Shown one piece after another: positions 1-64,000 of a stretch of DNA of 64,000 nucleotides (position 1 is the stretch's first letter; every line of letters starts with the position of its first letter). Both the position numbers and the translations under genes were made by a program. Location of the stretch: NCBI RefSeq assembly GCF_016093295.1, contig NZ_JAEDAL010000002.1:310001-374000 (forward strand), written 5' to 3'. Below the pieces are notes generated by a model. The model was not told the DNA's origin. It worked only from the letters and a program-made list of their open reading frames with translations, and searched no databases. Source of the DNA: Inhella gelatinilytica (lineage in GTDB: Bacteria > Pseudomonadota > Gammaproteobacteria > Burkholderiales > Burkholderiaceae_C).

Positions 1-24
1 CCGCAGCGCGTCCTGAAGGGTCAC
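1..24 (-). CDS. prmC: Start of release factor glutamine methyltransferase PrmC (partial)
   Basis: Only the first eight codons are present; the gene runs off the left edge. A GTG codon at 24-22 overlaps the TGA stop of prfA as GTGA, and the frame reads M-T-L-Q-D-A-L-R. This resembles the usual N-terminus of PrmC (HemK), which methylates the glutamine of the GGQ motif of release factors. The order hemA-prfA-prmC is common in proteobacteria. The call rests on position and eight residues. Confidence 0.6.
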
Positions 25-1106
25 CGGCGGCCCTCTTCCAGCTCGGCGAGCTGGTCAGCGGCTTGGGCGGCTTGCAGGGATTGAATCACCTCGTCCAAAT
101 CGCCCTCCATCACCATGGCGAGTTTGTACAGCGTGAGGTTGATGCGGTGGTCCGTGAGGCGGCCTTGCGGGAAGTTGTAGGTGCGGATGCGGTCGCTGCG
201 GTCACCGGTGCCGACCAGACTCTTGCGGGTTGCCGCTTCCTTGGCTTCTCGCGCAATCCGTTCGCGTTCGCGCAAGCGAGCGAGCAGCACGGCCATGGCC
301 TTGGCTTTGTTCCGGTGCTGGCTGCGGTCGTCCTGGCACTCCGCCACGATGCCTGTGGGCAAATGCGTGATGCGGATGGCGGAATCGGTCTTGTTGATGT
401 GCTGGCCCCCGGCGCCACTGGCCCGAAACGTGTCAATCCGCAGCTCGGCGGGGTTGAGCTCCACTTCGGCGGCTTCGCCAGGGTCGGGCAACACGGCGAC
501 CGTGCAGGCGCTGGTGTGGATGCGGCCTTGGGCTTCGGTGGCGGGAACGCGCTGCACACGGTGGCCGCCACTTTCGAACTTCAGGCGCCCGTAAGCGCCG
601 TCCCCGTCGATGCGAAACACCGCCTCCTTGTAGCCGCCCAAATCGGACTCATTGGCGCTCATCACCTCCACGCGCCAGCCTTGACGCTCGCAATAGCGCA
701 AGTACATCCGGGCCAAGTCGCCCGCAAACAAGGCCGATTCATCGCCGCCGGTGCCGGCGCGAATCTCCAGCAGGGCTGGGCGCTCGTCGTCCGGGTCTTT
801 AGGGAGCAGGGCAAACTGGAGCTGCTGATGCAGGGCGTCAAGCTCGGCGTTGGCGCTGGCCAGTTCCTCTTGGGCCATCTCCACCATGTCCGGATCTTGG
901 AGCAACTCCTGGGCTGCGTCGCGGTCCCGCTCGCGCTGCAAAAACCGTCGCCATTGCGTGACCAAGGTCGAAACCTCGTTCTGCTCCTTGCCCAGTTTGC
1001 GCAGGCGGGCCGGGTCGGCGTGCACGCCGGGGTCCCCGAGCAGGGCGTCCAGTTCAGAGAGTCGCAGTTCCAGTCGCTGGAACTGCTGTCGCAAAGCGTC
1101 GCGCAT
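21..1106 (-). CDS. prfA: Peptide chain release factor 1
   Basis: This 361-residue protein has the normal RF1 length. RF1 recognises UAA and UAG stop codons in the ribosomal A site and triggers release of the peptide. The tripeptide anticodon appears as P-A-T near residues 188-190 (RVPATEAQG), which marks RF1 rather than RF2. The catalytic GGQ motif is at about 233-235 ([10 protein letters not shown]), and the N-terminal half is the expected coiled-coil region. The start lies 5 bp after the hemA stop, and the stop overlaps the prmC start, so the three genes look like one operon. Confidence 0.98.
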
Positions 1107-1111
1107 GGGGT

Positions 1112-2389
1112 TCAGCGTTCGCTGCTGCGCAAAAACAGGCGTTGCAACAAGCGCTCCAACTGCGCCCGGTCCTCACCCTGCGCCGTGTGCAGTTCCACCA
1201 GCAAACCGTGCATGAGCTTGTGACTGAACTGGTGGGCAAAACTATCCAGTGCGGCTTCGGGTGAATCGCCCCGGTGCAACTGTCGTCTGGCTTTGGCAAG
1301 TGCTTGCTGCCGCCAGTCCTCCATTTGATGCTGCAGCGCCTGGATCAGGGGCACGCTGTGCCGCTGGCTCAGCCATTGGGCAAACGCTTGCACCCCGTGA
1401 TCCACGATGGCTTCGGCCTGGGCAACCGCGGCTTGGCGCTTGTCGCTGGCGGTTTGCACCAGCGCCGCCAGATCGTCGACGCTGTACAGGTAGGCATCGT
1501 CCAGCTCTCCCACGCTTGCTTCAATGTCCCGGGGCACGGCCAAATCCACCAAGAACATGGGGCGGCGTCGGCGGGCTTTCAGCGCTCGCTCCATCATGGG
1601 ACGCAAGATCAAGGGCAACGGGCTTCCCGTGCAGCTGATCACGGCGTCAAAGAGGTGCAAGTGATCTTCAACTTCGGACAGGGGCAGGGTGCGACCGCCC
1701 AAGTTGTGGGCCAGGTGCTCGGCGCGGCTGGCCGTGCGGTTGGCGATGACCAAGCTGGCGGGATGCTGGGCCGCGAAGTGGGTGGCGGCGAGTTGAATCA
1801 TTTCGCCAGCCCCAATAAACAGCACCTTGATTTGCCGCAGGTCCTCGAATAGCTGCCCCGCCAAACGCACGGCCGCCGCGGCCATGGAGATGGAATGCGC
1901 ACCGATCTCTGTGCTGGTTCGAACCTCCTTGGCCACTTGAAAGCTGCGCTGGAACAGCTGGTGCAAGGTGGCCCCCAGGGTGCCGGCCGCATCGGCTTCA
2001 CGCACAGCCTGTTTGAACTGGCCGAGGATTTGGGTTTCGCCCAACACCATGGAATTCAGTCCGGAAGCCACCCGAAACGCATGCCGGGCCGCCTCGCCGT
2101 CGGCGTGCAGGTAGGTGTGGGCGACCAATTGCTCATGAGCCAGACCTGCGTGTTCGGCCATCCAATTCAGTGTCAGATGGCTGAGTTCCGCTGCGCCCGC
2201 GACGTAAACCTCGGTACGGTTGCAGGTGGACAGCAGGGCCGCCTCGGCAGGGGCACCGGGCAGCGCTGACTGCAGGCGCTTTTGCAGCGTCTGCACGTGA
2301 GCGACCAGTTGATCGGGGGAAAACGCCAGCTTTTCACGCAGCGACAACGGGGCGCTTGCATGATTGAGGCCGAGGGTGAAGACGGACAT
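1112..2389 (-). CDS. hemA: Glutamyl-tRNA reductase
   Basis: HemA reduces glutamyl-tRNA(Glu) to glutamate-1-semialdehyde with NADPH, the first committed step of C5 tetrapyrrole synthesis. The 425-residue protein starts [15 protein letters not shown], the family's characteristic N-terminus, and carries the catalytic cysteine in STCNRTEVY at about residue 56. An NADPH-binding segment ([16 protein letters not shown]) lies in the middle, and the C-terminus is the helical dimerisation domain. The open frame continues upstream to 2611, but that extension has no family similarity, so the ATG at 2389 is chosen. hemA leads the hemA-prfA-prmC operon and is divergent from the tricorn-like protease. Confidence 0.97.
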
Positions 2390-2530
2390 TGGGCTGAATT
2401 CTAAATTTCCGCGCCATGCCCGATCTTGATCTGGATCGCGCGCGTTGCAGTCGATGGGCGTGCATGGCCTTCGGCATGGCGGGTCTTCGCTGGTACCGTG
2501 GGCGGTTTTGGTTTTCTCGTGGAACGCCCC

Positions 2531-5500
2531 ATGCGCCTGATCCAGACCTTGTGGACCCTTTCGGCCCTGTGTGCCGCTTCCTTGGCTGTGGGGGCCGAAG
2601 GTGCAACGCACCTGCTCCGCCAGCCCACGCTGTCAGCCCAGCACGTTGCATTTGTTCATGGCGGCGACCTGTGGGTGGCCCAGCGCGACGGCAGCCAGCC
2701 GCGCCGCCTGACGCACCATGCGGCGTCGGAGTTTGCGCCGCGCTTCTCGCCCGACGGCCGCCACCTCGCGTTTTCGGCCAGTTATGACGGCAACACGGAT
2801 GTGTACGTGATGCCCGTCGAGGGCGGTGAGGCCCGTCGGCTGACCTGGCACCCCGGTGCGGACGTGGTCAACGGGTGGAGCGCCGACGGCAAAGCCGTGC
2901 TGTTCGCCAGCAGCCGCGAGGTGCTGAACAGCCGATCAGCCCAGCTTTACGAAGTGCCCCTGACCGGTGGGTTTGAGCGCAAGGTGATGGAGGCCGTCGC
3001 GGTTGAAGGGCGCTGGAGCGCCGATGGGCAGCGCCTTGCCTATCGACCCACGCGGGCGGCCCACCTGCCCACCGCGGGTTGGCGCCAGCACCGCGGCGGT
3101 TCCACGCCGCCGGTCTGGATCATTGAGCCCAAGACGGGGCGTTGGAGCTCGGTGCCCCACGTCAACGCCAGCGACATCGGCCCGGTCTGGGTGGGCGACG
3201 AGGTGGTGTTCATTTCTGACCGCGATGGCGAGGCGCAGGGCGGCGCCAACGGGGCGGCCAACCTGTGGGCCTATCACACCAAGACCCAGGCCTTGCGTCC
3301 TCTGACGCGGGAGACGGTGTGGGATGTCAAGTCCGTCGATGCCCAGGGCAACACGCTGATCTATGAGGTGGGCGGCCGCTTGAAGACCCTGGACCTGGCC
3401 AGCGGCCGTGAGGCTGAATGGCCCGTGCGCCTGCCCGTGGAAGCCCCGCGCGAGCAGTGGAAGGAGGCCGGCCGCGCGCTCGAAGATGCCCATTTGTCCG
3501 CCAGCGGCAAGCGCTTGCTGGTCAGCGCCCGGGGCGAGGTGTTCACCCTCCCCATCAAGGACGGCTCGCCGCGCAACCTGACGCAAACCTCGGGCGTGCG
3601 TGAGAAGGACGCGCTCTGGAGCCCCGACGGCCAGCGTATTGCCTACCTCAGCGACGCCCCTGGGCGCCGTCATCAGCTGGTGCTGCGCAGCCAAACGGGC
3701 GAGGGTGCGGCGCAAACCGTGGCCCTGCCCGCAGACGATTACTTCAGCCTGCTGGAATGGTCGCCCGACGGCCAACGCCTGCTGCTGCAGGATCAACGCC
3801 TGAACCTCTACGCCCTGCAACTGCCTGCCGGCACGCTGACCCGCTTGGCCACCAACCCGCGGCGTGGCAACTTTGGCGCCGTGTTCTCACCCGACAGCCG
3901 CTGGGTGGCCTACACCTTGACCGGCGCCAACCACCTGGGTCGGATCTACCTCCATGAGCTGACCAGTCACCAGGTCCATGCGGTGAGCGACCCCTTGGTG
4001 CACGCCGAGTCGCCGGTGTTCTCGCGCAAGGGCGACCTGCTGTTCTTCAGTGCCTCCACCAATGCCGGCCCCACGCGCGTGGGCCTGGATATGTCCACGC
4101 AGGAGCGCCCGCTGCGCGCTGGCCTGTTCGCTGCCGTGCTGGCGGCAGACGGCAGCTCGCCGCTCTTGCCCAAGGCGGGTGATGAGGAGGCTCACAAGCT
4201 CGAGGCGAAGAAGGACGAGCCCAAAAAAGAGGAGGGCAAGAAGGACGACGCGAAAAAGGCGGATGCCAAACCCGACAGCAAGGCGATTCGTATCGATGTC
4301 GCAGGTCTGGCGCAGCGCATCGTCGCCCTGCCTGTGGCCGAGCGGGACAACGAGGCCCTGGCCGTGGCGCATGACGGCGCGCTGTGGTTCTTGGACCGAC
4401 GCCAGCCCGGCATCAGCCGTGAAGCGGGCGAGGCGCCACCCTCGGCTGACCTGTACCGCTTCGACTTTGAAGAGAAGAAGGCCAAGCTGGTGCGGGGGGG
4501 CGTGGAGGGCTTTGAGCTCAGCCCCGATGGCAAGAAATTGCTGATCCGGGCCGGTCGCGGCCGTCTGGAAATCGCCGACGCGAACGACAAGGCTGGGGAG
4601 GCCAAGGCCATCGACTTGAGTGGTCTGCGTGCCCGCATCGACCCACGGGCCGAGTGGCGCCAGATCTTCGACGAGGTGTGGTGGATGGAGAAGGCCTTCT
4701 TCTACGACCCGGCCCTGCATGGCATCGACTGGGCGGCCATCCGCGAGCGCTATCTGCCGCTGCTCGAGCATGTGCGACGCCGGGAGGACCTGAATGAGCT
4801 GCTCATCGACATGATGGGGGAGCTGCAGGTGGGCCACAACTACCTGAGCGGCGGCGACCTGCACCGCGAGGCGCCTGTGCCGGTGGGCCTCTTGGGGGCG
4901 GACTTTCGCTTCGAAAACGGCCGCTGGCGGATCGCCAAGGTGCACGGCGGCGATGCCTGGAACCCGCAGCTCAAGGCACCCTTGGCCGTTCCGGGCCAGG
5001 CCGCGCGCGAAGGGGAGTACCTCTTGGCGGTCAACGCGGTGGAGCTCAGCGGCACGCGCAACCTGTACCAGTTGCTGGAACAGCAGGTTGGGCAGCAGGT
5101 CACCCTGACAGTGGCCACGGACCCGGAGGGCAAGAACAGCCGCAAGATTGTGGTCCAGCCCATCGCCAACGAGGGCGCACTTCGCCAGTGGACCTGGGTG
5201 GAGCAGAACCGTCAGCGGGTCGAGCAGGCCAGCGGGGGCCGCGTGGGCTACGTTTACCTGCCGGACACTGCGGGCGGCGGCTTCAGCCAGTTCAATCGCC
5301 AGTTCTTCGGCCAGAGCGACAAGCAGGCGCTGATCGTGGACGACCGCAAGAACAACGGCGGCCAGGCCGCGAATTACGTGATCGAACTGTTGAACCGGCC
5401 GTACTTGGGCGGCTGGAAGGACCGGGACGGCCTGCCCTTCCACACACCGGGGGCTTTCCTCGATGGTCCCAAGGCCATGCTGATCGACCAGGATGCGGGG

Positions 5501-5845
5501 TCTGGCGGCGACTTCCTGCCCTATGCCTTCAAACGCACCGGCCAAGGCCCGCTGATCGGCACCCGCACCTGGGGGGGGCTGATCGGCATCTCGGCCAACC
5601 CGCCGTTGATCGATGGAGGCAGCCTGGCCGTGCCCTTCTTCCGCTTCTATACGCCCGAAGGCGAGTGGCGCATTGAGAACGAGGGCGTGGCGCCGGACAT
5701 CGAGGTTCAACTGGACCCGGCGGGCGTCAACACGGGGCGCGACAGCCAACTCGAAGCCGCCATTGCCAACGTGTTGGAACGACTGAAGACCTGGAAGCCC
5801 CAGCGCCGGAATACCCCACCGGCGCCGTTCAAGCTCGCCCGCTGA
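2531..5845 (+). CDS. Tricorn-type protease (beta-propeller, PDZ, S41 peptidase), exported
   Basis: This 1104-residue protein starts MRLIQTLWTLSALCAASLAVGA, a clear signal peptide, so it is probably periplasmic. The frame is open 35 codons further upstream, but the signal peptide fixes the start at 2531. The N-terminal half has repeated propeller blades with WD40-like/TolB-like motifs (FSPDGRHLAFSA, WSPDGQRIAYLS, FSPDSRWVAY). A lysine- and acid-rich linker lies at about residues 555-585. A tricorn core region follows (DEVWWMEKAFFYDP), then a PDZ-like stretch and the S41 catalytic domain. The likely nucleophile is the serine of DAGSGGDFLPY, followed by GTRTWGG. Tricorn proteases degrade peptides to short products. 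The gene stands alone on its strand, divergent from hemA. Confidence 0.9.
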   Translation: MRLIQTLWTLSALCAASLAVGAEGATHLLRQPTLSAQHVAFVHGGDLWVAQRDGSQPRRLTHHAASEFAPRFSPDGRHLAFSASYDGNTDVYVMPVEGGEARRLTWHPGADVVNGWSADGKAVLFASSREVLNSRSAQLYEVPLTGGFERKVMEAVAVEGRWSADGQRLAYRPTRAAHLPTAGWRQHRGGSTPPVWIIEPKTGRWSSVPHVNASDIGPVWVGDEVVFISDRDGEAQGGANGAANLWAYHTKTQALRPLTRETVWDVKSVDAQGNTLIYEVGGRLKTLDLASGREAEWPVRLPVEAPREQWKEAGRALEDAHLSASGKRLLVSARGEVFTLPIKDGSPRNLTQTSGVREKDALWSPDGQRIAYLSDAPGRRHQLVLRSQTGEGAAQTVALPADDYFSLLEWSPDGQRLLLQDQRLNLYALQLPAGTLTRLATNPRRGNFGAVFSPDSRWVAYTLTGANHLGRIYLHELTSHQVHAVSDPLVHAESPVFSRKGDLLFFSASTNAGPTRVGLDMSTQERPLRAGLFAAVLAADGSSPLLPKAGDEEAHKLEAKKDEPKKEEGKKDDAKKADAKPDSKAIRIDVAGLAQRIVALPVAERDNEALAVAHDGALWFLDRRQPGISREAGEAPPSADLYRFDFEEKKAKLVRGGVEGFELSPDGKKLLIRAGRGRLEIADANDKAGEAKAIDLSGLRARIDPRAEWRQIFDEVWWMEKAFFYDPALHGIDWAAIRERYLPLLEHVRRREDLNELLIDMMGELQVGHNYLSGGDLHREAPVPVGLLGADFRFENGRWRIAKVHGGDAWNPQLKAPLAVPGQAAREGEYLLAVNAVELSGTRNLYQLLEQQVGQQVTLTVATDPEGKNSRKIVVQPIANEGALRQWTWVEQNRQRVEQASGGRVGYVYLPDTAGGGFSQFNRQFFGQSDKQALIVDDRKNNGGQAANYVIELLNRPYLGGWKDRDGLPFHTPGAFLDGPKAMLIDQDAGSGGDFLPYAFKRTGQGPLIGTRTWGGLIGISANPPLIDGGSLAVPFFRFYTPEGEWRIENEGVAPDIEVQLDPAGVNTGRDSQLEAAIANVLERLKTWKPQRRNTPPAPFKLAR

Positions 5846-5931
5846 GGGCGGGCCGGCGCGGGGGGTGGCGGGCCCAAGGGCTCGCAATAATGGCGCCCGC
5901 GCCGGTTCCGGAGCGGATGAAGGTTCAGGGG

Positions 5932-6843
5932 ATGCAGAACAAACCAACACTGTATGAATTGCTGGGGGTGGCCCAGCAGGCCACCATGGCCGAGGTGCGG
6001 GCAGCGTTTCGCCAAGCCGTCGAAGCGCTGGAAGCGCAGCGGGCGCAACTGAGCTCACAGGAATTCAACGAACGATTCCAGCTGTTACGAACGGCCCAAT
6101 CGACACTGACCGACCCCGTGTCGCGGGCGGGTTATGACGCTGACTTGGCCCCCGCAAGCCAGGGTTCGGCCCTGATTTCAGGGCCATCCGAACCGACGTC
6201 CCCAGCACCGGGTGCGGCGGCGGCCCGCGCAGATGCCTTGGGTTTGCAGGCGGATGCCCTGTCGCTGCGGGCCGAGGCCTTGTTGGCCCGTGCCCAACTG
6301 GAAAGCGGCGCCGCGCGGCGTCCGCCGTTGGGGTGGAGCGACCGCGCCCCCTGGGCACAACGGGCGCTGCGGTTTTTTGCCGTGCTGGGCTTGATGGCCT
6401 TGCTGGGATTTGGGTTGAGCCGCTGTTCCCTCATGAATGCTCGGGAACAGATGGCCCAACGCGAGGCTCTGGAAAATCAAGCCGCATTGCAGGACTACTA
6501 CCAAGCCCATGGTGTGCGGCCCGCCAACATGGATGAACTCCGCCTGCTGGAAGCGGAGCGCCTGCGCAAAGAAAACGCCGAGCGTCAGGTGGCGGCTGAG
6601 CAGCGCCGTACCGAGGAGGCTCAACGGCAATGGGAGGTCGAGGCCCAGCGGGCTGGCGAGGAAGCGACCCGTCGGGCGTTGGAAGGGCTGCGGGAGCAGC
6701 AGCAGGAAGTGGAGCGCAAGCGGCAGTTGAAGTTTGAGATTGAGCGAGTGGCCCTGGAGCTTCAGTACGTCACCAGCGAAATCGAGCGCCGTCGGCTGGA
6801 GTTGCAACTCAAGCAGCTGCGTGAGCGGTTGCAGGCGCCTTGA
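5932..6843 (+). CDS. Membrane protein with a degenerate J-like domain and coiled coil
   Basis: The N-terminus (TLYELLGVAQQATMAEVRAAFRQA...LTDPVSRAGYDADL) follows the J-domain pattern of DnaJ-family co-chaperones. The HPD tripeptide that stimulates DnaK ATPase is absent; EAQ and neighbouring residues fill that loop. A single membrane segment follows (ALRFFAVLGLMALLGFGLS), then a long charged coiled coil rich in E, R and Q to the C-terminus. Two ATGs lie further upstream at 5890 and 5917; 5932 has AAGG eight bases before it and starts right before the domain. The last codon overlaps the TTG start of the next gene, so the two are coupled. The function is unknown. Confidence 0.75.
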   Translation: MQNKPTLYELLGVAQQATMAEVRAAFRQAVEALEAQRAQLSSQEFNERFQLLRTAQSTLTDPVSRAGYDADLAPASQGSALISGPSEPTSPAPGAAAARADALGLQADALSLRAEALLARAQLESGAARRPPLGWSDRAPWAQRALRFFAVLGLMALLGFGLSRCSLMNAREQMAQREALENQAALQDYYQAHGVRPANMDELRLLEAERLRKENAERQVAAEQRRTEEAQRQWEVEAQRAGEEATRRALEGLREQQQEVERKRQLKFEIERVALELQYVTSEIERRRLELQLKQLRERLQAP

Positions 6844-7196
6844 AACGGCGGGCGAGCCTGGGGCTCCTTGGGCTCCTGTCTTGGCTGCCGTTGGTCGGGT
6901 GCGGGGCAGCCTACACGCCGTCGCAATTCGTGGGTCGATGGAAGTCGTCTCGCCTGAGTAGCCCCTTGGTGTTGACGGACAAGGGGGAGTGGGAAATTTT
7001 GTCCGACGAGGGCAAGGCGCTGCAATTTGGCTTGTGGCGCTTGGAGGGGGCGCATTTGGTGTGGACGGTGCGGGCTCCGAATGGGGGGCTGACGCACGAT
7101 CCCACGCCAATCCTGATCGCGGAGCCGGAGCGATTTGCGGTGCGCGAACGCGATGGCAGCGTGACCACCTTTGTGCGTTTGAAAGACCCCGCGTGA
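6840..7196 (+). CDS. Small putative lipoprotein, unknown function
   Basis: A 118-residue protein starts at a TTG that overlaps the previous stop as TTGA. The N-terminus MKRRASLGLLGLLSWLPLVGCG is a lipoprotein signal with an LVGC lipobox, so the mature protein should be lipid-anchored at the cysteine. The remainder (FVGRWKSSRL, LVLTDKGEWEIL, GLWRLEGAHLVWTV) looks like a small beta-rich domain; FVGRWKSS resembles lipocalin-like or META-like folds, but no family is recognised. The gene lies between two J-domain genes and overlaps both, which implies that the three work together. Confidence 0.7.
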   Translation: MKRRASLGLLGLLSWLPLVGCGAAYTPSQFVGRWKSSRLSSPLVLTDKGEWEILSDEGKALQFGLWRLEGAHLVWTVRAPNGGLTHDPTPILIAEPERFAVRERDGSVTTFVRLKDPA

Positions 7197-8089
7197 ACCA
7201 CTACGACACGCTGGAGGTCAGCCCCAAGGCCAGTCCGGCGGTGTTGCGGGCGGCCTATCGCAGCCTGATGCAGCGCCATCACCCGGACCGGCACGGGGGA
7301 GAGCCGACTGCGACCGCTCGGGCAGCGGCGATTGCCGCCGCCTACGAGGTGCTCTCGGACCCCATTCGGCGCGCAGCGTATGACCAGACTTTACTGAACG
7401 ACCGCTCCCTGCCGCCCGCCGTTTCAAGCGCCAGTCCGGTAACGCCGAATCGGATACGTGAGCCCGTTTCCCCGCGCATAGCCCGAAGCGGGTGGTGGTG
7501 GGCCCTTCCGGTGGGGGCGGCGTTGGTGGGGTGGGCCGTATCGAACTGGGGGCCTGCGCCGGATCCGGTCGACGCCTGGTTGGCTTTGCGGCAAGAACTT
7601 TCCGCGTCAGGTCTGAGTGAGACCCGGCGCAAAGCATTGTTGGCCCGCAAAGCCGAGTTGCTGCGGGCGTCGCCGACGCTGCAGGGGCGCGCCGAGCACG
7701 AGGCACGGCGGGACCGTGAGCAGCGCACCCTGGACCTGCTGTTGACACCGCTGGTCGTGAGGGGGCCCTCCGGCACCTTGACGCTCCCACGCATTCAGGT
7801 GGTGCTGGGCAGTTTCGATACCCCTGGGCTGCGGACCCATCTGGCGCAGCACCGTACGGATATCGTGACGGCGGTGCACCAAGCGCTGAGTGCTGTCGAC
7901 ACCGGGCAGGAGGCCACCGGCCCAAGCGAGGCCTTACTCAAAGCGAGAATTCACCAGGCCCTTGAGCGCGCCCTGGGCACGCAGCCCCAAGCCACCTATC
8001 CAGACACCTGGTTTGAATCCCCGGGGCGTTATGGCGTGATCGATGTGCTGCTTCCGGAGGTGCCGCGCTTCGTTCCTCGGGCGGGCTAG
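7193..8089 (+). CDS. J-domain membrane protein
   Basis: A GTG at 7193 overlaps the upstream TGA as GTGA and starts a 298-residue protein. The first 65 residues are a good J-domain: HYDTLEVSPKAS, then HHPDRHGG with the HPD motif intact, then AAYEVLSDPIRRAAYD. A single membrane segment (WWWALPVGAALVGWAVS) follows at about residues 100-116, and a soluble C-terminal region of about 180 residues has no recognised domain. The open frame extends upstream to 6989, but that part overlaps the lipoprotein gene and lacks family similarity. The intact HPD means it could recruit a DnaK-type chaperone to the membrane, unlike the J-like protein two genes upstream. Confidence 0.8.
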   Translation: MNHYDTLEVSPKASPAVLRAAYRSLMQRHHPDRHGGEPTATARAAAIAAAYEVLSDPIRRAAYDQTLLNDRSLPPAVSSASPVTPNRIREPVSPRIARSGWWWALPVGAALVGWAVSNWGPAPDPVDAWLALRQELSASGLSETRRKALLARKAELLRASPTLQGRAEHEARRDREQRTLDLLLTPLVVRGPSGTLTLPRIQVVLGSFDTPGLRTHLAQHRTDIVTAVHQALSAVDTGQEATGPSEALLKARIHQALERALGTQPQATYPDTWFESPGRYGVIDVLLPEVPRFVPRAG

Positions 8090-8121
8090 GTCTTGCACTG
8101 AACCAGAACTCGATTGCCTCT

Positions 8122-8397
8122 ATGTCCTTCTTCAACGCGCTGTGGCATGTCGCCAATTTCTTGGCGGCACCGCTTTTTGTTGCCCTGATCTTGGTTCTTG
8201 TGGCCAAAGGATTGATGTGGCGCGCGCTATTGGCCCGTGATACCTGGCGCACGCTGTGGTGGCAGAGTGCCCTCGGCGGACTGACTGGCCTGATCGGGGG
8301 CTTGGCGATCTGGTCGGTGGAGGGCAAGCTGGCGGTTTGGGGCGCCATGCTGGCGGGTCACGCCGTGCCCCTGGCATATCGCTTAGTCACGCGGTAA
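8122..8397 (+). CDS. Small inner-membrane protein, unknown function
   Basis: This 91-residue protein has two or three hydrophobic segments (FLAAPLFVALILVLVAKGLMW, ALGGLTGLIGGLAIW, LAVWGAMLAGHAVPLAY) and few charges outside the loops. It resembles small uncharacterised membrane proteins of Burkholderiales, but no family is recognised. It begins 32 bases after the J-domain gene, probably in the same transcript. Its last 15 bases overlap the end of the convergent amidase gene. Confidence 0.6.
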   Translation: MSFFNALWHVANFLAAPLFVALILVLVAKGLMWRALLARDTWRTLWWQSALGGLTGLIGGLAIWSVEGKLAVWGAMLAGHAVPLAYRLVTR

Positions 8398-9978
8398 GCG
8401 GTCGAACCAGGGCAGGGCTTTTTCGAGTTCTGCGCCCAGTTGCAGCAGCAAGCCTTCGCTGCCCGGCGCGCCGTGAAATTGGACGCCCAAAGGCAAGCCC
8501 TCGGCGGTCCAGTGCAAGGGCAGGCTGATGGCGGGCGTGCCAGTGACATTGGCCAGTTGCGTGAAGGGCACATGACGCAGGTTGTCGCGGGCGATCTGGT
8601 CGATGGCGCTGTCGAGCAGACCCAAACGTGCCAGTACACCGAGTAGCCCCGTGGCGCGCAACCCATTGAGCAGCGCCATCTGCAAAGGGGGCGGGTCCCC
8701 CGTGCCATGCGGGACCGGCGGCGAGGCCAGCGTGGGCGTCAGGTACAGGTCGAAGCGGCTGTGGAATCGGCCCAAGGCGCGAGAAAAACCGTTCCATTGC
8801 TCCAACGTGCTCACCAGGGCGGCGGCCGACTGGCAGCGGCCCAAGGTGGCCATGATGCGGGTCAGTGGTTCGAAGTCGCGGCGGCGGGCACCACGGGCCA
8901 CGGCCGTGTCGACGGCTGCCGGAATCAGCGCGAAGTACAGCTGCAAGTAGCTGCGCGCCAAGGCCCCGCCGTCGATGTCAGGGGCCGCTTCGGTGGTCTC
9001 GTGGCCCAGCCGCTGCAGCAACTGGACGGTGCGCTGCACGGCTTCGACCGCTTCGCCGTGCACGGGGGTGCCCAGGGGGGAGGCGGTGCTCCAGCCGATG
9101 CGCAGGCGGCGCAGCGGCTGTTGCAGTTGGTCCAGGAAGGGCAGGCTCGGTGGCGCGATCTGGAAGGGGTCGCCGGGCTCGGGGCCGCTCAGCACGTCCA
9201 GCATGGCGGCGCTGTCGCGAATGCTGCGCGTGATCACGCCCTGGCTGTTGCAACCGAGCCAAACTTCCCCGGCTTGGGGACCCTCGGAAATCCGGCCGCG
9301 CGAAGGGCGCAACCCCACCAAGCCGCAGCACGCCGCCGGAATGCGAATTGAACCGCCGCCATCACCGCCGCCGGCCATCGGGACCACGCCGCTGGCCACG
9401 GCCGCCGCAGCGCCACCGCTGCTGCCTCCGGGCGTGCGGGCGGGGTCCCAGGGGTTGGAGGTGCGTCCGTAACGGGCCGGGTCGGTCACGCCCTTGAGCG
9501 CCAACTCCGGGCTGTTGGTCTTGCCGAAGATCACCAAGCCGGCAGCTTTGCAACGCCGGGTGTAGTGGCTGTCCTCGGCCGCAACCTGGTTGAAGGCCTG
9601 GCTGCCCAGCGTGGTGGGCACACCGGCCACGTCGTGCCCGGCGTCTTTGAGCAAAAACGGCACGCCGGCCAAGGGGCCTTGGAGGCCGGCTTGAATCTGC
9701 GCGCTGGCTTCTTTCTCCAGCCGGCGGGCGACGGGGTTGAGCTTCGGTTGAACAGCCTTGAGGCGGCTGAGGGCGAGGATCAGCAACTCGGTGGCGTTGC
9801 TGCGACCGGCTCGCACCGCATCCGCCAACGCCAGTGCGTCGTGCTGCCGGTAGGTGGGGAAGTCCATCAAGCCGCGTCCGCTTGGAGGCGCCGAGCGTTC
9901 TGGCGTTGCATCCGCATGGGGGTCGGACTCGGTCACCAAAGTGGCCGACCAGTCCGAGGCAGGGGTCGTCGTGTTCAT
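8383..9978 (-). CDS. Amidase signature family hydrolase
   Basis: This is an amidase signature enzyme that hydrolyses a carboxamide; the substrate is unknown. The Ser-cisSer-Lys elements are visible: the lysine in PFLLKDAGHDVAG, the glycine/serine-rich stretch TPGGSSGGAAAAVASG, and GGGDGGGSIRIPAACCG with the nucleophilic serine. At 531 residues it is slightly long because of an N-terminal extension; a second ATG at 9867 (MDFPTYRQHD) would give a more typical 494 residues. The ATG at 9978 sits one base after the stop of a repeat-borne micro-ORF (TGACATG), so initiation by coupling is possible, and neither start has a good Shine-Dalgarno sequence. It is the last gene of the dehydrogenase operon. 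Confidence 0.9.
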   Translation of the reverse strand: MNTTTPASDWSATLVTESDPHADATPERSAPPSGRGLMDFPTYRQHDALALADAVRAGRSNATELLILALSRLKAVQPKLNPVARRLEKEASAQIQAGLQGPLAGVPFLLKDAGHDVAGVPTTLGSQAFNQVAAEDSHYTRRCKAAGLVIFGKTNSPELALKGVTDPARYGRTSNPWDPARTPGGSSGGAAAAVASGVVPMAGGGDGGGSIRIPAACCGLVGLRPSRGRISEGPQAGEVWLGCNSQGVITRSIRDSAAMLDVLSGPEPGDPFQIAPPSLPFLDQLQQPLRRLRIGWSTASPLGTPVHGEAVEAVQRTVQLLQRLGHETTEAAPDIDGGALARSYLQLYFALIPAAVDTAVARGARRRDFEPLTRIMATLGRCQSAAALVSTLEQWNGFSRALGRFHSRFDLYLTPTLASPPVPHGTGDPPPLQMALLNGLRATGLLGVLARLGLLDSAIDQIARDNLRHVPFTQLANVTGTPAISLPLHWTAEGLPLGVQFHGAPGSEGLLLQLGAELEKALPWFDRLPRD

Positions 9979-10142
9979 GTCAGTGGCGCCCGGCCGTCCG
10001 AAGCCACTGAGCGCCCCCCTGGGGGGTGGCGAGCGATAGCGAGACTGGGGGTCGTTTCATGTCAGTGGCGCCCGGCCGTCCGAAGCCACTGAGCGCCCCC
10101 CTGGGGGGTGGCGAGCGATAGCGAGACTGGGGGGCGTTTCAT
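9979..10142 (-). repeat. Two tandem 82-bp repeats, each a 26-residue micro-ORF, between the GMC oxidoreductase and amidase genes
   Basis: Two head-to-tail copies of an 82-bp unit differ at one base, a synonymous CGA/CGC change. On the minus strand each copy is an uninterrupted frame ATG-AAA-CG.. to TGA: 10062-10142 and 9980-10060. The peptide begins MKRPPVSLSL, has QGGAQWL in the middle and ends TAGRH. The chain reads TGA-C-ATG(copy)TGA-C-ATG(copy)TGA-C-ATG, with the first TGA ending the oxidoreductase and the last ATG starting the amidase. Inside each unit CCCCCC and GGGGGG can pair as a hairpin. A related copy lies at 19174-19254. Translation is not proven. Confidence 0.85.
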
Positions 10143-10143
10143 G

Positions 10144-11754
10144 TCATGCCCAGGCTGCCACAGGATGGCCCAGCCGTTCAGCCAAGCCGGTGGCCAGGCG
10201 AGCCACCAGTCCGTAGATGGACAGCTGCGGGTTGGCTCCGATGCTGGTGGGAAACAGGCTGCCGTCGTGAATGCTGAGATTGTTCAGTTGCCAATGCTGT
10301 CCATTGGTTTGGGTCACCCCATGCTCGGGACTTGAAGACAATGCACAGCCTCCCATCACGTGGGCACTCACGATGCGGGTGCTCAGCGGGCGCAGCTCCA
10401 GCGCACCGATCGCCGCTTTCGCGTCGCGCCAGCTTCGGTAGGGCCGGGCGTCCTCGTGAATGGGCTGAACCTCCCGAGCGCCTGCGGCAAACTGAATTTC
10501 TGCCATGGTCAAAAAGGCCCGCCGAATACCGTCTTTCAGCGTCGCCGTGATGGGGTAGTCGAGCGTGGGGCTGCCATCGCGGCGCAGCGTCACGTGACCA
10601 CCCGGACTGTCAGGATGAAAGCCATCGCGCAGCAAGGACAGCAGAACCTGGGTGTGGGGGAACTGCTGCAAAGTCTTCGCTTGTTCCCGACCGAATCCCG
10701 CCATGGTGGTGGCCATGATGACGGGGTACAGGGGCGGGGCTTCGAGCTTGAAGCCCAAAGGGCCATCAATGGCCTCGGTTTCGAGGAAGTGGTCGCTGTA
10801 GACGGTCTGAGGTGCCCCCGACCAGCCTTCGACGCGTTCTTCAAAGGTGGCGGAGCTGATGACCGTTGGGTGCAGGAAGGTGCGGCGCCCCAACCGCTGG
10901 TGCGGGTCGGGGGCGTTGGAGCGCAGCAGCAGCGCTGGCGTGTTGATGGCCCCCCCTGCCAGCACCACGTGGCGCGCCCGCACCACAAAAGCGCCGGGCT
11001 TGGGTGCACTGCTCAGATCGACGGGAACGCAATGAAGGGCCTGCACGGTATGGCCGTCATGGGCCAGTCGCTCCACCCGCGTTTGGACCCAGAGTTCAGC
11101 GCCGGCGTCCAGGGCCCCAGGCAGGGTGGTGACCAGCATGGACTGTTTGGCGTTGGTGGGGCAGCCCATGCCGCAGCTGCCCAGGTTCCAACAGCCGTGC
11201 ACATTGCGACGAATCCGCGGCGCGGCCAGCCCCAGCTTCTGGGCTCCGCGGGCGAGGGCTTGGTTGTTGGCGTTGGGCTCGGCCTCCCAATCTTGGATAT
11301 GGAGTCGCCGCTCGGCCTGTTCGAACCAGGGGGCCATGGTTTGCGCATCCAGGCCTTGCAACCCCAGGCGCTCGCTCCAGTGCTGCAGCGTGGCTGGGGG
11401 CGTGCGGAAGCTGCTCGTCCAATTCACCGTGGTGCTGCCCCCGACGCAGCGCCCCTGCAGGATGGTGATGGCCTTGTCCGCGGTCTTGCGCCCCGCGGAT
11501 TCCTGGTACAGCTGGGGGTAGGCGTCGGCTTCCCGTTGTTTGAAGTCGCGGCTGCTGCGCAGGGGGCCTTCTTCGATGATCAGCACTTTGAGGCCGGCGC
11601 GCGCCAGGATCTCGGCCGTCACACCACCACCGGCGCCGCTGCCCACAATGGCCACGTCCACCGTGGTTTCCGCAGGAGGGGCCTTGAAGTCGCCGCCACG
11701 AACGGGCCAGCCGCGGGCCAGCCCCGCCTGAATGGGATCGGGAATGCTTGTCAT
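10144..11754 (-). CDS. GMC-family FAD-dependent oxidoreductase (alcohol dehydrogenase/oxidase-like)
   Basis: GMC enzymes oxidise alcohols with FAD. This 536-residue protein has the dinucleotide-binding motif near the N-terminus (VAIVGSGAGGGVTAE, then LKVLIIEEG). The GMC signature region is GRCVGGSTTVNW, and the conserved C-terminal part runs VSAHVMGGCAL...SIGANPQLSIYGLV. The open frame goes back to 11853, but the ATG at 11754 follows the upstream stop by 7 bp and leaves a normal N-terminus. A cysteine-containing segment (GCWNLGSCGMGCP) resembles bacterial GMC dehydrogenases that pass electrons to a partner. The preceding genes encode a small Tat-type protein and an aldehyde dehydrogenase, which suggests sequential oxidation of an alcohol to an acid. 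Confidence 0.9.
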   Translation of the reverse strand: MTSIPDPIQAGLARGWPVRGGDFKAPPAETTVDVAIVGSGAGGGVTAEILARAGLKVLIIEEGPLRSSRDFKQREADAYPQLYQESAGRKTADKAITILQGRCVGGSTTVNWTSSFRTPPATLQHWSERLGLQGLDAQTMAPWFEQAERRLHIQDWEAEPNANNQALARGAQKLGLAAPRIRRNVHGCWNLGSCGMGCPTNAKQSMLVTTLPGALDAGAELWVQTRVERLAHDGHTVQALHCVPVDLSSAPKPGAFVVRARHVVLAGGAINTPALLLRSNAPDPHQRLGRRTFLHPTVISSATFEERVEGWSGAPQTVYSDHFLETEAIDGPLGFKLEAPPLYPVIMATTMAGFGREQAKTLQQFPHTQVLLSLLRDGFHPDSPGGHVTLRRDGSPTLDYPITATLKDGIRRAFLTMAEIQFAAGAREVQPIHEDARPYRSWRDAKAAIGALELRPLSTRIVSAHVMGGCALSSSPEHGVTQTNGQHWQLNNLSIHDGSLFPTSIGANPQLSIYGLVARLATGLAERLGHPVAAWA

Positions 11755-11761
11755 GGCGTGA

Positions 11762-12259
11762 TCAGCCCACCGTTCGGGGGCCGGGGTAGCCCAGGGCCGC
11801 CCAGGACTGCGGCTGGGCAAAAAAGGCTGCGCAGTGCAGGTCGCGCAGGGCAAAGTAGACCTGTTGCCGCAGGCCCAAACGGCTGCGACGTAGGCCTTCC
11901 AGTTGCTGTTGTAGGGTCGCCAGGTCCAGCGCTTCTAACGGGCGCCATTGACCCAAAACACCCAATCGACCGGGCGCATTCACGAGCAGGCCCATGAGTT
12001 GCTGCAGCTCGGCCTGAATGGCGGGGGGGAAGGCGGCGAATAGGCTTTCCAGGTGGTCCAGGTGCTGGTTCAGCGCCTCGTCAGTGTGGGGCAAAGAGCC
12101 TTCGAGAACGGCCCGCGCGACCGCCCCCATGGCACGACGGCCCCCGGCGGTGAGGCGTGGGCCCTGTAGGCCCGGCGCCCACAACGCGGCGACGCCCCCC
12201 GCAAGCGCGAGCACGGCAGCTGAACCCAGACCCAGTTGGAGGAGGCGGCGGCGTTGCAT
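11762..12259 (-). CDS. Small Tat-signal protein, possible accessory subunit of the GMC dehydrogenase
   Basis: This 165-residue protein starts MQRRRLLQLGLGSAAVLALAGG, a twin-arginine-like signal (RRRLLQLG), so it may be exported folded. The body is mainly helical, with no visible metal-binding motif. Its size, signal and place beside a GMC gene resemble the small third subunit of gluconate-2-dehydrogenase-type complexes; that is inference. The start ATG overlaps the aldehyde dehydrogenase stop as ATGA, and the GMC gene follows after 7 bp. The open frame upstream of 12259 lies inside the aldehyde dehydrogenase gene and was not used. Confidence 0.7.
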   Translation of the reverse strand: MQRRRLLQLGLGSAAVLALAGGVAALWAPGLQGPRLTAGGRRAMGAVARAVLEGSLPHTDEALNQHLDHLESLFAAFPPAIQAELQQLMGLLVNAPGRLGVLGQWRPLEALDLATLQQQLEGLRRSRLGLRQQVYFALRDLHCAAFFAQPQSWAALGYPGPRTVG

Positions 12260-13674
12260 CAACTGAGCTTTCGCAGCAGGTTCAGGAGACGCGTGAAGCG
12301 GGCCCCATAGGGCGGGTAAAACAGGCGAGTTCCCGCCAAACTCGGGTTGTGGAAGACAGGCTTTTCGCATGAAAAGGTCTTGAATCCCCATTCACCGTGA
12401 TAACTGCCTTGCCCGCTGGCTCCCACGCCACCAAATGGCTGATCTTCTTGACCCAGGTGCCAAATGCAGTCGTTGCTGGTGACTCCTCCGGCGTGGGTTT
12501 CGCGCAAGATGCGCTCACGCAGTGCGTCGTCTTTGCCGAAGATGTAGAGCGCCAGCGGGCGGTCATTGCGCTGCACTTGCGCAATGGCCTCGTCAACGCG
12601 GTCGTAGGGCAGGATGGGTAGCACGGGGCCAAAAATTTCCTCGCGCAGTAGTGCCATGTCTTCGGTGGCACCCAGCACCACCGTCGGGTGCAATTTGCGC
12701 TGAGCCGGGTCCAGCGTTTCGTCGTGGGAACGCAGCAGTTGAGCGCCTTTGTCCTTGGCTTCCTTGAGCAGGCCTTGCAGTCGTGCGTAATGGCGAGGGG
12801 CCACGATGGCGGTGTAGTCTGGGTTCTGCGCCAAGGTGGGGTAGTGGCGCCGCATGGCCGCCAAAACGGCTTGGGCCAAGGGCTCAACCTGATGGCGAGG
12901 TGCCAGAACATAGTCCGGTGCCACACAGGTCTGCCCGGCATTCAGGAGCTTGGCAAAGGCCACACGTTCGGCTGTTTGGCGCAGATCCGCATCCGCCATC
13001 ACCACCACTGGGCTTTTTCCACCCAACTCCAGGGTCACCGGGGTGAGATTGGCGGCGGCGGCCTGGGCGACCAATCGCCCAACCGGGGTCGACCCGGTGA
13101 AGAACAAGTGGTCAAAGGGCAGCTTGGAAAACGCGGCGGCCACGCTGGCATCGCCCAGAACGACCTGGAATTCATCGGCATCAAAGTGCTCGGCCACGGC
13201 CTTGGCCAGTAGCTCCGAGCAGCGGGGGGTCAATTCGCTGGGCTTGAGCAGCACCCGATTGCCCGCCGCCAATGCGGCCACGGCCGGAGCCAGCGCCAGT
13301 TGCATGGGGTAGTTCCAGGGCGAAATGATGCCGACCACGCCCTTGGGCTGGGGCATCAGGCGGTTGTGGCCGGGGAAAAAGTGCAGGGCCGTGGGCATGC
13401 GCCGCACCCGCATCCAGCGCTTGAGGTGGCGCAGGGCATGCTTGATGGAGGCTTCGACCACGAAAACTTCGGTCAGCAAGGTTTCATGCACGCTGCGGTG
13501 ACCAAAGTCTTCGCGGATGGCTTGCGCAAAGGCGTCGCTATGCTGGTGGAGCAAGTCTCGCAGGCGGGTCAGGCGGTCGCGGCGCGCGGAATAGCTGGGA
13601 TAGGGCTCCTGCAAATAGGCCGCACGCAGCTGGTCCAGGCGGGGGCGAAGCGATTCGGAGGGGGAGCTGTCCAT
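12259..13674 (-). CDS. Aldehyde dehydrogenase, coniferyl aldehyde dehydrogenase type
   Basis: This NAD(P)-dependent aldehyde dehydrogenase has 471 residues, the length of the short class-3-like branch that includes coniferyl aldehyde dehydrogenase. It lacks the longer N-terminus of most family members. Visible motifs are the cofactor-binding PWNYPMQLALAP and FFTGSTPVGR, the general base glutamate in VTLELGGKSPVV, and the catalytic cysteine in LNAGQTCVAPDYVL. The C-terminal hydrophobic and basic stretch (LFYPPYGARFTRLLNLLRK) fits membrane association seen in this branch. It is the first gene of the minus-strand operon ending with the amidase. It would oxidise the aldehyde made by the GMC enzyme; the actual substrate cannot be told. 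Confidence 0.9.
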   Translation of the reverse strand: MDSSPSESLRPRLDQLRAAYLQEPYPSYSARRDRLTRLRDLLHQHSDAFAQAIREDFGHRSVHETLLTEVFVVEASIKHALRHLKRWMRVRRMPTALHFFPGHNRLMPQPKGVVGIISPWNYPMQLALAPAVAALAAGNRVLLKPSELTPRCSELLAKAVAEHFDADEFQVVLGDASVAAAFSKLPFDHLFFTGSTPVGRLVAQAAAANLTPVTLELGGKSPVVVMADADLRQTAERVAFAKLLNAGQTCVAPDYVLAPRHQVEPLAQAVLAAMRRHYPTLAQNPDYTAIVAPRHYARLQGLLKEAKDKGAQLLRSHDETLDPAQRKLHPTVVLGATEDMALLREEIFGPVLPILPYDRVDEAIAQVQRNDRPLALYIFGKDDALRERILRETHAGGVTSNDCIWHLGQEDQPFGGVGASGQGSYHGEWGFKTFSCEKPVFHNPSLAGTRLFYPPYGARFTRLLNLLRKLS

Positions 13675-13788
13675 GGGAGGCCAAAAAACTGCAAAGGCGC
13701 AAGGATGGCACGCTAACCGGACCGGCCCCGGACCAGGGAGCGGGCTTGCCCTGGCTTAGAGTCCCACGTCTACAGAGCGGAGGCATGC

Positions 13789-14829
13789 ATGCGGGTTGGC
13801 ATCTTGACAGGGGGCGGGGATTGCCCCGGGCTGAATGCGGTGATTCGGGCGGTCACCTTGGCGCTGTTGCACGCCGACGCGGCCACCGAGGTCTGGGGGA
13901 TTCAGCGCGGCTTCTGGGGCTTGATGGCCGATCGTCTGCAGCCGTTGACGGCGGCCAGCGTGCGCGACTTGCTGGACGAAGGGGGCACGGTGCTGGGGAC
14001 GCACAACCGCGCCGACCCGTTTGCCTGGCAAGGCCACGATGCCTCGGGGCAGGCACTGGATTGCTTGACGCGACACGGGATTGACGCGCTGGTTGTGATC
14101 GGGGGGGATGGGAGCTTGACCATCGGCGACCGGTTTTCCCGCTTGGGGGTTCCGATGGTGGGGGTGCCCAAAACCATTGACAACGACATTGAGCACAACG
14201 AGCGGAGTTTTGGATTCGACTCGGCGGTCGCGGTGGTGGCGGAGGCTTTGACGCGCTTGAAAACCACGGCACAGAGTCATCAGCGCGTGATGGTCCTGGA
14301 GACCATGGGGCGAAATGCGGGGTGGATTGCCTTGGAGGGGGGCTTGGCCGGCGGCGCCGATGCCATCCTGATTCCCGAGCAACCCTTTGATTTGGATCGA
14401 TTGACGGCTCGGTTGCAGGCCCGGGTTCAAGAACAGGGCCACGCACTGGTGTGCGTGGCGGAAGGCGCCACACTCAGCGATGGGACGCAGTTTTGGCAGA
14501 CCGGGAGTGGCGTGGCTCGACTGGGAGGCATCGGTCAGGCACTGACCGATGCGCTGGCGCAGCGCCTGCCGGGAACCGAGGTGCGGGGGACCCTGCTGGG
14601 GCACCTGCAGCGGGGTGGCGCGCCCACGGCGTTTGACCGGGTGCTTTCGACCCGCTTTGGGGTGGCGGCGGCCCAAGCGCTGCGCGATGGCGCTTTCGGC
14701 CACACGATTGCGCTGCAGGGCGACCGCTGTGTACGGGTGCCCCTGAGTGCGGTGTCGGGTCGGCAGCGACGCGTGCCCCTCGATGACCCGCTCAGCGACT
14801 GCGCGCGGGTCCTTGGAGCCTTGGACTGA
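13789..14829 (+). CDS. pfkA: 6-phosphofructokinase
   Basis: The enzyme phosphorylates fructose 6-phosphate to the 1,6-bisphosphate. The 346 residues carry the family motifs: GILTGGGDCPGLNAVIR at the N-terminus, VIGGDGSLT for phosphoryl donor binding, PKTIDNDI with the catalytic aspartate, and ETMGRNAGWIAL for substrate. The two donor-selecting positions are mixed: glycine in GGDGS, as in ATP enzymes, and lysine in PKTIDND, as in pyrophosphate enzymes. Both ATP-using actinobacterial enzymes and other mixed types share that pair, so the donor is unsettled. The ATG at 13789 follows GGAGG by about 5 bp. It is divergent from the aldehyde dehydrogenase operon. Confidence 0.93.
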   Translation: MRVGILTGGGDCPGLNAVIRAVTLALLHADAATEVWGIQRGFWGLMADRLQPLTAASVRDLLDEGGTVLGTHNRADPFAWQGHDASGQALDCLTRHGIDALVVIGGDGSLTIGDRFSRLGVPMVGVPKTIDNDIEHNERSFGFDSAVAVVAEALTRLKTTAQSHQRVMVLETMGRNAGWIALEGGLAGGADAILIPEQPFDLDRLTARLQARVQEQGHALVCVAEGATLSDGTQFWQTGSGVARLGGIGQALTDALAQRLPGTEVRGTLLGHLQRGGAPTAFDRVLSTRFGVAAAQALRDGAFGHTIALQGDRCVRVPLSAVSGRQRRVPLDDPLSDCARVLGALD

Positions 14830-14840
14830 GGGGCGGGGCT

Positions 14841-15359
14841 TTACTCGATGCGGCGCACGGTCAGGCGTTGGGTGACGCCTTCGATGTCCATGTAGAAGCC
14901 GCTCAAAGCCCCCTTCACGATCTTGACTTGCGGCTCGTGCATGGTCAGGTAGTGGCCCGAACTGCCGTCTGTGACTTCCCACAACTGGCCGTTGGCCAGG
15001 CGGAACCGCTGACGGGGTTTCCAACCATCGAACGAGCCCTGAATCCGCGACTGCACCGAACTGGTGTCACCGCCGCGCAGGCCAAAACTCTGCTCGGGGG
15101 ATGGCGTCGCGGTTGCACTGTGGGGGCTGTCGGCCTTGCCGGGTGACTGGGCACCGGTCCGCGCCACGGGGGCGCCCCACTGCCCGGACCCAGCGGGTGG
15201 TCCGGCGATGGCATCAAAGCAAGCCAATCGTTTGGTGGCGTCGGCAATGGCCCGGCAACTGGCCAGTTGGTCGGCCAGAGCGGGGCTTGAAGTGCCCTGG
15301 GCGTGGGCAGAAAGTGCCCCCGCGCTGAGCAGCAGGGCAAAGGTCCGGCGGTGTTTCAT
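14841..15359 (-). CDS. Exported protein of unknown function
   Basis: The 172-residue protein begins with a signal peptide (FALLLSAGALSAHAQG) and so should be periplasmic. After cleavage comes a short motif, CRAIADATKRLACFDAI, which recurs near the N-terminus of several unrelated periplasmic proteins and holds two cysteines that could form a disulfide. A low-complexity spacer follows. The C-terminal part (FRLANGQLWEVTDG, VKIVKGALSGFYMDIEG) resembles a small beta-barrel fold. It is convergent with pfkA, with 11 bp between stops. No function can be assigned. Confidence 0.7.
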   Translation of the reverse strand: MKHRRTFALLLSAGALSAHAQGTSSPALADQLASCRAIADATKRLACFDAIAGPPAGSGQWGAPVARTGAQSPGKADSPHSATATPSPEQSFGLRGGDTSSVQSRIQGSFDGWKPRQRFRLANGQLWEVTDGSSGHYLTMHEPQVKIVKGALSGFYMDIEGVTQRLTVRRIE

Positions 15360-15455
15360 GTCGCAATGGTAGGGGCTTTGTGCCCCGCAAAGTGTTCCGG
15401 ATGGGCCCGTGCGAACCTGCTCGTTGTCAGGAAACGAGGATTCACTGCGGGGGTT

Positions 15456-16178
15456 TCAGTTCACTCGCGTCGGTCGGTGCTGGCGCAGTCCATCCAGACT
15501 CAGCACCCGAACCCCGCCGTACTCCACGCGGATGTGCCCCGCATCTTGAAGGTGCTGCAAGGCAACGTTCACGCGCTGGCGGGAGAGCCCGACCAAGTAC
15601 GCCAGCTCTTGCTGAGTGATGCGCAGCAAACTGCCCACACCTGGGTACAGCTGAGGGTGGAATAAAGCGGCCAGGTTGCGTGCCACGCGGTGGTCGGGAT
15701 CTTGGCTGCGGTCGGTTTCACGCGCCGCAATGAACTGCCCCAGCCGCTCATTGAGCTGATTGAGCACGTACCGGTTGAAGGCAATCGAGTGCCCCAGCAG
15801 GACGTCGAACTGTTCGATGGGGAGGCCCGCCACCACCGAGCGACGCAAGGCCTGAACGTTGTAGCGGTAGCTCTCCCGCTTGAGCAGCGTGCCTTCTCCA
15901 AACCACCCGCCGGGGGGAAGTCCCGCAAAGGTCATGGGCGGGGCGCCGGCCAAATCGTCATTGCTCATCTTGAGCAGGCCATCCACCACCCCAAACCAGT
16001 AAGTTGCCGCTTTGCCGACGCGGCAGATGCGCTCTCCCGGCTCGGCCTGCGCGATGTGAATGTGGGGTGCAACCAAGTCCTGAAGACCGCGCTCCAGCAG
16101 GGGCCACCACGGGATGGCCGTCAACTCGGCAGATTCCGCCGTTCGGGCGCGCTGGCGTAGGGGTTGCAGTTCAGACAT
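15456..16178 (-). CDS. Crp/Fnr-family transcriptional regulator
   Basis: The 240-residue protein has an N-terminal cyclic-nucleotide-binding-like beta roll (GERICRVGKAATYWFGVVDG, GGWFGEGTLL), a long dimerisation helix (FNRYVLNQLNERLGQFI) and a C-terminal winged helix. The recognition helix is QQELAYLVGLSRQRVNVALQ. Only one cysteine is present, so it cannot hold an FNR-type iron-sulfur cluster. The frame is open to 16229; the ATG at 16178 (MSELQPL) is preferred, without a clear ribosome site for either. It is divergent from the acyl-CoA ligase/liv operon, and a Crp-shaped palindrome lies between, so it probably controls that operon. The effector is unknown. Confidence 0.88.
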   Translation of the reverse strand: MSELQPLRQRARTAESAELTAIPWWPLLERGLQDLVAPHIHIAQAEPGERICRVGKAATYWFGVVDGLLKMSNDDLAGAPPMTFAGLPPGGWFGEGTLLKRESYRYNVQALRRSVVAGLPIEQFDVLLGHSIAFNRYVLNQLNERLGQFIAARETDRSQDPDHRVARNLAALFHPQLYPGVGSLLRITQQELAYLVGLSRQRVNVALQHLQDAGHIRVEYGGVRVLSLDGLRQHRPTRVN

Positions 16179-16309
16179 GGTGCGACCAATTGGAATGGGG
16201 ATTGAACGCTGCTGGAGGTTTGCCGGCAAGTTGGGTCAATCCCCGGTGTGCTGCGGCAGGGGCGGTGCCGCGACTTGGGGTTAGTCCTGCCCGGATGAAA
16301 CCCTTGAAA

Positions 16310-16325
16310 TGTCGCCAATACGACA
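16310..16325. promoter_or_regulatory. Candidate operator for the Crp/Fnr-family regulator
   Basis: TGTCG-CCAATA-CGACA is a perfect 5-bp inverted repeat with a 6-bp spacer, 16 bp in all. This is the geometry of the Crp consensus TGTGA-N6-TCACA with one changed base in each arm. It lies in the 218-bp region between the regulator and the ligase/liv operon, 72 bp before the ligase ATG. The rest of that region shows no other recognised element. Confidence 0.5.
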
Positions 16326-16396
16326 ACATGGCGTCAAAGTCATTCGCACAATGCGCCAACCTGTCCACCTGCTGGGCCAGTCAACGGAGTTAGTGC

Positions 16397-18331
16397 ATGG
16401 GAGCTACTTTTCCGCAATTGCTGTTGCACCACGCGGCCACGCGTCCGGCGGCGGCGGCCCTGCGCGAAAAGGATTTGGGCATTTGGCAAACCCTGACCTG
16501 GGCCGAGTTGGCCGCGCTGGTCGGGGCGCTGGCGCATGGTTTTGCGGGGGCTGGCTTGAGTCGGGGCCAGCACCTGGTGGTGGTGGGTGAAAACCGACCG
16601 CGCTTGTATGCCGCGATGTTGGCCGCACAAGCCCTGGGGGCGATACCCGTTCCGCTCTACCAGGATGCGGTGGCTGAGGAGTTTGTCTTCCCCTTGCAGC
16701 TGGCTGAGGTGGGCCACGCGGTGGTGGAGGACCAAGAGCAGTTGGACAAACTGCTGGAGATCCGCCCCCAAGTGCCCGCCCTGCAGCATTTGTGGGTGGA
16801 TGACCCGCGGGGCCTGCGCCACTATCAAGAGCCTGGCCTGGAGATGCTGGATGCTTTGGTGGCACGTGGCGCGGCGGACCATGCCCACCACCCCGAGTGG
16901 TTGAGCGGGCAAGTTGCCCAGACGCGTCCGGATGCTGTGGCCGCGCTATTTTTCACCAGCGGCACCACGGGCAAACCCAAAGGGGTGGTGCACACCCACG
17001 CCAGCTTGCTGGATCGGGCGCAGGTGGGCAAGGCTTTCGATGGGCTGACCGAACACGAGGAAGTCTTGGCCTACTTGCCGCCGGCTTGGATTGGCCAGAA
17101 CATTTTTTCCTTTGCGCAGTGGTTGGCCTGTGGCTATGTGGTCAATTGCCCCGAGTCACCCTCGACGGTGTCCATTGACCTCAAGGAAGTGGGCCCGACG
17201 TACTACTTCGCGCCGCCCCGGGTTTTTGAGGGGCTGCTCACCAGCGTGTCGATTCGCATGGAGGACGCCAGCGCCGCCAAGCGCTGGCTCTATGCCCGCT
17301 GCATGGCCTGGGCCCGTGAGATCGGGCCCCGCCGCATGGCGGGTGAGTCTTTGGGCTGGGTGGATCGCCTTCGCTATCAGGTGGGAGACTGGCTCATTTA
17401 TGGTCCCTTGCGCAACGCCTTGGGACTGAGTCGGGTTCGCGTCGCCTACACGGCGGGCGAAGCCATCGGGCCGGACTTGTTCACGTTTTTCCGTTCCATT
17501 GGGGTCAACCTCAAACAGCTCTATGGCTCAACAGAGACGGCGGTGTTTGTCTGTCTTCAACCCGACCATGAGGTGAGGGCGGATACGGTGGGTGTGCCCA
17601 TCGCCGGGGTCGAATTGAAAGTGGCAGAAGGGGGCGAGATTTGGGTTCGATCCGCCGGTCTGCTGCAGGGGTATTACAAGAATCCCGAGGCGACTGCCGA
17701 GGTGCTGACCCAGGAAGGTTGGTACCGCACAGGGGACGCCGGTTTCCTGGATGCGCATGGGCACCTGAAGATCATCGACCGGGCCAAAGATGTGGGGCGT
17801 TTGGCCACCGGGGCCATGTTCGCCCCGAAGTACATCGAGAACAAGCTGAAGTTCTTCCCGCAAATTAAAGAAGCGGTGGCTTTCGGGGATGGTCGTGATC
17901 AGGTCTGCGTGCTGCTGAACATCGACTTTGAGGCCGTGGGGAACTGGGCGGAGCGTCGCGGGTTGCCGTACGCGGGGTATGTGGATTTGGCGGGTAAGCC
18001 CGAGGTTTTGGCACTGATGCGCGACTGCGTGGAGCAGGTCAACGCCGACTTGGCAACCGATGAACGTCTGGCAGGCTGTCAGGTCGCCCGGTGTTTGGTG
18101 CTGCACAAGGAGTTGGACGCCGATGATGGCGAACTGACCCGCACGCGAAAAGTGCGGCGAGGCTATATCGCCGAAAAATATGCGGTGCTGGTCGATGCGC
18201 TCTATGGCGGCAAGTCCGAGCAGCACATTGAGACCCAGGTTCGGTTCGAAGACGGTCGTGTCGGGTCGGTGGCGGCCACGCTCAAAATTTTGGATACCGC
18301 CACCTATCCCGTGGTCAAGGGGGCAGCATGA
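16397..18331 (+). CDS. AMP-forming acyl-CoA ligase (long-chain fatty acid-CoA ligase family)
   Basis: The enzyme activates a carboxylic acid to its CoA thioester through an acyl-adenylate. The 644-residue length matches the FACS-like branch. The AMP-binding P-loop is FFTSGTTGKPKGVVHTH, the A5 region is QLYGSTETAVF, and the A7/A8 region runs WYRTGDAGFLDAHGHLKIIDR. The start follows CGGAG by about 6 bp. It is the first gene of the operon with livGHMKF and a PaaK-like ligase, which suggests that the transporter imports an organic acid that this enzyme activates. The acid is not identifiable from sequence; aromatic or branched acids are the usual candidates. Confidence 0.92.
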   Translation: MGATFPQLLLHHAATRPAAAALREKDLGIWQTLTWAELAALVGALAHGFAGAGLSRGQHLVVVGENRPRLYAAMLAAQALGAIPVPLYQDAVAEEFVFPLQLAEVGHAVVEDQEQLDKLLEIRPQVPALQHLWVDDPRGLRHYQEPGLEMLDALVARGAADHAHHPEWLSGQVAQTRPDAVAALFFTSGTTGKPKGVVHTHASLLDRAQVGKAFDGLTEHEEVLAYLPPAWIGQNIFSFAQWLACGYVVNCPESPSTVSIDLKEVGPTYYFAPPRVFEGLLTSVSIRMEDASAAKRWLYARCMAWAREIGPRRMAGESLGWVDRLRYQVGDWLIYGPLRNALGLSRVRVAYTAGEAIGPDLFTFFRSIGVNLKQLYGSTETAVFVCLQPDHEVRADTVGVPIAGVELKVAEGGEIWVRSAGLLQGYYKNPEATAEVLTQEGWYRTGDAGFLDAHGHLKIIDRAKDVGRLATGAMFAPKYIENKLKFFPQIKEAVAFGDGRDQVCVLLNIDFEAVGNWAERRGLPYAGYVDLAGKPEVLALMRDCVEQVNADLATDERLAGCQVARCLVLHKELDADDGELTRTRKVRRGYIAEKYAVLVDALYGGKSEQHIETQVRFEDGRVGSVAATLKILDTATYPVVKGAA

Positions 18332-18393
18332 GCACGCCGGGTCGTTCCCAAGTGCGAATCCCGCGGCGCGGGGCGCGGAGGGTAGTCCAATGA
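18328..18393 (+). CDS. Possible 21-residue micro-ORF bridging ligase and livG
   Basis: The frame MSTPGRSQVR...RRVVQ starts with an ATG that overlaps the ligase stop as ATGA and ends with a TGA that overlaps the livG start as ATGA. It therefore fills the whole 58-bp gap with no untranslated base. It is basic (six arginines) and has no recognised family. It could be a translational-coupling linker or simply spacer with a chance frame. It differs in sequence from the MKRPP repeat at the next junction. Confidence 0.35.
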   Translation: MSTPGRSQVRIPRRGARRVVQ

Positions 18394-19172
18394 GCCGGAA
18401 CGTGGGGAACGTCGTTCTGGACGTGAAGGGCATTTCGCTCAGTTTTGGCGGGGTGAAGGCGCTCACCAACATCAGTTTTGATGTCCGCGAAGGTGAAGTG
18501 CGCGCCATCATTGGCCCGAATGGAGCCGGCAAGAGTTCGATGCTGAATTGCATCAATGGCGTGTATCGGCCCCAGCAAGGCGAAATCACGCTGCGGGGCC
18601 AGCATTTCCATGCCATGAATCCGCGCCAAGTCGCGGAGATGGGCATCGCCCGGACCTTCCAAAACCTCGCGCTCTTCAAGGGCATGAGCGTGTTGGACAA
18701 CATCATGACTGGGCGCAATCTGCGCATGAAGACCGGGTTGCTGGCGCAGGCCCTGCACCTCGGGCCGGCTCGACGCGAAGAGTTGGCGCACCGCGAGCGC
18801 GTGGAGCGCATCATCGACTTCCTGGAAATCCAGGCCTGGCGCAAGACCCCCGTGGGTCGTCTGCCCTACGGTCTGCAAAAGCGCGTGGATTTGGGCCGTG
18901 CACTGGCCATGGAGCCGCGCCTGCTGCTGCTGGATGAGCCGATGGCGGGCATGAACCTGGAAGAGAAGCAGGACATGTGCCGCTTCATTCTCGACGTCAA
19001 CGATGAATTTGGGACCACGATCGTGCTGATCGAGCATGACATGGGCGTGGTGATGGACATCTGCGACCGTGTGGTGGTGCTGGACTACGGCAAAAAGATT
19101 GGCGACGGCACGCCAGACGACGTTCGGACGAATCCGGAAGTCATTGCCGCTTACCTGGGGGCAGGGCACTGA
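18390..19172 (+). CDS. livG: Branched-chain amino acid-type ABC transporter, ATP-binding protein LivG
   Basis: One of the two cytoplasmic ATPases of a LIV-type importer. The 260 residues contain Walker A (GPNGAGKSSML), the LivG-typical GIARTFQNLALFKGMSV, a signature-like region LPYGLQKRVDLGRAL in place of the canonical LSGGQ, and Walker B LLLLDEPMAGMN, followed by the H-loop IVLIEHDMGVV. The frame is open to 18180, but MSRNVGNVVLDVKG is the natural start and overlaps the micro-ORF stop. The missing canonical signature is notable, although LPYGxQKR is frequent among LivG proteins. Confidence 0.95.
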   Translation: MSRNVGNVVLDVKGISLSFGGVKALTNISFDVREGEVRAIIGPNGAGKSSMLNCINGVYRPQQGEITLRGQHFHAMNPRQVAEMGIARTFQNLALFKGMSVLDNIMTGRNLRMKTGLLAQALHLGPARREELAHRERVERIIDFLEIQAWRKTPVGRLPYGLQKRVDLGRALAMEPRLLLLDEPMAGMNLEEKQDMCRFILDVNDEFGTTIVLIEHDMGVVMDICDRVVVLDYGKKIGDGTPDDVRTNPEVIAAYLGAGH

Positions 19173-19173
19173 A

Positions 19174-19254
19174 ATGAAACGACCTCCAGCCTCACTTTCG
19201 TTCGTCCCCCACCAAGGGGGCGCTCAGCGGCTTTGGACAGCCAGGCGCCACTGA
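19174..19254 (+). repeat. Third copy of the MKRPP micro-ORF repeat, between livG and livH
   Basis: This 81-base ATG-to-TGA frame encodes 26 residues beginning MKRPPASLSF, with QGGAQRL in the middle and RRH at the end. It aligns without gaps to the two copies at 9980-10142, with 68 of 81 bases identical to the 9980-10060 copy. It follows the livG stop as TGA-A-ATG and precedes livH as TGA-T-ATG, the same one-base spacing as at the other locus. CCCCC and GGGGG arms of the core can pair. Eight of the 13 differences change the residue, so the peptide itself is not strongly conserved. Confidence 0.8.
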
Positions 19255-19255
19255 T

Positions 19256-20185
19256 ATGCAGTTCTTTCTCGAAGCCTTGTTCGGCGGCTTGATGGCCGGC
19301 ATGCTCTATGCGCTGATTGCCCTGGGCTTTGTCCTCATCTTCAAGGCCAGCGGGGTGTTCAATTTCGCGCAAGGCGCCATGGTGCTTTTCGCGGCGCTGG
19401 CCATGGCGCGCTTCAGCGAATGGATTCCGCAGTGGACTGGCTTGCAGAGCCTGCTGATGGTTAACCTGTTGGCGATCTTGGGGGCCTTCGCGTTAATGGT
19501 GGTGATGGCCTGGGTGGTGGAGCGCTACGTGCTGGGAAAACTGGTCAACCAGGAGCCCATCGCGCTGTTGATGGCGACGCTGGGGATTGCCTACTTCATT
19601 GACGGTTTTGGTCAAACGGTGTTCGGCTCGGACATCTACAAGATCGATGTGGGCATGCCCAAGGACCCGATCTTTTTGTTGGAGTCGGTGTTCCCCGGGG
19701 GCGTTTTGATCAGCCAGGAGGACTTGATTGCGGCGGGCATCGCAGCGGCCTTGGTCGCGGGTTTGGCCGCGTTCTTTCAGTACACCGGCACGGGTCGCGC
19801 CCTGCGGGCCGTGGCCGACGACCACCAAGCGGCGCAGTCTATCGGTATCCCGCTGCAGCGCATCTGGGTGATTGTGTGGAGCGTGGCCGGCTTTGTGGCG
19901 CTGGTGGCCGGCATTGTTTGGGGCAGCAAGCTGGGGGTGCAGTTCTCGCTCTCGTTGGTTGCCCTCAAGGCGCTGCCGGTGGTGATCCTCGGCGGGCTGA
20001 CGTCGGTGCCCGGCGCTATCGTGGGCGGGCTGATCATTGGCGTGGGCGAAAAACTGTCCGAGATCTACTTGGGCCCCATGCTGGGCGGCGGCATCGAGAT
20101 TTGGTTTGCCTATGTGCTGGCACTCCTGTTCCTGCTGGTGCGTCCGCAGGGCTTGTTCGGCGAAAAGATCATTGATCGGGTTTGA
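19256..20185 (+). CDS. livH: Branched-chain amino acid-type ABC transporter permease LivH
   Basis: A 309-residue inner-membrane permease with about eight hydrophobic helices. The LivH hallmarks are visible: FLEALFGGLMAGMLYALIALGFVLIFKASGVFNFAQG at the N-terminus and GRALRAVADDHQAAQSIGIP, the cytoplasmic coupling loop. The C-terminal GLTSVPGAIVGGLIIGVGEKL is also typical. It pairs with LivM to form the channel. The ATG sits one base after the stop of the repeat micro-ORF and has only a weak AGG upstream, so translation may depend on coupling. Confidence 0.95.
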   Translation: MQFFLEALFGGLMAGMLYALIALGFVLIFKASGVFNFAQGAMVLFAALAMARFSEWIPQWTGLQSLLMVNLLAILGAFALMVVMAWVVERYVLGKLVNQEPIALLMATLGIAYFIDGFGQTVFGSDIYKIDVGMPKDPIFLLESVFPGGVLISQEDLIAAGIAAALVAGLAAFFQYTGTGRALRAVADDHQAAQSIGIPLQRIWVIVWSVAGFVALVAGIVWGSKLGVQFSLSLVALKALPVVILGGLTSVPGAIVGGLIIGVGEKLSEIYLGPMLGGGIEIWFAYVLALLFLLVRPQGLFGEKIIDRV

Positions 20186-20194
20186 GGGCCTGCC

Positions 20195-21271
20195 ATGCTG
20201 TATCGCGAAAACGGCCAGTTCAAAACCTCCTACGCGGCGGACCAGCAGATGCTGCCGATTCGGCAGGATCGATTCGTCTTGCTGGCCTTCCTGGCCTTCG
20301 CTTTGGTGGGGGTTCCTCTGCTGGCGGATGAATACCTGCTGCGCGCCATCTTGATCCCCTTTCTGATCCTCAGTTTGGCGGCGCTCGGGTTGAACGTGCT
20401 GGTGGGGTATTGCGGCCAGATTAGCCTGGGCTCTGGGGCCTTCATGGCGGTTGGGGCCTATGCGGCTTACAACTTCTTTGCTCGGGTCCCGGAGTTGCCG
20501 CTCCCGCTGTCCTTGGTGCTGGGCGGCCTTTGTGCCACGGTGGTGGGCATGCTCTTTGGCTTGCCCTCGCTGCGGATCAAAGGCCTTTATTTGGCCGTGG
20601 CCACGCTCGCGGCCCAGTTCTTTGCTGACTGGACGTTCTTGCGCATCAAGTGGTTCACGCTGGACTCGAGTTCAGGCTCGGTCAGTGTGGGCGCGCTCAC
20701 GGCGTTTGGGCTGCCGGTGCAAACACCGCAACAAAAATACTGGTTCTGCTTGATCTTGGTGATGCTGTTTGCCTTGGCCACCAAGAACTTGGTGCGCGGG
20801 CACATCGGCCGCAGCTGGATGGCGATGCGGGACATGGACGTCGCGGCCAGTGTGATTGGCATTCGGCCCATTCACGCCAAGTTGTCGGCCTTCGCCGTCA
20901 GTAGCTTCATCATTGGTGTGGCCGGTGCCCTGTGGGGGTTTGTCCACTTGGGGGCGTGGGAGCCCGCTGCCTTCAGCATTGATCGCTCGTTCCAACTGCT
21001 GTTCATGATCATCATCGGCGGCCTGGGGTCCATCCTTGGGGCGTTCTTGGGGGCCGCCTTCATCGTCATCTTGCCCATCGCCCTCAACCAAGGCTTGCCC
21101 TTGCTCGGCGAGTGGGTTGGGCGGCAGGTGGACACCGCGCTCATCAGCCATGTGGAAACCATGGTGTTTGGCGTGCTCATTGTGTTTTTTCTGATCAAGG
21201 AACCCCACGGCTTGGCGCGGCTGTGGGCAACGGCAAAAGAGAAGTTGCGCCTGTGGCCCTTTCCGCATTGA
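20195..21271 (+). CDS. livM: Branched-chain amino acid-type ABC transporter permease LivM
   Basis: A 358-residue integral membrane protein with about ten hydrophobic segments. Typical LivM stretches are LAALGLNVLVGYCGQISLGSGAFMAVGAY, LPSLRIKGLYLAVATLAAQFF and the coupling loop RSWMAMRDMDVAASVIGI, then GGLGSILGAFLGAAFIVILP. It starts 9 bp after livH and forms the heterodimeric channel with it. An aqueous N-terminal extension of about 30 residues (RENGQFKTSYAADQQ) precedes the first helix, as in LivM proteins next to acyl-CoA ligases in related bacteria. Confidence 0.95.
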   Translation: MLYRENGQFKTSYAADQQMLPIRQDRFVLLAFLAFALVGVPLLADEYLLRAILIPFLILSLAALGLNVLVGYCGQISLGSGAFMAVGAYAAYNFFARVPELPLPLSLVLGGLCATVVGMLFGLPSLRIKGLYLAVATLAAQFFADWTFLRIKWFTLDSSSGSVSVGALTAFGLPVQTPQQKYWFCLILVMLFALATKNLVRGHIGRSWMAMRDMDVAASVIGIRPIHAKLSAFAVSSFIIGVAGALWGFVHLGAWEPAAFSIDRSFQLLFMIIIGGLGSILGAFLGAAFIVILPIALNQGLPLLGEWVGRQVDTALISHVETMVFGVLIVFFLIKEPHGLARLWATAKEKLRLWPFPH

Positions 21272-21290
21272 AGCTTCGAAGGAGACATTC

Positions 21291-22610
21291 ATGATGCTCA
21301 AGACCCTGGCCGCCGCTGCGCTGGCCACTTCGCTGTCCCTGGCACAGCTTCCGGCTCAGGCTCAGGCCAAGGAGCAGTTCTTCCCGGTGCTGGTGTACCG
21401 CACGGGCGCCTACGGGCCCAACGGTGCCCCCTGGGCCAACGGGTATTTGGACTACCTGAAACTGATCAATGCCAATGGGGGCATCAACGGCGTCAAGATC
21501 ACCTACGAAGAGTGTGAATTTGGCTACGCCACCGATCGCGGGGTGGAGTGCTACGAGCGCCTGAAGGGTAAAGGGGCCACCGTGTTCCAGCCGCTGTCTA
21601 CCGGCGTGACCTTTGCGCTCACAGAAAAAGCCCCGGTGGACAAAATTCCGCTCATCACTGCCGGCTATGGCCGCAGTGAGAGCCAGGACGGTGGCGTCTT
21701 TACGTGGAATTTCCCACTCATCGGCTCGTACTGGATGGCAGCGGACGTGTTGATCCAACACATTGCCAAGAAAGAGGGCGGGTTTGACAAGCTCAAGGGC
21801 AAGAAATTCACCCTGGTCTACCACGACAGCCCCTACGGCAAAGAGCCCATCCCCATGCTGACTGAGCGCAGCAAGATGCATGGCTTCGATCTGAACCTCA
21901 TTCCGGTGGCCCACCCCGGTGTGGAACAGAAATCCGCCTGGCTGCAAATCCGCCAGAACCGCCCCGACTACCTCCTGCTCTGGGGTTGGGGGGTGATGAA
22001 CACGGCCGCCCTCAAGGAGGCGCAAGCCACCGGCTTCCCGCGCGACAAGATGTTCGGCGTCTGGTGGGCCGGTGCCGAGCCCGATGTGAAGGACGTGGGT
22101 GACGGGGCCAAAGGCTACAACGCGCTGACCATGCAACATGGGGTGCACCCTGATGCCAAGGTGGTGCAAGAGATTCTGAACAAGGTACACGCCAAGGGCC
22201 AAGGCACAGGGCCGAAGGATGAAGTTGGCCAGGTGCTGTACATGCGCGGCCTGATCTCGTCCATGCTGGCCGTGGAGGGGGTGCGACGCGCCCAGGAGCG
22301 CTATGGCAAGGGCAAGGTCATGAGTGGTGAGCAGGTGCGCTGGGGGCTGGAAAACCTCGCCCTGGATCAAAAGAAACTCGATGGTATGGGCTTCGGTGGC
22401 GTGATGCGCCCCGTGTCCACCAGCTGTCAGGACCACATGGGCTCGGCCTGGGCGCGGGTTCACACCTGGGATGGCAAGGCCTGGAAGTTCAGCAGTGACT
22501 GGTTGCAGGCGGATGAGGCCATCCTCAAGCCCATGGTCAAGCAGGCGGCGGACAAATACGCCGCGGAGAAGAAACTGACCCGCCGCACTCCGGCGGAGTG
22601 CCAGAGCTGA
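21291..22610 (+). CDS. ABC transporter substrate-binding protein, LivK/type 1 periplasmic binding protein
   Basis: This 439-residue protein begins with a signal peptide (TLAAAALATSLSLAQLPAQAQA), so it is periplasmic. The remainder is a type 1 periplasmic binding protein: NGYLDYLKLINANGGINGVKI is the conserved first-lobe segment and VYHDSPYGKEPIPML the inter-lobe region. It is longer than E. coli LivK (about 370), and its operon has two acyl-CoA ligases, so the ligand is more probably an organic or aromatic acid than leucine. The ribosome site GAAGGAG lies before the ATG. It follows livM by 19 bp. Confidence 0.92.
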   Translation: MMLKTLAAAALATSLSLAQLPAQAQAKEQFFPVLVYRTGAYGPNGAPWANGYLDYLKLINANGGINGVKITYEECEFGYATDRGVECYERLKGKGATVFQPLSTGVTFALTEKAPVDKIPLITAGYGRSESQDGGVFTWNFPLIGSYWMAADVLIQHIAKKEGGFDKLKGKKFTLVYHDSPYGKEPIPMLTERSKMHGFDLNLIPVAHPGVEQKSAWLQIRQNRPDYLLLWGWGVMNTAALKEAQATGFPRDKMFGVWWAGAEPDVKDVGDGAKGYNALTMQHGVHPDAKVVQEILNKVHAKGQGTGPKDEVGQVLYMRGLISSMLAVEGVRRAQERYGKGKVMSGEQVRWGLENLALDQKKLDGMGFGGVMRPVSTSCQDHMGSAWARVHTWDGKAWKFSSDWLQADEAILKPMVKQAADKYAAEKKLTRRTPAECQS

Positions 22611-22625
22611 GAGTGAGCGCGCCCC

Positions 22626-23432
22626 ATGAGTTCAACCTTGCTGGATGTCAACGGTATCGAGGTCATCTACAACCACGTGATCCTGGTGCTGAAGGGGGTC
22701 TCGCTACAGGTGGGCGAGGGGCGCATCGTGGCCCTGCTGGGGGGCAATGGCGCAGGAAAGACGACCACCTTGCGCGCGGTCTCCAACCTTTTGGCCGGCG
22801 AGCGGGGGGAGGTCACCAAGGGTCACATTGAGCTGCGGGGCGAGCGCATTGAAAAGCTCACCCCTGCTCAGATGGTGCACCGCGGGGTGGTCCAGGTCAT
22901 GGAGGGCCGGCATTGCTTTGCGCACCTGACGATCGAGGAAAACTTGCTCACCGGCGCCTACGCGCGCCGGGATGGCAAGGCGGCGGTGAGAGAGTCACTG
23001 GACAAGGTGTATGCCTATTTCCCCCGACTCAAAACCCGCCGCACCAGTCAAGCGGCATACACCTCCGGGGGCGAGCAGCAAATGTGCGCGATCGGTCGCG
23101 CGCTGATGGCCAACCCGCGCATGGTTCTGCTCGACGAGCCCAGCATGGGCTTGGCGCCGCAAATCGTGGAAGAAGTCTTTGGCATCGTCAAAGACCTGAA
23201 CCAGAAAGAAGGGGTGACTTTTTTGTTGGCCGAGCAGAACACCACCATGGCCTTGCGTTACGCCGACGATGGTTACATCCTGGAGAACGGTCGCGTGGTC
23301 ATGGAGGGCAGCGCGGACGCGCTGGCCAACAACGAGGACGTGAAGGAGTTCTACCTGGGGATGGGGGGGGGCGAGCGCAAGAGCTTCCGTGACGTGAAGT
23401 CCTACAAGCGACGTAAACGCTGGCTGGCCTGA
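22626..23432 (+). CDS. livF: Branched-chain amino acid-type ABC transporter, ATP-binding protein LivF
   Basis: Second ATPase of the LIV-type importer, 268 residues. Walker A is GGNGAGKTTTL, the signature region reads YTSGGEQQMCAIGRAL, and Walker B is MVLLDEPSMGLAP; VQVMEGRHCFAHLTIEENL is typical of LivF (RRVF-type segment). The C-terminus has an extra basic tail (KSFRDVKSYKRRKRWLA) of about 20 residues, seen in LivF proteins from ligase-linked operons. The stop is followed after 10 bp by the next gene with a clear GAAGGAG site. Confidence 0.95.
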   Translation: MSSTLLDVNGIEVIYNHVILVLKGVSLQVGEGRIVALLGGNGAGKTTTLRAVSNLLAGERGEVTKGHIELRGERIEKLTPAQMVHRGVVQVMEGRHCFAHLTIEENLLTGAYARRDGKAAVRESLDKVYAYFPRLKTRRTSQAAYTSGGEQQMCAIGRALMANPRMVLLDEPSMGLAPQIVEEVFGIVKDLNQKEGVTFLLAEQNTTMALRYADDGYILENGRVVMEGSADALANNEDVKEFYLGMGGGERKSFRDVKSYKRRKRWLA

Positions 23433-23442
23433 AGGAGCTCGC

Positions 23443-23751
23443 ATGAGTGAGGGTTCGAACGAAACCTGGGGTTTTGCCCCGCCGCCCTTTCGGGCCGCTG
23501 AGGCGCTGGTGAGTCTCAAGCGGGCCCTGCGTGACTTGGGTTTGAGTGAGCGGAAAAACGCCTTTGAATGGGGCGGGAAGCGGGTGCTGGAGTGGGACGC
23601 CGGAGAGGTCGAACTGAACATGCGCCTGGCGCGTCGACTGCAGGTCCACACGCCCGAGTGGGATCGCACGGTGCTCAAGAGCGCTGCCGACCAGCGCAAG
23701 TGGCTGGACGAAGTGAAAAAGCGACTCGCCCGCTGGCGCGAGGATGAATGA
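23443..23751 (+). CDS. Unknown 102-residue protein of the ligase/liv operon
   Basis: This cytoplasmic, charged, helical protein has no signal peptide and no known domain. Recognisable stretches are GFAPPPFRAAEALVSLKRAL and NAFEWGGKRVLEW. It has a good ribosome site (GAAGGAG) and lies tightly between livF and the PaaK-like ligase, so it is very probably translated. The position between a transporter ATPase and a CoA ligase suggests an accessory role in uptake or activation; that is inference. Confidence 0.75.
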   Translation: MSEGSNETWGFAPPPFRAAEALVSLKRALRDLGLSERKNAFEWGGKRVLEWDAGEVELNMRLARRLQVHTPEWDRTVLKSAADQRKWLDEVKKRLARWREDE

Positions 23752-23779
23752 GCTCGATCGACGGAAAAGGGATGCCCGC

Positions 23780-25003
23780 ATGACCTCTGGACACCTGGAT
23801 GCGCTCGAAGTTCGCGCACCCGAGGAACGACAGGCCCAGCAATTGGAGGCCTTGCGCCGCCTGTTGCGGCAGGTGCAGACGCAGTCTGACTATGGTCGCG
23901 AGGTCCTGGCCGGTCGGGATGGGGCTGCGTTGCAGTCCGTGGGCGACTTGGCACGTTGGCCGGTGCTGCGCAAAGCGGACATTGCTGAGCGCCAAAGCCT
24001 GCGGCGCCCCTTGGGCGGGTTGGTCCTGGATGGCGGGCGACCGGCCAAAATTTTTCAATCTCCCGGGCCGATCTATGAGCCCGAAGGGCGCGCGCCCGAC
24101 CCCTGGCGCCTGGCCCGGGCGCTCGTGGCCGCTGGGGTGACTGCTGAGGACTGCGTCCATAACAGCTTTAGTTACCACCTGACCCCGGCCGGGTCCATGC
24201 TCGAATCGGCCGCCCTGTCCTTGGGCTGCACCGTGCTGCCCGCGGGGGTGGGGCAGACCGACCTGCAATTGCAAGCCACGCGCGATGTTGGCTGTACCGC
24301 GTATGTGGGCACGCCCAGCTTCCTGCGCATTTTGCTGGAGCGGGCGGGCAGTGCGCCGCTGACCTTGCGCAAGGCCCTGGTCAGCGGGGAGGCCTTCCCG
24401 GCCTCGCTGCGGGATTGGGTGCGCACTCACGGCATTGAGGCCTACCAGTGCTACGCCACCGCGGACTGCGGTCTGATCGCCTATGAAACGTCTGCCCGGG
24501 AGGGGCTGGTGATCGACGAGGGCGTGCTGGTGGAAATCGTGCGGCCGGGCTCGGGCGACCCGGTGCCGGTAGGGGACGTGGGTGAGGTGGTGGTCACACG
24601 GCTCGACACCCACTACCCCTTGATTCGCTACGCCACGGGCGACTTGTCGGCCCTGATGCCGGGCCAGAGCCCTTGCGGACGCACCAATCAGCGGCTGCGC
24701 GGCTGGTTGGGCCGGGCCGATCAGTCCGCCAAAGTGCGGGGGCTCTTTGTGCACGCGGCCCATGTGCAACAGGTGCGCGAACGCGTGCCCGAGATCACCG
24801 GGCGCATGCGCTGGGTGGTCGAGGGTGAATTGGCCAACGACCGTTTTTGCGTCATGGTGGAGACGGAGGCGCCCGCGGGCTTCCTGGGCGACCGGGTGGC
24901 GGAGGCGGTGCGTGAGGTGACCAAGCTGCGGGCCGAGGTGCAGTTCGTGCCCAGTCTGCCCAATGACGGGCGGGTGATCGAGGACCGGCGCGCGCCGCAG
25001 TAG
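23780..25003 (+). CDS. Phenylacetate-CoA ligase (PaaK)-like AMP-forming enzyme
   Basis: This 407-residue adenylate-forming enzyme resembles PaaK rather than FadD. The N-terminus (HLDALEVRAPEERQAQQLEALRRLL) is the PaaK pattern and VHNSFSYHLTPAG lies at the nucleotide-binding region. TAYVGTPSFLRILLERAG, ALVSGEAFPASLRDW and YATADCGLIAYE match the core, and YATGDLSALMPG precedes the C-terminal domain. The frame starts at 23744, overlapping the previous gene, but 23780 has AAAAGGGA before it and starts at the conserved region. PaaK enzymes activate phenylacetate or related aromatic acids. The operon would then contain two different CoA ligases. Confidence 0.85.
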   Translation: MTSGHLDALEVRAPEERQAQQLEALRRLLRQVQTQSDYGREVLAGRDGAALQSVGDLARWPVLRKADIAERQSLRRPLGGLVLDGGRPAKIFQSPGPIYEPEGRAPDPWRLARALVAAGVTAEDCVHNSFSYHLTPAGSMLESAALSLGCTVLPAGVGQTDLQLQATRDVGCTAYVGTPSFLRILLERAGSAPLTLRKALVSGEAFPASLRDWVRTHGIEAYQCYATADCGLIAYETSAREGLVIDEGVLVEIVRPGSGDPVPVGDVGEVVVTRLDTHYPLIRYATGDLSALMPGQSPCGRTNQRLRGWLGRADQSAKVRGLFVHAAHVQQVRERVPEITGRMRWVVEGELANDRFCVMVETEAPAGFLGDRVAEAVREVTKLRAEVQFVPSLPNDGRVIEDRRAPQ

Positions 25004-25066
25004 CGTCCGGCGCCAACGCCGCCGTCAAAGCCGCTAGCATGGGGCACATACCGCCAAGCCCCGCCT

Positions 25067-25930
25067 GTGCCACCGAACCATGCCCCCCGTTACAGCCTAG
25101 AGCCGCTGCTCTGGTTTCGGAGCTTGGGGCGCTGGGTTGTACTGTTGGTGTTGAGTTGGGGTGGCTTGAGCCTGGCTTCTGTACCACCACCCATTCGCTT
25201 GTGCATGGCCGAGTCCACGGCGTTGCCGGAGCGGCTCTGGCTGGAGGCCGGGCTGCCGCTGCCTCGCGTCCGGCAACTGGATGTGATGCTGACCCAACTT
25301 CTGGCCCAGCGTGCCGGTGTGGCGGTGGAAGCGGAGGTTCTGCCCTGGCGTCGCTGCCTGACGGAAGTCCGCGAAGGGCGCATGCAAGGCATTTTGGGGC
25401 TGAGCTACTCCCTGGAGCGGGCGCAATGGGCGCAGTTCCCCATGAAGGGCGGGCAGCTGGATGACCAAGCCCGGGTGTGGTCCGATGCCTACCACTGGTA
25501 CGTGCGTGCCCTCGAGCCCTGGCGGTGGGAGGCTGGGCTGCTCAAGGGACCGGTTGAGCCGCGTGTTGCGGCCGTTGCGGGGTACTCGGTCGTGAATCAT
25601 TTGCAGGCTGAAGGGGTGACGGTGGGGACGCAGGTGCCGGGCTCGCCTTCGGCCTTGCGCATGCTGACGTTGAATCGGGTGGACGCGGCGGCGCTTTTGC
25701 GCACCGAAGCCGATCCCTTGCTGCGGTCGGAGCCGGACTTGGCGGCCCGAGTGGTGCGCTTGGAGCCGGCCCTGTTGGAGCGCTCGTATCACCTTGCGTT
25801 TGCCATTCCCTTTGCGCGTGCCAATGGGCCCCGCGTGAGCAAGCTGTGGGCCGCCTTGCCCCAGTTGCGGGAGTCGTCCGCCTGGAAGGCGGCCGAGGCC
25901 CAGGCCAGCTCTCAGCGTCAGGGGCCTTAG
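25067..25930 (+). CDS. Periplasmic amino acid-binding-like protein (SBP_bac_3 type)
   Basis: A 287-residue protein starts at GTG with a hydrophobic segment (WVVLLVLSWGGLSLASV) that fits a signal peptide; the true start could be further in. After it, LDVMLTQLLAQRAGVAVEAEVLPWRRCLTEVREGRMQGILGLSYS follows the type 2 binding-protein pattern, and a cleft-type second half continues to AFAIPFARANGPRVSKLWAALPQL. No transporter genes are nearby. Such stand-alone proteins often serve as sensors or belong to signalling systems; the convergent neighbour is a diguanylate cyclase, whose stop overlaps it by 4 bp. Confidence 0.7.
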   Translation: MPPNHAPRYSLEPLLWFRSLGRWVVLLVLSWGGLSLASVPPPIRLCMAESTALPERLWLEAGLPLPRVRQLDVMLTQLLAQRAGVAVEAEVLPWRRCLTEVREGRMQGILGLSYSLERAQWAQFPMKGGQLDDQARVWSDAYHWYVRALEPWRWEAGLLKGPVEPRVAAVAGYSVVNHLQAEGVTVGTQVPGSPSALRMLTLNRVDAAALLRTEADPLLRSEPDLAARVVRLEPALLERSYHLAFAIPFARANGPRVSKLWAALPQLRESSAWKAAEAQASSQRQGP

Positions 25931-26958
25931 AAAAAATCCACGCTGCCGGTTTTCTCGGGCGCGGGGAGCCGACCCGCGCGAACCAAGTCTTCGAAGCAAC
26001 AGACGCGATTGCGTCCCTCTTGCTTGGCCACATAGACGGCCTTGTCCGCCCGTTCAAACGCCGAATCTGGGGTGTCATCAGGCTGAATGCGGGTGTAGCC
26101 CAAACTGACGGTGACATGCCCAACCTGGGGGAACTCATGAGATTGCATGCGTTCGCGGAACTTTTCTAACGCTCGCCGCGCACCTTCGGGTTCGGCGTTG
26201 TGCAGCATCAACACAAACTCCTCACCCCCGAAACGAAACACCTTGTCGCTGAAGCGGAAGGATTGACGCATCAGGCGGGCACTCAGTAGCAACACCTCAT
26301 CGCCGATCAAATGACCAAACTGATCATTAACCCGCTTGAAGTGGTCGATGTCGCTGACAACCAACCAACAGGGGGCATCCCCGCTGGCCCCTCGTTGATC
26401 CGCTTCGGCTCCGCTGGCGTCCAGGGGTGAAAACGTCGTGGCCATGGCGACCCGCGCGAAGCCCGCGTCGAAGGTCTTGCGATTCAACAGGCCGGTCAGG
26501 GTGTCCCGCTCGTTTTCCGAGACCAAATCGCGGAAGTTGCCGTAAAACCGGAGCAAGCTGAACAAGCGCTTCAGACGCCGTGCGCTCCAGGGGCTGGTCG
26601 TGCGCAGCCACAAGACCCCCTGGCCATCCCAATCGTTGAAGAGCGGAAAAGCGGCCCAGGTTCCGGCCTCTGTGGGCTCCCCCTGCTGCCACCGCTGGGT
26701 TCGGGCCGCCTCAGCCACGAGGCCCTGTAAACCGGCGGGGCAGGGGGCTGAGACAGCGGACGGCGTGCCGTCACCCCCTGCACCGTGCCACTGCGCGCGA
26801 AGTGTCCAGTCGGTTTGAGAATCGGCAGCGGCGCGAACCGAAACCCCCAGTTCCCGCGGGGAGAGGGTGTCGCCCAGGAGAACCACCAAGGCGCGGTCCA
26901 ACTGTTCCATGTCCCGCACCCGCATCACGGTGGCCAGGTGGTCGACAAGTTCACTCAT
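25927..26958 (-). CDS. Diguanylate cyclase (GGDEF domain)
   Basis: The enzyme makes the second messenger cyclic di-GMP from two GTP. The 343-residue protein has an N-terminal region of about 170 residues without membrane segments that resembles a GAF-like sensor (AAFPLFNDWDGQGVLWLRT). The C-terminal GGDEF domain follows, opening with DTLTGLLNRKTFD, with DIDHFKRVNDQFGH for metal/GTP and the active site FRFGGEEFVLML. No inhibitory RxxD site was found just before GGEEF. A short tail after the domain includes CCFEDLVRAGRLPAPEK. Confidence 0.92.
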   Translation of the reverse strand: MSELVDHLATVMRVRDMEQLDRALVVLLGDTLSPRELGVSVRAAADSQTDWTLRAQWHGAGGDGTPSAVSAPCPAGLQGLVAEAARTQRWQQGEPTEAGTWAAFPLFNDWDGQGVLWLRTTSPWSARRLKRLFSLLRFYGNFRDLVSENERDTLTGLLNRKTFDAGFARVAMATTFSPLDASGAEADQRGASGDAPCWLVVSDIDHFKRVNDQFGHLIGDEVLLLSARLMRQSFRFSDKVFRFGGEEFVLMLHNAEPEGARRALEKFRERMQSHEFPQVGHVTVSLGYTRIQPDDTPDSAFERADKAVYVAKQEGRNRVCCFEDLVRAGRLPAPEKTGSVDFF

Positions 26959-26999
26959 GGTGGGATGCTATGCGTTTGAAGCGGGCGCGAGGGGAGGGC

Positions 27000-27533
27000 C
27001 TATAGGGTGTCAATCAGCAGAGCGGCCCCCCCACCTTGCTGATGCTCCAACGTCTTGCGAACGGTGCGAAAGGCCAGCGTGTCCCACGGCAGTTGGTCCC
27101 AGGCGAACAGCGCCACGTCCAGAGATTCTGGGCCGGGAGCGAAATCCAGATCCAACAAGCGCGCGCGGAAGAACAAGTGCACTTGCCCAATGCGCGGCAC
27201 ACTCAGCACACTGAGCAGGCCGTCCAATGCCACGCGTGCACCGGCTTCTTCCAGGGTTTCGCGCAGCGCCCCTTCCGCCACCGATTCCCCCAGTTCCATG
27301 AAGCCGGCGGGCAAGGTCCAGAGTCCCCGCTGCGGTTCGATGGCGCGACGGCACAGCAGCACCCGCCCGTCCGGGGCCAGCGGCAACGTGCCCACCACGT
27401 TGGTGGGGTTTTCGTAATGAATTTGGCCGCAGTCGACACAGATGGCGCGTTCCCGGTTGTCCTCGGTGGGGACTCGGTACTGAACCAGGGCCCCGCAGGC
27501 GGCGCAGTGACGGTAGCGGCGAAGCGAAAGCAT
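27000..27533 (-). CDS. Nudix hydrolase with zinc ribbon
   Basis: A 177-residue pyrophosphohydrolase. The N-terminus has a zinc ribbon with two cysteine pairs (CAACG and CVDCGQIHYENP), and the Nudix box follows as GFMELGESVAEGALRETLEEAGARV, fully matching GX5EX7REUXEEXGU. This layout is that of the NUDT14/NudC-like zinc-ribbon branch; the substrate is not predictable. It is divergent from maiA, with 27 bp between the two start codons. Confidence 0.9.
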   Translation of the reverse strand: MLSLRRYRHCAACGALVQYRVPTEDNRERAICVDCGQIHYENPTNVVGTLPLAPDGRVLLCRRAIEPQRGLWTLPAGFMELGESVAEGALRETLEEAGARVALDGLLSVLSVPRIGQVHLFFRARLLDLDFAPGPESLDVALFAWDQLPWDTLAFRTVRKTLEHQQGGGAALLIDTL

Positions 27534-27560
27534 GCGGTCGAGTGTGCCATGCTGTCACCC

Positions 27561-28199
27561 ATGGACCTGAACCTCTACTCCTACTTCCGTTCCTCCGCCA
27601 GTTGGCGGGTGCGCATTGCGTTGGCCCTCAAAAACCTGCCTTGTCAGTACCACGGTGTTCACCTGGTCCGGGGTGAACAACTGACACACGCGCAGTTGGG
27701 GGCGGCCCATTTGTTGCCTGCGCTGTGGGTGGGCTCCGAGCGCATCACCCAGTCCCTGGCCATCCTGGAGTACTTGGAGGAGGCACACCCCACGCCCGCG
27801 CTGCTGCCGCAAGACCCATTTGAGCGGGCCTACGTGCGCTCCTTGGCCTTGGACATCGCCTGCGAAATTCACCCGTTGAACAACTTGCGGGTGCTGAAGT
27901 ATTTGAAGGCGGAGTTGGCTGTGGACGAGGAGGCCAAGAACGCGTGGTACCGGCACTGGGTCGAAGCCGGGCTGGCCGTGGTGGAAGAGCGCTTGCGTAC
28001 GGAGGGGCGCAGTGGGCGCTTCTGTTTGGGGGATACCCCCGGCATGGCCGACTGCGTGCTGGTGCCCCAGGTGTTCAACGCCCAGCGCTTTGCGGCTCGG
28101 ATCGACCACCTGAGCGCGGTCCTGGCGGTGTTTGAAGCCTGTATGGCACTGCCGGCTTTTGCCCAGACGCACCCCAGCCAGGTCCCCGATGCCGAGTGA
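27561..28199 (+). CDS. maiA: Maleylacetoacetate isomerase (zeta-class glutathione transferase)
   Basis: The enzyme isomerises maleylacetoacetate to fumarylacetoacetate with glutathione, in tyrosine/homogentisate breakdown. The 212 residues show the zeta-class N-terminus LNLYSYFRSSASWRVRIALALK; the SSxSWRVRI active-site motif has alanine where eukaryotic enzymes have cysteine, as in many bacterial forms. ITQSLAILEYLEE binds glutathione and GDTPGMADCVLVPQVFNA is the C-terminal helix. Other family members act on maleylpyruvate. An ATG at 27549 is the alternative start. The stop overlaps the pgeF start. Confidence 0.9.
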   Translation: MDLNLYSYFRSSASWRVRIALALKNLPCQYHGVHLVRGEQLTHAQLGAAHLLPALWVGSERITQSLAILEYLEEAHPTPALLPQDPFERAYVRSLALDIACEIHPLNNLRVLKYLKAELAVDEEAKNAWYRHWVEAGLAVVEERLRTEGRSGRFCLGDTPGMADCVLVPQVFNAQRFAARIDHLSAVLAVFEACMALPAFAQTHPSQVPDAE

Positions 28200-28947
28200 G
28201 GCCACGCTGCTGACGCCTGTCCCGCTGGGGGCTGGCGTCCTGGCCGGATACACGACTCGCGCCGGAGGGGTGAGCGAAGGCGGCTGGGCGAGCTTGAATC
28301 TCGGCGCCCATGTGGGGGATCGACCCGAGGCCGTGCAAGAGAACCGGGCGCGCGTGGCCCGCGCGCTGGGGGGGCAGCCCCTGTATTTGGATCAGGTTCA
28401 CGGGGCCGAGGTCGTGCAGGCGGCGGGCGGCGGTGAGAGCGCCGATGCGCAGTGGTGCACGGCGGCGGGTCCGTGGTTGGCGATTCTGGTGGCCGACTGC
28501 TTGCCGGTGTTGTGGGTGGCCCGTGATGCACAAGGGCGGGCCAGGGCCGTGGCGGCTTCTCACGCCGGCTGGCGCGGCTTGGCGGCCGGCGTGCTGGAAA
28601 ACACGGCCCGAGCTTTGCGTCAGGCCGTTCCGGCTTGCCAGCTTCAGGCCTGGCTCGGTCCGTGTATCGGCCCCGAGGCCTTCGAGGTCGGGGAGCCCGT
28701 GCTGCGGGCGTTTGGCGGCGCGCCGGGGCAGGAGCGATCGGGCTTTCGATTCCAAGCCGGTGCAGATGGCAGCCCCCGCTGGCGTGCGGACCTGCAGGCG
28801 CTGGCCACAGAGCGATTGACGGCGCTGGGCGTTCAAGCCCTTCAGGCCGAGCCGCGTTGCACCGTCAGTGACGCGTCACGTTTCTTTTCGTTCCGGCGGG
28901 ACGGCGCCGTGAGTGGCCGCTTCGGCGCGTTCATCCGCCTCACGTAG
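28189..28947 (+). CDS. pgeF: Peptidoglycan editing factor PgeF (YfiH/LACC1 family)
   Basis: Members are multicopper-like-fold enzymes; bacterial ones help keep incorrectly amidated precursors out of peptidoglycan, and several have purine nucleoside phosphorylase activity. This 252-residue protein shows the family core: AGYTTRAGGVSEGGWASLNLG, QVHGAEVV, ADCLPVLWV, AASHAGWRGLAAGVLE (the zinc histidine/cysteine region) and WLGPCIGPEAFEVG. The ATG at 28189 overlaps the maiA stop by 11 bases. Its last 72 bases overlap the end of a small gene on the opposite strand. Confidence 0.93.
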   Translation: MPSEATLLTPVPLGAGVLAGYTTRAGGVSEGGWASLNLGAHVGDRPEAVQENRARVARALGGQPLYLDQVHGAEVVQAAGGGESADAQWCTAAGPWLAILVADCLPVLWVARDAQGRARAVAASHAGWRGLAAGVLENTARALRQAVPACQLQAWLGPCIGPEAFEVGEPVLRAFGGAPGQERSGFRFQAGADGSPRWRADLQALATERLTALGVQALQAEPRCTVSDASRFFSFRRDGAVSGRFGAFIRLT

Positions 28948-29118
28948 ACGTCGCTTGCGCCCTGGGGTACCCAGGAGGTAGGCCAGCAGGGCGCAGGGCA
29001 GCAAACCGTAGCCCACCAGGGTCACGACGGCACCCACGATCGACCCTTGGGGTGATGTGGCTTCGGCCAAGGCCATCAAGACCGTCACAAACAGCCACGC
29101 GAACAGGACAAGGTACAT
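28876..29118 (-). CDS. Small membrane protein, unknown function, overlapping pgeF end
   Basis: An 80-residue protein MYLVLFAWLFVTVLMALAEA has two hydrophobic helices (the second GAVVTLVGYGLLPCALLAYLLG) and a basic/acidic cytoplasmic tail (PGRKRRLREADERAE). It begins between pgeF and phaC, divergent from phaC with 50 bp between starts, and its 3' 72 bases are antisense to pgeF. The frame is open further upstream to 29427, but the first hydrophobic helix argues for 29118. Similar short membrane genes occur beside pgeF/phaC in related bacteria. Confidence 0.6.
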   Translation of the reverse strand: MYLVLFAWLFVTVLMALAEATSPQGSIVGAVVTLVGYGLLPCALLAYLLGTPGRKRRLREADERAEAATHGAVPPERKET

Positions 29119-29168
29119 TGATTGAATCCCCGCCCCGTCGAGTCGGGGCCCGACGATTGTCCGCAGCC

Positions 29169-30842
29169 ATGAATGCCCATTTCCCCTTTCCTGACTTCGA
29201 ATCGTTTGCCGCCCCATTGGAGGCTTGGCGCAACATTCAGTTGCCGGCTGAAGCCTGGGCCCGCTTGCAGCAAAGTTACCTGGAGCAGGCCACCGCGTTG
29301 TGGAACCACAGCTTGCAGGCGCAGGGTGAGGCGGCCCCGAAATTGGGAGACCGCCGCTTTGCCAATGCGGCATGGTCCGAGGATGCTGGCGCGCAGTTCC
29401 TGGCGCAGTTGTACCTGCTGAACGCACGCACGATGTCTGAAATGGCGGATGCGCTCGAGGGGGATGCCAAGACCAAGGCGCGGATTCAGTTCGCCGTCCA
29501 GCAAATGGTGGACGCGGCTGCGCCCAGCAATTACTTGGCCCTCAATCCCGAGGCTCAACGACTGGCCCTGGATACCCAGGGGCAGAGCATCGCCAAGGGG
29601 TTGCAATTGCTGTGGGCGGATGTGCGCAAGGGCAAGCTCTCGCAGACCGATGACAGCGCCTTTGAGGTGGGGCGCAATGTGGCGACCAGTGTCGGCAGCG
29701 TGGTGTACGAAAACGACTTCTTTCAGCTCATTGAGTACGCCCCGCTCACTCCGAAGGTGCACGAGCGCCCGTTTCTGATCGTCCCACCGTGCATCAACAA
29801 GTTCTACATCTTGGATTTGCAGCCCGAAAACTCGCTGATCCGTTACGCAGTGGAGAACGGGCACCGCACCTTTGTGGTCAGCTGGCGCAATCCCGATGCC
29901 AGCTGCGCCCACTGGACTTGGGACGACCTGATTGAGAACGCGCCCATCCAGGCCCTGTCGGTGGTGCGCGCCATCACCAAAGCCCAACAGGTCAACACGC
30001 TTGGCTTTTGCGTGGGGGGCACGATCCTGGCGACGGCCCTGGCGGTTCTGGCTGCCCGGGGCGAACACCCGGCGGCCAGCTTGACCTTGCTCACCACCTT
30101 GCTGGACTTCGAGCACACCGGGGTGCTGGACATCTTTGTGGATGAGGCTTCGGTGCGGCTTCGGGAAGCGACGATTGGCGCCTCCGCCCCCAAAGGGCCG
30201 GCTCTGCTCAAAGGGGCTGAGCTGGCCCAGACCTTCAGTTTCCTGCGCCCCAATGACTTGGTGTGGAACTATGTGGTCAGCAATTACCTCAAGGGGGAGG
30301 CCCCGCCGGCCTTCGACTTGCTGTACTGGAATGGCGACAGCACCAACATGAGTGGGCCGCTGTATTGCTGGTACTTGCGCCACACCTATTTGCAAAACGA
30401 ACTGAAGGTCCCCGGCCGTCTGACCGTTTGCGGCGAGCCGGTGGACCTGGGCCGTATCGACTGCCCGGTGTATATCTATGGCAGCCGGGAGGACCACATC
30501 GTGCCCTGGGAGGCGGCTTACGCCAGCACGCAGTTGTTGCGCGGCGGACCTTCGCGATCGGTTCGTTTCGTGCTGGGCGCCAGCGGTCACATCGCAGGGG
30601 TGATCAACCCCGCAGCAAAAAACAAGCGCAGCCATTGGGTGAACGCGGAAGCGTCGTTCCCGGCTCAGGCCCCGCAGTGGCTGGCGACCGCCACTGAAGT
30701 GCCCGGCAGTTGGTGGCGGAACTGGTCGGCGTGGTTGGCCGAGCAAGGCGGTGCCCTGAAAACGGCACCCCGACAGGTGGGCAGCAAGGCCTACCCAGCC
30801 CTGGAGCCCGCGCCAGGGCGCTACGTCAAGCAACCCGCCTGA
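29169..30842 (+). CDS. phaC: Class I poly(3-hydroxyalkanoate) synthase
   Basis: PhaC polymerises hydroxyacyl-CoA into granules of polyhydroxybutyrate. The 557-residue length is that of class I synthases. The lipase-like box GFCVGGT carries the nucleophile cysteine at residue 281. The catalytic aspartate is in YGSREDHIVPWEAAY and the histidine in GASGHIAGVINPA. The N-terminal domain (FPFPDFESFAAPLEAW) and conserved LNPEAQRLALDTQGQS are present. The frame is open to 29052; 29169 is the family start. phaB follows after 92 bp. Confidence 0.97.
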   Translation: MNAHFPFPDFESFAAPLEAWRNIQLPAEAWARLQQSYLEQATALWNHSLQAQGEAAPKLGDRRFANAAWSEDAGAQFLAQLYLLNARTMSEMADALEGDAKTKARIQFAVQQMVDAAAPSNYLALNPEAQRLALDTQGQSIAKGLQLLWADVRKGKLSQTDDSAFEVGRNVATSVGSVVYENDFFQLIEYAPLTPKVHERPFLIVPPCINKFYILDLQPENSLIRYAVENGHRTFVVSWRNPDASCAHWTWDDLIENAPIQALSVVRAITKAQQVNTLGFCVGGTILATALAVLAARGEHPAASLTLLTTLLDFEHTGVLDIFVDEASVRLREATIGASAPKGPALLKGAELAQTFSFLRPNDLVWNYVVSNYLKGEAPPAFDLLYWNGDSTNMSGPLYCWYLRHTYLQNELKVPGRLTVCGEPVDLGRIDCPVYIYGSREDHIVPWEAAYASTQLLRGGPSRSVRFVLGASGHIAGVINPAAKNKRSHWVNAEASFPAQAPQWLATATEVPGSWWRNWSAWLAEQGGALKTAPRQVGSKAYPALEPAPGRYVKQPA

Positions 30843-30934
30843 TCGCGACCTGCGGGAGGATCCGGGGGCATCGCCCTGTCATTTGGGTGTAGGTTTCGGA
30901 CGGCACAGTTCACGGGTTTTAGTTGGAGAACGTT

Positions 30935-31672
30935 ATGAGTCAAAAAGTTGCGTATGTCACCGGGGGCATGGGGGGCATTGGGACGGCCATTTGTCGCAAG
31001 CTGCATGCCATGGGGTTCAAGGTGATCGCCGGTTGTGGCCCCAGCCGCGACCACCAAAAGTGGATCGAAGAGCAAAAGGCGGAGGGCTTCACGTTTTACG
31101 CCTCGGCCGGCAATGTGGCGGACTGGGAGTCCACGGTGCAAGCGTTCACCAAGGCTATGGAAGAGCACGGCACGATTGACGTGCTGGTCAACAACGCGGG
31201 CATCACCCGCGACCGCATGTTCCTCAAGATGTCGCCCGACGACTGGAAGGCGGTGATCGATACCAACCTCAATTCCATGTTCAACGTCACCAAGCAGGTG
31301 GTTCCGGGCATGGTGGAAAAAGGCTGGGGTCGCATCATCCAGATCAGTTCGGTGAACGGCGAAAAGGGTCAAGCGGGGCAAACCAATTATTCGGCAGCCA
31401 AGGCCGGTATGCACGGCTTCACCATGGCGCTGGCGCAGGAGTTGGCCAGCAAGGGTGTGACGGTGAACACCGTCAGCCCAGGCTACATCGGCACCGACAT
31501 GGTGCGCGCCATCAAGCCGGAAGTCCTGGACAAGATCGTGGCCACCATTCCTGTGAAGCGATTGGGGACACCCGAGGAAATCGGCTCCATCGTGGGCTGG
31601 CTGGCGGGCGAGGACAGCGGCTTCACCACTGGGGCCGACTTTTCCTGCAACGGCGGTTTGCACATGGGCTAA
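30935..31672 (+). CDS. phaB: Acetoacetyl-CoA reductase
   Basis: This NADPH-dependent short-chain dehydrogenase makes (R)-3-hydroxybutyryl-CoA, the substrate of PhaC. The 245 residues contain the cofactor motif VTGGMGGIGTAIC, NNAG in the centre, and the catalytic Ser-Tyr-Lys in QISSVNGEKGQAGQTNYSAAKAG. The GCGPSRDHQKW loop is typical of acetoacetyl-CoA reductases. TTGGAGAAC precedes the ATG at 30935; an in-frame start four codons earlier is less likely. The thiolase phaA, often in this cluster, is not in the window. Confidence 0.95.
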   Translation: MSQKVAYVTGGMGGIGTAICRKLHAMGFKVIAGCGPSRDHQKWIEEQKAEGFTFYASAGNVADWESTVQAFTKAMEEHGTIDVLVNNAGITRDRMFLKMSPDDWKAVIDTNLNSMFNVTKQVVPGMVEKGWGRIIQISSVNGEKGQAGQTNYSAAKAGMHGFTMALAQELASKGVTVNTVSPGYIGTDMVRAIKPEVLDKIVATIPVKRLGTPEEIGSIVGWLAGEDSGFTTGADFSCNGGLHMG

Positions 31673-31814
31673 AGCCCCCGAGGCTTGTTGGGGCGGGGCC
31701 CCGGCGGACTTGCGCTGTTGTGCAGGGCCCCGGGGTCTTCCCAATTCTGGAAAGTCCCAACCCACTGCTAGAGTCGACCAAAACACAGGGTGCCAAATAC
31801 AACAGGGAGGCGCG

Positions 31815-32813
31815 GTGGAGTCGGTTGTGCTGTGCGTCGACGATGACGCCACCTTGCTACAGTCCCTGCGCGCGCTCTTGGTGAGCCGTTTGGGTGAGGG
31901 GCACTGGATCGAGATTGCCGAATCCGGGGCCGAAGCGCTGGAGGTGTGGGAAGACTACACGGCCCGGCGCACGCCCATTGCCTTGGTGATCAGCGACTTC
32001 CTCATGCCCGGCATGCGGGGGGATGAGCTGCTGGTTCGCCTGCATCGCAGCGATCCGGCCATGATCAAGGTCTTGCTGACGGGGCAGAGTGACCTCAGCG
32101 GGGTGAAGCGCTGCATCAACGAAGCCGGTTTGTATCGCTTCATCGAAAAGCCGTTTGAGGGCGATGACTTGGTGCTGACCACGCAGACAGCGTTGCTGGC
32201 CTATGCCCAAGCGCGGCAGATCGAACACCAAAACGAAGTGCTTCGCAGCGCCAACGAGCGCCTGGAGGCCGAGGTGAGTGCCCGCACGGCGCAGCTCCAG
32301 GAAAAAAACGTTGAACTGGAGCGCCTGGCTCACACCGATCGCCTGACGGGGCTTTCCAATCGCCATGCGCTGGATCGCGTGCTGCGGGAGGAGGCCGCCC
32401 GGGCCCGACGGTTTGATCATCCGTTTTCCGTCATCCTGCTGGACATTGACCACTTCAAGCGCATCAACGATGGCCTGGGCCATGGCGCCGGCGATCAAGT
32501 CCTGATCGATGTGGCGAGGGTCTTGACCGCCTGCGTGCGCGAATTGGATGTGGCCGGGCGCTGGGGCGGCGAGGAGTTCTTGCTGGTGTGCCGGGACACC
32601 TCGCTGGAGGGGGCGCAGGTGTTGGCCGACAAGCTGCGTGCACGCATTGAAGCGGACATCGTGACGGCCAGTGGCCCAGTGACCGCGAGCCTGGGCGTCA
32701 CCCAACACGCATCGGGCGAAGAGATCCATGTGCTGCTGGGGCGAGCGGATGGCGCGATGTACCAGGCCAAAGCCTTGGGTCGCAATCGGGTCTGCGTGGC
32801 CCCCATGCCGTGA
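31815..32813 (+). CDS. Response regulator with GGDEF output (diguanylate cyclase)
   Basis: A receiver domain occupies residues 1-125: VVLCVDDDATLLQSLRALL, the phosphoryl-accepting aspartate at about 61 (ALVISDFLMPGMRG), threonine in KVLLTGQSD and lysine in FIEKPFEG. A coiled coil follows (EVSARTAQLQEKNVELERLAH), then GGDEF: DRLTGLSNRHALD, ILLDIDHFKRINDG and GRWGGEEFLLVC with GGEEF at 251-255. It therefore makes cyclic di-GMP under phosphorylation control. The GTG at 31815, 5 bp after AGGGAGG, is the start. The stop overlaps the GTG of the sensor kinase as GTGA; the kinase is the probable partner. Confidence 0.93.
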   Translation: MESVVLCVDDDATLLQSLRALLVSRLGEGHWIEIAESGAEALEVWEDYTARRTPIALVISDFLMPGMRGDELLVRLHRSDPAMIKVLLTGQSDLSGVKRCINEAGLYRFIEKPFEGDDLVLTTQTALLAYAQARQIEHQNEVLRSANERLEAEVSARTAQLQEKNVELERLAHTDRLTGLSNRHALDRVLREEAARARRFDHPFSVILLDIDHFKRINDGLGHGAGDQVLIDVARVLTACVRELDVAGRWGGEEFLLVCRDTSLEGAQVLADKLRARIEADIVTASGPVTASLGVTQHASGEEIHVLLGRADGAMYQAKALGRNRVCVAPMP

Positions 32814-35212
32814 GCGCCCGCCCCAACCGAGGCCCCCGGTGGTTGGCGCGCCGCATCGCCCGACCGGCCGATGAGCGGTTGCGCTGGCCGCAACGGCTGG
32901 CGGTGCGCCTAGCAATCTGGATTTTGGTGTTCGGGCTGTTGTTCTCCTTGGTCGCGGCGGGCATTCGAACCTGGATGGCGTGGCACAACCAGTTGCGGGC
33001 CATGGAGGCCGAGCTCACGCTGATTGAAGTGGCCTATCAACCCACGTTGACCAAGGCTATCTGGGAGATCGACCGCGAGTCGTTGATGGCCCACTTGCAG
33101 GGGGCACTTCGGGTGGATGGCGTGGGGGCAGTGCGACTGCAGTTGGACGATCCCGGAGCCCGCAGTCGGGAAAACGTGCTGCAGTTGGAGCGCCCCGGGT
33201 GGCAGCGCTCGACGCTGGCCCCCCATCGAACGGTGGCCCTGAACTATCAGCCCAATGCCCAAGGCCCCAGCACCCGCGTCGGTGTGTTGCAGTTGCTCGG
33301 GGACGAGCGCACGCTCTGGAGCCGTTTGCAGGGGGATGCGCTGGATATCTTGATCACCCAGCTTACGCAAACGCTCCTGCTCGCCGCGTTTTTGTTGCTG
33401 CTCTTTCGCCGCGAAGTCACCGACCACGTCACCCGCATCGCGCAGCACTTGGTCAGCCTGGGCCCCGATCGGCTGCACATCGCATTGAAACTCGACCGCG
33501 CCGAGCGCGCCGATGAGCTGGGGCAATTGGTTGCCGGCGTGAATCAGCTGCAGCAAGGCTTGGCGGACCACCTGGCGCAGAAGGAAAAAATCGAACAAGA
33601 GTTGGCATCTCACCGTGACCACTTGCAGGACTTGGTGGAGGCGCGAACGCAGGCGCTGTCGGAAGCCAACTTGGCCTTGGCCGCTTCGGCCAAGACCTTG
33701 CAGCAAATGGGGCAGATGGGGCTGGAGCTCACGACCTTTTTGGATCTACAGGCGGTGTGTGTGAAGCTGGGCCACTTCCTGGGCCAGATGATGGACCTGG
33801 ATGCCTATGGTGTGGCCCTGCTGGTGCCGGAGGGGGATGCGCTGGAGTACATCCACTACGCCGAAGGGGGGGAGGTCGCCACGCCCACCCGCCTGCCGCT
33901 GAGCGACACGCGCTGGCTGACCGTGCGCGCTTTTTTGGCAGAAGACGAATTGCTGCTGTTTCACGAGACCGAGGCCAGTGCGGCGCCGCAGCTCCCGGGG
34001 CTGGAACGCCGGCCGATTCGTTCGTCTCTGCTGCGCCCTTTGGTGGCCAATGGCCGTCGCATCGGGGTCATTTGCATCCAGAGCTACCGCTTGGAGGCGT
34101 TTGGGCAGCGGGAAATTGAGATCTTGCGCTCCACCGCCCCCTATGCGGCGATCGCGCTGGCCAACGCCGCGGCCTATGCGGCGGCCGAGGCGGCCCGCGA
34201 GCAAGCCGCCACCGCACTCAAGGACCTGGGGCAGACCCAGGCCCACTTGATTCAGTCAGAAAAGCTGGCCGCCTTGGGGCAGTTGGTGGCGGGGGTGGCG
34301 CATGAAATCAACACGCCCTTGGGGGCCGTCAAAGCCAGTGGCGCCAACATCGTGCAGGCCTTGCAGCAGGTTTTGACGCAGTTGCCCTTGGTGTTGACCT
34401 GGTTGGACGCCCCGCAGACCTTGTTGTTCCAGCGTCTGGTGGAAGTGGCGCGAGCGACCTCGGGCTTGCTGAGCAGCCGGGAGGAGCGCGAGCGCATTCG
34501 CAGCACGCGCCAGGCCCTGGAGCAGGTGGGTTTGGTCGCCGATCAAGGGCGTGCGGCGCAGTTGGTGCACCTACAGATTCACGATCAGTTCGAGCGCTTC
34601 TTACCGCTGCTCACGCACGAGCAATCCACGGCGGTGCTGGCTGCGGCGCTCGACCTGGTGACGCTGGCGCGTAATGCCGACCACATCAATGCGGCGGTTG
34701 AGCGGGTTGGGAAGATCGTTTTTGCCCTGAAGTCCTACTCGCGCATGGAGCACGGGCAGGCGGCGGTGGCCACAGATCTGGTGGCCAACCTTGAAACCGT
34801 GCTCACCATTTACTCGGGGCAGTTCAAGCGGGGCGTCGACTTGCGCCGGGAGTATGGGGAGTTGCCCCCACTGATGTGTTGGCCTGATGAGCTGGGCCAG
34901 GTGTGGACCAACCTGATACACAACGCACTGCAGGCCATGGCCTTCAAGGGGCGATTGACCGTGCGCGTGGTTCGCGACGGCGATCAGGCGATGGTTGCCT
35001 TCATCGACACGGGGGCAGGCATTGCGCCCGAGGTGCTGCCCCACATCTTCGAGCCGTTTTTCACCACCAAACCCGTGGGAGAGGGCAGCGGTTTGGGTCT
35101 GGACATCGTGCGCAAAATCGTCGAGAAGCACGGCGGACAGATCGCCGTGCGCAGCCAGCTCGGCCAGGGAACGTGTTTCGAGGTGCGGCTGCCACTGCCC
35201 GCAGGGGCTTGA
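32810..35212 (+). CDS. Membrane sensor histidine kinase with GAF domain
   Basis: The 800-residue kinase has two membrane helices (LAVRLAIWILVFGLLFSLVAAGI and LLLAAFLLLLF) flanking a periplasmic sensor region of about 120 residues. A HAMP-like linker, a coiled coil, a GAF-like domain at about 310-460 and a HisKA helix follow, with the phosphorylated histidine at about 497 in VAGVAHEINTPLG. Between HisKA and the ATPase is an insertion of about 100 residues. The ATPase has the N-box (WTNLIHNALQAM), G1 (DTGAGIAPE) and G2 (GEGSGLGLDIV). Its start overlaps the response regulator gene, implying coupled translation. Confidence 0.93.
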   Translation: MSARPNRGPRWLARRIARPADERLRWPQRLAVRLAIWILVFGLLFSLVAAGIRTWMAWHNQLRAMEAELTLIEVAYQPTLTKAIWEIDRESLMAHLQGALRVDGVGAVRLQLDDPGARSRENVLQLERPGWQRSTLAPHRTVALNYQPNAQGPSTRVGVLQLLGDERTLWSRLQGDALDILITQLTQTLLLAAFLLLLFRREVTDHVTRIAQHLVSLGPDRLHIALKLDRAERADELGQLVAGVNQLQQGLADHLAQKEKIEQELASHRDHLQDLVEARTQALSEANLALAASAKTLQQMGQMGLELTTFLDLQAVCVKLGHFLGQMMDLDAYGVALLVPEGDALEYIHYAEGGEVATPTRLPLSDTRWLTVRAFLAEDELLLFHETEASAAPQLPGLERRPIRSSLLRPLVANGRRIGVICIQSYRLEAFGQREIEILRSTAPYAAIALANAAAYAAAEAAREQAATALKDLGQTQAHLIQSEKLAALGQLVAGVAHEINTPLGAVKASGANIVQALQQVLTQLPLVLTWLDAPQTLLFQRLVEVARATSGLLSSREERERIRSTRQALEQVGLVADQGRAAQLVHLQIHDQFERFLPLLTHEQSTAVLAAALDLVTLARNADHINAAVERVGKIVFALKSYSRMEHGQAAVATDLVANLETVLTIYSGQFKRGVDLRREYGELPPLMCWPDELGQVWTNLIHNALQAMAFKGRLTVRVVRDGDQAMVAFIDTGAGIAPEVLPHIFEPFFTTKPVGEGSGLGLDIVRKIVEKHGGQIAVRSQLGQGTCFEVRLPLPAGA

Positions 35213-35260
35213 AGGGCCCGTTAACATCGCCGCCGCTTTAGTTTTTCTGCGGAGATTCCC

Positions 35261-36073
35261 ATGTCGATGGACGTTGTTGATTACGAAATCAAGGGCGCTG
35301 AAATGCAATTCGTCGAGGTCGAACTCGACCCCGGCGAGGCCGCCATCGGCGAAGCCGGTTCCTTGATGTTCATGGACGCCGCGATTGGCATGGATGCCGT
35401 GTTTGGCGATGGTCGCCAGAACCAGGGCGGCTTTTTCGGCAAGCTGCTTGGGGCGGGAAAACGATTGATCACCGGTGAGTCGCTGTTCACCACGGTGTAC
35501 ACCAACAACGGCGCGGGCAAGCAGCGCGTGGCCTTTGCAGCACCCTACCCGGGCAAGATCATTGCCATGGACCTCAAACAAATGGGCGGCATGGTGATCT
35601 GTCAGAAAGACAGCTTCCTGTGCGCGGCGCGGGGGGTTCAGATTGGCATTCACTTTCAGCAAAAACTCTCGGTCGGCTTCTTTGGCGGCGAGGGTTTCAT
35701 CATGCAGAAACTGGAGGGCGATGGTCTGGCCTTCGTCCATTCCGGGGGAACGGTTGTGAAGCGCACGCTGCAACCCGGGCAGACCTTGCTGGTTGACACG
35801 GGCTGTTTGGTGGCCCACACGCCCAATGTGAACTTTGAAATTCAGTACGTGGGCAAGATCAAGACGGCCCTGTTCGGGGGCGAGGGCTTGTTCTTTGCCA
35901 AGCTGACCGGGCCAGGCGAGGTCTGGCTGCAAAGTTTGCCGTTCTCGCGCCTGGCCTCGCGGATCTTCGCTGCGGCTCCGCAAATGGGGGGCAGCCGCGA
36001 AGAAGGCTCGGTACTGGGTGGGTTCGGCGCCGGCGGCCTTTTGGGTGGCGTGCTGGGCGGCGACGACGAGTAA
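35261..36073 (+). CDS. AIM24/TIGR00266-family protein
   Basis: A 270-residue soluble protein with the double beta-helix-like fold of the family: YEIKGAEMQFVEVELDPGEAAIGEAGSLMFM, GESLFTTVYTN, GKIIAMDLKQMG and GEGLFFAKLTGPGEVWLQS. The family is found in bacteria and mitochondria, and its molecular role is unknown. The C-terminus is glycine-rich. It lies 48 bp after the sensor kinase and 43 bp before the beta-propeller gene; whether it shares their transcript is open. Confidence 0.88.
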   Translation: MSMDVVDYEIKGAEMQFVEVELDPGEAAIGEAGSLMFMDAAIGMDAVFGDGRQNQGGFFGKLLGAGKRLITGESLFTTVYTNNGAGKQRVAFAAPYPGKIIAMDLKQMGGMVICQKDSFLCAARGVQIGIHFQQKLSVGFFGGEGFIMQKLEGDGLAFVHSGGTVVKRTLQPGQTLLVDTGCLVAHTPNVNFEIQYVGKIKTALFGGEGLFFAKLTGPGEVWLQSLPFSRLASRIFAAAPQMGGSREEGSVLGGFGAGGLLGGVLGGDDE

Positions 36074-36116
36074 CGAGGGAAGGTGGCGGCCTGCGCATCA
36101 GGTGGGCTGCGTGACC

Positions 36117-37106
36117 ATGAAATTTCAGTTGGTTTTGTGGGCGGCCGTGCTGGCTGCCGGGGGCGGGCGGGCGCAGGACGCCAAACCGCCCGTTTTTGTG
36201 CTGAATTCCCTGAGCGCCTCCGTCTCGGTGATCGACCGTGATCCCTGGCGGGAGCGCACCCGCATCCCGGTGGGGAAAGAGCCCCACCACCTCTACCTGA
36301 CACCCGATGAGACCAGTCTCATCGTGGCCAACGCGCGGGCAGATTCCCTGACCTTCATCGACCCCCGCACCGCTCAGGTCCAGCGGGTGGTTTCGGGCAT
36401 CGCGGATCCCTATCACCTGCGGTTTTCGCCGGACATGAAGTGGTTTGTCACCGCGGCCAACCGACTGAACCATGTGGACCTCTACCGCTGGAAGGGCGTT
36501 CACGCCGAGCAGCCCTTTGAACTCGTGAAGCGCATCCCCAGCGGCCGCACACCCAGCCATTTGTTCATTGATAACGCCAGCCGAACGCTGTATGCGTCGA
36601 TGCAGGACAGCGATGAGTTGTTGGCCGTTGACCTGGCCTCGCAGTCGGTCCTATGGAAAGTACCCGTTGGTAAAACACCGGCGGATATCTACCTGACGCC
36701 GGACGAACGCCACCTGTTGGTGGCGCTAACCGGCGCACGTTCCGTTCAAATTTGGCAGTTGCGTGGGGGCGAGCCGCCCAAGCTGGCCGGTCACTTCGAT
36801 ACGGGCGAGGGGGCCCACTCGTTCCGGTCCCTGGGCGACGGCCAGCATGTGTTGGTCAGCAATCGGGCTGGGAACACGATCTCCAAGCTGGATCTCAAGA
36901 ATTGGACCCTCGTAGAGACCTACCCCGCACCGGATGGCCCCGACGACATGGACTTGCTGACGGATGGGCGAACCTTGCTGGTGACGTCCCGCTGGGCGGG
37001 GCGATTGAGCGTGATTGACCGTCAGGAGCGCAAGGTGGTGGCCCAAATCAAAGTGGGGCGATCACCGCACGGGGTCTGGACCTTGGACCACCTGCCGCGC
37101 CGATGA
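36117..37106 (+). CDS. YncE-like beta-propeller protein, exported
   Basis: The 329-residue protein starts with a signal peptide (FQLVLWAAVLAAGGGRAQ). The mature part contains repeated YVTN-like blades: VFVLNSLSASVSVIDR, LTPDETSLIVANARADSLTFIDP, LTPDERHLLVALTGARSVQIW and VLVSNRAGNTISKLDL, about seven in all. Proteins of this fold bind partners or cofactors rather than act as enzymes. The open frame reaches back to 36018, but 36117 begins the signal peptide. The stop overlaps the next start as ATGA, so it is coupled to the deacetylase-like gene. Confidence 0.8.
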   Translation: MKFQLVLWAAVLAAGGGRAQDAKPPVFVLNSLSASVSVIDRDPWRERTRIPVGKEPHHLYLTPDETSLIVANARADSLTFIDPRTAQVQRVVSGIADPYHLRFSPDMKWFVTAANRLNHVDLYRWKGVHAEQPFELVKRIPSGRTPSHLFIDNASRTLYASMQDSDELLAVDLASQSVLWKVPVGKTPADIYLTPDERHLLVALTGARSVQIWQLRGGEPPKLAGHFDTGEGAHSFRSLGDGQHVLVSNRAGNTISKLDLKNWTLVETYPAPDGPDDMDLLTDGRTLLVTSRWAGRLSVIDRQERKVVAQIKVGRSPHGVWTLDHLPRR

Positions 37107-37864
37107 GGGCCCGTGCTGCGGCGCTGCTCGTGAGCACAGCCGGCACCGCGGCCGTGGCTGGGTGCGACCGACCGATTTATCTAAGTTTTGACACGGGTCA
37201 CATGGGAATCGCCGAAGCGGTGGTGGCGGTTTTGGATCGGCATGAGGTGCCGGCCACGTTTTTCTTGGCGGCAGAGCCCACGCAAACGGGCGGACACAGT
37301 CTGGACGAGCACTGGATGCCGTTCTGGCGACGCCTGGCTCAGCAAGGCCGACACGACTTTGGCTCGCACACGTGGGAGCATGCCATTTGGGAGCGTGACC
37401 TGCCCAACGGCGCCATGCGTTTTCGCCTTCAGGCCGGCGTCCAAGCGCCGCGATGGGCCACTTGGGATGGAGCCGGCTACTGCACGGATCTGCAGCGTGT
37501 GGCGGATCGATTCCGGGCCCACACCGGTCAGCCCCTCGCCCCCGTTTTTCGTGCGCCGTGGGGGCTGACCTCGCCGCGCCTGCTGCACCAGGCGGCAGGG
37601 TGTGGCTGGACCCACGTGCCGTGGACTCGCGCGCTGGGAGACGACTGGGCCTCCAGTCGTGCGACGAACGCGGAGTTGCTGCGCCAGGCGATCGAACGGA
37701 TGAAACCCGGGGACATTGTGTTGGCGCACCTGGGCATCTGGAGCCGCCAGCCCCCCTTGCTGCCGGAGGCCCTAGAGCCGTTGATCAGGGGCCTCAAGGC
37801 CCGGGGGTTTTGTTTTGCGGCCTTGCGCGATCACCCGCAATACCGCACCGTTTTGAGGCGCTGA
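37103..37864 (+). CDS. Polysaccharide deacetylase-like lipoprotein
   Basis: The 253-residue protein begins with a lipoprotein signal ending in VAGC, with aspartate next, a residue that in E. coli favours retention in the inner membrane. The NodB-type domain starts at once: motif 1 is SFDTGH rather than the usual TFDDG. Motif 2 GSHTWEH has both histidines, motif 3 is VFRAPWG, and the final motif IVLAHLG. The second aspartate of motif 1, which binds the metal in this family, is replaced by threonine. It may be inactive or bind metal differently. It overlaps both neighbours (ATGA and TGATG). Confidence 0.75.
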   Translation: MRARAAALLVSTAGTAAVAGCDRPIYLSFDTGHMGIAEAVVAVLDRHEVPATFFLAAEPTQTGGHSLDEHWMPFWRRLAQQGRHDFGSHTWEHAIWERDLPNGAMRFRLQAGVQAPRWATWDGAGYCTDLQRVADRFRAHTGQPLAPVFRAPWGLTSPRLLHQAAGCGWTHVPWTRALGDDWASSRATNAELLRQAIERMKPGDIVLAHLGIWSRQPPLLPEALEPLIRGLKARGFCFAALRDHPQYRTVLRR

Positions 37865-38829
37865 TGGACCGATTGCTGGAGGCGTTCGACCACGGAGCGG
37901 CGGCGATATTCCAGGCCGTGGTGCTTCCGCTGTTGCAGACCCTGGGGGCCGCCTCGGTGGCCGCTGAGGCGTACAACGGAACGGTCTGGCTGTTGGCTGG
38001 GGCGTTGCAGTTGGTGCTCATTGCGCTGGGGCTGGGCGCGTTGGAGCGCTGGCGCCCCGTTGAGCACTGGGCCGATGCGCGTGCCGTTCGGATTGACTGG
38101 GTTTACACCCTGATTCAGCGACTCGGGCTCTTCAGGTTGCTGCTGTTCTTTACGCTGGATCCGGTGGTGGACGCCGTGGCGGCCCAAGCCCGCCTGTGGG
38201 GGTGGCAGCCCTGGCATTTGGAAGGATGGGTTCCGGGGGTCACGGATCGCCCCTGCATTGCCTTTGCGCTGTACCTGGTGGTTTTTGATTTCTTGGGCTA
38301 TTGGATTCACCGGGCGCAACATGCGTGGGGCTGGTGGTGGGCCTTGCATGCTGTGCACCACAGCCAGCGACAGATGGGCCGCTGGGCCGACAACCGCAAT
38401 CATTTCTTGGACGATTTCCTCGGGGCGGCGCTTTTTGCCGGAGCGGGTCTGGTGCTCGGGACAGAGCCGGCCCAGTTCATGGCGCTGACCCTGGTCACGC
38501 AGACCTTTGAAAGCCTGCAACACGCCAACCTGCGACTGCACTTTGGATTCCTTGAGCGATTTTGGGTCAGCCCTCGGTTCCATCGCCTGCATCACGCCAT
38601 TGGGGTGGGACATGAGTCGGACGGTCCGGGCACACTGGGGGGGCACAACTTCGGGGTGCTGCTGCCGTGGTGGGACCAAGGGTTCGGTACGGCCCGCTTC
38701 GACTCGGCCTACCCCGCCACCGGCATTCGGGATCAACTCCCAGAATGGGGTGGACGAGACTACGGTGCGGGCTTGATGGCCCAGCAATGGCTTGGTTTGC
38801 GGCGCCTTTGGCGCGCGTTGAGGATGTGA
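37864..38829 (+). CDS. Fatty acid hydroxylase/sterol desaturase-family membrane protein
   Basis: The 321-residue integral membrane protein has four or five hydrophobic helices. It carries the histidine clusters of the di-iron hydroxylase superfamily: HRAQHAW, HAVHHS and HRLHHAIG, plus a further conserved NRNHF. Bacterial members hydroxylate lipids or carotenoids; the substrate here is unknown. The ATG at 37864 overlaps the previous stop by one base (TGATG). The frame is open back to 37453 inside the deacetylase gene, which is not used. Confidence 0.88.
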   Translation: MDRLLEAFDHGAAAIFQAVVLPLLQTLGAASVAAEAYNGTVWLLAGALQLVLIALGLGALERWRPVEHWADARAVRIDWVYTLIQRLGLFRLLLFFTLDPVVDAVAAQARLWGWQPWHLEGWVPGVTDRPCIAFALYLVVFDFLGYWIHRAQHAWGWWWALHAVHHSQRQMGRWADNRNHFLDDFLGAALFAGAGLVLGTEPAQFMALTLVTQTFESLQHANLRLHFGFLERFWVSPRFHRLHHAIGVGHESDGPGTLGGHNFGVLLPWWDQGFGTARFDSAYPATGIRDQLPEWGGRDYGAGLMAQQWLGLRRLWRALRM

Positions 38830-39671
38830 TGCACAACCCTGTTCCGGTACGACGGCCCCACGCCAGTGCCTTGGCCTTGGACTCCGCCTGGCGCGCTGCG
38901 GCGTATTGCCTGCATCCGCGGGTGATGGGCTGGTCGTTGTTGCCGCTGGCTTTGGCGGCGGCCAGCACCCTGGTTTTGGGATGGTTTTTTTGGGAGTCCG
39001 CGGTGACGGCGGTGCGGGCGTTGCTCGAGGACTGGCACTTGGTGGATGCGGCGCTGCGCTGGGTTGAGCGCTGGGGCGCGAGTGATTGGCGCAGCGTGAT
39101 CGCGCCGGTGATCACCCTCGCGTTGGCGCTGCCGTTGGTGATGGGACTTTCCATCGTCTTGGTCGCGGCCTTGATGACGCCGGCCCTGACGCGTTTGGTG
39201 GCCGAGCGCCGCTTTGCGGGCCTGGAACGTCGCCAGGGCGGGCAATTCTGGCTGGGCGTCTGGGGTTCACTGGGGGCAACGGTGCTGGCGCTGGCGCTGT
39301 TGCTGCTGTCCATGCCGTTTTGGCTCCTGCCCCCAGTCGCTCTGGTCGCGCCGCCCTTGATTTGGGGCTGGTTGACCTACCGCGTGTTTGCGTACGACGT
39401 GTTGGCGGATCATGCCAGTGCCGAGGAGCGCGGCCTGCTGATGCGGCAACACCGTTGGGTCCTGTGGGGCATGGGGGTGGTGTGCGGCTTTTTGGGGGCG
39501 GCACCGGCCCTCGTGTTTGCCTTCGGCATGTTGTCGATCGTGTTGGCGCCTCTGCTGCTGCCGTTCGCCATCTGGCTTTACATGCTGGTTTTCGCGTTTG
39601 CGGCTCTGTGGTTTGCGCACTTTGGCTTGGCCGCTTTGCAGCAGTTGCGGGCCGCGCCTGTGGAGATTTGA
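38829..39671 (+). CDS. EI24/CysZ-like multi-pass membrane protein
   Basis: A 280-residue protein with five to six membrane helices (SLLPLALAAASTLVLGWFFW, VITLALALPLVMGLSIVLVAALM, LALALLLLSMPFWLLPPVALVAPPLIWGWLTYRVFAYDVL and others). The core TYRVFAYDVLADHASAEERGLLMRQHR matches the EI24 (DUF540) family, which includes the sulfate transporter CysZ and others of unknown substrate. The start ATG overlaps the previous stop by one base (TGATG), with GAGG just before it. The next gene begins directly after its stop. Confidence 0.85.
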   Translation: MHNPVPVRRPHASALALDSAWRAAAYCLHPRVMGWSLLPLALAAASTLVLGWFFWESAVTAVRALLEDWHLVDAALRWVERWGASDWRSVIAPVITLALALPLVMGLSIVLVAALMTPALTRLVAERRFAGLERRQGGQFWLGVWGSLGATVLALALLLLSMPFWLLPPVALVAPPLIWGWLTYRVFAYDVLADHASAEERGLLMRQHRWVLWGMGVVCGFLGAAPALVFAFGMLSIVLAPLLLPFAIWLYMLVFAFAALWFAHFGLAALQQLRAAPVEI

Positions 39672-40475
39672 ATGCGCATTGGCTTGATTGTTTTTGGCGA
39701 TGAATTGCTCTCCGGTAAGCGCCAGGACGCGCACGGGCCCAAGCTCATTGAGCTCTTGGCCGAGCGAGGCCTGGAGTTGGATTGGGCCCGCTATGTTCGC
39801 GATGACCGGAGCCAGCAAGCGGCGGCCCTGCGCGCCGCCGCTGCCAGTGGCGATGTGGTTTTTTGCTGCGGTGGGATTGGGGCCACGCCAGACGACCACA
39901 CGCGGCAAGCCGCGGCCTTGGCGTTGGGACGGCCCCTTCGGCCGCACTTCGAGGCTCAAGCGCTGATCCGCCAGCGAGCTGCGGAAATGGCCCAGGAGCG
40001 GGGCGAATCGGTGGTGGCCGATGATCATCCGGACATGCAGCGGCGCCTGGAGATGGGCGTGTTCCCCGAGGGCGCCACGGTGATTCCCAACCCCTACAAC
40101 CGGGTGGCCGGGTTCTCCATGGGGCGGTTGCACTTTGTTCCCGGGTTTCCGGTGATGGCCCACCCCATGATGGCTTGGGTGCTGGACACCGTGTATGGCT
40201 GGCGACCCAAGCCTGTCTCGCTGCGCGAGCGATCGTGCATCGTGCAAGACGCCATGGAGGCGCAACTGACCCCGCTGATGGAGGCCGTGGAGGCCGCATT
40301 CGCCCCAGTGAAAGTCTTCAGCCTGCCGAGTGTGGACCACCCCGAATGGGGGCGCTGCATTGAGTTGGGCGTCAAAGCGGGGCGCGATGGTCAGCAGTTG
40401 GACGCGGCCTACACCGCATTGCGCCAGGGTTTGATCCAATTTGGTGCAACCATTTGCACCGACTTGGTGCGATAG
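39672..40475 (+). CDS. Molybdopterin-binding domain protein (CinA/MoaB-like)
   Basis: A 267-residue protein with the MoCF_BD fold: MRIGLIVFGDELLSGKRQDAHG, then the loop FCCGGIGATPDDHTRQAAA that in MoaB/CinA binds the pterin phosphate. The C-terminal half has no clear domain. It is related to the N-terminal domain of CinA but lacks the C-terminal nicotinamide deamidase part. The ATG directly follows the upstream stop with no spacer. Its last 30 codons contain the NtrC-like palindromes upstream of glnA. Confidence 0.82.
   Translation: MRIGLIVFGDELLSGKRQDAHGPKLIELLAERGLELDWARYVRDDRSQQAAALRAAAASGDVVFCCGGIGATPDDHTRQAAALALGRPLRPHFEAQALIRQRAAEMAQERGESVVADDHPDMQRRLEMGVFPEGATVIPNPYNRVAGFSMGRLHFVPGFPVMAHPMMAWVLDTVYGWRPKPVSLRERSCIVQDAMEAQLTPLMEAVEAAFAPVKVFSLPSVDHPEWGRCIELGVKAGRDGQQLDAAYTALRQGLIQFGATICTDLVR
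40443..40470 (+). promoter_or_regulatory. NtrC-type enhancer palindromes upstream of glnA
   Basis: Two overlapping inverted repeats: GGTGCAA-CCAT-TTGCACC at 40443-40460 and TGCACC-GACTT-GGTGC at 40455-40470. The second matches the NtrC consensus TGCACC-N5-GGTGCA except for the last base. It lies about 80 bp before the sigma-54 promoter, a usual enhancer distance, inside the 3' end of the preceding coding sequence. Confidence 0.75.
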
Positions 40476-40544
40476 GTTGTTCGCTGCCCCTGGGCAGTGC
40501 GGCCCAGTCTGCCCATAATCGTCGTTTTCCCCAGGGCTGCAGAT

Positions 40545-40560
40545 TGGCACGATCGCTGCA
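40545..40560 (+). promoter_or_regulatory. Sigma-54 promoter of glnA
   Basis: TGGCACG-ATCG-CTGCA carries the GG and GC dinucleotides with the right spacing and matches the -24/-12 consensus TGGCACG-N4-TTGCW except for one base. It lies 67 bp before the glnA ATG. A CATAAT at 40514-40519 could be a -10 box of a second, sigma-70 promoter, but no good -35 box was seen. Confidence 0.8.
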
Positions 40561-40626
40561 TGGAGAGAAATGCCGCAAGCCTGCCGGCTTGCATGACACA
40601 ACCGCCGTACCCACTGGAGAGTTTGG

Positions 40627-42045
40627 ATGGCCACCAAGACCGTTGCCGATGTGATGAAGATGGTGAAAGAGAACGAGGTCAAGTTTGTTGACTTCCGTTT
40701 CACCGACACCCGGGGCAAGGAGCAGCACGTTTCTGTGCCGGTTTCTGCGTTTGATGAGGACAAGTTCAGCAGTGGTCACGCCTTCGACGGTTCGTCGATC
40801 GCGGGCTGGAAGGGCATTGAAGCCAGCGACATGCTGCTGATGCCCGATCCCAACACAGCCAATATCGACCCCTTCTTTGAAGAGCCGACGCTGATCTTGA
40901 CCTGCGACGTCATCGATCCGGCGGACGGCAAGGCGTACGAGCGCGATCCGCGGTCGCTGGCCAAGCGCGCCGAGGCCTACCTGAAGGCCTCCGGCCTGGG
41001 GGACACCGCGTTCTTCGGCCCCGAACCCGAGTTCTTCATCTTCGACAGCGTGCGCTGGGGCAATGAAATGTCCGGCTCGTTCTTCAAGATTGAATCGGAA
41101 GAAGGCGCCTGGAACTCGTCCAAAGAGTACGAGCACGGCAACAGCGGCTACCGTCCGACGGTCAAGGGCGGTTACTTCCCGGTGCCGCCGGTCGATTCCG
41201 GCCAAGACATGCGCTCGGAGATGTGCTTGATCCTGGAGCAGATGGGCATTCCCGTCGAGGTTCACCACCACGAGGTAGCGAACGCCGGTCAGATGGAAAT
41301 CGGCACCAAGTTCAGCTCGCTGGTGCAGCGCGCGGACTGGACCCAGCTCCAGAAATACATCATCCAAAACGTTGCGCATGCCTACGGCAAGACGGCCACG
41401 TTCATGCCCAAGCCCCTGGTCGGCGACAACGGCAGCGGCATGCACGTGCACCAGTCCGTTTGGAAGGACGGCAAGAACCTGTTCGCCGGTGACGGCTACG
41501 CCGGTCTGAGCGACTTCGCCCTGTACTACATCGGCGGCATCATCAAGCACGCCCGTGCGCTGAACGCCATCACCAACCCCGGCACCAACAGCTACAAGCG
41601 TCTGGTGCCTGGTTTCGAAGCTCCGGTGAAGCTGGCCTATTCCGCCAAGAACCGCTCGGCGTCGATCCGCATTCCGTATGTGGCCAACCCCAAGGGTCGC
41701 CGCGTCGAGGCCCGTTTCCCGGACCCCAGTGCCAACCCCTACCTGTGCTTTGCCGCGCTGCTGATGGCCGGCTTGGATGGCGTTGAAAACAAGATCCATC
41801 CCGGCGAAGCCGCGACTAAGGACCTGTACCACCTGCCGCCGGAAGAGGACGCAAAGATCCCGACCGTGTGTCACAGCCTGGATCAAGCACTGGAGTACCT
41901 GGACAAAGACCGCGCCTTCCTGACCAAGGGCGGCGTGTTCACCGATGCCTACATCGATGCCTACATTGACTTGAAGATGCAGGAGGTCACGCGCTTCCGC
42001 ATGGCCACCCACCCGGTGGAGTTCGACATGTACTACGCACTGTGA
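40627..42045 (+). CDS. glnA: Glutamine synthetase, type I
   Basis: The enzyme joins ammonia to glutamate with ATP, forming the dodecamer central to nitrogen assimilation. The 472-residue length and N-terminus ([23 protein letters not shown]) fit the GSI-beta type. Active-site motifs include [30 protein letters not shown] and NRSASIRIP. The tyrosine used for regulation by adenylylation is at 401 ([10 protein letters not shown]). GGAG lies before the ATG. Sigma-54 promoter, NtrC-like sites and a terminator surround it, and ntrB-ntrC follow, so nitrogen-limitation control is expected. Confidence 0.98.
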
Positions 42046-42067
42046 TCACTGCGGGGATCTCAGCGTG

Positions 42068-42098
42068 AAAGGGAGGGCATCGACCCTCCCTTTTTCTT
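42068..42098 (+). terminator. Rho-independent terminator of glnA
   Basis: GGGAGGG-CATCGA-CCCTCCC is a perfect 7-bp stem followed by TTTTTCTTT, with AAA before the stem. It stands 23 bp after the glnA stop and may reduce but not exclude read-through into the ntrB-ntrC unit. Confidence 0.9.
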
Positions 42099-42116
42099 TG
42101 CCTCACAATCGAACGC

Positions 42117-42575
42117 ATGAAGCTGCCTCTTTTTGTGCTCCTGTTGGCGACGGGCTCTGCCCAGGCTCAGTCCGTGGTCTACAAGTGCCCGGGGCCGCCG
42201 GTGCTCTACACGGATCAGCTCACGCCGAAAGAGGCCAAAGAGAAAGGCTGCACGACCATTGAGGGCGCGTCGGTTTCCGTGGTCAGCCCGCCCAAGCCCA
42301 AACCGGTCCCCGCGGCAGAGAAGCGGGAATCCAAGCCGATCGATGAGGCACAGCGTGCACGAGACGGCGAACGCCGCCGCGTGCTGGAGGGCGAGTTGGC
42401 GGACGCGGAAGCCAAGCTTGAAGCCCTCAAAAAGGACTACCGTGATGGGGAGCCCGAACGCTACGAGCGCAATCTGGCGCTCTACCAGCAGCGGGTGGCC
42501 GAAATGAAGGCGGCGATCACCCGCCAAGAGGCCGACATTCAAGCGCTCAAGCGTGAAATTGCCAAGCTGCCTTGA
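42117..42575 (+). CDS. Small exported coiled-coil protein before ntrB
   Basis: The 152-residue protein starts MKLPLFVLLLATGSAQAQS, a short signal peptide. The mature N-terminus (VVYKCPGPPVLYTDQLTPKEAKEKGC) resembles the DUF4124 pattern, where two cysteines frame a small fold. A proline/lysine spacer precedes a long helix with heptads (RRRVLEGELADAEAKLEALKK, RNLALYQQRVAEMKAAITRQ). It is therefore predicted to be periplasmic. The stop overlaps the TTG start of ntrB (TTGA), so ntrB translation is coupled to it. Its function is unknown. Confidence 0.7.
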   Translation: MKLPLFVLLLATGSAQAQSVVYKCPGPPVLYTDQLTPKEAKEKGCTTIEGASVSVVSPPKPKPVPAAEKRESKPIDEAQRARDGERRRVLEGELADAEAKLEALKKDYRDGEPERYERNLALYQQRVAEMKAAITRQEADIQALKREIAKLP

Positions 42576-43633
42576 CGCCTGACTTTTCCGCCTTCGACAG
42601 CCTGGCCACCCTGGTGCTGGTGGTCGACCCCCCGGGTCGCGTGCTGTTTGCCAACACCGCTTTTGAAGACCAAGTCCGGTTGTCTCGGCGCACCACCCAG
42701 GGGCGCTTGGCTGAGGACTGGTTTGCCCGACCGGAGGCTGTGCGCGAAGCCCTCGGAGCCGTGCGGGCCCGACGCTTTGACACCATGCGGTTCGAGGCCC
42801 AATTGCTGCGCCCCATTCCGGAAGACCCTCTCGAAGTGTGGGTTCTGGTGTCGGCGGCGGCGGGCGGCAGCGCCCTGGTCTTGGAGTTGGTGGAATCCAC
42901 CCAGCAGGCCCGACACGAACGTGAGGCTTGGCGGGAAGACCAACAGCGGTCCAGCAAAGAATTGATCCGCAATCTGGCGCATGAAATCAAGAACCCGCTG
43001 GGCGGGTTGCGGGGTGCGGCTCAGTTGCTGGCCTTGGAGTTGGGGGGGGCAAGTCCCTTGCTGGAGTACACCCAAGTCATTGTTCATGAAGCCGACCGCC
43101 TGCAGCAATTGGTGGATCGACTGCTGGAGCCGCACCGACCGGTTCGGGGGTTTGAGCCCGTCAACATTCATGAGGTCTGTGAGCGAGTTCGCGCCCTGGT
43201 TCAGGCCGAGTTCCCTCAGGGGCTGGCGCTGCTGCGAGACTACGACAGCTCCCTGCCCGAGTTCTCGGGGGACCGCGAGCAGTTGATTCAGGCCCTGCTG
43301 AACGTGGTTCGAAACGCCGCCCAAGCGCTCGGACCTCAGATTCAAGAAGGCCGCCCCGCGCACATCCGACTGCGCACTCGGGTGGCGCGACAAGTCACGC
43401 TCGGCAAGCGCCTTTGCAAGTTGGCCTTGGAATTGCTTGTGGAAGACAACGGCCCCGGCGTACCGCCGGATTTGCGCGATCGGCTTTTCCTCCCCTTGGT
43501 GACAGGACGAGCCGATGGCACGGGTCTGGGTCTGCACTTGGCGCAAACCATCGTGCAGGCGCACCAGGGGGCCCTGGTGTGCGACAGTGAACCGGGTCGC
43601 ACGGTGTTTCGTTTTCTGCTGCCGCTGACCTGA
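42572..43633 (+). CDS. ntrB: Nitrogen regulation sensor histidine kinase NtrB
   Basis: NtrB phosphorylates or dephosphorylates NtrC according to the PII proteins. The 353 residues contain a PAS-like domain (SLATLVLVVDPPGRVLFANTAFED), the dimerisation/phosphorylation motif RNLAHEIKNPLGGLRGAAQLL with the histidine, and the N-box (LLNVVRNAAQAL) and G-boxes (EDNGPGVPPDLRD, GTGLGLHLAQ) of the ATPase. There is no membrane segment. It starts at TTG 42572, overlapping the upstream stop, and ends ATGA-overlapped with ntrC. Confidence 0.96.
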   Translation: MTPDFSAFDSLATLVLVVDPPGRVLFANTAFEDQVRLSRRTTQGRLAEDWFARPEAVREALGAVRARRFDTMRFEAQLLRPIPEDPLEVWVLVSAAAGGSALVLELVESTQQARHEREAWREDQQRSSKELIRNLAHEIKNPLGGLRGAAQLLALELGGASPLLEYTQVIVHEADRLQQLVDRLLEPHRPVRGFEPVNIHEVCERVRALVQAEFPQGLALLRDYDSSLPEFSGDREQLIQALLNVVRNAAQALGPQIQEGRPAHIRLRTRVARQVTLGKRLCKLALELLVEDNGPGVPPDLRDRLFLPLVTGRADGTGLGLHLAQTIVQAHQGALVCDSEPGRTVFRFLLPLT

Positions 43634-45153
43634 TGAAACCCATCTGGATCGTGGACGACGACCCGTCGATCCGCTTTGTGCTGGAAAAGGCTCTCGCCCG
43701 TGGCGCCTGGCCCACCCGTAGTTTTGCGAGCGCGGCGCCGGTGCTTGAGGCCCTGGCGGCCGGAGAACGCCCCTCCTTGGTGCTCAGTGACATTCGCATG
43801 CCCGGTGAATCGGGCTTGGCGCTGCTGGCTCGCATCAAATCGGAGCACCCCGACCTGCCGGTCATTGTGATGACGGCTTTTTCTGATCTGGACAGTGCCG
43901 TGGCCAGCTTCCAGGGGGGCGCGTTCGACCACTTGGCCAAACCCTTTGATGTGGGGCATGCCGTGGCGCTGGTCGAGCGCGCTTTGGCGCAGCAGGTCGA
44001 TGTGCTGACACCTGAAGAGGCGGCGAGCGCTCCGGAGATGCTGGGGCAAGCTCCCGCCATGCAGGAGCTCTTCCGGGCGATCGGGCGACTCAGCGCGAGC
44101 CCGGTCAATGTCCTGATTACGGGGGAAAGCGGCAGCGGCAAGGAACTGGTGGCGCGCGCATTGCATCGCCACAGTCCTCGCGCCCAAGGGCCATTTGTGG
44201 CCATCAATACCGCCGCCATCCCCAAAGACCTGCTCGAGAGCGAACTGTTCGGGCATGAGCGGGGGGCGTTTACCGGCGCACAAACCCTGCGCCGGGGGCG
44301 GTTCGAGCAGGCGGCCGGGGGCACGCTGTTCCTGGACGAAATTGGGGACATGCCCCTGGAGTTGCAAACCCGTTTGCTGCGGGTGCTCTCTGATGGTCAG
44401 TTCTACCGCGTCGGCGGACATGAGCCGCTGAAGGCGCAAGTTCGGGTGATTGCCGCCACGCACCAGCAGTTGGAGCAGCGGGTCAAAGAGGGGGCCTTTC
44501 GGGAGGACCTTTTCCACCGCCTCAACGTGATCCGATTGCGGATACCCCCGTTGCGCGAGCGTCGTGAGGACATCCCCTTGCTGGCGCGGGCGTTTTTGGC
44601 AAGGAGTGCAGAGCAACTGGGGGGTGAGGCCAAACGGCTGTCCGACGGCGCGCTCGCTCGCTTGCTGGCCTTTGAGTTTCCCGGCAATGTGCGGCAACTG
44701 GAAAACCTGTGCCATTGGCTGACCGTCATGGCCCCCAGCCCGGTTGTGACCGAGGCCGACTTGCCGCCCGAGTTTCGCGATCCGAGTGGAGTGGGTCATG
44801 ATCGCCCCCCGCCTGCAGGCTTGCCGGCGGTGCCGGATGCATTTGCGGGAGCGATTGCCCTTCAGGTCGCCGAGGCGGCCCTGCCATCGGCAGCTGCGGG
44901 TTGGGAAGCCCTGCTGCGTCAGGACGTGGAGACCCGCCTGCGTCAAGACCGCACGCCAGTTTGGGACCTGCTGACGGCCCAGTTTGAGCGCACGCTCCTG
45001 CTGTGCGCGCTTCAGCACACGGGCGGGGCTCGCATGGAGGCGGCCAAGCGGCTGGGCATTGGACGCAATACCTTGACACGAAAGCTGCAGGAGCTGGGTT
45101 TGGACGAGAGCCCGGCGAAATCGTCTACAGCCTTGGATTCCGAGTCGGCCTAG
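43633..45153 (+). CDS. ntrC: Nitrogen regulation response regulator NtrC
   Basis: A sigma-54-dependent activator of 506 residues. The receiver begins MKPIWIVDDDPSIRFVLEKAL, and the accepting aspartate is in LVLSDIRMPGESG. The AAA+ domain has Walker A GESGSGKELVARALH, the sigma-54 contact loop ERGAFTGAQT and Walker B GGTLFLDEIGDMP. The C-terminal Fis-type helix-turn-helix ends the protein (GGARMEAAKRLGIGRNTLTRKLQEL). It would act on the palindromes before glnA. The stop codon overlaps the convergent MBL gene by 4 bp. Confidence 0.97.
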   Translation: MKPIWIVDDDPSIRFVLEKALARGAWPTRSFASAAPVLEALAAGERPSLVLSDIRMPGESGLALLARIKSEHPDLPVIVMTAFSDLDSAVASFQGGAFDHLAKPFDVGHAVALVERALAQQVDVLTPEEAASAPEMLGQAPAMQELFRAIGRLSASPVNVLITGESGSGKELVARALHRHSPRAQGPFVAINTAAIPKDLLESELFGHERGAFTGAQTLRRGRFEQAAGGTLFLDEIGDMPLELQTRLLRVLSDGQFYRVGGHEPLKAQVRVIAATHQQLEQRVKEGAFREDLFHRLNVIRLRIPPLRERREDIPLLARAFLARSAEQLGGEAKRLSDGALARLLAFEFPGNVRQLENLCHWLTVMAPSPVVTEADLPPEFRDPSGVGHDRPPPAGLPAVPDAFAGAIALQVAEAALPSAAAGWEALLRQDVETRLRQDRTPVWDLLTAQFERTLLLCALQHTGGARMEAAKRLGIGRNTLTRKLQELGLDESPAKSSTALDSESA

Positions 45154-46115
45154 CGCGTCGCCTCGCGCTCTGCCCAGATGGCCAGACCTTGCGCATTGAG
45201 GGCCACATCACCGGCCAGGAGATCGGCCAGCTCCCTGTCGCTGTGCTGGCAACCATGGGAGCGCAGGCTCTGGATGTAAAGCGCCAACAAGGCGGAGCGG
45301 CGCTCGGAATCGGTGTGCGTACGAGCCGGCCCCCGAGTTAACGCAACCATGTCATCGATGAGTCCGGTCAGCAGGGTGGCCAAACGCTGGGGCTCGGCGA
45401 CGGGGCCGTAATGGGTCGGAAAGATCCAGGCCGGATTTCGCTCAAGCATCCGCCGGATGGCGGCCTTCATGGCCTCGGGTTCAAACTGAACGGGTGTGGT
45501 GGAGGGCAGAGACCAAGGCTTCCCGTCGACATCAAACTCGCGAAACGACATGCCAAAGGTGTCACCGGTAAACCACCCGCGGCTGCGGGCATCCCAAATG
45601 CAATGGTGGTGCCGGGCATGTCCCGGGGTGTCGATGAGGACCAAGGGCCGGCCCGCCAATTCGATGATTTGTTCGTCCTGGCTCGCTTGGCAGCGATCCG
45701 GCGCGACCGGCTGCAACTCGCCATACGTGCGCCGCATCTCCGCTTCGCCGTACACCGCCAGCGCACCCGCCCACAGTTGGGTGGGGTCCACCAGGTGCCG
45801 CAGGCCGCGCGGGTGAACCAGCAGCGTGGCGCAGGGAAGCGCGGCCATGAGTTGGCCCATACCCCCGGCATGGTCCAAGTGCACATGGGTTGGGATGACC
45901 CAATCCACGGCATTGCGCGCAACGCCCAGCGCCTCCAGGGCCTCCAGCAGACGTGGGATGGCAGCACGCGGGCCACAGTCGATGAACGCGGCCCGGCCGG
46001 CTTCGATGACCAAGTAGGCGGCGTCGTATCGGGGGCGGTAAAACCCCGTGTCGATGGCGTAAATGCCGTGGCCCACGAATTGGGTGTGATCGGGAAGAAT
46101 GGACGCTGAAGTCAT
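45150..46115 (-). CDS. MBL-fold metallo-hydrolase
   Basis: The 321-residue protein has the metallo-beta-lactamase fold with the dinuclear metal motif THVHLDHAGG (HxHxDH). Further metal or structural residues are in LIDTPGHARHHHCIWD and FTGDTFGM, and PTHYGPVAE lies later. The hydrolysed bond is unknown; the layout resembles glyoxalase II-like and related hydrolases. The frame is open to 46256, but MTSASILPDHTQFVGHGIYAID at 46115 is the family start. It is divergent from def, with 16 bp between the ATGs. Confidence 0.88.
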   Translation of the reverse strand: MTSASILPDHTQFVGHGIYAIDTGFYRPRYDAAYLVIEAGRAAFIDCGPRAAIPRLLEALEALGVARNAVDWVIPTHVHLDHAGGMGQLMAALPCATLLVHPRGLRHLVDPTQLWAGALAVYGEAEMRRTYGELQPVAPDRCQASQDEQIIELAGRPLVLIDTPGHARHHHCIWDARSRGWFTGDTFGMSFREFDVDGKPWSLPSTTPVQFEPEAMKAAIRRMLERNPAWIFPTHYGPVAEPQRLATLLTGLIDDMVALTRGPARTHTDSERRSALLALYIQSLRSHGCQHSDRELADLLAGDVALNAQGLAIWAEREATR

Positions 46116-46131
46116 GATGGGAGCGTAGCGG

Positions 46132-46659
46132 ATGACGATTCGAGAAATTCTGAAAATGGGAGATCCGCGGCTCTTGCAGGTGGCCGAACCGCTGCCCGAC
46201 GCGCTGTTTGGTACGGTCGCGTTGGCCACCCTGATTGAAGACCTGCGCGACACCATGAAAGCGGCCGGTGGCGCCGGGTTGGCGGCGCCCCAAATTGGGG
46301 TTTCTTGGCGTGTGGTGCTGTTTGGTTTTGAGCGATTGGCCCGCTATCCCCAGGCAGAACCCGTACCGGAAACCGTGTTAATCAACCCGGAAATCGAAGT
46401 GCTGGCCGACGAGGGCCATGAAGAGGGCTGGGAAGGTTGTCTGTCGGTGCCGGGCCTGCGGGGTGTGGTGGAGCGGCCAATGTCCGTTCGGTATCGTGGG
46501 CGAGATGCGCAAGGGGCTTGGTTGGAGCGGGAGGCTCGCGGTTTTCACGCGCGGGTGGTGCAGCATGAATGCGACCACTTGGACGGCGTGCTTTACCCCA
46601 TGAAAGTGCGCGACTTCCGCCGGTTCGGATTCACTGAGGTCCTGTTCCCCGGTACTTGA
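46132..46659 (+). CDS. def: Peptide deformylase
   Basis: It removes the formyl group from the N-terminal methionine of new proteins, using Fe or Zn. The 175-residue protein has the three family motifs: [25 protein letters not shown] with the metal cysteine, and [15 protein letters not shown] with the two metal histidines and the catalytic glutamate. It is not next to fmt as in many bacteria, so it may be a second deformylase or the only one; other copies cannot be excluded. Confidence 0.96.
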
Positions 46660-46732
46660 TCGGTGCACCGGACCGGGGCGTGGCGCGTTGGGGTGCCATC
46701 GCACGCCTCTTTTGAGCCTTGGAGGGTTCATC

Positions 46733-48775
46733 ATGTCCAAATCCCTGCCCAAACCCCTGCGGGTTTGGTTCTGGTTTCAAGCGTTGCTGCTACTGGCCCT
46801 AGTCGCGCCAGCTTGGGCAGATCCCCCCACGCGTGTGCTGCGGGTGACCGAAGTGGGGGGCGAAGCCTGGTGGTTTGACCCGGATCAGCGCGAATGGCAA
46901 CCCCTGATGCGCAACCAGTCCCTGGCGGAAGGCGACCGGGTGCGGGTGGACGCCCAAGGTCGCGTTGGGCTGCGGGTGGGGGCCAGCAGTTTGTGGCTGA
47001 GCGAATCCAGCCAGTTCGAAATTCTGCGTTTTGACGACGAACGCATGGATTTGGCGCTGGACCAGGGGGCGCTGGCCGTGCGCTGGGTGGGGGCTGAGGC
47101 GGCGCGCGAAGCGCAAGTGCGCACCCGCGATGGCCGTTTTCTCTTCGAGCAACCCGGCGCCTACCGCATCGACCAGTTGGGTCGCGGCAGTCGTGCGCAA
47201 GCCTTTGAGGGGCGGATGCGGTTCGAGGGTCGAGGCAGTGCCGATGCGCCGGTTTGGCTGGATGCGCCGGAGCAGGCTGAACTTTGGTGGGACGGGGGGC
47301 CGCGGGCCGAGCGCAGTCGCCTCTTGCGTCATGACGCCTTCGGTCAGTGGTTGGTGAGTGAGCTGGGGTTCGGCCGGGGCGAGCGTGAGAGCGAGCGGGT
47401 GGCCTACCGGTACGTGTCTCCCGACTTGACCGGGGCCGATGAGTTGGATCGTCATGGCCGCTGGGAATCGTCGACGGAATACGGATCGGTGTGGATCCCG
47501 TTGCGCGTCGAAGTGGGCTGGGCGCCCTATCGCTATGGGCGCTGGCACTGGAGTCGTCATTGGGGCTGGACGTGGGTCGATGACCTGCCCTGGGGCTATG
47601 CCACCTCACACTATGGGCGCTGGGTGTATTGGCGCAACCGCTGGTGCTGGTCTCCGGGACACCGGGTTCCTCGCCCTGTTTTCGCCCCGGCGCTGGTCGC
47701 TTGGGTGGGCTCTGGCAACGTGTCGGTTGGTGTGAGCTTGGGCAGTCGCTGGGCTCCGCCCGTGGCCTGGGTTCCTCTGGCCCCCCGGGAGGTCTATGTG
47801 CCGTGGTACCGACACAGCCCGGACTATTGGCGCCGTTTCAATCCGGGCGTCGAACATCGCCCGCACCGCCCTCACGAGCCGGTGGTTCCCATTCATCGCC
47901 ATGTTCCGGGGGCCGTGAGTGCCTTTGATGAGCGGCCCGAAGGCCGCGGCCGTGGGGAGGGCCTGGGCCGCCCGATCGCGGTTCGTGACGAGCAGGTCGT
48001 ACGGGAGCTGGCACCGCTGCAGCATGGGCCGGCGCATGGGGGTCCGATGCCTCAGCGCCCTGCCCAGTCAGCGGATGAGTGGCAACGCCCGCAGAACCCA
48101 GGGCGTTGGAGTCGCGATCCGCGCGACGGGAACGAGGCCCGCGACAGCCGACTCGGACGAGAAGGCCGTGACCCCGTCGCGCCGACGGTGCCCCGGGTAC
48201 CGCTGCCGGGTGGACGCCGTGACGACGACGGGACGGAGCGTGAGCGTCCCACCGTTCGCCCTGCGCCGCGCCCGGAGGTCCGGAGCGATCCCCGAGAAGC
48301 ACGGGGCGACTTCGTTCGCCCGGATCCCCGTTTGGAGGATACGCGCCCGGACATGCGCCGGGATGCGCGCCCAGAAACCCCCCGAGTCGAGCCTCGATTT
48401 GAGGCTCAGCCCCTGCCGCTGCCGCAGCGGTCCCGTGTCGATGAGCCCCTCGCGCCGGCGCCGAATTCCAGCCCGGCTCCATTGTGGGGTGGTTCGGCCC
48501 GTGAACGCGCCGAACGCAACGAGCAACGCCCGGAGCAACGTTTGGAGCGGACTGAACGCCAGGATCGATTCGAGCGACCGGAGCGTGATATGGACCGGCC
48601 TCGCAGCGCGCCAGAGCCTCGTTTCGAAGCTCCGCGTTCAGAGCCGCGACGAGTCGACGGGCCCACTCGAATGGACCCGCCGCGTGTCGAGCGCCCCGAG
48701 ACCCGCCGCGAAGCGCCGGAGCGCAAAGAAAAAGACAAGGAGCGTGAGGACAAACGTCGCGAACGCGAACGCTGA
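46733..48775 (+). CDS. FecR-domain exported protein with YGRW-rich (DUF6600-like) region and disordered R/P-rich tail
   Basis: The 680-residue protein begins with a signal peptide (LRVWFWFQALLLLALVAPAWA). A FecR-type domain follows (VRVDAQGRVGLRVGASSLWL, FEILRFDDERMDLALDQGALAVRW). Next is a tryptophan-rich region of recurring YGRW-like units (VGWAPYRYGRWHWSRHWGW, TSHYGRWVYWRNRWCW) as in DUF6600. From about residue 390 to the end it is low complexity, rich in R, P, E and D (RPEPR, RPEQRLERTERQDRFERP). GGAGG lies before the ATG at 46733. The role is unknown; envelope location is inferred. Confidence 0.8.
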   Translation: MSKSLPKPLRVWFWFQALLLLALVAPAWADPPTRVLRVTEVGGEAWWFDPDQREWQPLMRNQSLAEGDRVRVDAQGRVGLRVGASSLWLSESSQFEILRFDDERMDLALDQGALAVRWVGAEAAREAQVRTRDGRFLFEQPGAYRIDQLGRGSRAQAFEGRMRFEGRGSADAPVWLDAPEQAELWWDGGPRAERSRLLRHDAFGQWLVSELGFGRGERESERVAYRYVSPDLTGADELDRHGRWESSTEYGSVWIPLRVEVGWAPYRYGRWHWSRHWGWTWVDDLPWGYATSHYGRWVYWRNRWCWSPGHRVPRPVFAPALVAWVGSGNVSVGVSLGSRWAPPVAWVPLAPREVYVPWYRHSPDYWRRFNPGVEHRPHRPHEPVVPIHRHVPGAVSAFDERPEGRGRGEGLGRPIAVRDEQVVRELAPLQHGPAHGGPMPQRPAQSADEWQRPQNPGRWSRDPRDGNEARDSRLGREGRDPVAPTVPRVPLPGGRRDDDGTERERPTVRPAPRPEVRSDPREARGDFVRPDPRLEDTRPDMRRDARPETPRVEPRFEAQPLPLPQRSRVDEPLAPAPNSSPAPLWGGSARERAERNEQRPEQRLERTERQDRFERPERDMDRPRSAPEPRFEAPRSEPRRVDGPTRMDPPRVERPETRREAPERKEKDKEREDKRRERER

Positions 48776-49408
48776 CTACAAGAATTTCTGTAAGACGGCC
48801 CACACGGTGTCACACATCACGGGGTGGGCTTTTGCGAGAGGGTGAATCCGGTCGGCCTGAAACCACGCGTCGGCATTCGGTTGGTCCGCGACCCCAGCGA
48901 GCAAGAACGGCACCCACGCAACCTTTTCTTCGCGGGCCAGCTCGCCAAACAAGGCGGCGAAATCCTGGGTGTAACGACTGCCGTAATTGGGTGGCACCTG
49001 CATGCCAATCAACACAGCCTGAGCACCGGCCGCACGGACCGCGCGAATCATCTGGCGAAGATTGTCCCGGGTGTGGCTCAGTGGCAGTCCGCGTAGCGCA
49101 TCGTTGCCCCCGAGCTCAATCAAAACGTGGGTGGGGCGCTGTTGGGTTAGCAAAGCGGGCAAACGGCTGCGCCCCCCGGCCGTGGTGTCGCCACTGATGC
49201 TGGCATTGAAGACCGTGGTGCCGGGGCGTTCGCGCTCAAGGCGGCGCTCCAGCAGTCGCACCCATCCGCTGCCCTGGGCGATGCCATATTCGGCCGAAAG
49301 GCTGTCGCCGACCACCACCACATGCCGGCGCTTGGGCAGAGCCCCTTGGGCACCAGTGACCGCGATCAGGCCGCTACAGTGGGCCATCCAGTTTCGCCGA
49401 TTCACCAT
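48776..49408 (-). CDS. tesA: SGNH/GDSL arylesterase, TesA-like
   Basis: A 210-residue esterase of the multifunctional lysophospholipase/thioesterase I type, probably periplasmic. The blocks are HVVVVGDSLSAEYG (nucleophile serine), GDTTAGGRS, ELGGNDALRG and the Asp-His pair in ADRIHPLAKAH. The N-terminus (NRRNWMAHCSGLIAVTGAQGA) looks like a signal peptide; starts at 49420 and 49387 are possible. The 49408 start shares the CATG with the ATG of the divergent ABC ATPase gene, leaving no intergenic DNA. The stop directly abuts that of the FecR-domain gene. Confidence 0.88.
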   Translation of the reverse strand: MVNRRNWMAHCSGLIAVTGAQGALPKRRHVVVVGDSLSAEYGIAQGSGWVRLLERRLERERPGTTVFNASISGDTTAGGRSRLPALLTQQRPTHVLIELGGNDALRGLPLSHTRDNLRQMIRAVRAAGAQAVLIGMQVPPNYGSRYTQDFAALFGELAREEKVAWVPFLLAGVADQPNADAWFQADRIHPLAKAHPVMCDTVWAVLQKFL

Positions 49409-50084
49409 GTCCGATCCCACTCTGTTGGAAGTTCAAGCCCTGACCAAGCGTGTCCCTGACGCCCAGGGCGAATTGACGATTCTGCATGAGCTCTCGTTCC
49501 AGGTTCCCGCGCGCACCACACTGGCCATCGTCGGGGCATCGGGCTCGGGCAAGAGCACGCTCTTGAGCTTGTTGGCGGGTTTGGACTCACCCAGTGGGGG
49601 ACAGGTTCGGGTGGCGGGGCAGGCCTTGTTCGAACTCGATGAGGACCAACGGGCGGCCGTGCGTGGCCAGCACATGGGTTTCGTTTTTCAGAACTTTCAG
49701 TTGCTGCCGCACCTGACCGCGCTGGAAAACGTCATGTTGCCCTTGGAGTTGAGGGGAGTTCGCGATGCAGCCGAGCAGGCACGTCAAATGCTGGTGCGCG
49801 TGGGTTTGGAGGAGCGATTGACCCACCGGCCCCGGGTGTTGTCCGGCGGCGAGCAGCAGCGAGTCGCGCTGGCGCGGGCCTTTGTGGTGCGCCCGCAGTT
49901 GTTGCTGGCGGATGAACCCACCGGCAGCTTGGATGCGGCCACCGGCGCCCGGATCATCGACCTGATGTTTTCGCTGAACGAGTCGGAAGGTACGACGCTG
50001 ATCCTTGTGACCCACGAAGCCTCGTTGGCCGCGCGGTGTGCGCGTCAGTTACGTCTTGAGGGCGGTCGACTGGTCTCGCATTGA
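49407..50084 (+). CDS. ABC transporter ATP-binding protein, YbbA/LolD type
   Basis: The 225-residue ATPase has Walker A GASGSGKSTLLSLLAG, the Q-loop region GFVFQNFQLLPHLTALENVMLP, signature VLSGGEQQRVALARAF, Walker B LLLADEPTGSLD and the H-loop ILVTHEASLAARC. Length and sequence match the MacB/LolD/YbbA class that works with FtsX-like permeases. In enterobacteria tesA is divergent from ybbA-ybbP. The tesA half of that arrangement is kept here, but a terminator, not a permease gene, follows. The frame is open back to 49062, on the opposite strand of tesA. Confidence 0.92.
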   Translation: MSDPTLLEVQALTKRVPDAQGELTILHELSFQVPARTTLAIVGASGSGKSTLLSLLAGLDSPSGGQVRVAGQALFELDEDQRAAVRGQHMGFVFQNFQLLPHLTALENVMLPLELRGVRDAAEQARQMLVRVGLEERLTHRPRVLSGGEQQRVALARAFVVRPQLLLADEPTGSLDAATGARIIDLMFSLNESEGTTLILVTHEASLAARCARQLRLEGGRLVSH

Positions 50085-50108
50085 GGCTGTCGCCGGGGCT
50101 CCACCCAG

Positions 50109-50135
50109 AAAAAAACCGCCCGAGGGCGGTTTTTT
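50109..50135. terminator. Bidirectional terminator between the YbbA-like ATPase and parvulin genes
   Basis: AAAAAAACCGCCC-GA-GGGCGGTTTTTT is a perfect stem flanked by A- and T-runs, so it can end transcription from both sides. It lies 24 bp after the ATPase stop and 16 bp beyond the stop of the convergent parvulin gene. Confidence 0.92.
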
Positions 50136-50151
50136 CATGGTGTCCGGGGGG

Positions 50152-50928
50152 TCAGTCGAACTTGTAATCGGTCTTGGCGCCGTCGAACAACTTCTTTTGA
50201 AACTCGGCCCAGCGCATTTGTTGCAGGCGCTGCAGAACCTGTCCCTTCACATCAGCAAAAGGCGGGAACTGGGCCTCACGGGTGTCGTCCAAGCGAATCA
50301 CGTGGTAGCCGAACTGGCTCTTCACCGGGTTCTGGGTCAACTCGCCTTTCTTCAGGGCGATCATGGCTTGGCTGAACTCGGGCACGTAGCTGTTGGGGTT
50401 GGCCCAGTCCAAGTCACCGCCCCGAGCCGCCGAGCCCGGGTCCTTGCTCTTGCTGGCCAGGTCTTCGAACTTGGTGCCACCATTGAGTTTCTTGATGATG
50501 TCGATGGCTTCGGCTTCCGTTTCCACCAAGATGTGGCGTGCGCGGTATTCCATACCGGCTTGCGCCGCCTTGACCTTGTTGTACTCGGCTTCGGCGTCGG
50601 CGTCAGTCACCGGACTGGTCTTGGCCACGGCGGTTTGCAGTTCGCGCATCATGATGGCTTGGCGAGCCAGTTCCATCTGAGCCTTGAAATCGGCACTGGC
50701 GGGGATGCCGCGGCGCTCGGCTTCTTGGATCAGTACTTCACGGCGCACCACCTCGTCCTTGGCTTGCTTTTCAAGCTCAGGGGTGCGGGGCTGACCGTTC
50801 TTGGTCACTTGCTGGATCAGGGCTTCTGCACGGGCCTTGGGCACGGGCTTGCCGTTAACCGTGGTGATGTTCTGGGCTTGAGCAGCGAAAGAGGCCGACA
50901 GCAGCAGAGCGAGCAAAGACAATTTCAT
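50152..50928 (-). CDS. Parvulin-type peptidyl-prolyl isomerase, periplasmic
   Basis: The 258-residue protein starts MKLSLLALLLSASFAAQAQ, a signal peptide. A helical N-terminal part (TPELEKQAKDEVVRREVLIQEAERRGI) resembles SurA/PrsA chaperone regions. One PpiC domain follows: YRARHILVETEAEAIDIIKKL, SKDPGSAARGGDLDW and FGYHVIRLDD. It should help outer-membrane or periplasmic protein folding. An in-frame ATG at 50976 lies before the signal peptide and is not used. It is the last gene of yciB-bolA-parvulin. Confidence 0.94.
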   Translation of the reverse strand: MKLSLLALLLSASFAAQAQNITTVNGKPVPKARAEALIQQVTKNGQPRTPELEKQAKDEVVRREVLIQEAERRGIPASADFKAQMELARQAIMMRELQTAVAKTSPVTDADAEAEYNKVKAAQAGMEYRARHILVETEAEAIDIIKKLNGGTKFEDLASKSKDPGSAARGGDLDWANPNSYVPEFSQAMIALKKGELTQNPVKSQFGYHVIRLDDTREAQFPPFADVKGQVLQRLQQMRWAEFQKKLFDGAKTDYKFD

Positions 50929-50987
50929 GGGAACAGTCTCAACACACCGCGCCCAAATAAGCGCGAGAGGGGTCAAAAAAGAAGGCC

Positions 50988-51248
50988 TCAGTCCTCGTTG
51001 GGGGCCAGGGCCAGAAGATTCAGCGCATGGATGCGCTGGGCGGGCAAAGAGCCCAAAGCATCATAAATGAGGCGGTGGCGCGCCACGCGGCTCAGTCCCG
51101 TAAAGCGCGGGCTCACCACCCGGAGCTTGTAATGGCCCCCTTCTTTGGCGCCCGCGTGCCCCGCGTGGGCTGCGCTGTCATCGATCAATTCGAACGTTGT
51201 GGCGTCCAGGGCGACGCGCAGGGGCTCAGCCCATGGGGGAAGACTCAT
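50988..51248 (-). CDS. BolA-family protein
   Basis: An 86-residue BolA-like protein: FELIDDSAAHAGHAGAKEGGHYKLRVVSPRFTGLSRVARHRLIYDAL. The invariant histidine is in SRVARHRLIY, and the upper H/H residues lie in HAGHAG and GGHYKL. The class works with monothiol glutaredoxins on iron-sulfur clusters. The ATG overlaps the yciB stop as ATGA. The next gene follows after 59 bp. Confidence 0.93.
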   Translation of the reverse strand: MSLPPWAEPLRVALDATTFELIDDSAAHAGHAGAKEGGHYKLRVVSPRFTGLSRVARHRLIYDALGSLPAQRIHALNLLALAPNED

Positions 51249-51877
51249 GATTGGGGGTCCGAAGGGGTATCAGGCAAGTGGCGCGAGAGGTATAGGCCCT
51301 GCGCCAGGGTGAAGATCAGGAACAAACCCGTGGCGCCAAAAACCTTGAAGTTCGCCCAGGTCGACGTGTCGAATTGGTACGCCACGACGAGGTTCAGTGC
51401 GCCCATGGCACTGAAGAAACCGATCCAGGCCCAGAGCAGGCGGTTCCACACCGCATCGGGTAGGGTTAGATCCTTCAGCATGGCGCGGAGCGGATGGAGT
51501 CTGAAAAAGGTCACACTGATCCAGAACCCCAACGCCATGGCCCAATACAGTCCTGTGGGCTTCCACTTGATAAACGTTTCGCTGCGAAAGTAAACGGTGA
51601 GCGCACCCAAAACCAAGACCAAAGCCAGGCTGATCCAGAGCATGGTGTCGATTTTTTCGCGGCGGAGTTTGAGCACCAGCACCTGAATCAGGGTCCCCAG
51701 AACCACCGCGACGGTGGCCAACAACACCGGAGCTTCCGTGGCGCCCACTTGGCCCCCCACCACGATCCAGCCCAGCGCCTGGCTGGCCCAAAGTGCCGCC
51801 TGCTCACGGTGGGCTTCAGCCGTCTTGAAGACCACAAAAAAGAGCGCCAGGGGAAAGAAGTCCAGCAAGAGTTTCAT
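51245..51877 (-). CDS. yciB: YciB/IspA-type inner-membrane septation protein
   Basis: A 210-residue protein with about five or six membrane helices. The family start MKLLLDFFPLALFFVVFK and the core TMLWISLALVLVLGALTVYFRSETFIKWKPTGLYW are plain, as is NLVVAYQFDTSTWANFKVFG. In E. coli YciB interacts with division and elongation proteins; in Shigella ispA affects septation. An in-frame start at 51901 lies inside the upstream terminator and is not used. Confidence 0.93.
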   Translation of the reverse strand: MKLLLDFFPLALFFVVFKTAEAHREQAALWASQALGWIVVGGQVGATEAPVLLATVAVVLGTLIQVLVLKLRREKIDTMLWISLALVLVLGALTVYFRSETFIKWKPTGLYWAMALGFWISVTFFRLHPLRAMLKDLTLPDAVWNRLLWAWIGFFSAMGALNLVVAYQFDTSTWANFKVFGATGLFLIFTLAQGLYLSRHLPDTPSDPQS

Positions 51878-51887
51878 CGTGCGCACC

Positions 51888-51915
51888 AAAAAGGCCGGCA
51901 TCGCCGGCCTTTTTG
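51888..51915 (-). terminator. Rho-independent terminator of msrB
   Basis: AAAAAGGCCGGC-ATC-GCCGGCCTTTTT is a perfect 7-bp stem with A- and T-runs. It lies 10 bp beyond the msrB stop on the minus strand and just before the yciB start, separating the two genes. Confidence 0.9.
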
Positions 51916-51925
51916 GCCTGTGGGG

Positions 51926-52339
51926 TCAGGGGGAGGGGTCAAATTTTAAAGCGGCCGAGTTGATGCAGTAGCGCTCCCCCGTGGGAGCCGGGCCATCGTC
52001 GAAGACATGGCCCAGGTGGCTGCCACAGCGTGCGCAGCGGACTTCGATTCGATGCATGCCATGGCTGAGGTCTTCGATGCGCTCAATTTGAACGCCCGGT
52101 GCGGCCTCAAAAAAACTGGGCCATCCGCAGCCCGCGTCAAATTTGTCGGCGGACCGAAACAGGCTGGATCCGCAGCCCACGCAGCGATAGTCTCCGCGAG
52201 CCCAATGGTTCCAAAAAGCTCCGGTGAACGCGCGCTCGGTCGCCCCTTCGCGGGTGACCGCGTAGGCTCTGGGGTCGAGTTGACGTCGCCAGTCGACATC
52301 ACTCTGGGTGAATGGGTATTCGTGGCGTTCGGGTTTCAT
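51926..52339 (-). CDS. msrB: Peptide-methionine (R)-S-oxide reductase MsrB
   Basis: MsrB reduces methionine-R-sulfoxide in proteins with thioredoxin. The 137 residues have both zinc-binding CxxC pairs (CVGCGSSLF and [15 protein letters not shown]) and the catalytic cysteine in [13 protein letters not shown] near residue 127. [13 protein letters not shown] gives the other conserved cysteine region. The N-terminus ([31 protein letters not shown]) is standard. Confidence 0.96.
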
Positions 52340-52978
52340 GGTGAGTGGGCGGTGGGGGGGGAAGCCGGAGAGCGGAAGGGTCTGCCGAACCTCGCGTCAC
52401 CCGGACAGACGCGGGAGGTGATCACAGCGGGGTCATATGGGACATGGATCAGATCACATTCGACCGTAACCAACTGCCAAAGAGGACACCCGAAAGGGGG
52501 TTGGTCTCGACGAGTAGAGGCCGGGCAAGCCCTCGGTCGAATTGGTCGCAAACCCGCTTAGGCCCGCTGGTTTGTGGCAGTGCGCTCGGGCAACCTCAAT
52601 GCGCTAACCCCAAATTATGAGCAACATGGGTTGATGGGGCGCGTCGAGGTGCTCAGGGCCTTGTGCCGGCGCCTTGGCGGAACCCCCTAAATGAGTGTCG
52701 GAAATTCCCTGTTGGGGAACGTCCGGATCATTTTGTTACCGGTGGTTACGCCAAAAGAAGGATTGACATCCTAGACTGCGACCCACTTTGAAACAGGCGA
52801 ACCCTGAATTGAAGTGAGGCCTGACGCAAGCCTTCAGTGACCGATCGGCGCGCCTGGATGGGCGTTGGTTTGGGAGCGCGGTGGCCCAGCCACCCATTGT
52901 GCAGTGTGTCGGTATTCCCGTTCCGCAGTCTGCCACGCCCCGACCCCGGGGCATTCCGTGATTTTCCTGGAGCATTGA
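52340..52978. other. 639-bp region without a recognised gene, upstream of the subtilase
   Basis: No frame here resembles a protein; the longest (91 codons, 52345-52620) is low-complexity and unconvincing. A TTGACA at 52763-52768 could be a -35 box, but only poor -10 candidates (CTTTGA) follow at the right distance. The last part before the subtilase has GGAG (CCTGGAGCATTGA) as a ribosome site. No tRNA-like fold or terminator was recognised. The region may hold a long regulatory leader or a small RNA. Confidence 0.6.
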
Positions 52979-54742
52979 ATGTCCATTTCGAAGAAGGCCC
53001 CGAAGCGGGCCCTGTTGTCCTTGGCGGCCACCCTGGCCACGCTCGCCCATGCGGGCGGTACGGACTTGCAAACCGTGTCGGCTCAAAACACGACCGACCG
53101 TTTGATCGTCAAGTACAAGGACGGTCGCACGGACGTGCGCGCAGCCAACTCGCAAGGCGTGGCCATGCGGGCTGCTGCCGAGCGCGGCCTGGGTATGAGT
53201 GAATTGAAGACCAACGGCCTCGGCGCCAAGGTCTTCAAGCTGAACAAGAACGCGTCGGTGGCTGACCTGCGAGCCATGGCCGCGCAGATGATGGCCGAGG
53301 ACGCCGACATCGAGTACGCCGAACCCGATCGCCGCATGTTTGCCTTGATGACCCCGAACGACACGGACTTCAGCAAGCTCTGGGGAATGGGCTCGGGCAA
53401 CGGGGGCATTCGCGCCACCACCGCCTGGGACAAAGCCACGGGCGCGGGCGTGACCGTGGCCGTGATCGACACCGGCATCCGCACCCACACCGACCTGACG
53501 GGTCAGGTCGTGGCCGGCTACGACATGATCAATGACACGGCCGTGGCCAACGACGGCAATGGCCGCGACAGCGACCCGGCCGACCCCGGCGACTGGATCG
53601 CTGCGGGCGAATGCGGAACGGGCTCGCCCGCCAGCAACAGCAGCTGGCACGGCACCCACGTGGCCGGCACCATCGCCGCCAAGGGCAACAACAGTGCGGG
53701 CGTGATCGGTGTGGCCTTCAACGCCAAGATCCAGCCGCTTCGCGTGCTGGGCAAGTGCGGCGGCTACACCTCGGACATCGCCGACGCCATGATTTGGGCG
53801 TCGGGCGGCACCGTCTCCGGCGTGCCGGCCAATGCCACGCCCTCCAAGGTGTTGAACCTCAGTCTGGGCGGCAGCGGGGCTTGCGACACCACCAGCCAAA
53901 ATGCCATCAACAGCGCCCGTTCGCGTGGTGCCACAGTGGTGGTGGCGGCGGGTAACGACAACATGAATGTCAGCAACGCCAGCCCGGCCAACTGCTCCGG
54001 CGTGATCGCCGTGGCCGCCGTGGGCCCGACCGGCGGCCGTGCCTCGTATTCCAACTACGGCACGCTGATCGACGTGGCGGCCCCGGGCGGTGAAATGAGC
54101 ACGGGTTCGGCCAACGGTATCTACTCGACGCTGAACGCTGGCACCAAGGCACCGGGCACCGAGAACTACGCCTACTACCAGGGCACCTCGATGGCCACCC
54201 CGCACGTCGCCGGTGTGGCGGCGCTGCTGTACGAAAAGAAGCCCACCATCACCCCGGATGAGGTGGAGAGCACGCTGAAGACCACGGCGCGCGCCTTCCC
54301 GGCCACCTGCAGCGGCTGCGGCACCGGCATCATCAATGCCGACGCGGCGGTGACGGCGGTGATGGGCGGCGGCACGACGCCGCCTCCGGCCACCACGATG
54401 AACGAAACCGAGTCGAATAACACGACCGGTACGGCCAACCTGGTGTCGACCAGCGGCATCACCGTGAACGGCAGCCTGTCCTCGACCACCGACACGGATT
54501 ACTTCCGCGTCAACCTGCCGGCGGGCAAGACGCTGACCTCGGTGCTGAACGGCGGTACCAAGGACTATGACTTGTATGTCTACAACAGCGCGGGGACGCA
54601 GATTGGTTCCAGCACCAATGGCGCCGGTTCGACCGACACCGTCAGCGTGACCAACACGGGCACCACGACGATTGCGCGCTATGTTCGGGTTAAGTACTAC
54701 AGCGGTGGTACGGGCACCTACACCTTGAAGCTGACCTGGTAA
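52979..54742 (+). CDS. Secreted subtilisin-like serine protease (S8) with pre-peptidase C-terminal domain
   Basis: The 587-residue protein has a signal peptide (KRALLSLAATLATLAHAGG), an inhibitor-like propeptide (about 30-120; RLIVKYKDGRTD, ADIEYAEPDRR) and an S8 catalytic domain. The triad residues are Asp at 164 (VAVIDTGIRTHTD), His at 224 (SSWHGTHVAGT) and Ser at 404 (QGTSMATPHVAG). Six or more cysteines could form disulfides. A linker precedes a C-terminal PPC domain (NETESNNTTGTAN, DTDYFRVNLPAGKTL, DYDLYVYNSAGTQIG), usually removed after secretion. A strong terminator follows. Confidence 0.95.
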   Translation: MSISKKAPKRALLSLAATLATLAHAGGTDLQTVSAQNTTDRLIVKYKDGRTDVRAANSQGVAMRAAAERGLGMSELKTNGLGAKVFKLNKNASVADLRAMAAQMMAEDADIEYAEPDRRMFALMTPNDTDFSKLWGMGSGNGGIRATTAWDKATGAGVTVAVIDTGIRTHTDLTGQVVAGYDMINDTAVANDGNGRDSDPADPGDWIAAGECGTGSPASNSSWHGTHVAGTIAAKGNNSAGVIGVAFNAKIQPLRVLGKCGGYTSDIADAMIWASGGTVSGVPANATPSKVLNLSLGGSGACDTTSQNAINSARSRGATVVVAAGNDNMNVSNASPANCSGVIAVAAVGPTGGRASYSNYGTLIDVAAPGGEMSTGSANGIYSTLNAGTKAPGTENYAYYQGTSMATPHVAGVAALLYEKKPTITPDEVESTLKTTARAFPATCSGCGTGIINADAAVTAVMGGGTTPPPATTMNETESNNTTGTANLVSTSGITVNGSLSSTTDTDYFRVNLPAGKTLTSVLNGGTKDYDLYVYNSAGTQIGSSTNGAGSTDTVSVTNTGTTTIARYVRVKYYSGGTGTYTLKLTW

Positions 54743-54760
54743 GCCTTTGGGTGGCCAGGA

Positions 54761-54792
54761 AAGAGCCCCGCCTCGGCGGGGCTCTTTTTTTT
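54761..54792 (+). terminator. Rho-independent terminator of the subtilase
   Basis: AGAGCCCCGCC-TC-GGCGGGGCTCT is a perfect 11-bp stem followed by eight T, 18 bp after the subtilase stop. It separates the subtilase from ubiE. Confidence 0.95.
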
Positions 54793-54837
54793 GCGCCGAC
54801 TACACTGACGACCCCGTTTTTTCGGGGTGGATGAATC

Positions 54838-55572
54838 ATGAGCAGCAAGACGCATTTCGGTTTTCAGCAGGTGGATGAGCAAGACAAGGCGCGCCGTGTG
54901 CGCAGCGTCTTTGACTCGGTGGCGTCGCGTTACGACCTGATGAACGACATGATGTCCGCCGGTGCTCATCGGGCCTGGAAGGCCTATGCCGTGGCGGTTG
55001 CGGGTCTCAAAGGCGGCGAGAGGGTGCTGGACATTGCTGCGGGGACCGGGGACTTGACCCGAGCCTTTGCCCGCCGGGTGGGGCCGCGCGGTTTGGTGCT
55101 GCACAGCGACATCAATGAAGCCATGCTGCGCACCGGACGGGACCGTCTGCTGGACGACGGCGTGTTGACCCCCAGCCTGTTGGCCGATGCTGAAGCTCTC
55201 CCTTTTGCTTCGGGCCAGTTCGATTTGGTGAGTGTGGCCTTTGGCCTGCGGAACATGACGCACAAAGAGCAGGCCTTGGCGGAGATGAATCGCGTGCTCA
55301 AACCCGGCGGGCGCCTGATGGTTTTGGAATTCTCCAAAGTGGTCGCCCCGCTGCAAAAAGCTTATGACTGGTACAGCTTCGAGGTGCTGCCCCGCCTGGG
55401 TCAGTGGATTGCGGGCGATGCCGAGAGTTATCGCTACCTCGCGGAGTCGATTCGCATGCACCCGGATGCTCCCACGCTCAAGGGCATGATGAAAACCGTC
55501 GGTTTCGGTCATGTGGATGTGCACCGGCTGACAGGGGGCGTGGTGGCGCTTCACGTTGGCGTGAAGTGCTGA
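54838..55572 (+). CDS. ubiE: Ubiquinone/menaquinone C-methyltransferase UbiE
   Basis: This SAM-dependent methyltransferase acts on the quinone ring in ubiquinone synthesis. The 244 residues begin [38 protein letters not shown], the family hallmark. The SAM motif is [16 protein letters not shown], followed by [11 protein letters not shown] and MVLEFSKV. In most relatives ubiE is followed by ubiJ and ubiB; here those lie about 4.3 kb downstream, beyond an EpsD-like gene and an rfb operon. Confidence 0.97.
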
Positions 55573-56462
55573 GGCAACGCGCTGCCCTGCGACCCTCGGG
55601 CTGGGTGCTCGCGGGCTTGCTGGCGCTCGGCGCCTGCCAGCCCAAGGCGCCCTCGGATGCCGTGATGGTGGTGAACCACGAGGTGTTGACCCAGAGCGAT
55701 GTTGCGATTGAGCGGACGCTGTGGCCGGCTTCCACCGAACGTCAGGCGCTGGACCAAGCGATTGACCGGCGTTTGGCCGCCCAACGCGCGGTGAGCTTGG
55801 GTTTGCATCGTGAACCCTGGGTGCTGGAGCGACTGGAGGCGGTGCGTGCCGAGGTGTTGCGTCAAGCGCTGCGGGAGACCGTGGAGGCCGAAGTGCCCAC
55901 GTTGGCGCCAGGGGCGGTGCAGGCCCTGTACGACGCCCACCCGGCGCTGTATGCCCAGCGGCGTTTGTACAACTTGCGCCGCTTGGACCTGGAGCTGCCT
56001 TCGGAGCGCCGCTCGGCGGTGCAGAGCAAAGTCCTCGCCGCCAAGCACTTGCCCGAACTCATGACGGCGTTGAAGTCGGAGCGGGTCAAGGTACAAGCGC
56101 ACCAACTCGTGGCCACGGGCCCTGAGTTGCCGGAGAAATTGCGGAACGCGCTGGCCACACTGGCCGAAGAAGGGCGGCACTTGGTGCCGACGGCCAAAGG
56201 GCTTGAGGTGTGGTGGGTGGTTAGTGCGCGTGCACAGCCCATCAGCTTGGAGCGAGCCCGACCGCAGATTGAAGCGCAGCTCATCGAGCGATGGCGCAAA
56301 GCCCGCTGGCAACAGGAACTGGCCAACCTGCGGGCCACGGCCACCCTTCAGCCGCTGCAGGCCCCAGCGGCCCCAGCGGCAATTCCCGCGACCCGAGAGC
56401 CCTCGACCCCAATGAAGGGATTGCCCCCCTCATCGCAGCCCGGCGCGATCGAAACCTACTGA
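55566..56462 (+). CDS. EpsD-like peptidyl-prolyl isomerase lipoprotein
   Basis: The GTG at 55566 overlaps the end of ubiE by 7 bases and starts a 298-residue protein. The signal ([19 protein letters not shown]) ends in a lipobox LGAC. The body resembles EpsD/SurA-like proteins of exopolysaccharide clusters: [53 protein letters not shown] and [22 protein letters not shown]; the PpiC part is weak. It is followed, convergently, by the rfb operon, which fits an exopolysaccharide or O-antigen role. A longer frame from 55404 lies inside ubiE and is not used. Confidence 0.75.
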
Positions 56463-56468
56463 TCGGCC

Positions 56469-57020
56469 TCAGGCCAACGGGGTCATTGCCCGGAGGGACT
56501 CCCCCCGCAAATCTTTCTCTGCCAACTGCGGCGGCTGGCCGACCTCCGGCCAGGTGATGCCGATGTCCGGGTCGTCCCAGCGCACGCAGCCTTCGGCGTG
56601 CGGGGCGTAGTAATCCGTGGCCTTGTACAGAAAGTCGGCGGACTCGCTCAGGGTCAGAAAGCCGTGACCAAAACCGGGCGGAATCCACAACTGACGGTGG
56701 TTGTCGCCACTGAGCTCGACCCCCACCCATTGCCCAAATGTGCCGCTGCCGGCGCGCAGGTCCACCGCCACGTCGAAAACCCGGCCGGCAACGCAGCGAA
56801 CCAACTTGCCTTGGGCGTGCGGGCTGCGCTGATAGTGCAGGCCGCGCAGCACGCCCTGGGTGCTGCGGCTGTGGTTGTCTTGGACGAAGCGCACGTCGGC
56901 GCCGACGGCGGCATTGAAACGGGCCGCGTTCCAGCTTTCCAGGAAGAAGCCGCGAGCGTCGCCAAAGACCTTGGGTTCCAGGATCAGGACGCCGGGCAGG
57001 TGGGTTTGAATGACGTTCAT
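56469..57020 (-). CDS. rfbC: dTDP-4-dehydrorhamnose 3,5-epimerase
   Basis: Third step of dTDP-L-rhamnose synthesis. The 183-residue cupin starts [31 protein letters not shown] and contains the catalytic-region RGLHYQ (histidine) and the family stretches [16 protein letters not shown] and [19 protein letters not shown]. The ATG overlaps the rfbA stop by 4 bases. It is the last gene of the rfbB-D-A-C operon. The open frame to 57143 is inside rfbA. Confidence 0.96.
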
Positions 57021-57901
57021 GGGTGCTGGCGGGTGAGGCCCTGTAGGTATTGGCCGTACTGCGTTTTGGCCAGCGGTGCGGCCAGCCGCAGCAGTTGTTC
57101 GCTGTCGATCCAGCGTTGGGCGTGGGCGATTTCTTCCGGGCACGAGACTTTGAGCCCTTGGCGCTTCTCCAGCGTGGCGATGAACTGCCCGGCCTCAAGC
57201 AGGCTGTCGTGCGTCCCCGTATCCAGCCACGCGTAGCCCCGACCCATGATGGAGACATGCAACTGCTGTTGCGCCAAATACCGCGCATTCAGATCGGTGA
57301 TTTCGAGCTCGCCCCGTGGGCTGGGCTTCAAGTCCGCCGCCAAGTCACAAACCTGGGTGTCGTAGAAATAGAGCCCCGTCACGGCGTAGTGGCTCTTGGG
57401 TTGCTGGGGCTTTTCCTCGATCGACACGGCACGCTGTTGGCCGTCAAACGCCACCACACCATACCGCTCGGGGTCGGTGACGTGGTACGCAAAGACCGAA
57501 GCGCCCGTCTGGCGGGCATCCGCCTCTTTCAGCAAGACCGGTAGGTCGTGCCCGTAAAAGATGTTGTCGCCCAGCACCAGGCTGGACGGCGAGCGGCCAA
57601 TGAAGTCGCGCCCAATCAGGAAGGCCTGCGCCAAACCATCAGGGCTGGGCTGCACGGCGTACTGAATGGTCATGCCCCACTGCGAGCCATCGCCCAAGAG
57701 CTGGCTGAATCGGGGGGTGTCTTGGGGTGTTGAGATGAGCAGCACGTCCCGAATCCCCGCCAGCATCAGGGTGCTCAGCGGGTAATAGACCATGGGCTTG
57801 TCGTACACCGGCAGCAATTGCTTGCTGACGGCCAGCGTGGCCGGGTGCAGGCGGGTGCCAGCGCCGCCGGCGAGGATGATGCCCTTGCGCGAAGTCGTCA
57901 T
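57017..57901 (-). CDS. rfbA: Glucose-1-phosphate thymidylyltransferase
   Basis: First step: joins glucose-1-phosphate to dTTP. The 294 residues start with the nucleotidyltransferase motif [56 protein letters not shown] and [24 protein letters not shown] follow. The length and motifs match RmlA. The ATG at 57901 overlaps the rfbD stop by 4 bases; the longer frame to 57943 lies in rfbD. Confidence 0.97.
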
Positions 57902-58773
57902 GTCAGGATCTCGGTCAACAGGCGCCGCACCCCTTGCTCCCAAGGGGGTAAACGCAGGCCAAAAGTGGATTCAAAGCGGCGACAGTCCAGGCGCGAATTC
58001 AGTGGACGCGGGGCCGGTGTGGGGTACTCGGCGCTGGGGATGCCCTGTACCTCGCTGCACTGCAAGGCTTGGCCCTGGGCCTTGGCCAAGTCGATGACCC
58101 AGCGCGCGTACTCGGCCCAGTTGGTTTCGCCCGCTGCACAGCAGTGGTAGGTGCCCCCGACCTCGGGACGAAGCAGCAAGCTGCGCAGGGCATGGGCCGC
58201 GCAGTCGGCCAGCAGTTCGGCGCCGGTGGGCGCGCCCACCTGGTCGTTCACCACACGCAATGCCGGGCGCTCTGCAGCCAAGCGCAGCATGGTTTTGGCG
58301 AAGTTGCCGCCCCGGGCGGCATAGACCCAGGAGGTGCGCAGGATCAAATGCGCGCAGCCGCTGGCGCGAATGGCATCCTCACCCGCCAGCTTGGTCCGCC
58401 CATAGACGGACAAGGGCCCGGTGGCCGCCGTTTCATCTCGCGGTGCGCACCCGCTGCCGTCAAAAACATAGTCGGTGCTGTAGTGCAGCAGCGCCGCGCC
58501 CGTGTGGGCCGCCCATTGCGCCAAGCGACCGGGGGTTTCGGCGTTGATTTGCCGCGCCAAGTTGGCGTCTGATTCGGCCTTGTCGACCGCCGTGTAGGCG
58601 GCGGCATTCACGATGACGCGCGGGGCGAGGGCCTGAAGGCGCGACAGCAACGCGTCGGGTTGAGCCAAATCGCCGAGTTCGCGATTCCAGGCGTGCAACT
58701 CACCCAAGGGGGCCAGCGCACGCTGCAGCTCCCAACCGACTTGGCCGTTCGCCCCCAAGAGCAGGATCTTCAT
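57898..58773 (-). CDS. rfbD: dTDP-4-dehydrorhamnose reductase
   Basis: Last step of dTDP-L-rhamnose synthesis, NAD(P)H-dependent. The 291-residue short-chain-type enzyme begins [20 protein letters not shown], with [14 protein letters not shown] and the YxxxK pair in [20 protein letters not shown] is typical. The ATG at 58773 shares one base with the rfbB stop. An upstream in-frame ATG at 58797 lies in rfbB. Confidence 0.96.
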
Positions 58774-59828
58774 TACGCGTACTGCTTTTCCATCCAATCA
58801 CGGTAGGCGCCACTTTGCACGCGCGCCACCCAAGCGGGGTGATCCAGGTACCACTGCACGGTCTTGCGGATCCCGGTTTCGAAGGTTTCTGCCGGCCGCC
58901 AGCCGAGCTCCCGTTCGATCTTTCGGGCATCAATGGCATAGCGGCGGTCGTGGCCCGGGCGGTCCTTCACGTAGGTGATCAGGCGGGCGTATGGTCCTTC
59001 GCTGCTCGGCCGCAATTCGTCCAGCAGGGCGCAAACGGTCCTGACGATGTCGAGGTTCGCCTTCTCGTTCCAGCCCCCAACGTTGTAGGTTTCACCCACT
59101 CGCCCGCGGGCGAGTACGGCGCGAATGGCGCTGCAATGGTCTTTGACGTACAGCCAATCGCGGATCTGCTGACCGTCGCCATAGACGGGAAGGGGCTTGC
59201 CGGCCAGCGCGTTGACGATCATCAGCGGGATCAGTTTCTCGGGGAAGTGGAACGGGCCGTAGTTGTTGCTGCAGTTGGTGGTGAGTACGGGCAACCCGTA
59301 GGTGTGATGCCAGGCGCGCACCAAATGGTCGCTGGCGGCCTTGCTGGCGCTGTAGGGGCTGTTGGGCTCGAACGGATGGGTTTCGGTGAACGCCGGGGCA
59401 TCCGGCGTCAAACTGCCGTACACCTCATCGGTGCTGACATGCAGGAAGCGAAAGTCGCTGCGAACATCCTCCCCCAACCGGGTCCAGTAGGCGCGGGCCG
59501 CTTCGAGCAAGGTGAACGTGCCCTCAACATTGGTCTTGATGAACGCACCGGGACCGTGGATGGAGCGGTCGACGTGGCTCTCCGCCGCGAAATGAACGAT
59601 GGCGCGCGGCTGATGGGTGTCCAGGAGTTGATCGAGGAGGGCCCGGTCGGCGATGTCGCCGTGCACGAAATGGTGACGCTCGTTCCCCGCCAGGCTGGCG
59701 AGGTTGTCGCGGTTCCCTGCGTAGGTCAGTGCGTCCAGCGTGATGACCTTTTCGGCGGTCTGGGCAGCCCAGTCCAGCACAAAGTTGCTGCCAATGAAGC
59801 CGGCGCCGCCGGTGACCAAAATCGTCAT
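58773..59828 (-). CDS. rfbB: dTDP-glucose 4,6-dehydratase
   Basis: Second step: converts dTDP-glucose to the 4-keto-6-deoxy sugar. The 351-residue protein starts [20 protein letters not shown], and the motifs [38 protein letters not shown] and [18 protein letters not shown] are all present. rfbB leads the operon in transcription order. It is divergent from ubiJ, with 89 bp between the starts, where promoters for both should lie. Confidence 0.97.
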
Positions 59829-59917
59829 GAAGTCGGGGAACGGCCCGCACGGCCGTTGCGAAAGAGCGCGAACGAAGCGCGCATCGTAGCGCCGGGGCCT
59901 CCCTAGAATCCCCTCCC

Positions 59918-60406
59918 ATGCTGATTCAATCCCTTGCCCCCGCTCTCCAGGAACAATTGATCCTCTGGCTCAACCACGTGACCAGCCGCGAACCGGTGGC
60001 CATGGGCAAGCTCAAAGACTTTGTGGGCCGGCGCTTGGCGGTGTCGGTCGGCGGGGCGCCAGCGTGGGCGCCCAGCCTGCCGGATTTGCATGTGCGGATC
60101 ACCCCCGCCGGTTTGTTCGAACGCATCGAGCCCCATGAGCCAGGGGAGCCCGCGCTGTGCATTGAGGTGGACGCCTCCAACCCCCTGCAGAGTGCCTTCG
60201 CGATGATCAAAGGGCAGCGCGAGGGCATCTCGGTTCGCGGCGACGCCGCCCTGGCCGGGGTGGTGAATTGGCTGTTTGACAACCTCCGCTGGGATCCGGC
60301 CGACGATGTGGCCCAGTTTGTTGGGCCCGCACCCGCCCACATGTTGGAACAAATGGCCACGCAGGTGCGGGCGGCTGTGCAGAGTTTTCTGCAGCGGCGT
60401 CCTTGA
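59918..60406 (+). CDS. ubiJ: UbiJ-like SCP2-domain protein
   Basis: UbiJ is an accessory factor of the aerobic ubiquinone-synthesis complex and binds the lipid precursor in its SCP2 domain. This 162-residue protein has LVNWLFDN-type features: [31 protein letters not shown]-like [25 protein letters not shown] and [16 protein letters not shown]. It is shorter than E. coli UbiJ (about 200). The stop overlaps the ubiB ATG by one base (TGATG). Confidence 0.85.
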
Positions 60407-61962
60407 TGCGTCGCTTGTTGCGTCTTGCGCTGATCGTCTGGACGGTTCTGCGCTTCGGTCTGGATGACCTGGCCCTTTCGGGTTTCCAAGGGCATCGCAA
60501 GGCCCGGTGGCTGCGCGGACTGATGGGCTTGGGGCGTAGTTGGGATCAGCCGCGGGGCGTTCGCTTGCGGTTGGCCCTTGAGCGTTTAGGCCCCATCTTC
60601 GTGAAGTTTGGGCAGGTGTTGTCGACGCGACGAGACCTGGTGCCTTTGGACATCGCCGAGGAATTGGCCAAGTTACAGGACCGGGTTCCGCCCTTTCCGG
60701 CCGCGCAAAGCCAGCGCCTGATTGAGCGGGCTTTTGGCCGGCCGGTGGAGGCCCTGTTTGCGCGCTTCGACCCCGAGCCCGTAGCGTCGGCATCCATTGC
60801 GCAAGTTCACTTCGCACAGTTGCACGACGGTCGTGAAGTGGCAGTCAAAGTGCTGCGCCCCGGCATGCTGGACATCATTGAGGATGATCTGGCTCTGCTG
60901 CGCATAGTGGCGGCCTGGGTGGAGCGTCTGAGTGCGGATGGGCGGCGCCTCAAGCCCCGCGAGGTTGTGGCCGAGTTCGACATGTACTTGCATGACGAAC
61001 TGGACTTGGTGCGCGAAGCCGCCAATGCCGCCCAGTTGCGCCGCAACATGGAAGGCTTGGATCTGGTGCTGGTGCCCGAAATGGTGTGGGACCTGTGCAC
61101 CACGGAGGTGCTGGTCATGGAGCGCATGCACGGGTTGCCGATCAGCCGGGTGGACGTGTTGCGAGACGCCGGCGTGGACATCAAGAAGCTGGCCCGAGAC
61201 GGTGTGACCATCTTCTTCACCCAGGTCTTCCGCGATGGCTTCTTCCACGCCGACATGCACCCGGGCAATATTTTGGTGAGCGTGGAGCCGGCCACCTTCC
61301 AGCGCTACGTGGCCTTGGATTTCGGCATCGTCGGTACGCTGTCCGAGACCGACAAGGACTATCTGGCGCAGAACTTTGTCGCCTTCTTCCGTCGAGACTA
61401 CAAGCGCGTGGCGGAATTGCATGTGGAGTCTGGCTGGGTGCCGGCCGAAACGCGGGTCGATGCGCTGGAGGCGGCGATCCGTACCGTCTGTGAGCCCCAG
61501 TTCGAGAAGCCGCTGAAGGACATCTCGTTGGGCCAGGTGCTGCTGCGGCTTTTTCAAACTTCACGCCGATTTAACGTGGAGATTCAGCCGCAACTGGTCT
61601 TGCTGCAAAAGACCTTGCTCAATGTGGAAGGGCTGGGGCGCCAACTGGATCCCGATTTGGACCTGTGGGCCACGGCCAAGCCCTTCCTGGAGCGCTGGAT
61701 GGACGAGCAAGTCGGCGCCCGAGCCTTGGCGCGGGTCCTGCGCAAAGAGGCGCCACGCTTGGCGCAGTTCCTGCCGGAGTTGCCCCGCCTGCTGCATGAC
61801 GCACTCAAAGCTCAAGCTCAGGGGCAGGGCCAGGCCGAGCAACAGGCCTTGATCCGCGAACTGCGTCGCACGAACCGGGTCCTGCAGTCCGCGTTGTGGG
61901 CCGGCGCGGGTTTCGTGGCCGGCATGGCCGTGGCGGCTTTGGCCCTGCGGTTTTGGGGCTGA
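60406..61962 (+). CDS. ubiB: UbiB, ABC1/ADCK-family protein of ubiquinone synthesis
   Basis: UbiB is an atypical kinase-like ATPase required for ubiquinone production. The 518-residue protein has the KxGQ motif ([16 protein letters not shown]), [24 protein letters not shown], the catalytic-loop region [12 protein letters not shown] and ALDFGIVG. Two hydrophobic helices at the C-terminus ([20 protein letters not shown]) anchor it. A TTG at 60403 is an alternative start; the ATG at 60406 fits the coupled arrangement. Confidence 0.97.
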
Positions 61963-62010
61963 GGGTCTAAACGGGGGCTCGAATCCGGTTGACGGTCCCA
62001 TAATTCGGCC

Positions 62011-62041
62011 GCGCCGCGCGGACCCGAGGTCCCCGCGGCGC
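62011..62041 (+). other. Strong hairpin in the leader of the symporter gene
   Basis: GCGCCGCGCGGACC and GGTCCCCGCGGCGC pair with 13 of 14 bases around a CGA loop. It is followed by TTGTTCGTCTCTTTG, not a clean T-run, and lies 24 bp before the symporter ATG. It may be a weak ubiB terminator or a structure in the 5' leader that limits translation. CATAAT at 61999-62004 just before it could be a -10 box. Confidence 0.6.
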
Positions 62042-62065
62042 TTGTTCGTCTCTTTGTCGCACGCC

Positions 62066-63529
62066 ATGAACACCACGCTGATCGTTTTTGTCGTCCTTTA
62101 TCTGCTGGGCACCCTGGCCATTGGGGCTTGGGCGGGTACCCGCATCAAGAACACGGCGGATTTCGCCATCGCGGGCCGCAGCTTGCCGTTGGTGATGGTG
62201 ATCACGACCACCTTCGCCACCTGGTTTGGGGCAGAAACGGTGATGGGCATTCCCGCCAAGTTCGTGCAAGGCGGGCTGGGGGCGATCGTGGAAGACCCGT
62301 TTGGGGCCGGTACCTGCTTGATCCTGGTCGGGCTTTTTTTCGCGGCCAAGCTGTACCAAAAGAACCTGCTGACGATTGGCGACTTCTACCGCCAGCGCTA
62401 CGGCAAGGGTGTCGAAGTGTTTTGCTCCGCGGCCATCATCTTGAGTTATCTGGGATGGGTGGCGGCGCAGATCACGGCGTTGGGTCTGGTCTTCAATGTG
62501 TTGACCGGTGGCGCCATGAGCGACACCACGGGGATGATCGTGGGCACCCTGGCGGTGCTGATCTATGTGGTGATCGGCGGTTTCCTGGCCGTGGCGTGGA
62601 CCGATTTCATCCAGATGATTGTGCTGGTTGTGGGCCTGTCGATCATTGCGGTGTTCTCCGCGGACTTGGCTGGCGGGGCGGACAAGGTGATTGACCTGGC
62701 CACCAACAAAGACTTGTGGACCTTCCTGCCGCCGCCGACCTTCACCGACGTGGCCATGTTCATCGGTGCGGCGCTCACTATGATGTTGGGGTCCATTCCG
62801 CAGCAAGACGTGTTTCAACGGGTCATGTCGGCCAAGGATGCCAAGACCGCTCAGCGGGGTGCGGTGATCGGCGGGGCGAGCTACATCTTGTTTGCTTTTG
62901 TCCCCATGTTCATCGTGACGGCGGCCGTGGTGGTGATGGGCGATGAGGCGCTGGCCCTGGCCAAGGACGACTACCAGCGCGTGCTGCCGGCATTCATCAT
63001 GGGCAAGATGCCCCTGATCATGCAAATCTTGTTCTTTGGCGCTCTGCTTTCGGCCATCAAGAGCACGTCTTCGGCCACGCTGTTGGCCCCCTCCACCAGT
63101 TTTGTGGAAAACATTTTGAAGCAGCTGCGGCCGGGCATGAGCGACAAGCAGCAGTTGCGGGCCATGCGGTGGACGCTGATTGTTTTCGCGGGTTTGGTGC
63201 TCGCCTACGCCATTGCCATGAAGGGCACGCCCATCTTTGATTTGGTGTCCTCCGCGTACCAAGTGACCCTGGTGGGCGCCTTCATTCCCTTGGTGTTCGG
63301 CTTGTATTGGTCCAAGGCGAGCACGCAAGGGGCGATCTTCTCGTTGGTCGCGGGCGTGGGGACCTGGATTGTTTTCATGCCCCAAGTCACCACCTGGGGT
63401 GAGGCCTTCCCGGGGCAGTTGGCGGGCTTGCTCGCCGCGCTCCTGGGCATGCTGGTGGGCTCGCTGGCGCCGCAATGGCTGACCAACCGGCACGAGCACG
63501 TCAACCACCACTTGCAGCCGCACCCTTAA
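62066..63529 (+). CDS. Sodium:solute symporter family protein
   Basis: A 487-residue transporter with about 13 membrane helices. SSS-family features are GRSLPLVMVITTTFATWFGAETVMG, TIGDFYRQRYGKGVE, GGFLAVAWTDFIQMIVLVVGL and KSTSSATLLAPSTSFVENIL. The substrate is not predictable; relatives move proline, pantothenate, acetate or sugars with sodium. The ATG at 62066 is chosen; a TTG at 62042 lies just after the hairpin. No Shine-Dalgarno sequence is visible. Confidence 0.9.
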   Translation: MNTTLIVFVVLYLLGTLAIGAWAGTRIKNTADFAIAGRSLPLVMVITTTFATWFGAETVMGIPAKFVQGGLGAIVEDPFGAGTCLILVGLFFAAKLYQKNLLTIGDFYRQRYGKGVEVFCSAAIILSYLGWVAAQITALGLVFNVLTGGAMSDTTGMIVGTLAVLIYVVIGGFLAVAWTDFIQMIVLVVGLSIIAVFSADLAGGADKVIDLATNKDLWTFLPPPTFTDVAMFIGAALTMMLGSIPQQDVFQRVMSAKDAKTAQRGAVIGGASYILFAFVPMFIVTAAVVVMGDEALALAKDDYQRVLPAFIMGKMPLIMQILFFGALLSAIKSTSSATLLAPSTSFVENILKQLRPGMSDKQQLRAMRWTLIVFAGLVLAYAIAMKGTPIFDLVSSAYQVTLVGAFIPLVFGLYWSKASTQGAIFSLVAGVGTWIVFMPQVTTWGEAFPGQLAGLLAALLGMLVGSLAPQWLTNRHEHVNHHLQPHP

Positions 63530-63561
63530 AATAGCCGGTTTGCTCGGTTTAGGGTTTTCCC

Positions 63562-63846
63562 ATGCCCATCTATGCCTACCGCTGCAGCGCCTGTGGCCAT
63601 GCCAAGGATGTGCTGCAAAAACTGTCGGATGCCCCGCTGTCGACCTGCCCGTCGTGCGGCGCAGAAGCGTTTGCCAAACAGCTCACGGCTGCAGGTTTTC
63701 AACTCAAAGGTTCGGGTTGGTACGCGACCGACTTCAAGGGGTCGACTTCGACGCCTGCCGCGAGCCCGTCAGCTGAAACGGCCAGTGCACCGGCTCCAGC
63801 GACCGCAGGCTGCGGCAGCGCGTGCAGCGGTTCGGGCTGTCACTGA
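63562..63846 (+). CDS. FmdB-family zinc ribbon protein
   Basis: The 94-residue protein starts MPIYAYRCSACGHAKDVLQKL, with a second pair in STCPSCGAEAFAKQLTAAGF, the zinc ribbon of FmdB regulators. The C-terminal part is alanine/serine/proline-rich and ends in a cysteine-rich CGSACSGSGCH. It is commonly followed by a DUF502 gene and aspS in Burkholderiales, as appears to be the case here. The exact role is unknown. Confidence 0.9.
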   Translation: MPIYAYRCSACGHAKDVLQKLSDAPLSTCPSCGAEAFAKQLTAAGFQLKGSGWYATDFKGSTSTPAASPSAETASAPAPATAGCGSACSGSGCH

Positions 63847-63851
63847 GGAAT

Positions 63852-64000
63852 GTGGTGTCCACCCTGCGCAAATACCTGATTGCCGGCCTCTTGGTCTGGT
63901 TGCCCCTGGCCATCACGGTCTGGGTGCTGCATGCTGTGTTGGGCATGATGGATGGCATTTTTGCCACCGTGGTGGGGGCCGCCGCCAAGGTGCTGCCGCC
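63852..64000 (+). CDS. DUF502-family membrane protein (partial)
   Basis: A GTG at 63852, just after GAGGA, starts MVSTLRKYLIAGLLVWLPLAITVWVLHAVLGMMDGIF, the characteristic N-terminus of DUF502 membrane proteins. The gene continues past the right edge; 49 codons are seen. It lies 5 bp after the FmdB stop. A GTG one codon later is equally possible, and the ATG at 63850 is in another frame. Confidence 0.82.
   Translation, partial: MVSTLRKYLIAGLLVWLPLAITVWVLHAVLGMMDGIFATVVGAAAKVLP

Follow-up and report, generated by a model that had tools for sequence, protein, structure and literature searches.

A branched-chain amino acid transport operon of Inhella gelatinilytica contains a 26-codon open frame between livG and livH, one base away from each gene. 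What is this micro-ORF, and why does it fit its junction so exactly? The locus lies in the window (the whole stretch of 64,000 nucleotides analysed here), where livG (18390–19172, + strand; Pfam accessions PF00005 and PF12399) encodes the ABC transporter ATPase and livH (19256–20185, + strand; Pfam accession PF02653) encodes an ABC permease. The element occupies positions 19174–19254 of the + strand, runs from ATG to TGA (26 codons plus stop) with the predicted product MKRPPASLSFVPHQGGAQRLWTARRH, and is delimited by its sequence and its family membership. At the left junction (19170–19176, + strand), TGA-A-ATG joins the livG stop codon (19170–19172) to the micro-ORF start through a one-base spacer. 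At the right junction (19252–19258, + strand), TGA-T-ATG joins the micro-ORF stop codon (19252–19254) to the livH ATG at 19256 in the same way.

Copies of the element

We identified two further copies in the window, both on the − strand. They form a tandem pair (9980–10142) that separates a GMC oxidoreductase gene from an amidase gene (both named by Pfam). The second copy, the downstream member of the pair (9980–10060), is followed by C and the amidase ATG (9976–9978), and the third copy, the upstream member (10062–10142), lies one base (C) past the GMC oxidoreductase stop codon (10144–10146); all three junctions of the pair read TGA-C-ATG. The pair has an 82-nt period and its members are 99% identical, which suggests a recent duplication. 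Tandem arrays of the element also occur in further genomes (for example, L172, L205 and L138).

The livG–livH element is identical to the two other window copies at 68 and 67 of 81 positions, without gaps, and 8 of the 13 and 8 of the 14 differences, respectively, are non-synonymous. BLAST E-values of the window copy against its own genome (5.7e-19 and 1.3e-17) indicate that this likeness is not due to chance. An earlier note on this DNA had described the 81-base element, its coordinates, its one-base junctions, the 68/81 identity and the eight non-synonymous differences out of 13, all of which are borne out by the sequence and by BLAST. The note had also counted the livG–livH element as a third copy. 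This count holds for the window and for the whole genome (3.5 Mb, 23 contigs) searched with the window copy (3 matches at E ≤ 0.001), and fails with the family consensus as query, which finds six places, some of them partial (E ≤ 0.01).

The element belongs to a dispersed repeat family. Of 120 genomes sampled within the host's family, at least 90 match the consensus among the matches listed (E ≤ 1e-6, at most seven candidates scored per genome). With the window copy as query, 47 of 200 genomes of the wider family match (E ≤ 0.001, at most four candidates scored per genome). All six genomes examined in the genus match. Across the class, 3 of 274 genomes match at E ≤ 1e-6 (at most three candidates scored per genome), two of them from the host's family. 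A 90% identical full-length copy (L301) lies in a 78% complete genome from another family of the class (G272) and may reflect horizontal transfer or a misbinned contig.

A scan for a pattern whose last bases are the stop codon, with no constraint on what comes next, recovered 32 copies in 31 stretches of genome contigs, from Inhella, Piscinibacter, Rubrivivax, Ideonella, Aquabacterium, Pelomonas, Aromatoleum and others. Ten plasmid records carry the element, in Variovorax, Paraburkholderia, Acidovorax, Burkholderia and Azoarcus, and a search of phages returned zero matches. Rfam covariance models gave 0 matches at E ≤ 1 in window positions 8000–22000, and we found no description of this repeat in the open-access literature, including by sequence-string search.

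We gathered 202 distinct copies among the matches listed, leaving out 14 listed places without flanks. We then removed 8 copies in which no loop was recognisable and 49 whose terminal stem had a length below 6, which left 145 scored copies from 68 genomes or records (duplicate genome labels merged). Copies were found through similarity to the consensus, so degraded ones are under-sampled, and genes were called heuristically, from an open frame together with GC phase.

Two subfamilies depart from the common form. In a chimeric subfamily (L013, L015, L018 and L217), the right half is kept and the left half is swapped for a different sequence; these copies still end in CACTGA and continue as TGA-N-ATG (L013, L015 and L217) or TGATG (L018). 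A chimeric copy is also present in the window's own genome (G000 C16:243916). A second subfamily (L180, L182, L192, L202 and L207) has the loop GGCTTGGGGCGGCCCGGCGC or a near version of it and, by eye, often lacks the terminal TGA. The latter may represent a non-coupled branch.

Junctions, reading frame and hairpins

Element copies sit immediately before genes. In 95 of 145 copies, the element 3′ end coincides with the start of an open frame 80 codons or longer, compared with 6 of 145 in a mirrored control at the left end on the other strand. Under a stricter gene rule, a co-directional gene begins right at the 3′ end in 89 copies, and no gene start was detected there in the other 56. The right-hand gene is co-directional in 113 copies and opposite in 5, with 27 left unassigned.

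The one-base junction of the livG–livH element is also the commonest in the family. A spacing of +1 (TGA-N-ATG) accounts for 55 of 101 scored right junctions, compared with 5 of 285 ordinary co-directional gene pairs at the same loci, where −4 and −1 are the commonest distances. At the left end, +1 is again the commonest spacing: a choice of ATG by proximity to the C-run, which is blind to spacing, gives 30 of 88, and an alternative rule that takes the ATG nearest +1 where several are possible, and hence favours this class, gives 32 of 88. A −4 spacing is rarer (left end, 15 of 88; right end, 13 of 101). The two spacings of a copy agree in 23 of 57 cases (null 15.6; counted after exclusion of 12 copies that lack a usable frame), chiefly through the +1/+1 class, without which agreement is 4 of 38.

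After the stop codon at which the scanned pattern ends, 20 of the 32 pattern-scan copies continue as N-ATG and 3 read TGATG. We viewed five plasmid records, of which the two with gene tables, at a liv operon and at gnd–zwf, both start the downstream coding sequence one base past the match. When each of the 68 genomes or records contributes one copy, averages are 0.63 for adjacency to a gene start, 0.45 for +1 spacing and 0.81 for an intact frame.

Genes that start at the element end carry no Shine-Dalgarno-like tetramer immediately upstream (0 of 88), compared with 59 of 130, 53 of 130 and 19 of 66 background starts in three spacing classes. The element's own ATG, in contrast, is preceded by a Shine-Dalgarno sequence in 25 of 76 copies. 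These counts suggest that the old binding site now works for the micro-ORF and that the next gene relies on ribosomes that arrive through the element.

The earlier note had proposed that the length, the frame ends and the hairpin, rather than the peptide, are conserved. Length is not fixed as such: the distance from ATG to TGA ranges from 73 to 90 nt and is 78, 81 or 84 in 73 of 99 copies. Segment lengths within the element vary by non-multiples of three, while their sum is usually a multiple of three. Where only one ATG is a candidate (86 copies), the frame is kept in 74, compared with a mean of 32.6 (sd 4.4, maximum 47) over 5000 shuffles of segment lengths, and 0 of 100000 permutations reach 74. 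Counting each length combination once, 33 of 45 are in frame (shuffled 16.0, sd 3.1). The interior is not a multiple of three in 25 copies, 16 of which are compensated on the ATG side.

Frame integrity is associated with gene adjacency. The frame is intact in 95 of the 122 copies with an ATG. Copies beside a downstream gene start have both ATG and frame intact in 71 of 89 cases, and the remaining copies in 24 of 56 (Fisher p 1e-5); among the gene-adjacent copies, the frame is broken in 10 of the 81 with an ATG, and the ATG is missing in 8 more. These comparisons support the proposed conservation of the frame ends. A frame that stays open from −300 to +300 in some reading was found for 10 of 145 copies, which in G+C-rich DNA can be chance.

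Does selection keep the peptide? A conserved functional micropeptide coded in many operons would account for the conserved frame, and the peptides of several copies share the ending ...GGAQWLRAAGRH or a close version of it. Differences are nonetheless spread over the codon positions and not concentrated in the third (665/476/704 in the 78-nt class, and 120/148/144), and in raw counts non-synonymous exceed synonymous differences in both the 78-nt class (1212:633) and the 81-nt class (292:120). Compensating indels also cause the middle to be read in different frames, yielding different peptides of similar length with ATG...TGA kept. The varying middle frame and the spread of differences suggest that the peptide is not what is kept. 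Peptide conservation is thus not supported, in agreement with the earlier note, and we consider a functional micropeptide highly improbable.

The window copy is predicted to fold into two hairpins, the first with a CCCCC/GGGGG stem (19203–19222, + strand) and the second a terminal hairpin (19224–19254, + strand) whose 3′ arm ends with the stop codon TGA. The terminal stem covaries across 109 non-redundant copies, with compensatory changes in the outer stem and in one inner pair. Four successive outer pairs are formed in 85, 96, 107 and 99 of the 109 copies (shuffled 62.5, 50.0, 63.0 and 53.9) and the inner pair in 102 (shuffled 65.4), against a shuffle that ignores kinship among the copies. 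Pairs of the first hairpin are nearly invariant and thus uninformative on covariation. For a sequence of its composition, the window copy has an unremarkable folding energy (z −1.28), which 28 of 200 shuffles equalled or bettered. The case for a conserved hairpin, as the earlier note had it, is one of covariation across copies and not of single-sequence energy.

Empty sites and rival explanations

At one site in the genus, one genome carries the element and another lacks it. The flanking protein ends are 99% identical (DNA 244/270), and the two sites differ by an 83-nt block exactly between TGA and ATG. The block is a clean 83-nt insertion at the empty TGA|ATG, with no longer duplication. Among copies with TGA-N-ATG at both ends, the spacer base is identical on the two sides in 13 of 21 (shuffled mean 6.7), which hints at a target duplication. 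By eye, the element ends do not resemble inverted copies of each other.

For a model in which the element inserts into a pre-existing TGA-N-ATG, the relevant observations are empty-site spacings of −16, −4, −1, 0, 2, 10, 11 and 14, together with empty livG–livH spacings that are mostly 10–24 nt. The empty-site comparison leaves out site s1, and three relatives of site s3 lack an upstream match.

We identified 31 adjacent livG–livH junctions (32 loci, with L241 left out as its livG is not adjacent), of which three, by eye, contain the element: those of the window's own genome, G003 and G122. The three elements belong to different subtypes and, by eye, all are in frame with TGA-N-ATG or TGATG on both sides. 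This is the comparison of junctions with and without the element that the earlier note had called for, and a broken-frame element was seen at none of the three occupied junctions. The 28 junctions without the element have spacings of −1 to 153 nt (10–24 in 20 of 28), and their lack of it implies that the host does not need the element. At the 153-nt junction (L237) lies an insert of another kind, repeat-like and with many CGCGAAGG/CTTCGCG motifs.

Small dispersed palindromic repeats of the REP, REPIN and BIME types, some of which lie near stop codons, resemble the element as characterized in the portions of the literature drawn on here (PMC6006769, PMC12306157, PMC2817692, PMC3733652). The element could accordingly be a REP/REPIN-type palindrome, short, dispersed and G+C-rich, that is mobilised by a RAYT (Y1/TnpA-REP) transposase and has an incidental open frame. 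Nine of 15 carrier genomes tested, including the window's own, have a match to the Y1 transposase (Pfam accession PF01797). The other six (G060, G077, G122, G111, G095 and G102) have no PF01797 match at E ≤ 0.001, and three of these (G060, G077 and G095) are assembled in 1–2 contigs. RAYT transposases are thus seemingly not required, and RAYT mobilisation as a requirement is not supported. The GT[AG]G tag expected at the hairpin foot (reverse strand, beside the stop) is present in 62 of 124 terminal-stop copies and is not a conserved feature. The element further departs from the partial descriptions of REP-type repeats in its conserved frame and start codon, and an incidental frame would not be maintained through compensating indels. 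We consider this origin improbable.

The hairpin might instead act post-transcriptionally at gene junctions, through mRNA stability or attenuation, with the ORF only preventing polarity. The covarying terminal stem and the stop codon inside it speak for such a role. A hairpin alone nevertheless leaves unexplained both the one-base spacing at the two ends and the missing Shine-Dalgarno sequences at 88 downstream starts, and this explanation seems unlikely to us.

A proposed relay between genes

We propose that the element is probably a dispersed, hairpin-bearing repeat, inserted or retained immediately before start codons in runs of co-directional genes, that works as a self-contained termination–reinitiation relay. 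Support from sequence comparison comes from its position, orientation, spacing, frame and covariation, the missing downstream Shine-Dalgarno sequence and the empty site. Ribosomes that finish the upstream gene, or that are recruited by the host gene's old Shine-Dalgarno sequence, would start at the element ATG and translate its approximately 25 codons, thereby opening the terminal hairpin. After terminating at the hairpin TGA, they would resume at the downstream start codon, a single base further on. The window copy has 18 C and 5 G in its first 42 bases. Left untranslated, a C-rich insert of 80 nt would uncouple the genes and lay the RNA open to Rho, which could explain why the frame is kept. 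Reinitiation at the downstream ATG, protection from Rho and the means of movement are what we infer from these patterns.

The most economical view is that the start and stop codons of a mobile or duplicating element render it harmless, and that it is tolerated in operons because translation passes through it. The frame may reflect such tolerance rather than a host benefit, and it is possible that the element sets the livG:livH ratio, a putative role. The structural or coupling role suggested in the earlier note is supported by the frame, hairpin and peptide comparisons, in which the coupling itself remains putative.

The efficiency of such a relay can be gauged from two-reporter measurements in Escherichia coli, as given in the consulted part of one study (PMC10666635). 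Reinitiation fell off sharply with distance: at 38 nt, 80–90% or all of it was lost. The final 15 nt of the upstream gene were enough for it to occur. A 2-nt distance cost 5, 20 and 70% of reinitiation in three gene pairs relative to their native overlaps, and the same part of the study cites a contrary view, in which de novo initiation is the commoner event. By analogy with these losses, and given the contrary view, the +1 spacing may make a lossy relay. The short stop–start distance is common to the element and to ordinary termination–reinitiation coupling as that part of the study presents it (PMC10666635); unlike ordinary coupling, the element is a dispersed repeat between genes and its downstream starts lack a Shine-Dalgarno sequence.

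Other mobile repeats with translatable open frames include the Rickettsia palindromic elements and ERIC-type MITEs. In the section of the source that concerns them (PMC2229807), these frames are fused inside other ORFs, whereas the ORF of the element is separate and has its own start and stop. An exception that comes near their pattern is one copy in Aromatoleum toluclasticum (L062 968–1050, reverse complement), which lies in frame near the N-terminus of a gene and is without its own stop. By eye, the host gene reads like a 2-oxoacid oxidoreductase beta subunit.

The closest system in its working is that of the mycobacterial interspersed repetitive units (MIRUs), reportedly described by Supply et al. 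in 1997. Like the element, MIRUs are short repeats at start codons with a small co-directional ORF, thought to be tolerated through translational coupling. The relevant extract of a 2025 review presents them as apparently mobile repeats whose ORF is coupled at −4 nt and whose insertion sites are start codons (PMC12548453). In an excerpt from a second review, they are said to have no dyad symmetry and to overlap the contiguous ORFs (PMC4473831). On these partial accounts, the −4 overlap of MIRUs contrasts with the commonest +1 spacing on both sides of the element, and their lack of dyad symmetry contrasts with its two predicted hairpins and covarying terminal stem. MIRUs are mycobacterial and the element betaproteobacterial, and the two are compared here by description. 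The element is not called a MIRU because it differs in dyad symmetry, junction and lineage.

A more far-reaching reading, which we hold tentatively and at somewhat less than an even chance, is that a 'coupling cassette' mobile repeat was invented a second time, independently, in a large betaproteobacterial family. Such a cassette would have its own start, a stop inside a hairpin and a favoured one-base junction, and would colonise operon gene starts without polarity through a non-RAYT mechanism that recognises stop–start junctions. It would also be a strict relay, with a downstream start that lacks a Shine-Dalgarno sequence beside a hairpin opened only by a translating ribosome.

If the relay explanation is right, the element shows how a mobile repeat can live between operon genes without silencing them, and the 202 distinct copies among the matches listed would amount to many natural insertions for testing translational coupling. 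Some of the approximately 80-nt G+C-rich repeats between Burkholderiales genes would then be translated, which is relevant to annotators. The idea embodied by MIRUs would no longer be confined to mycobacteria.
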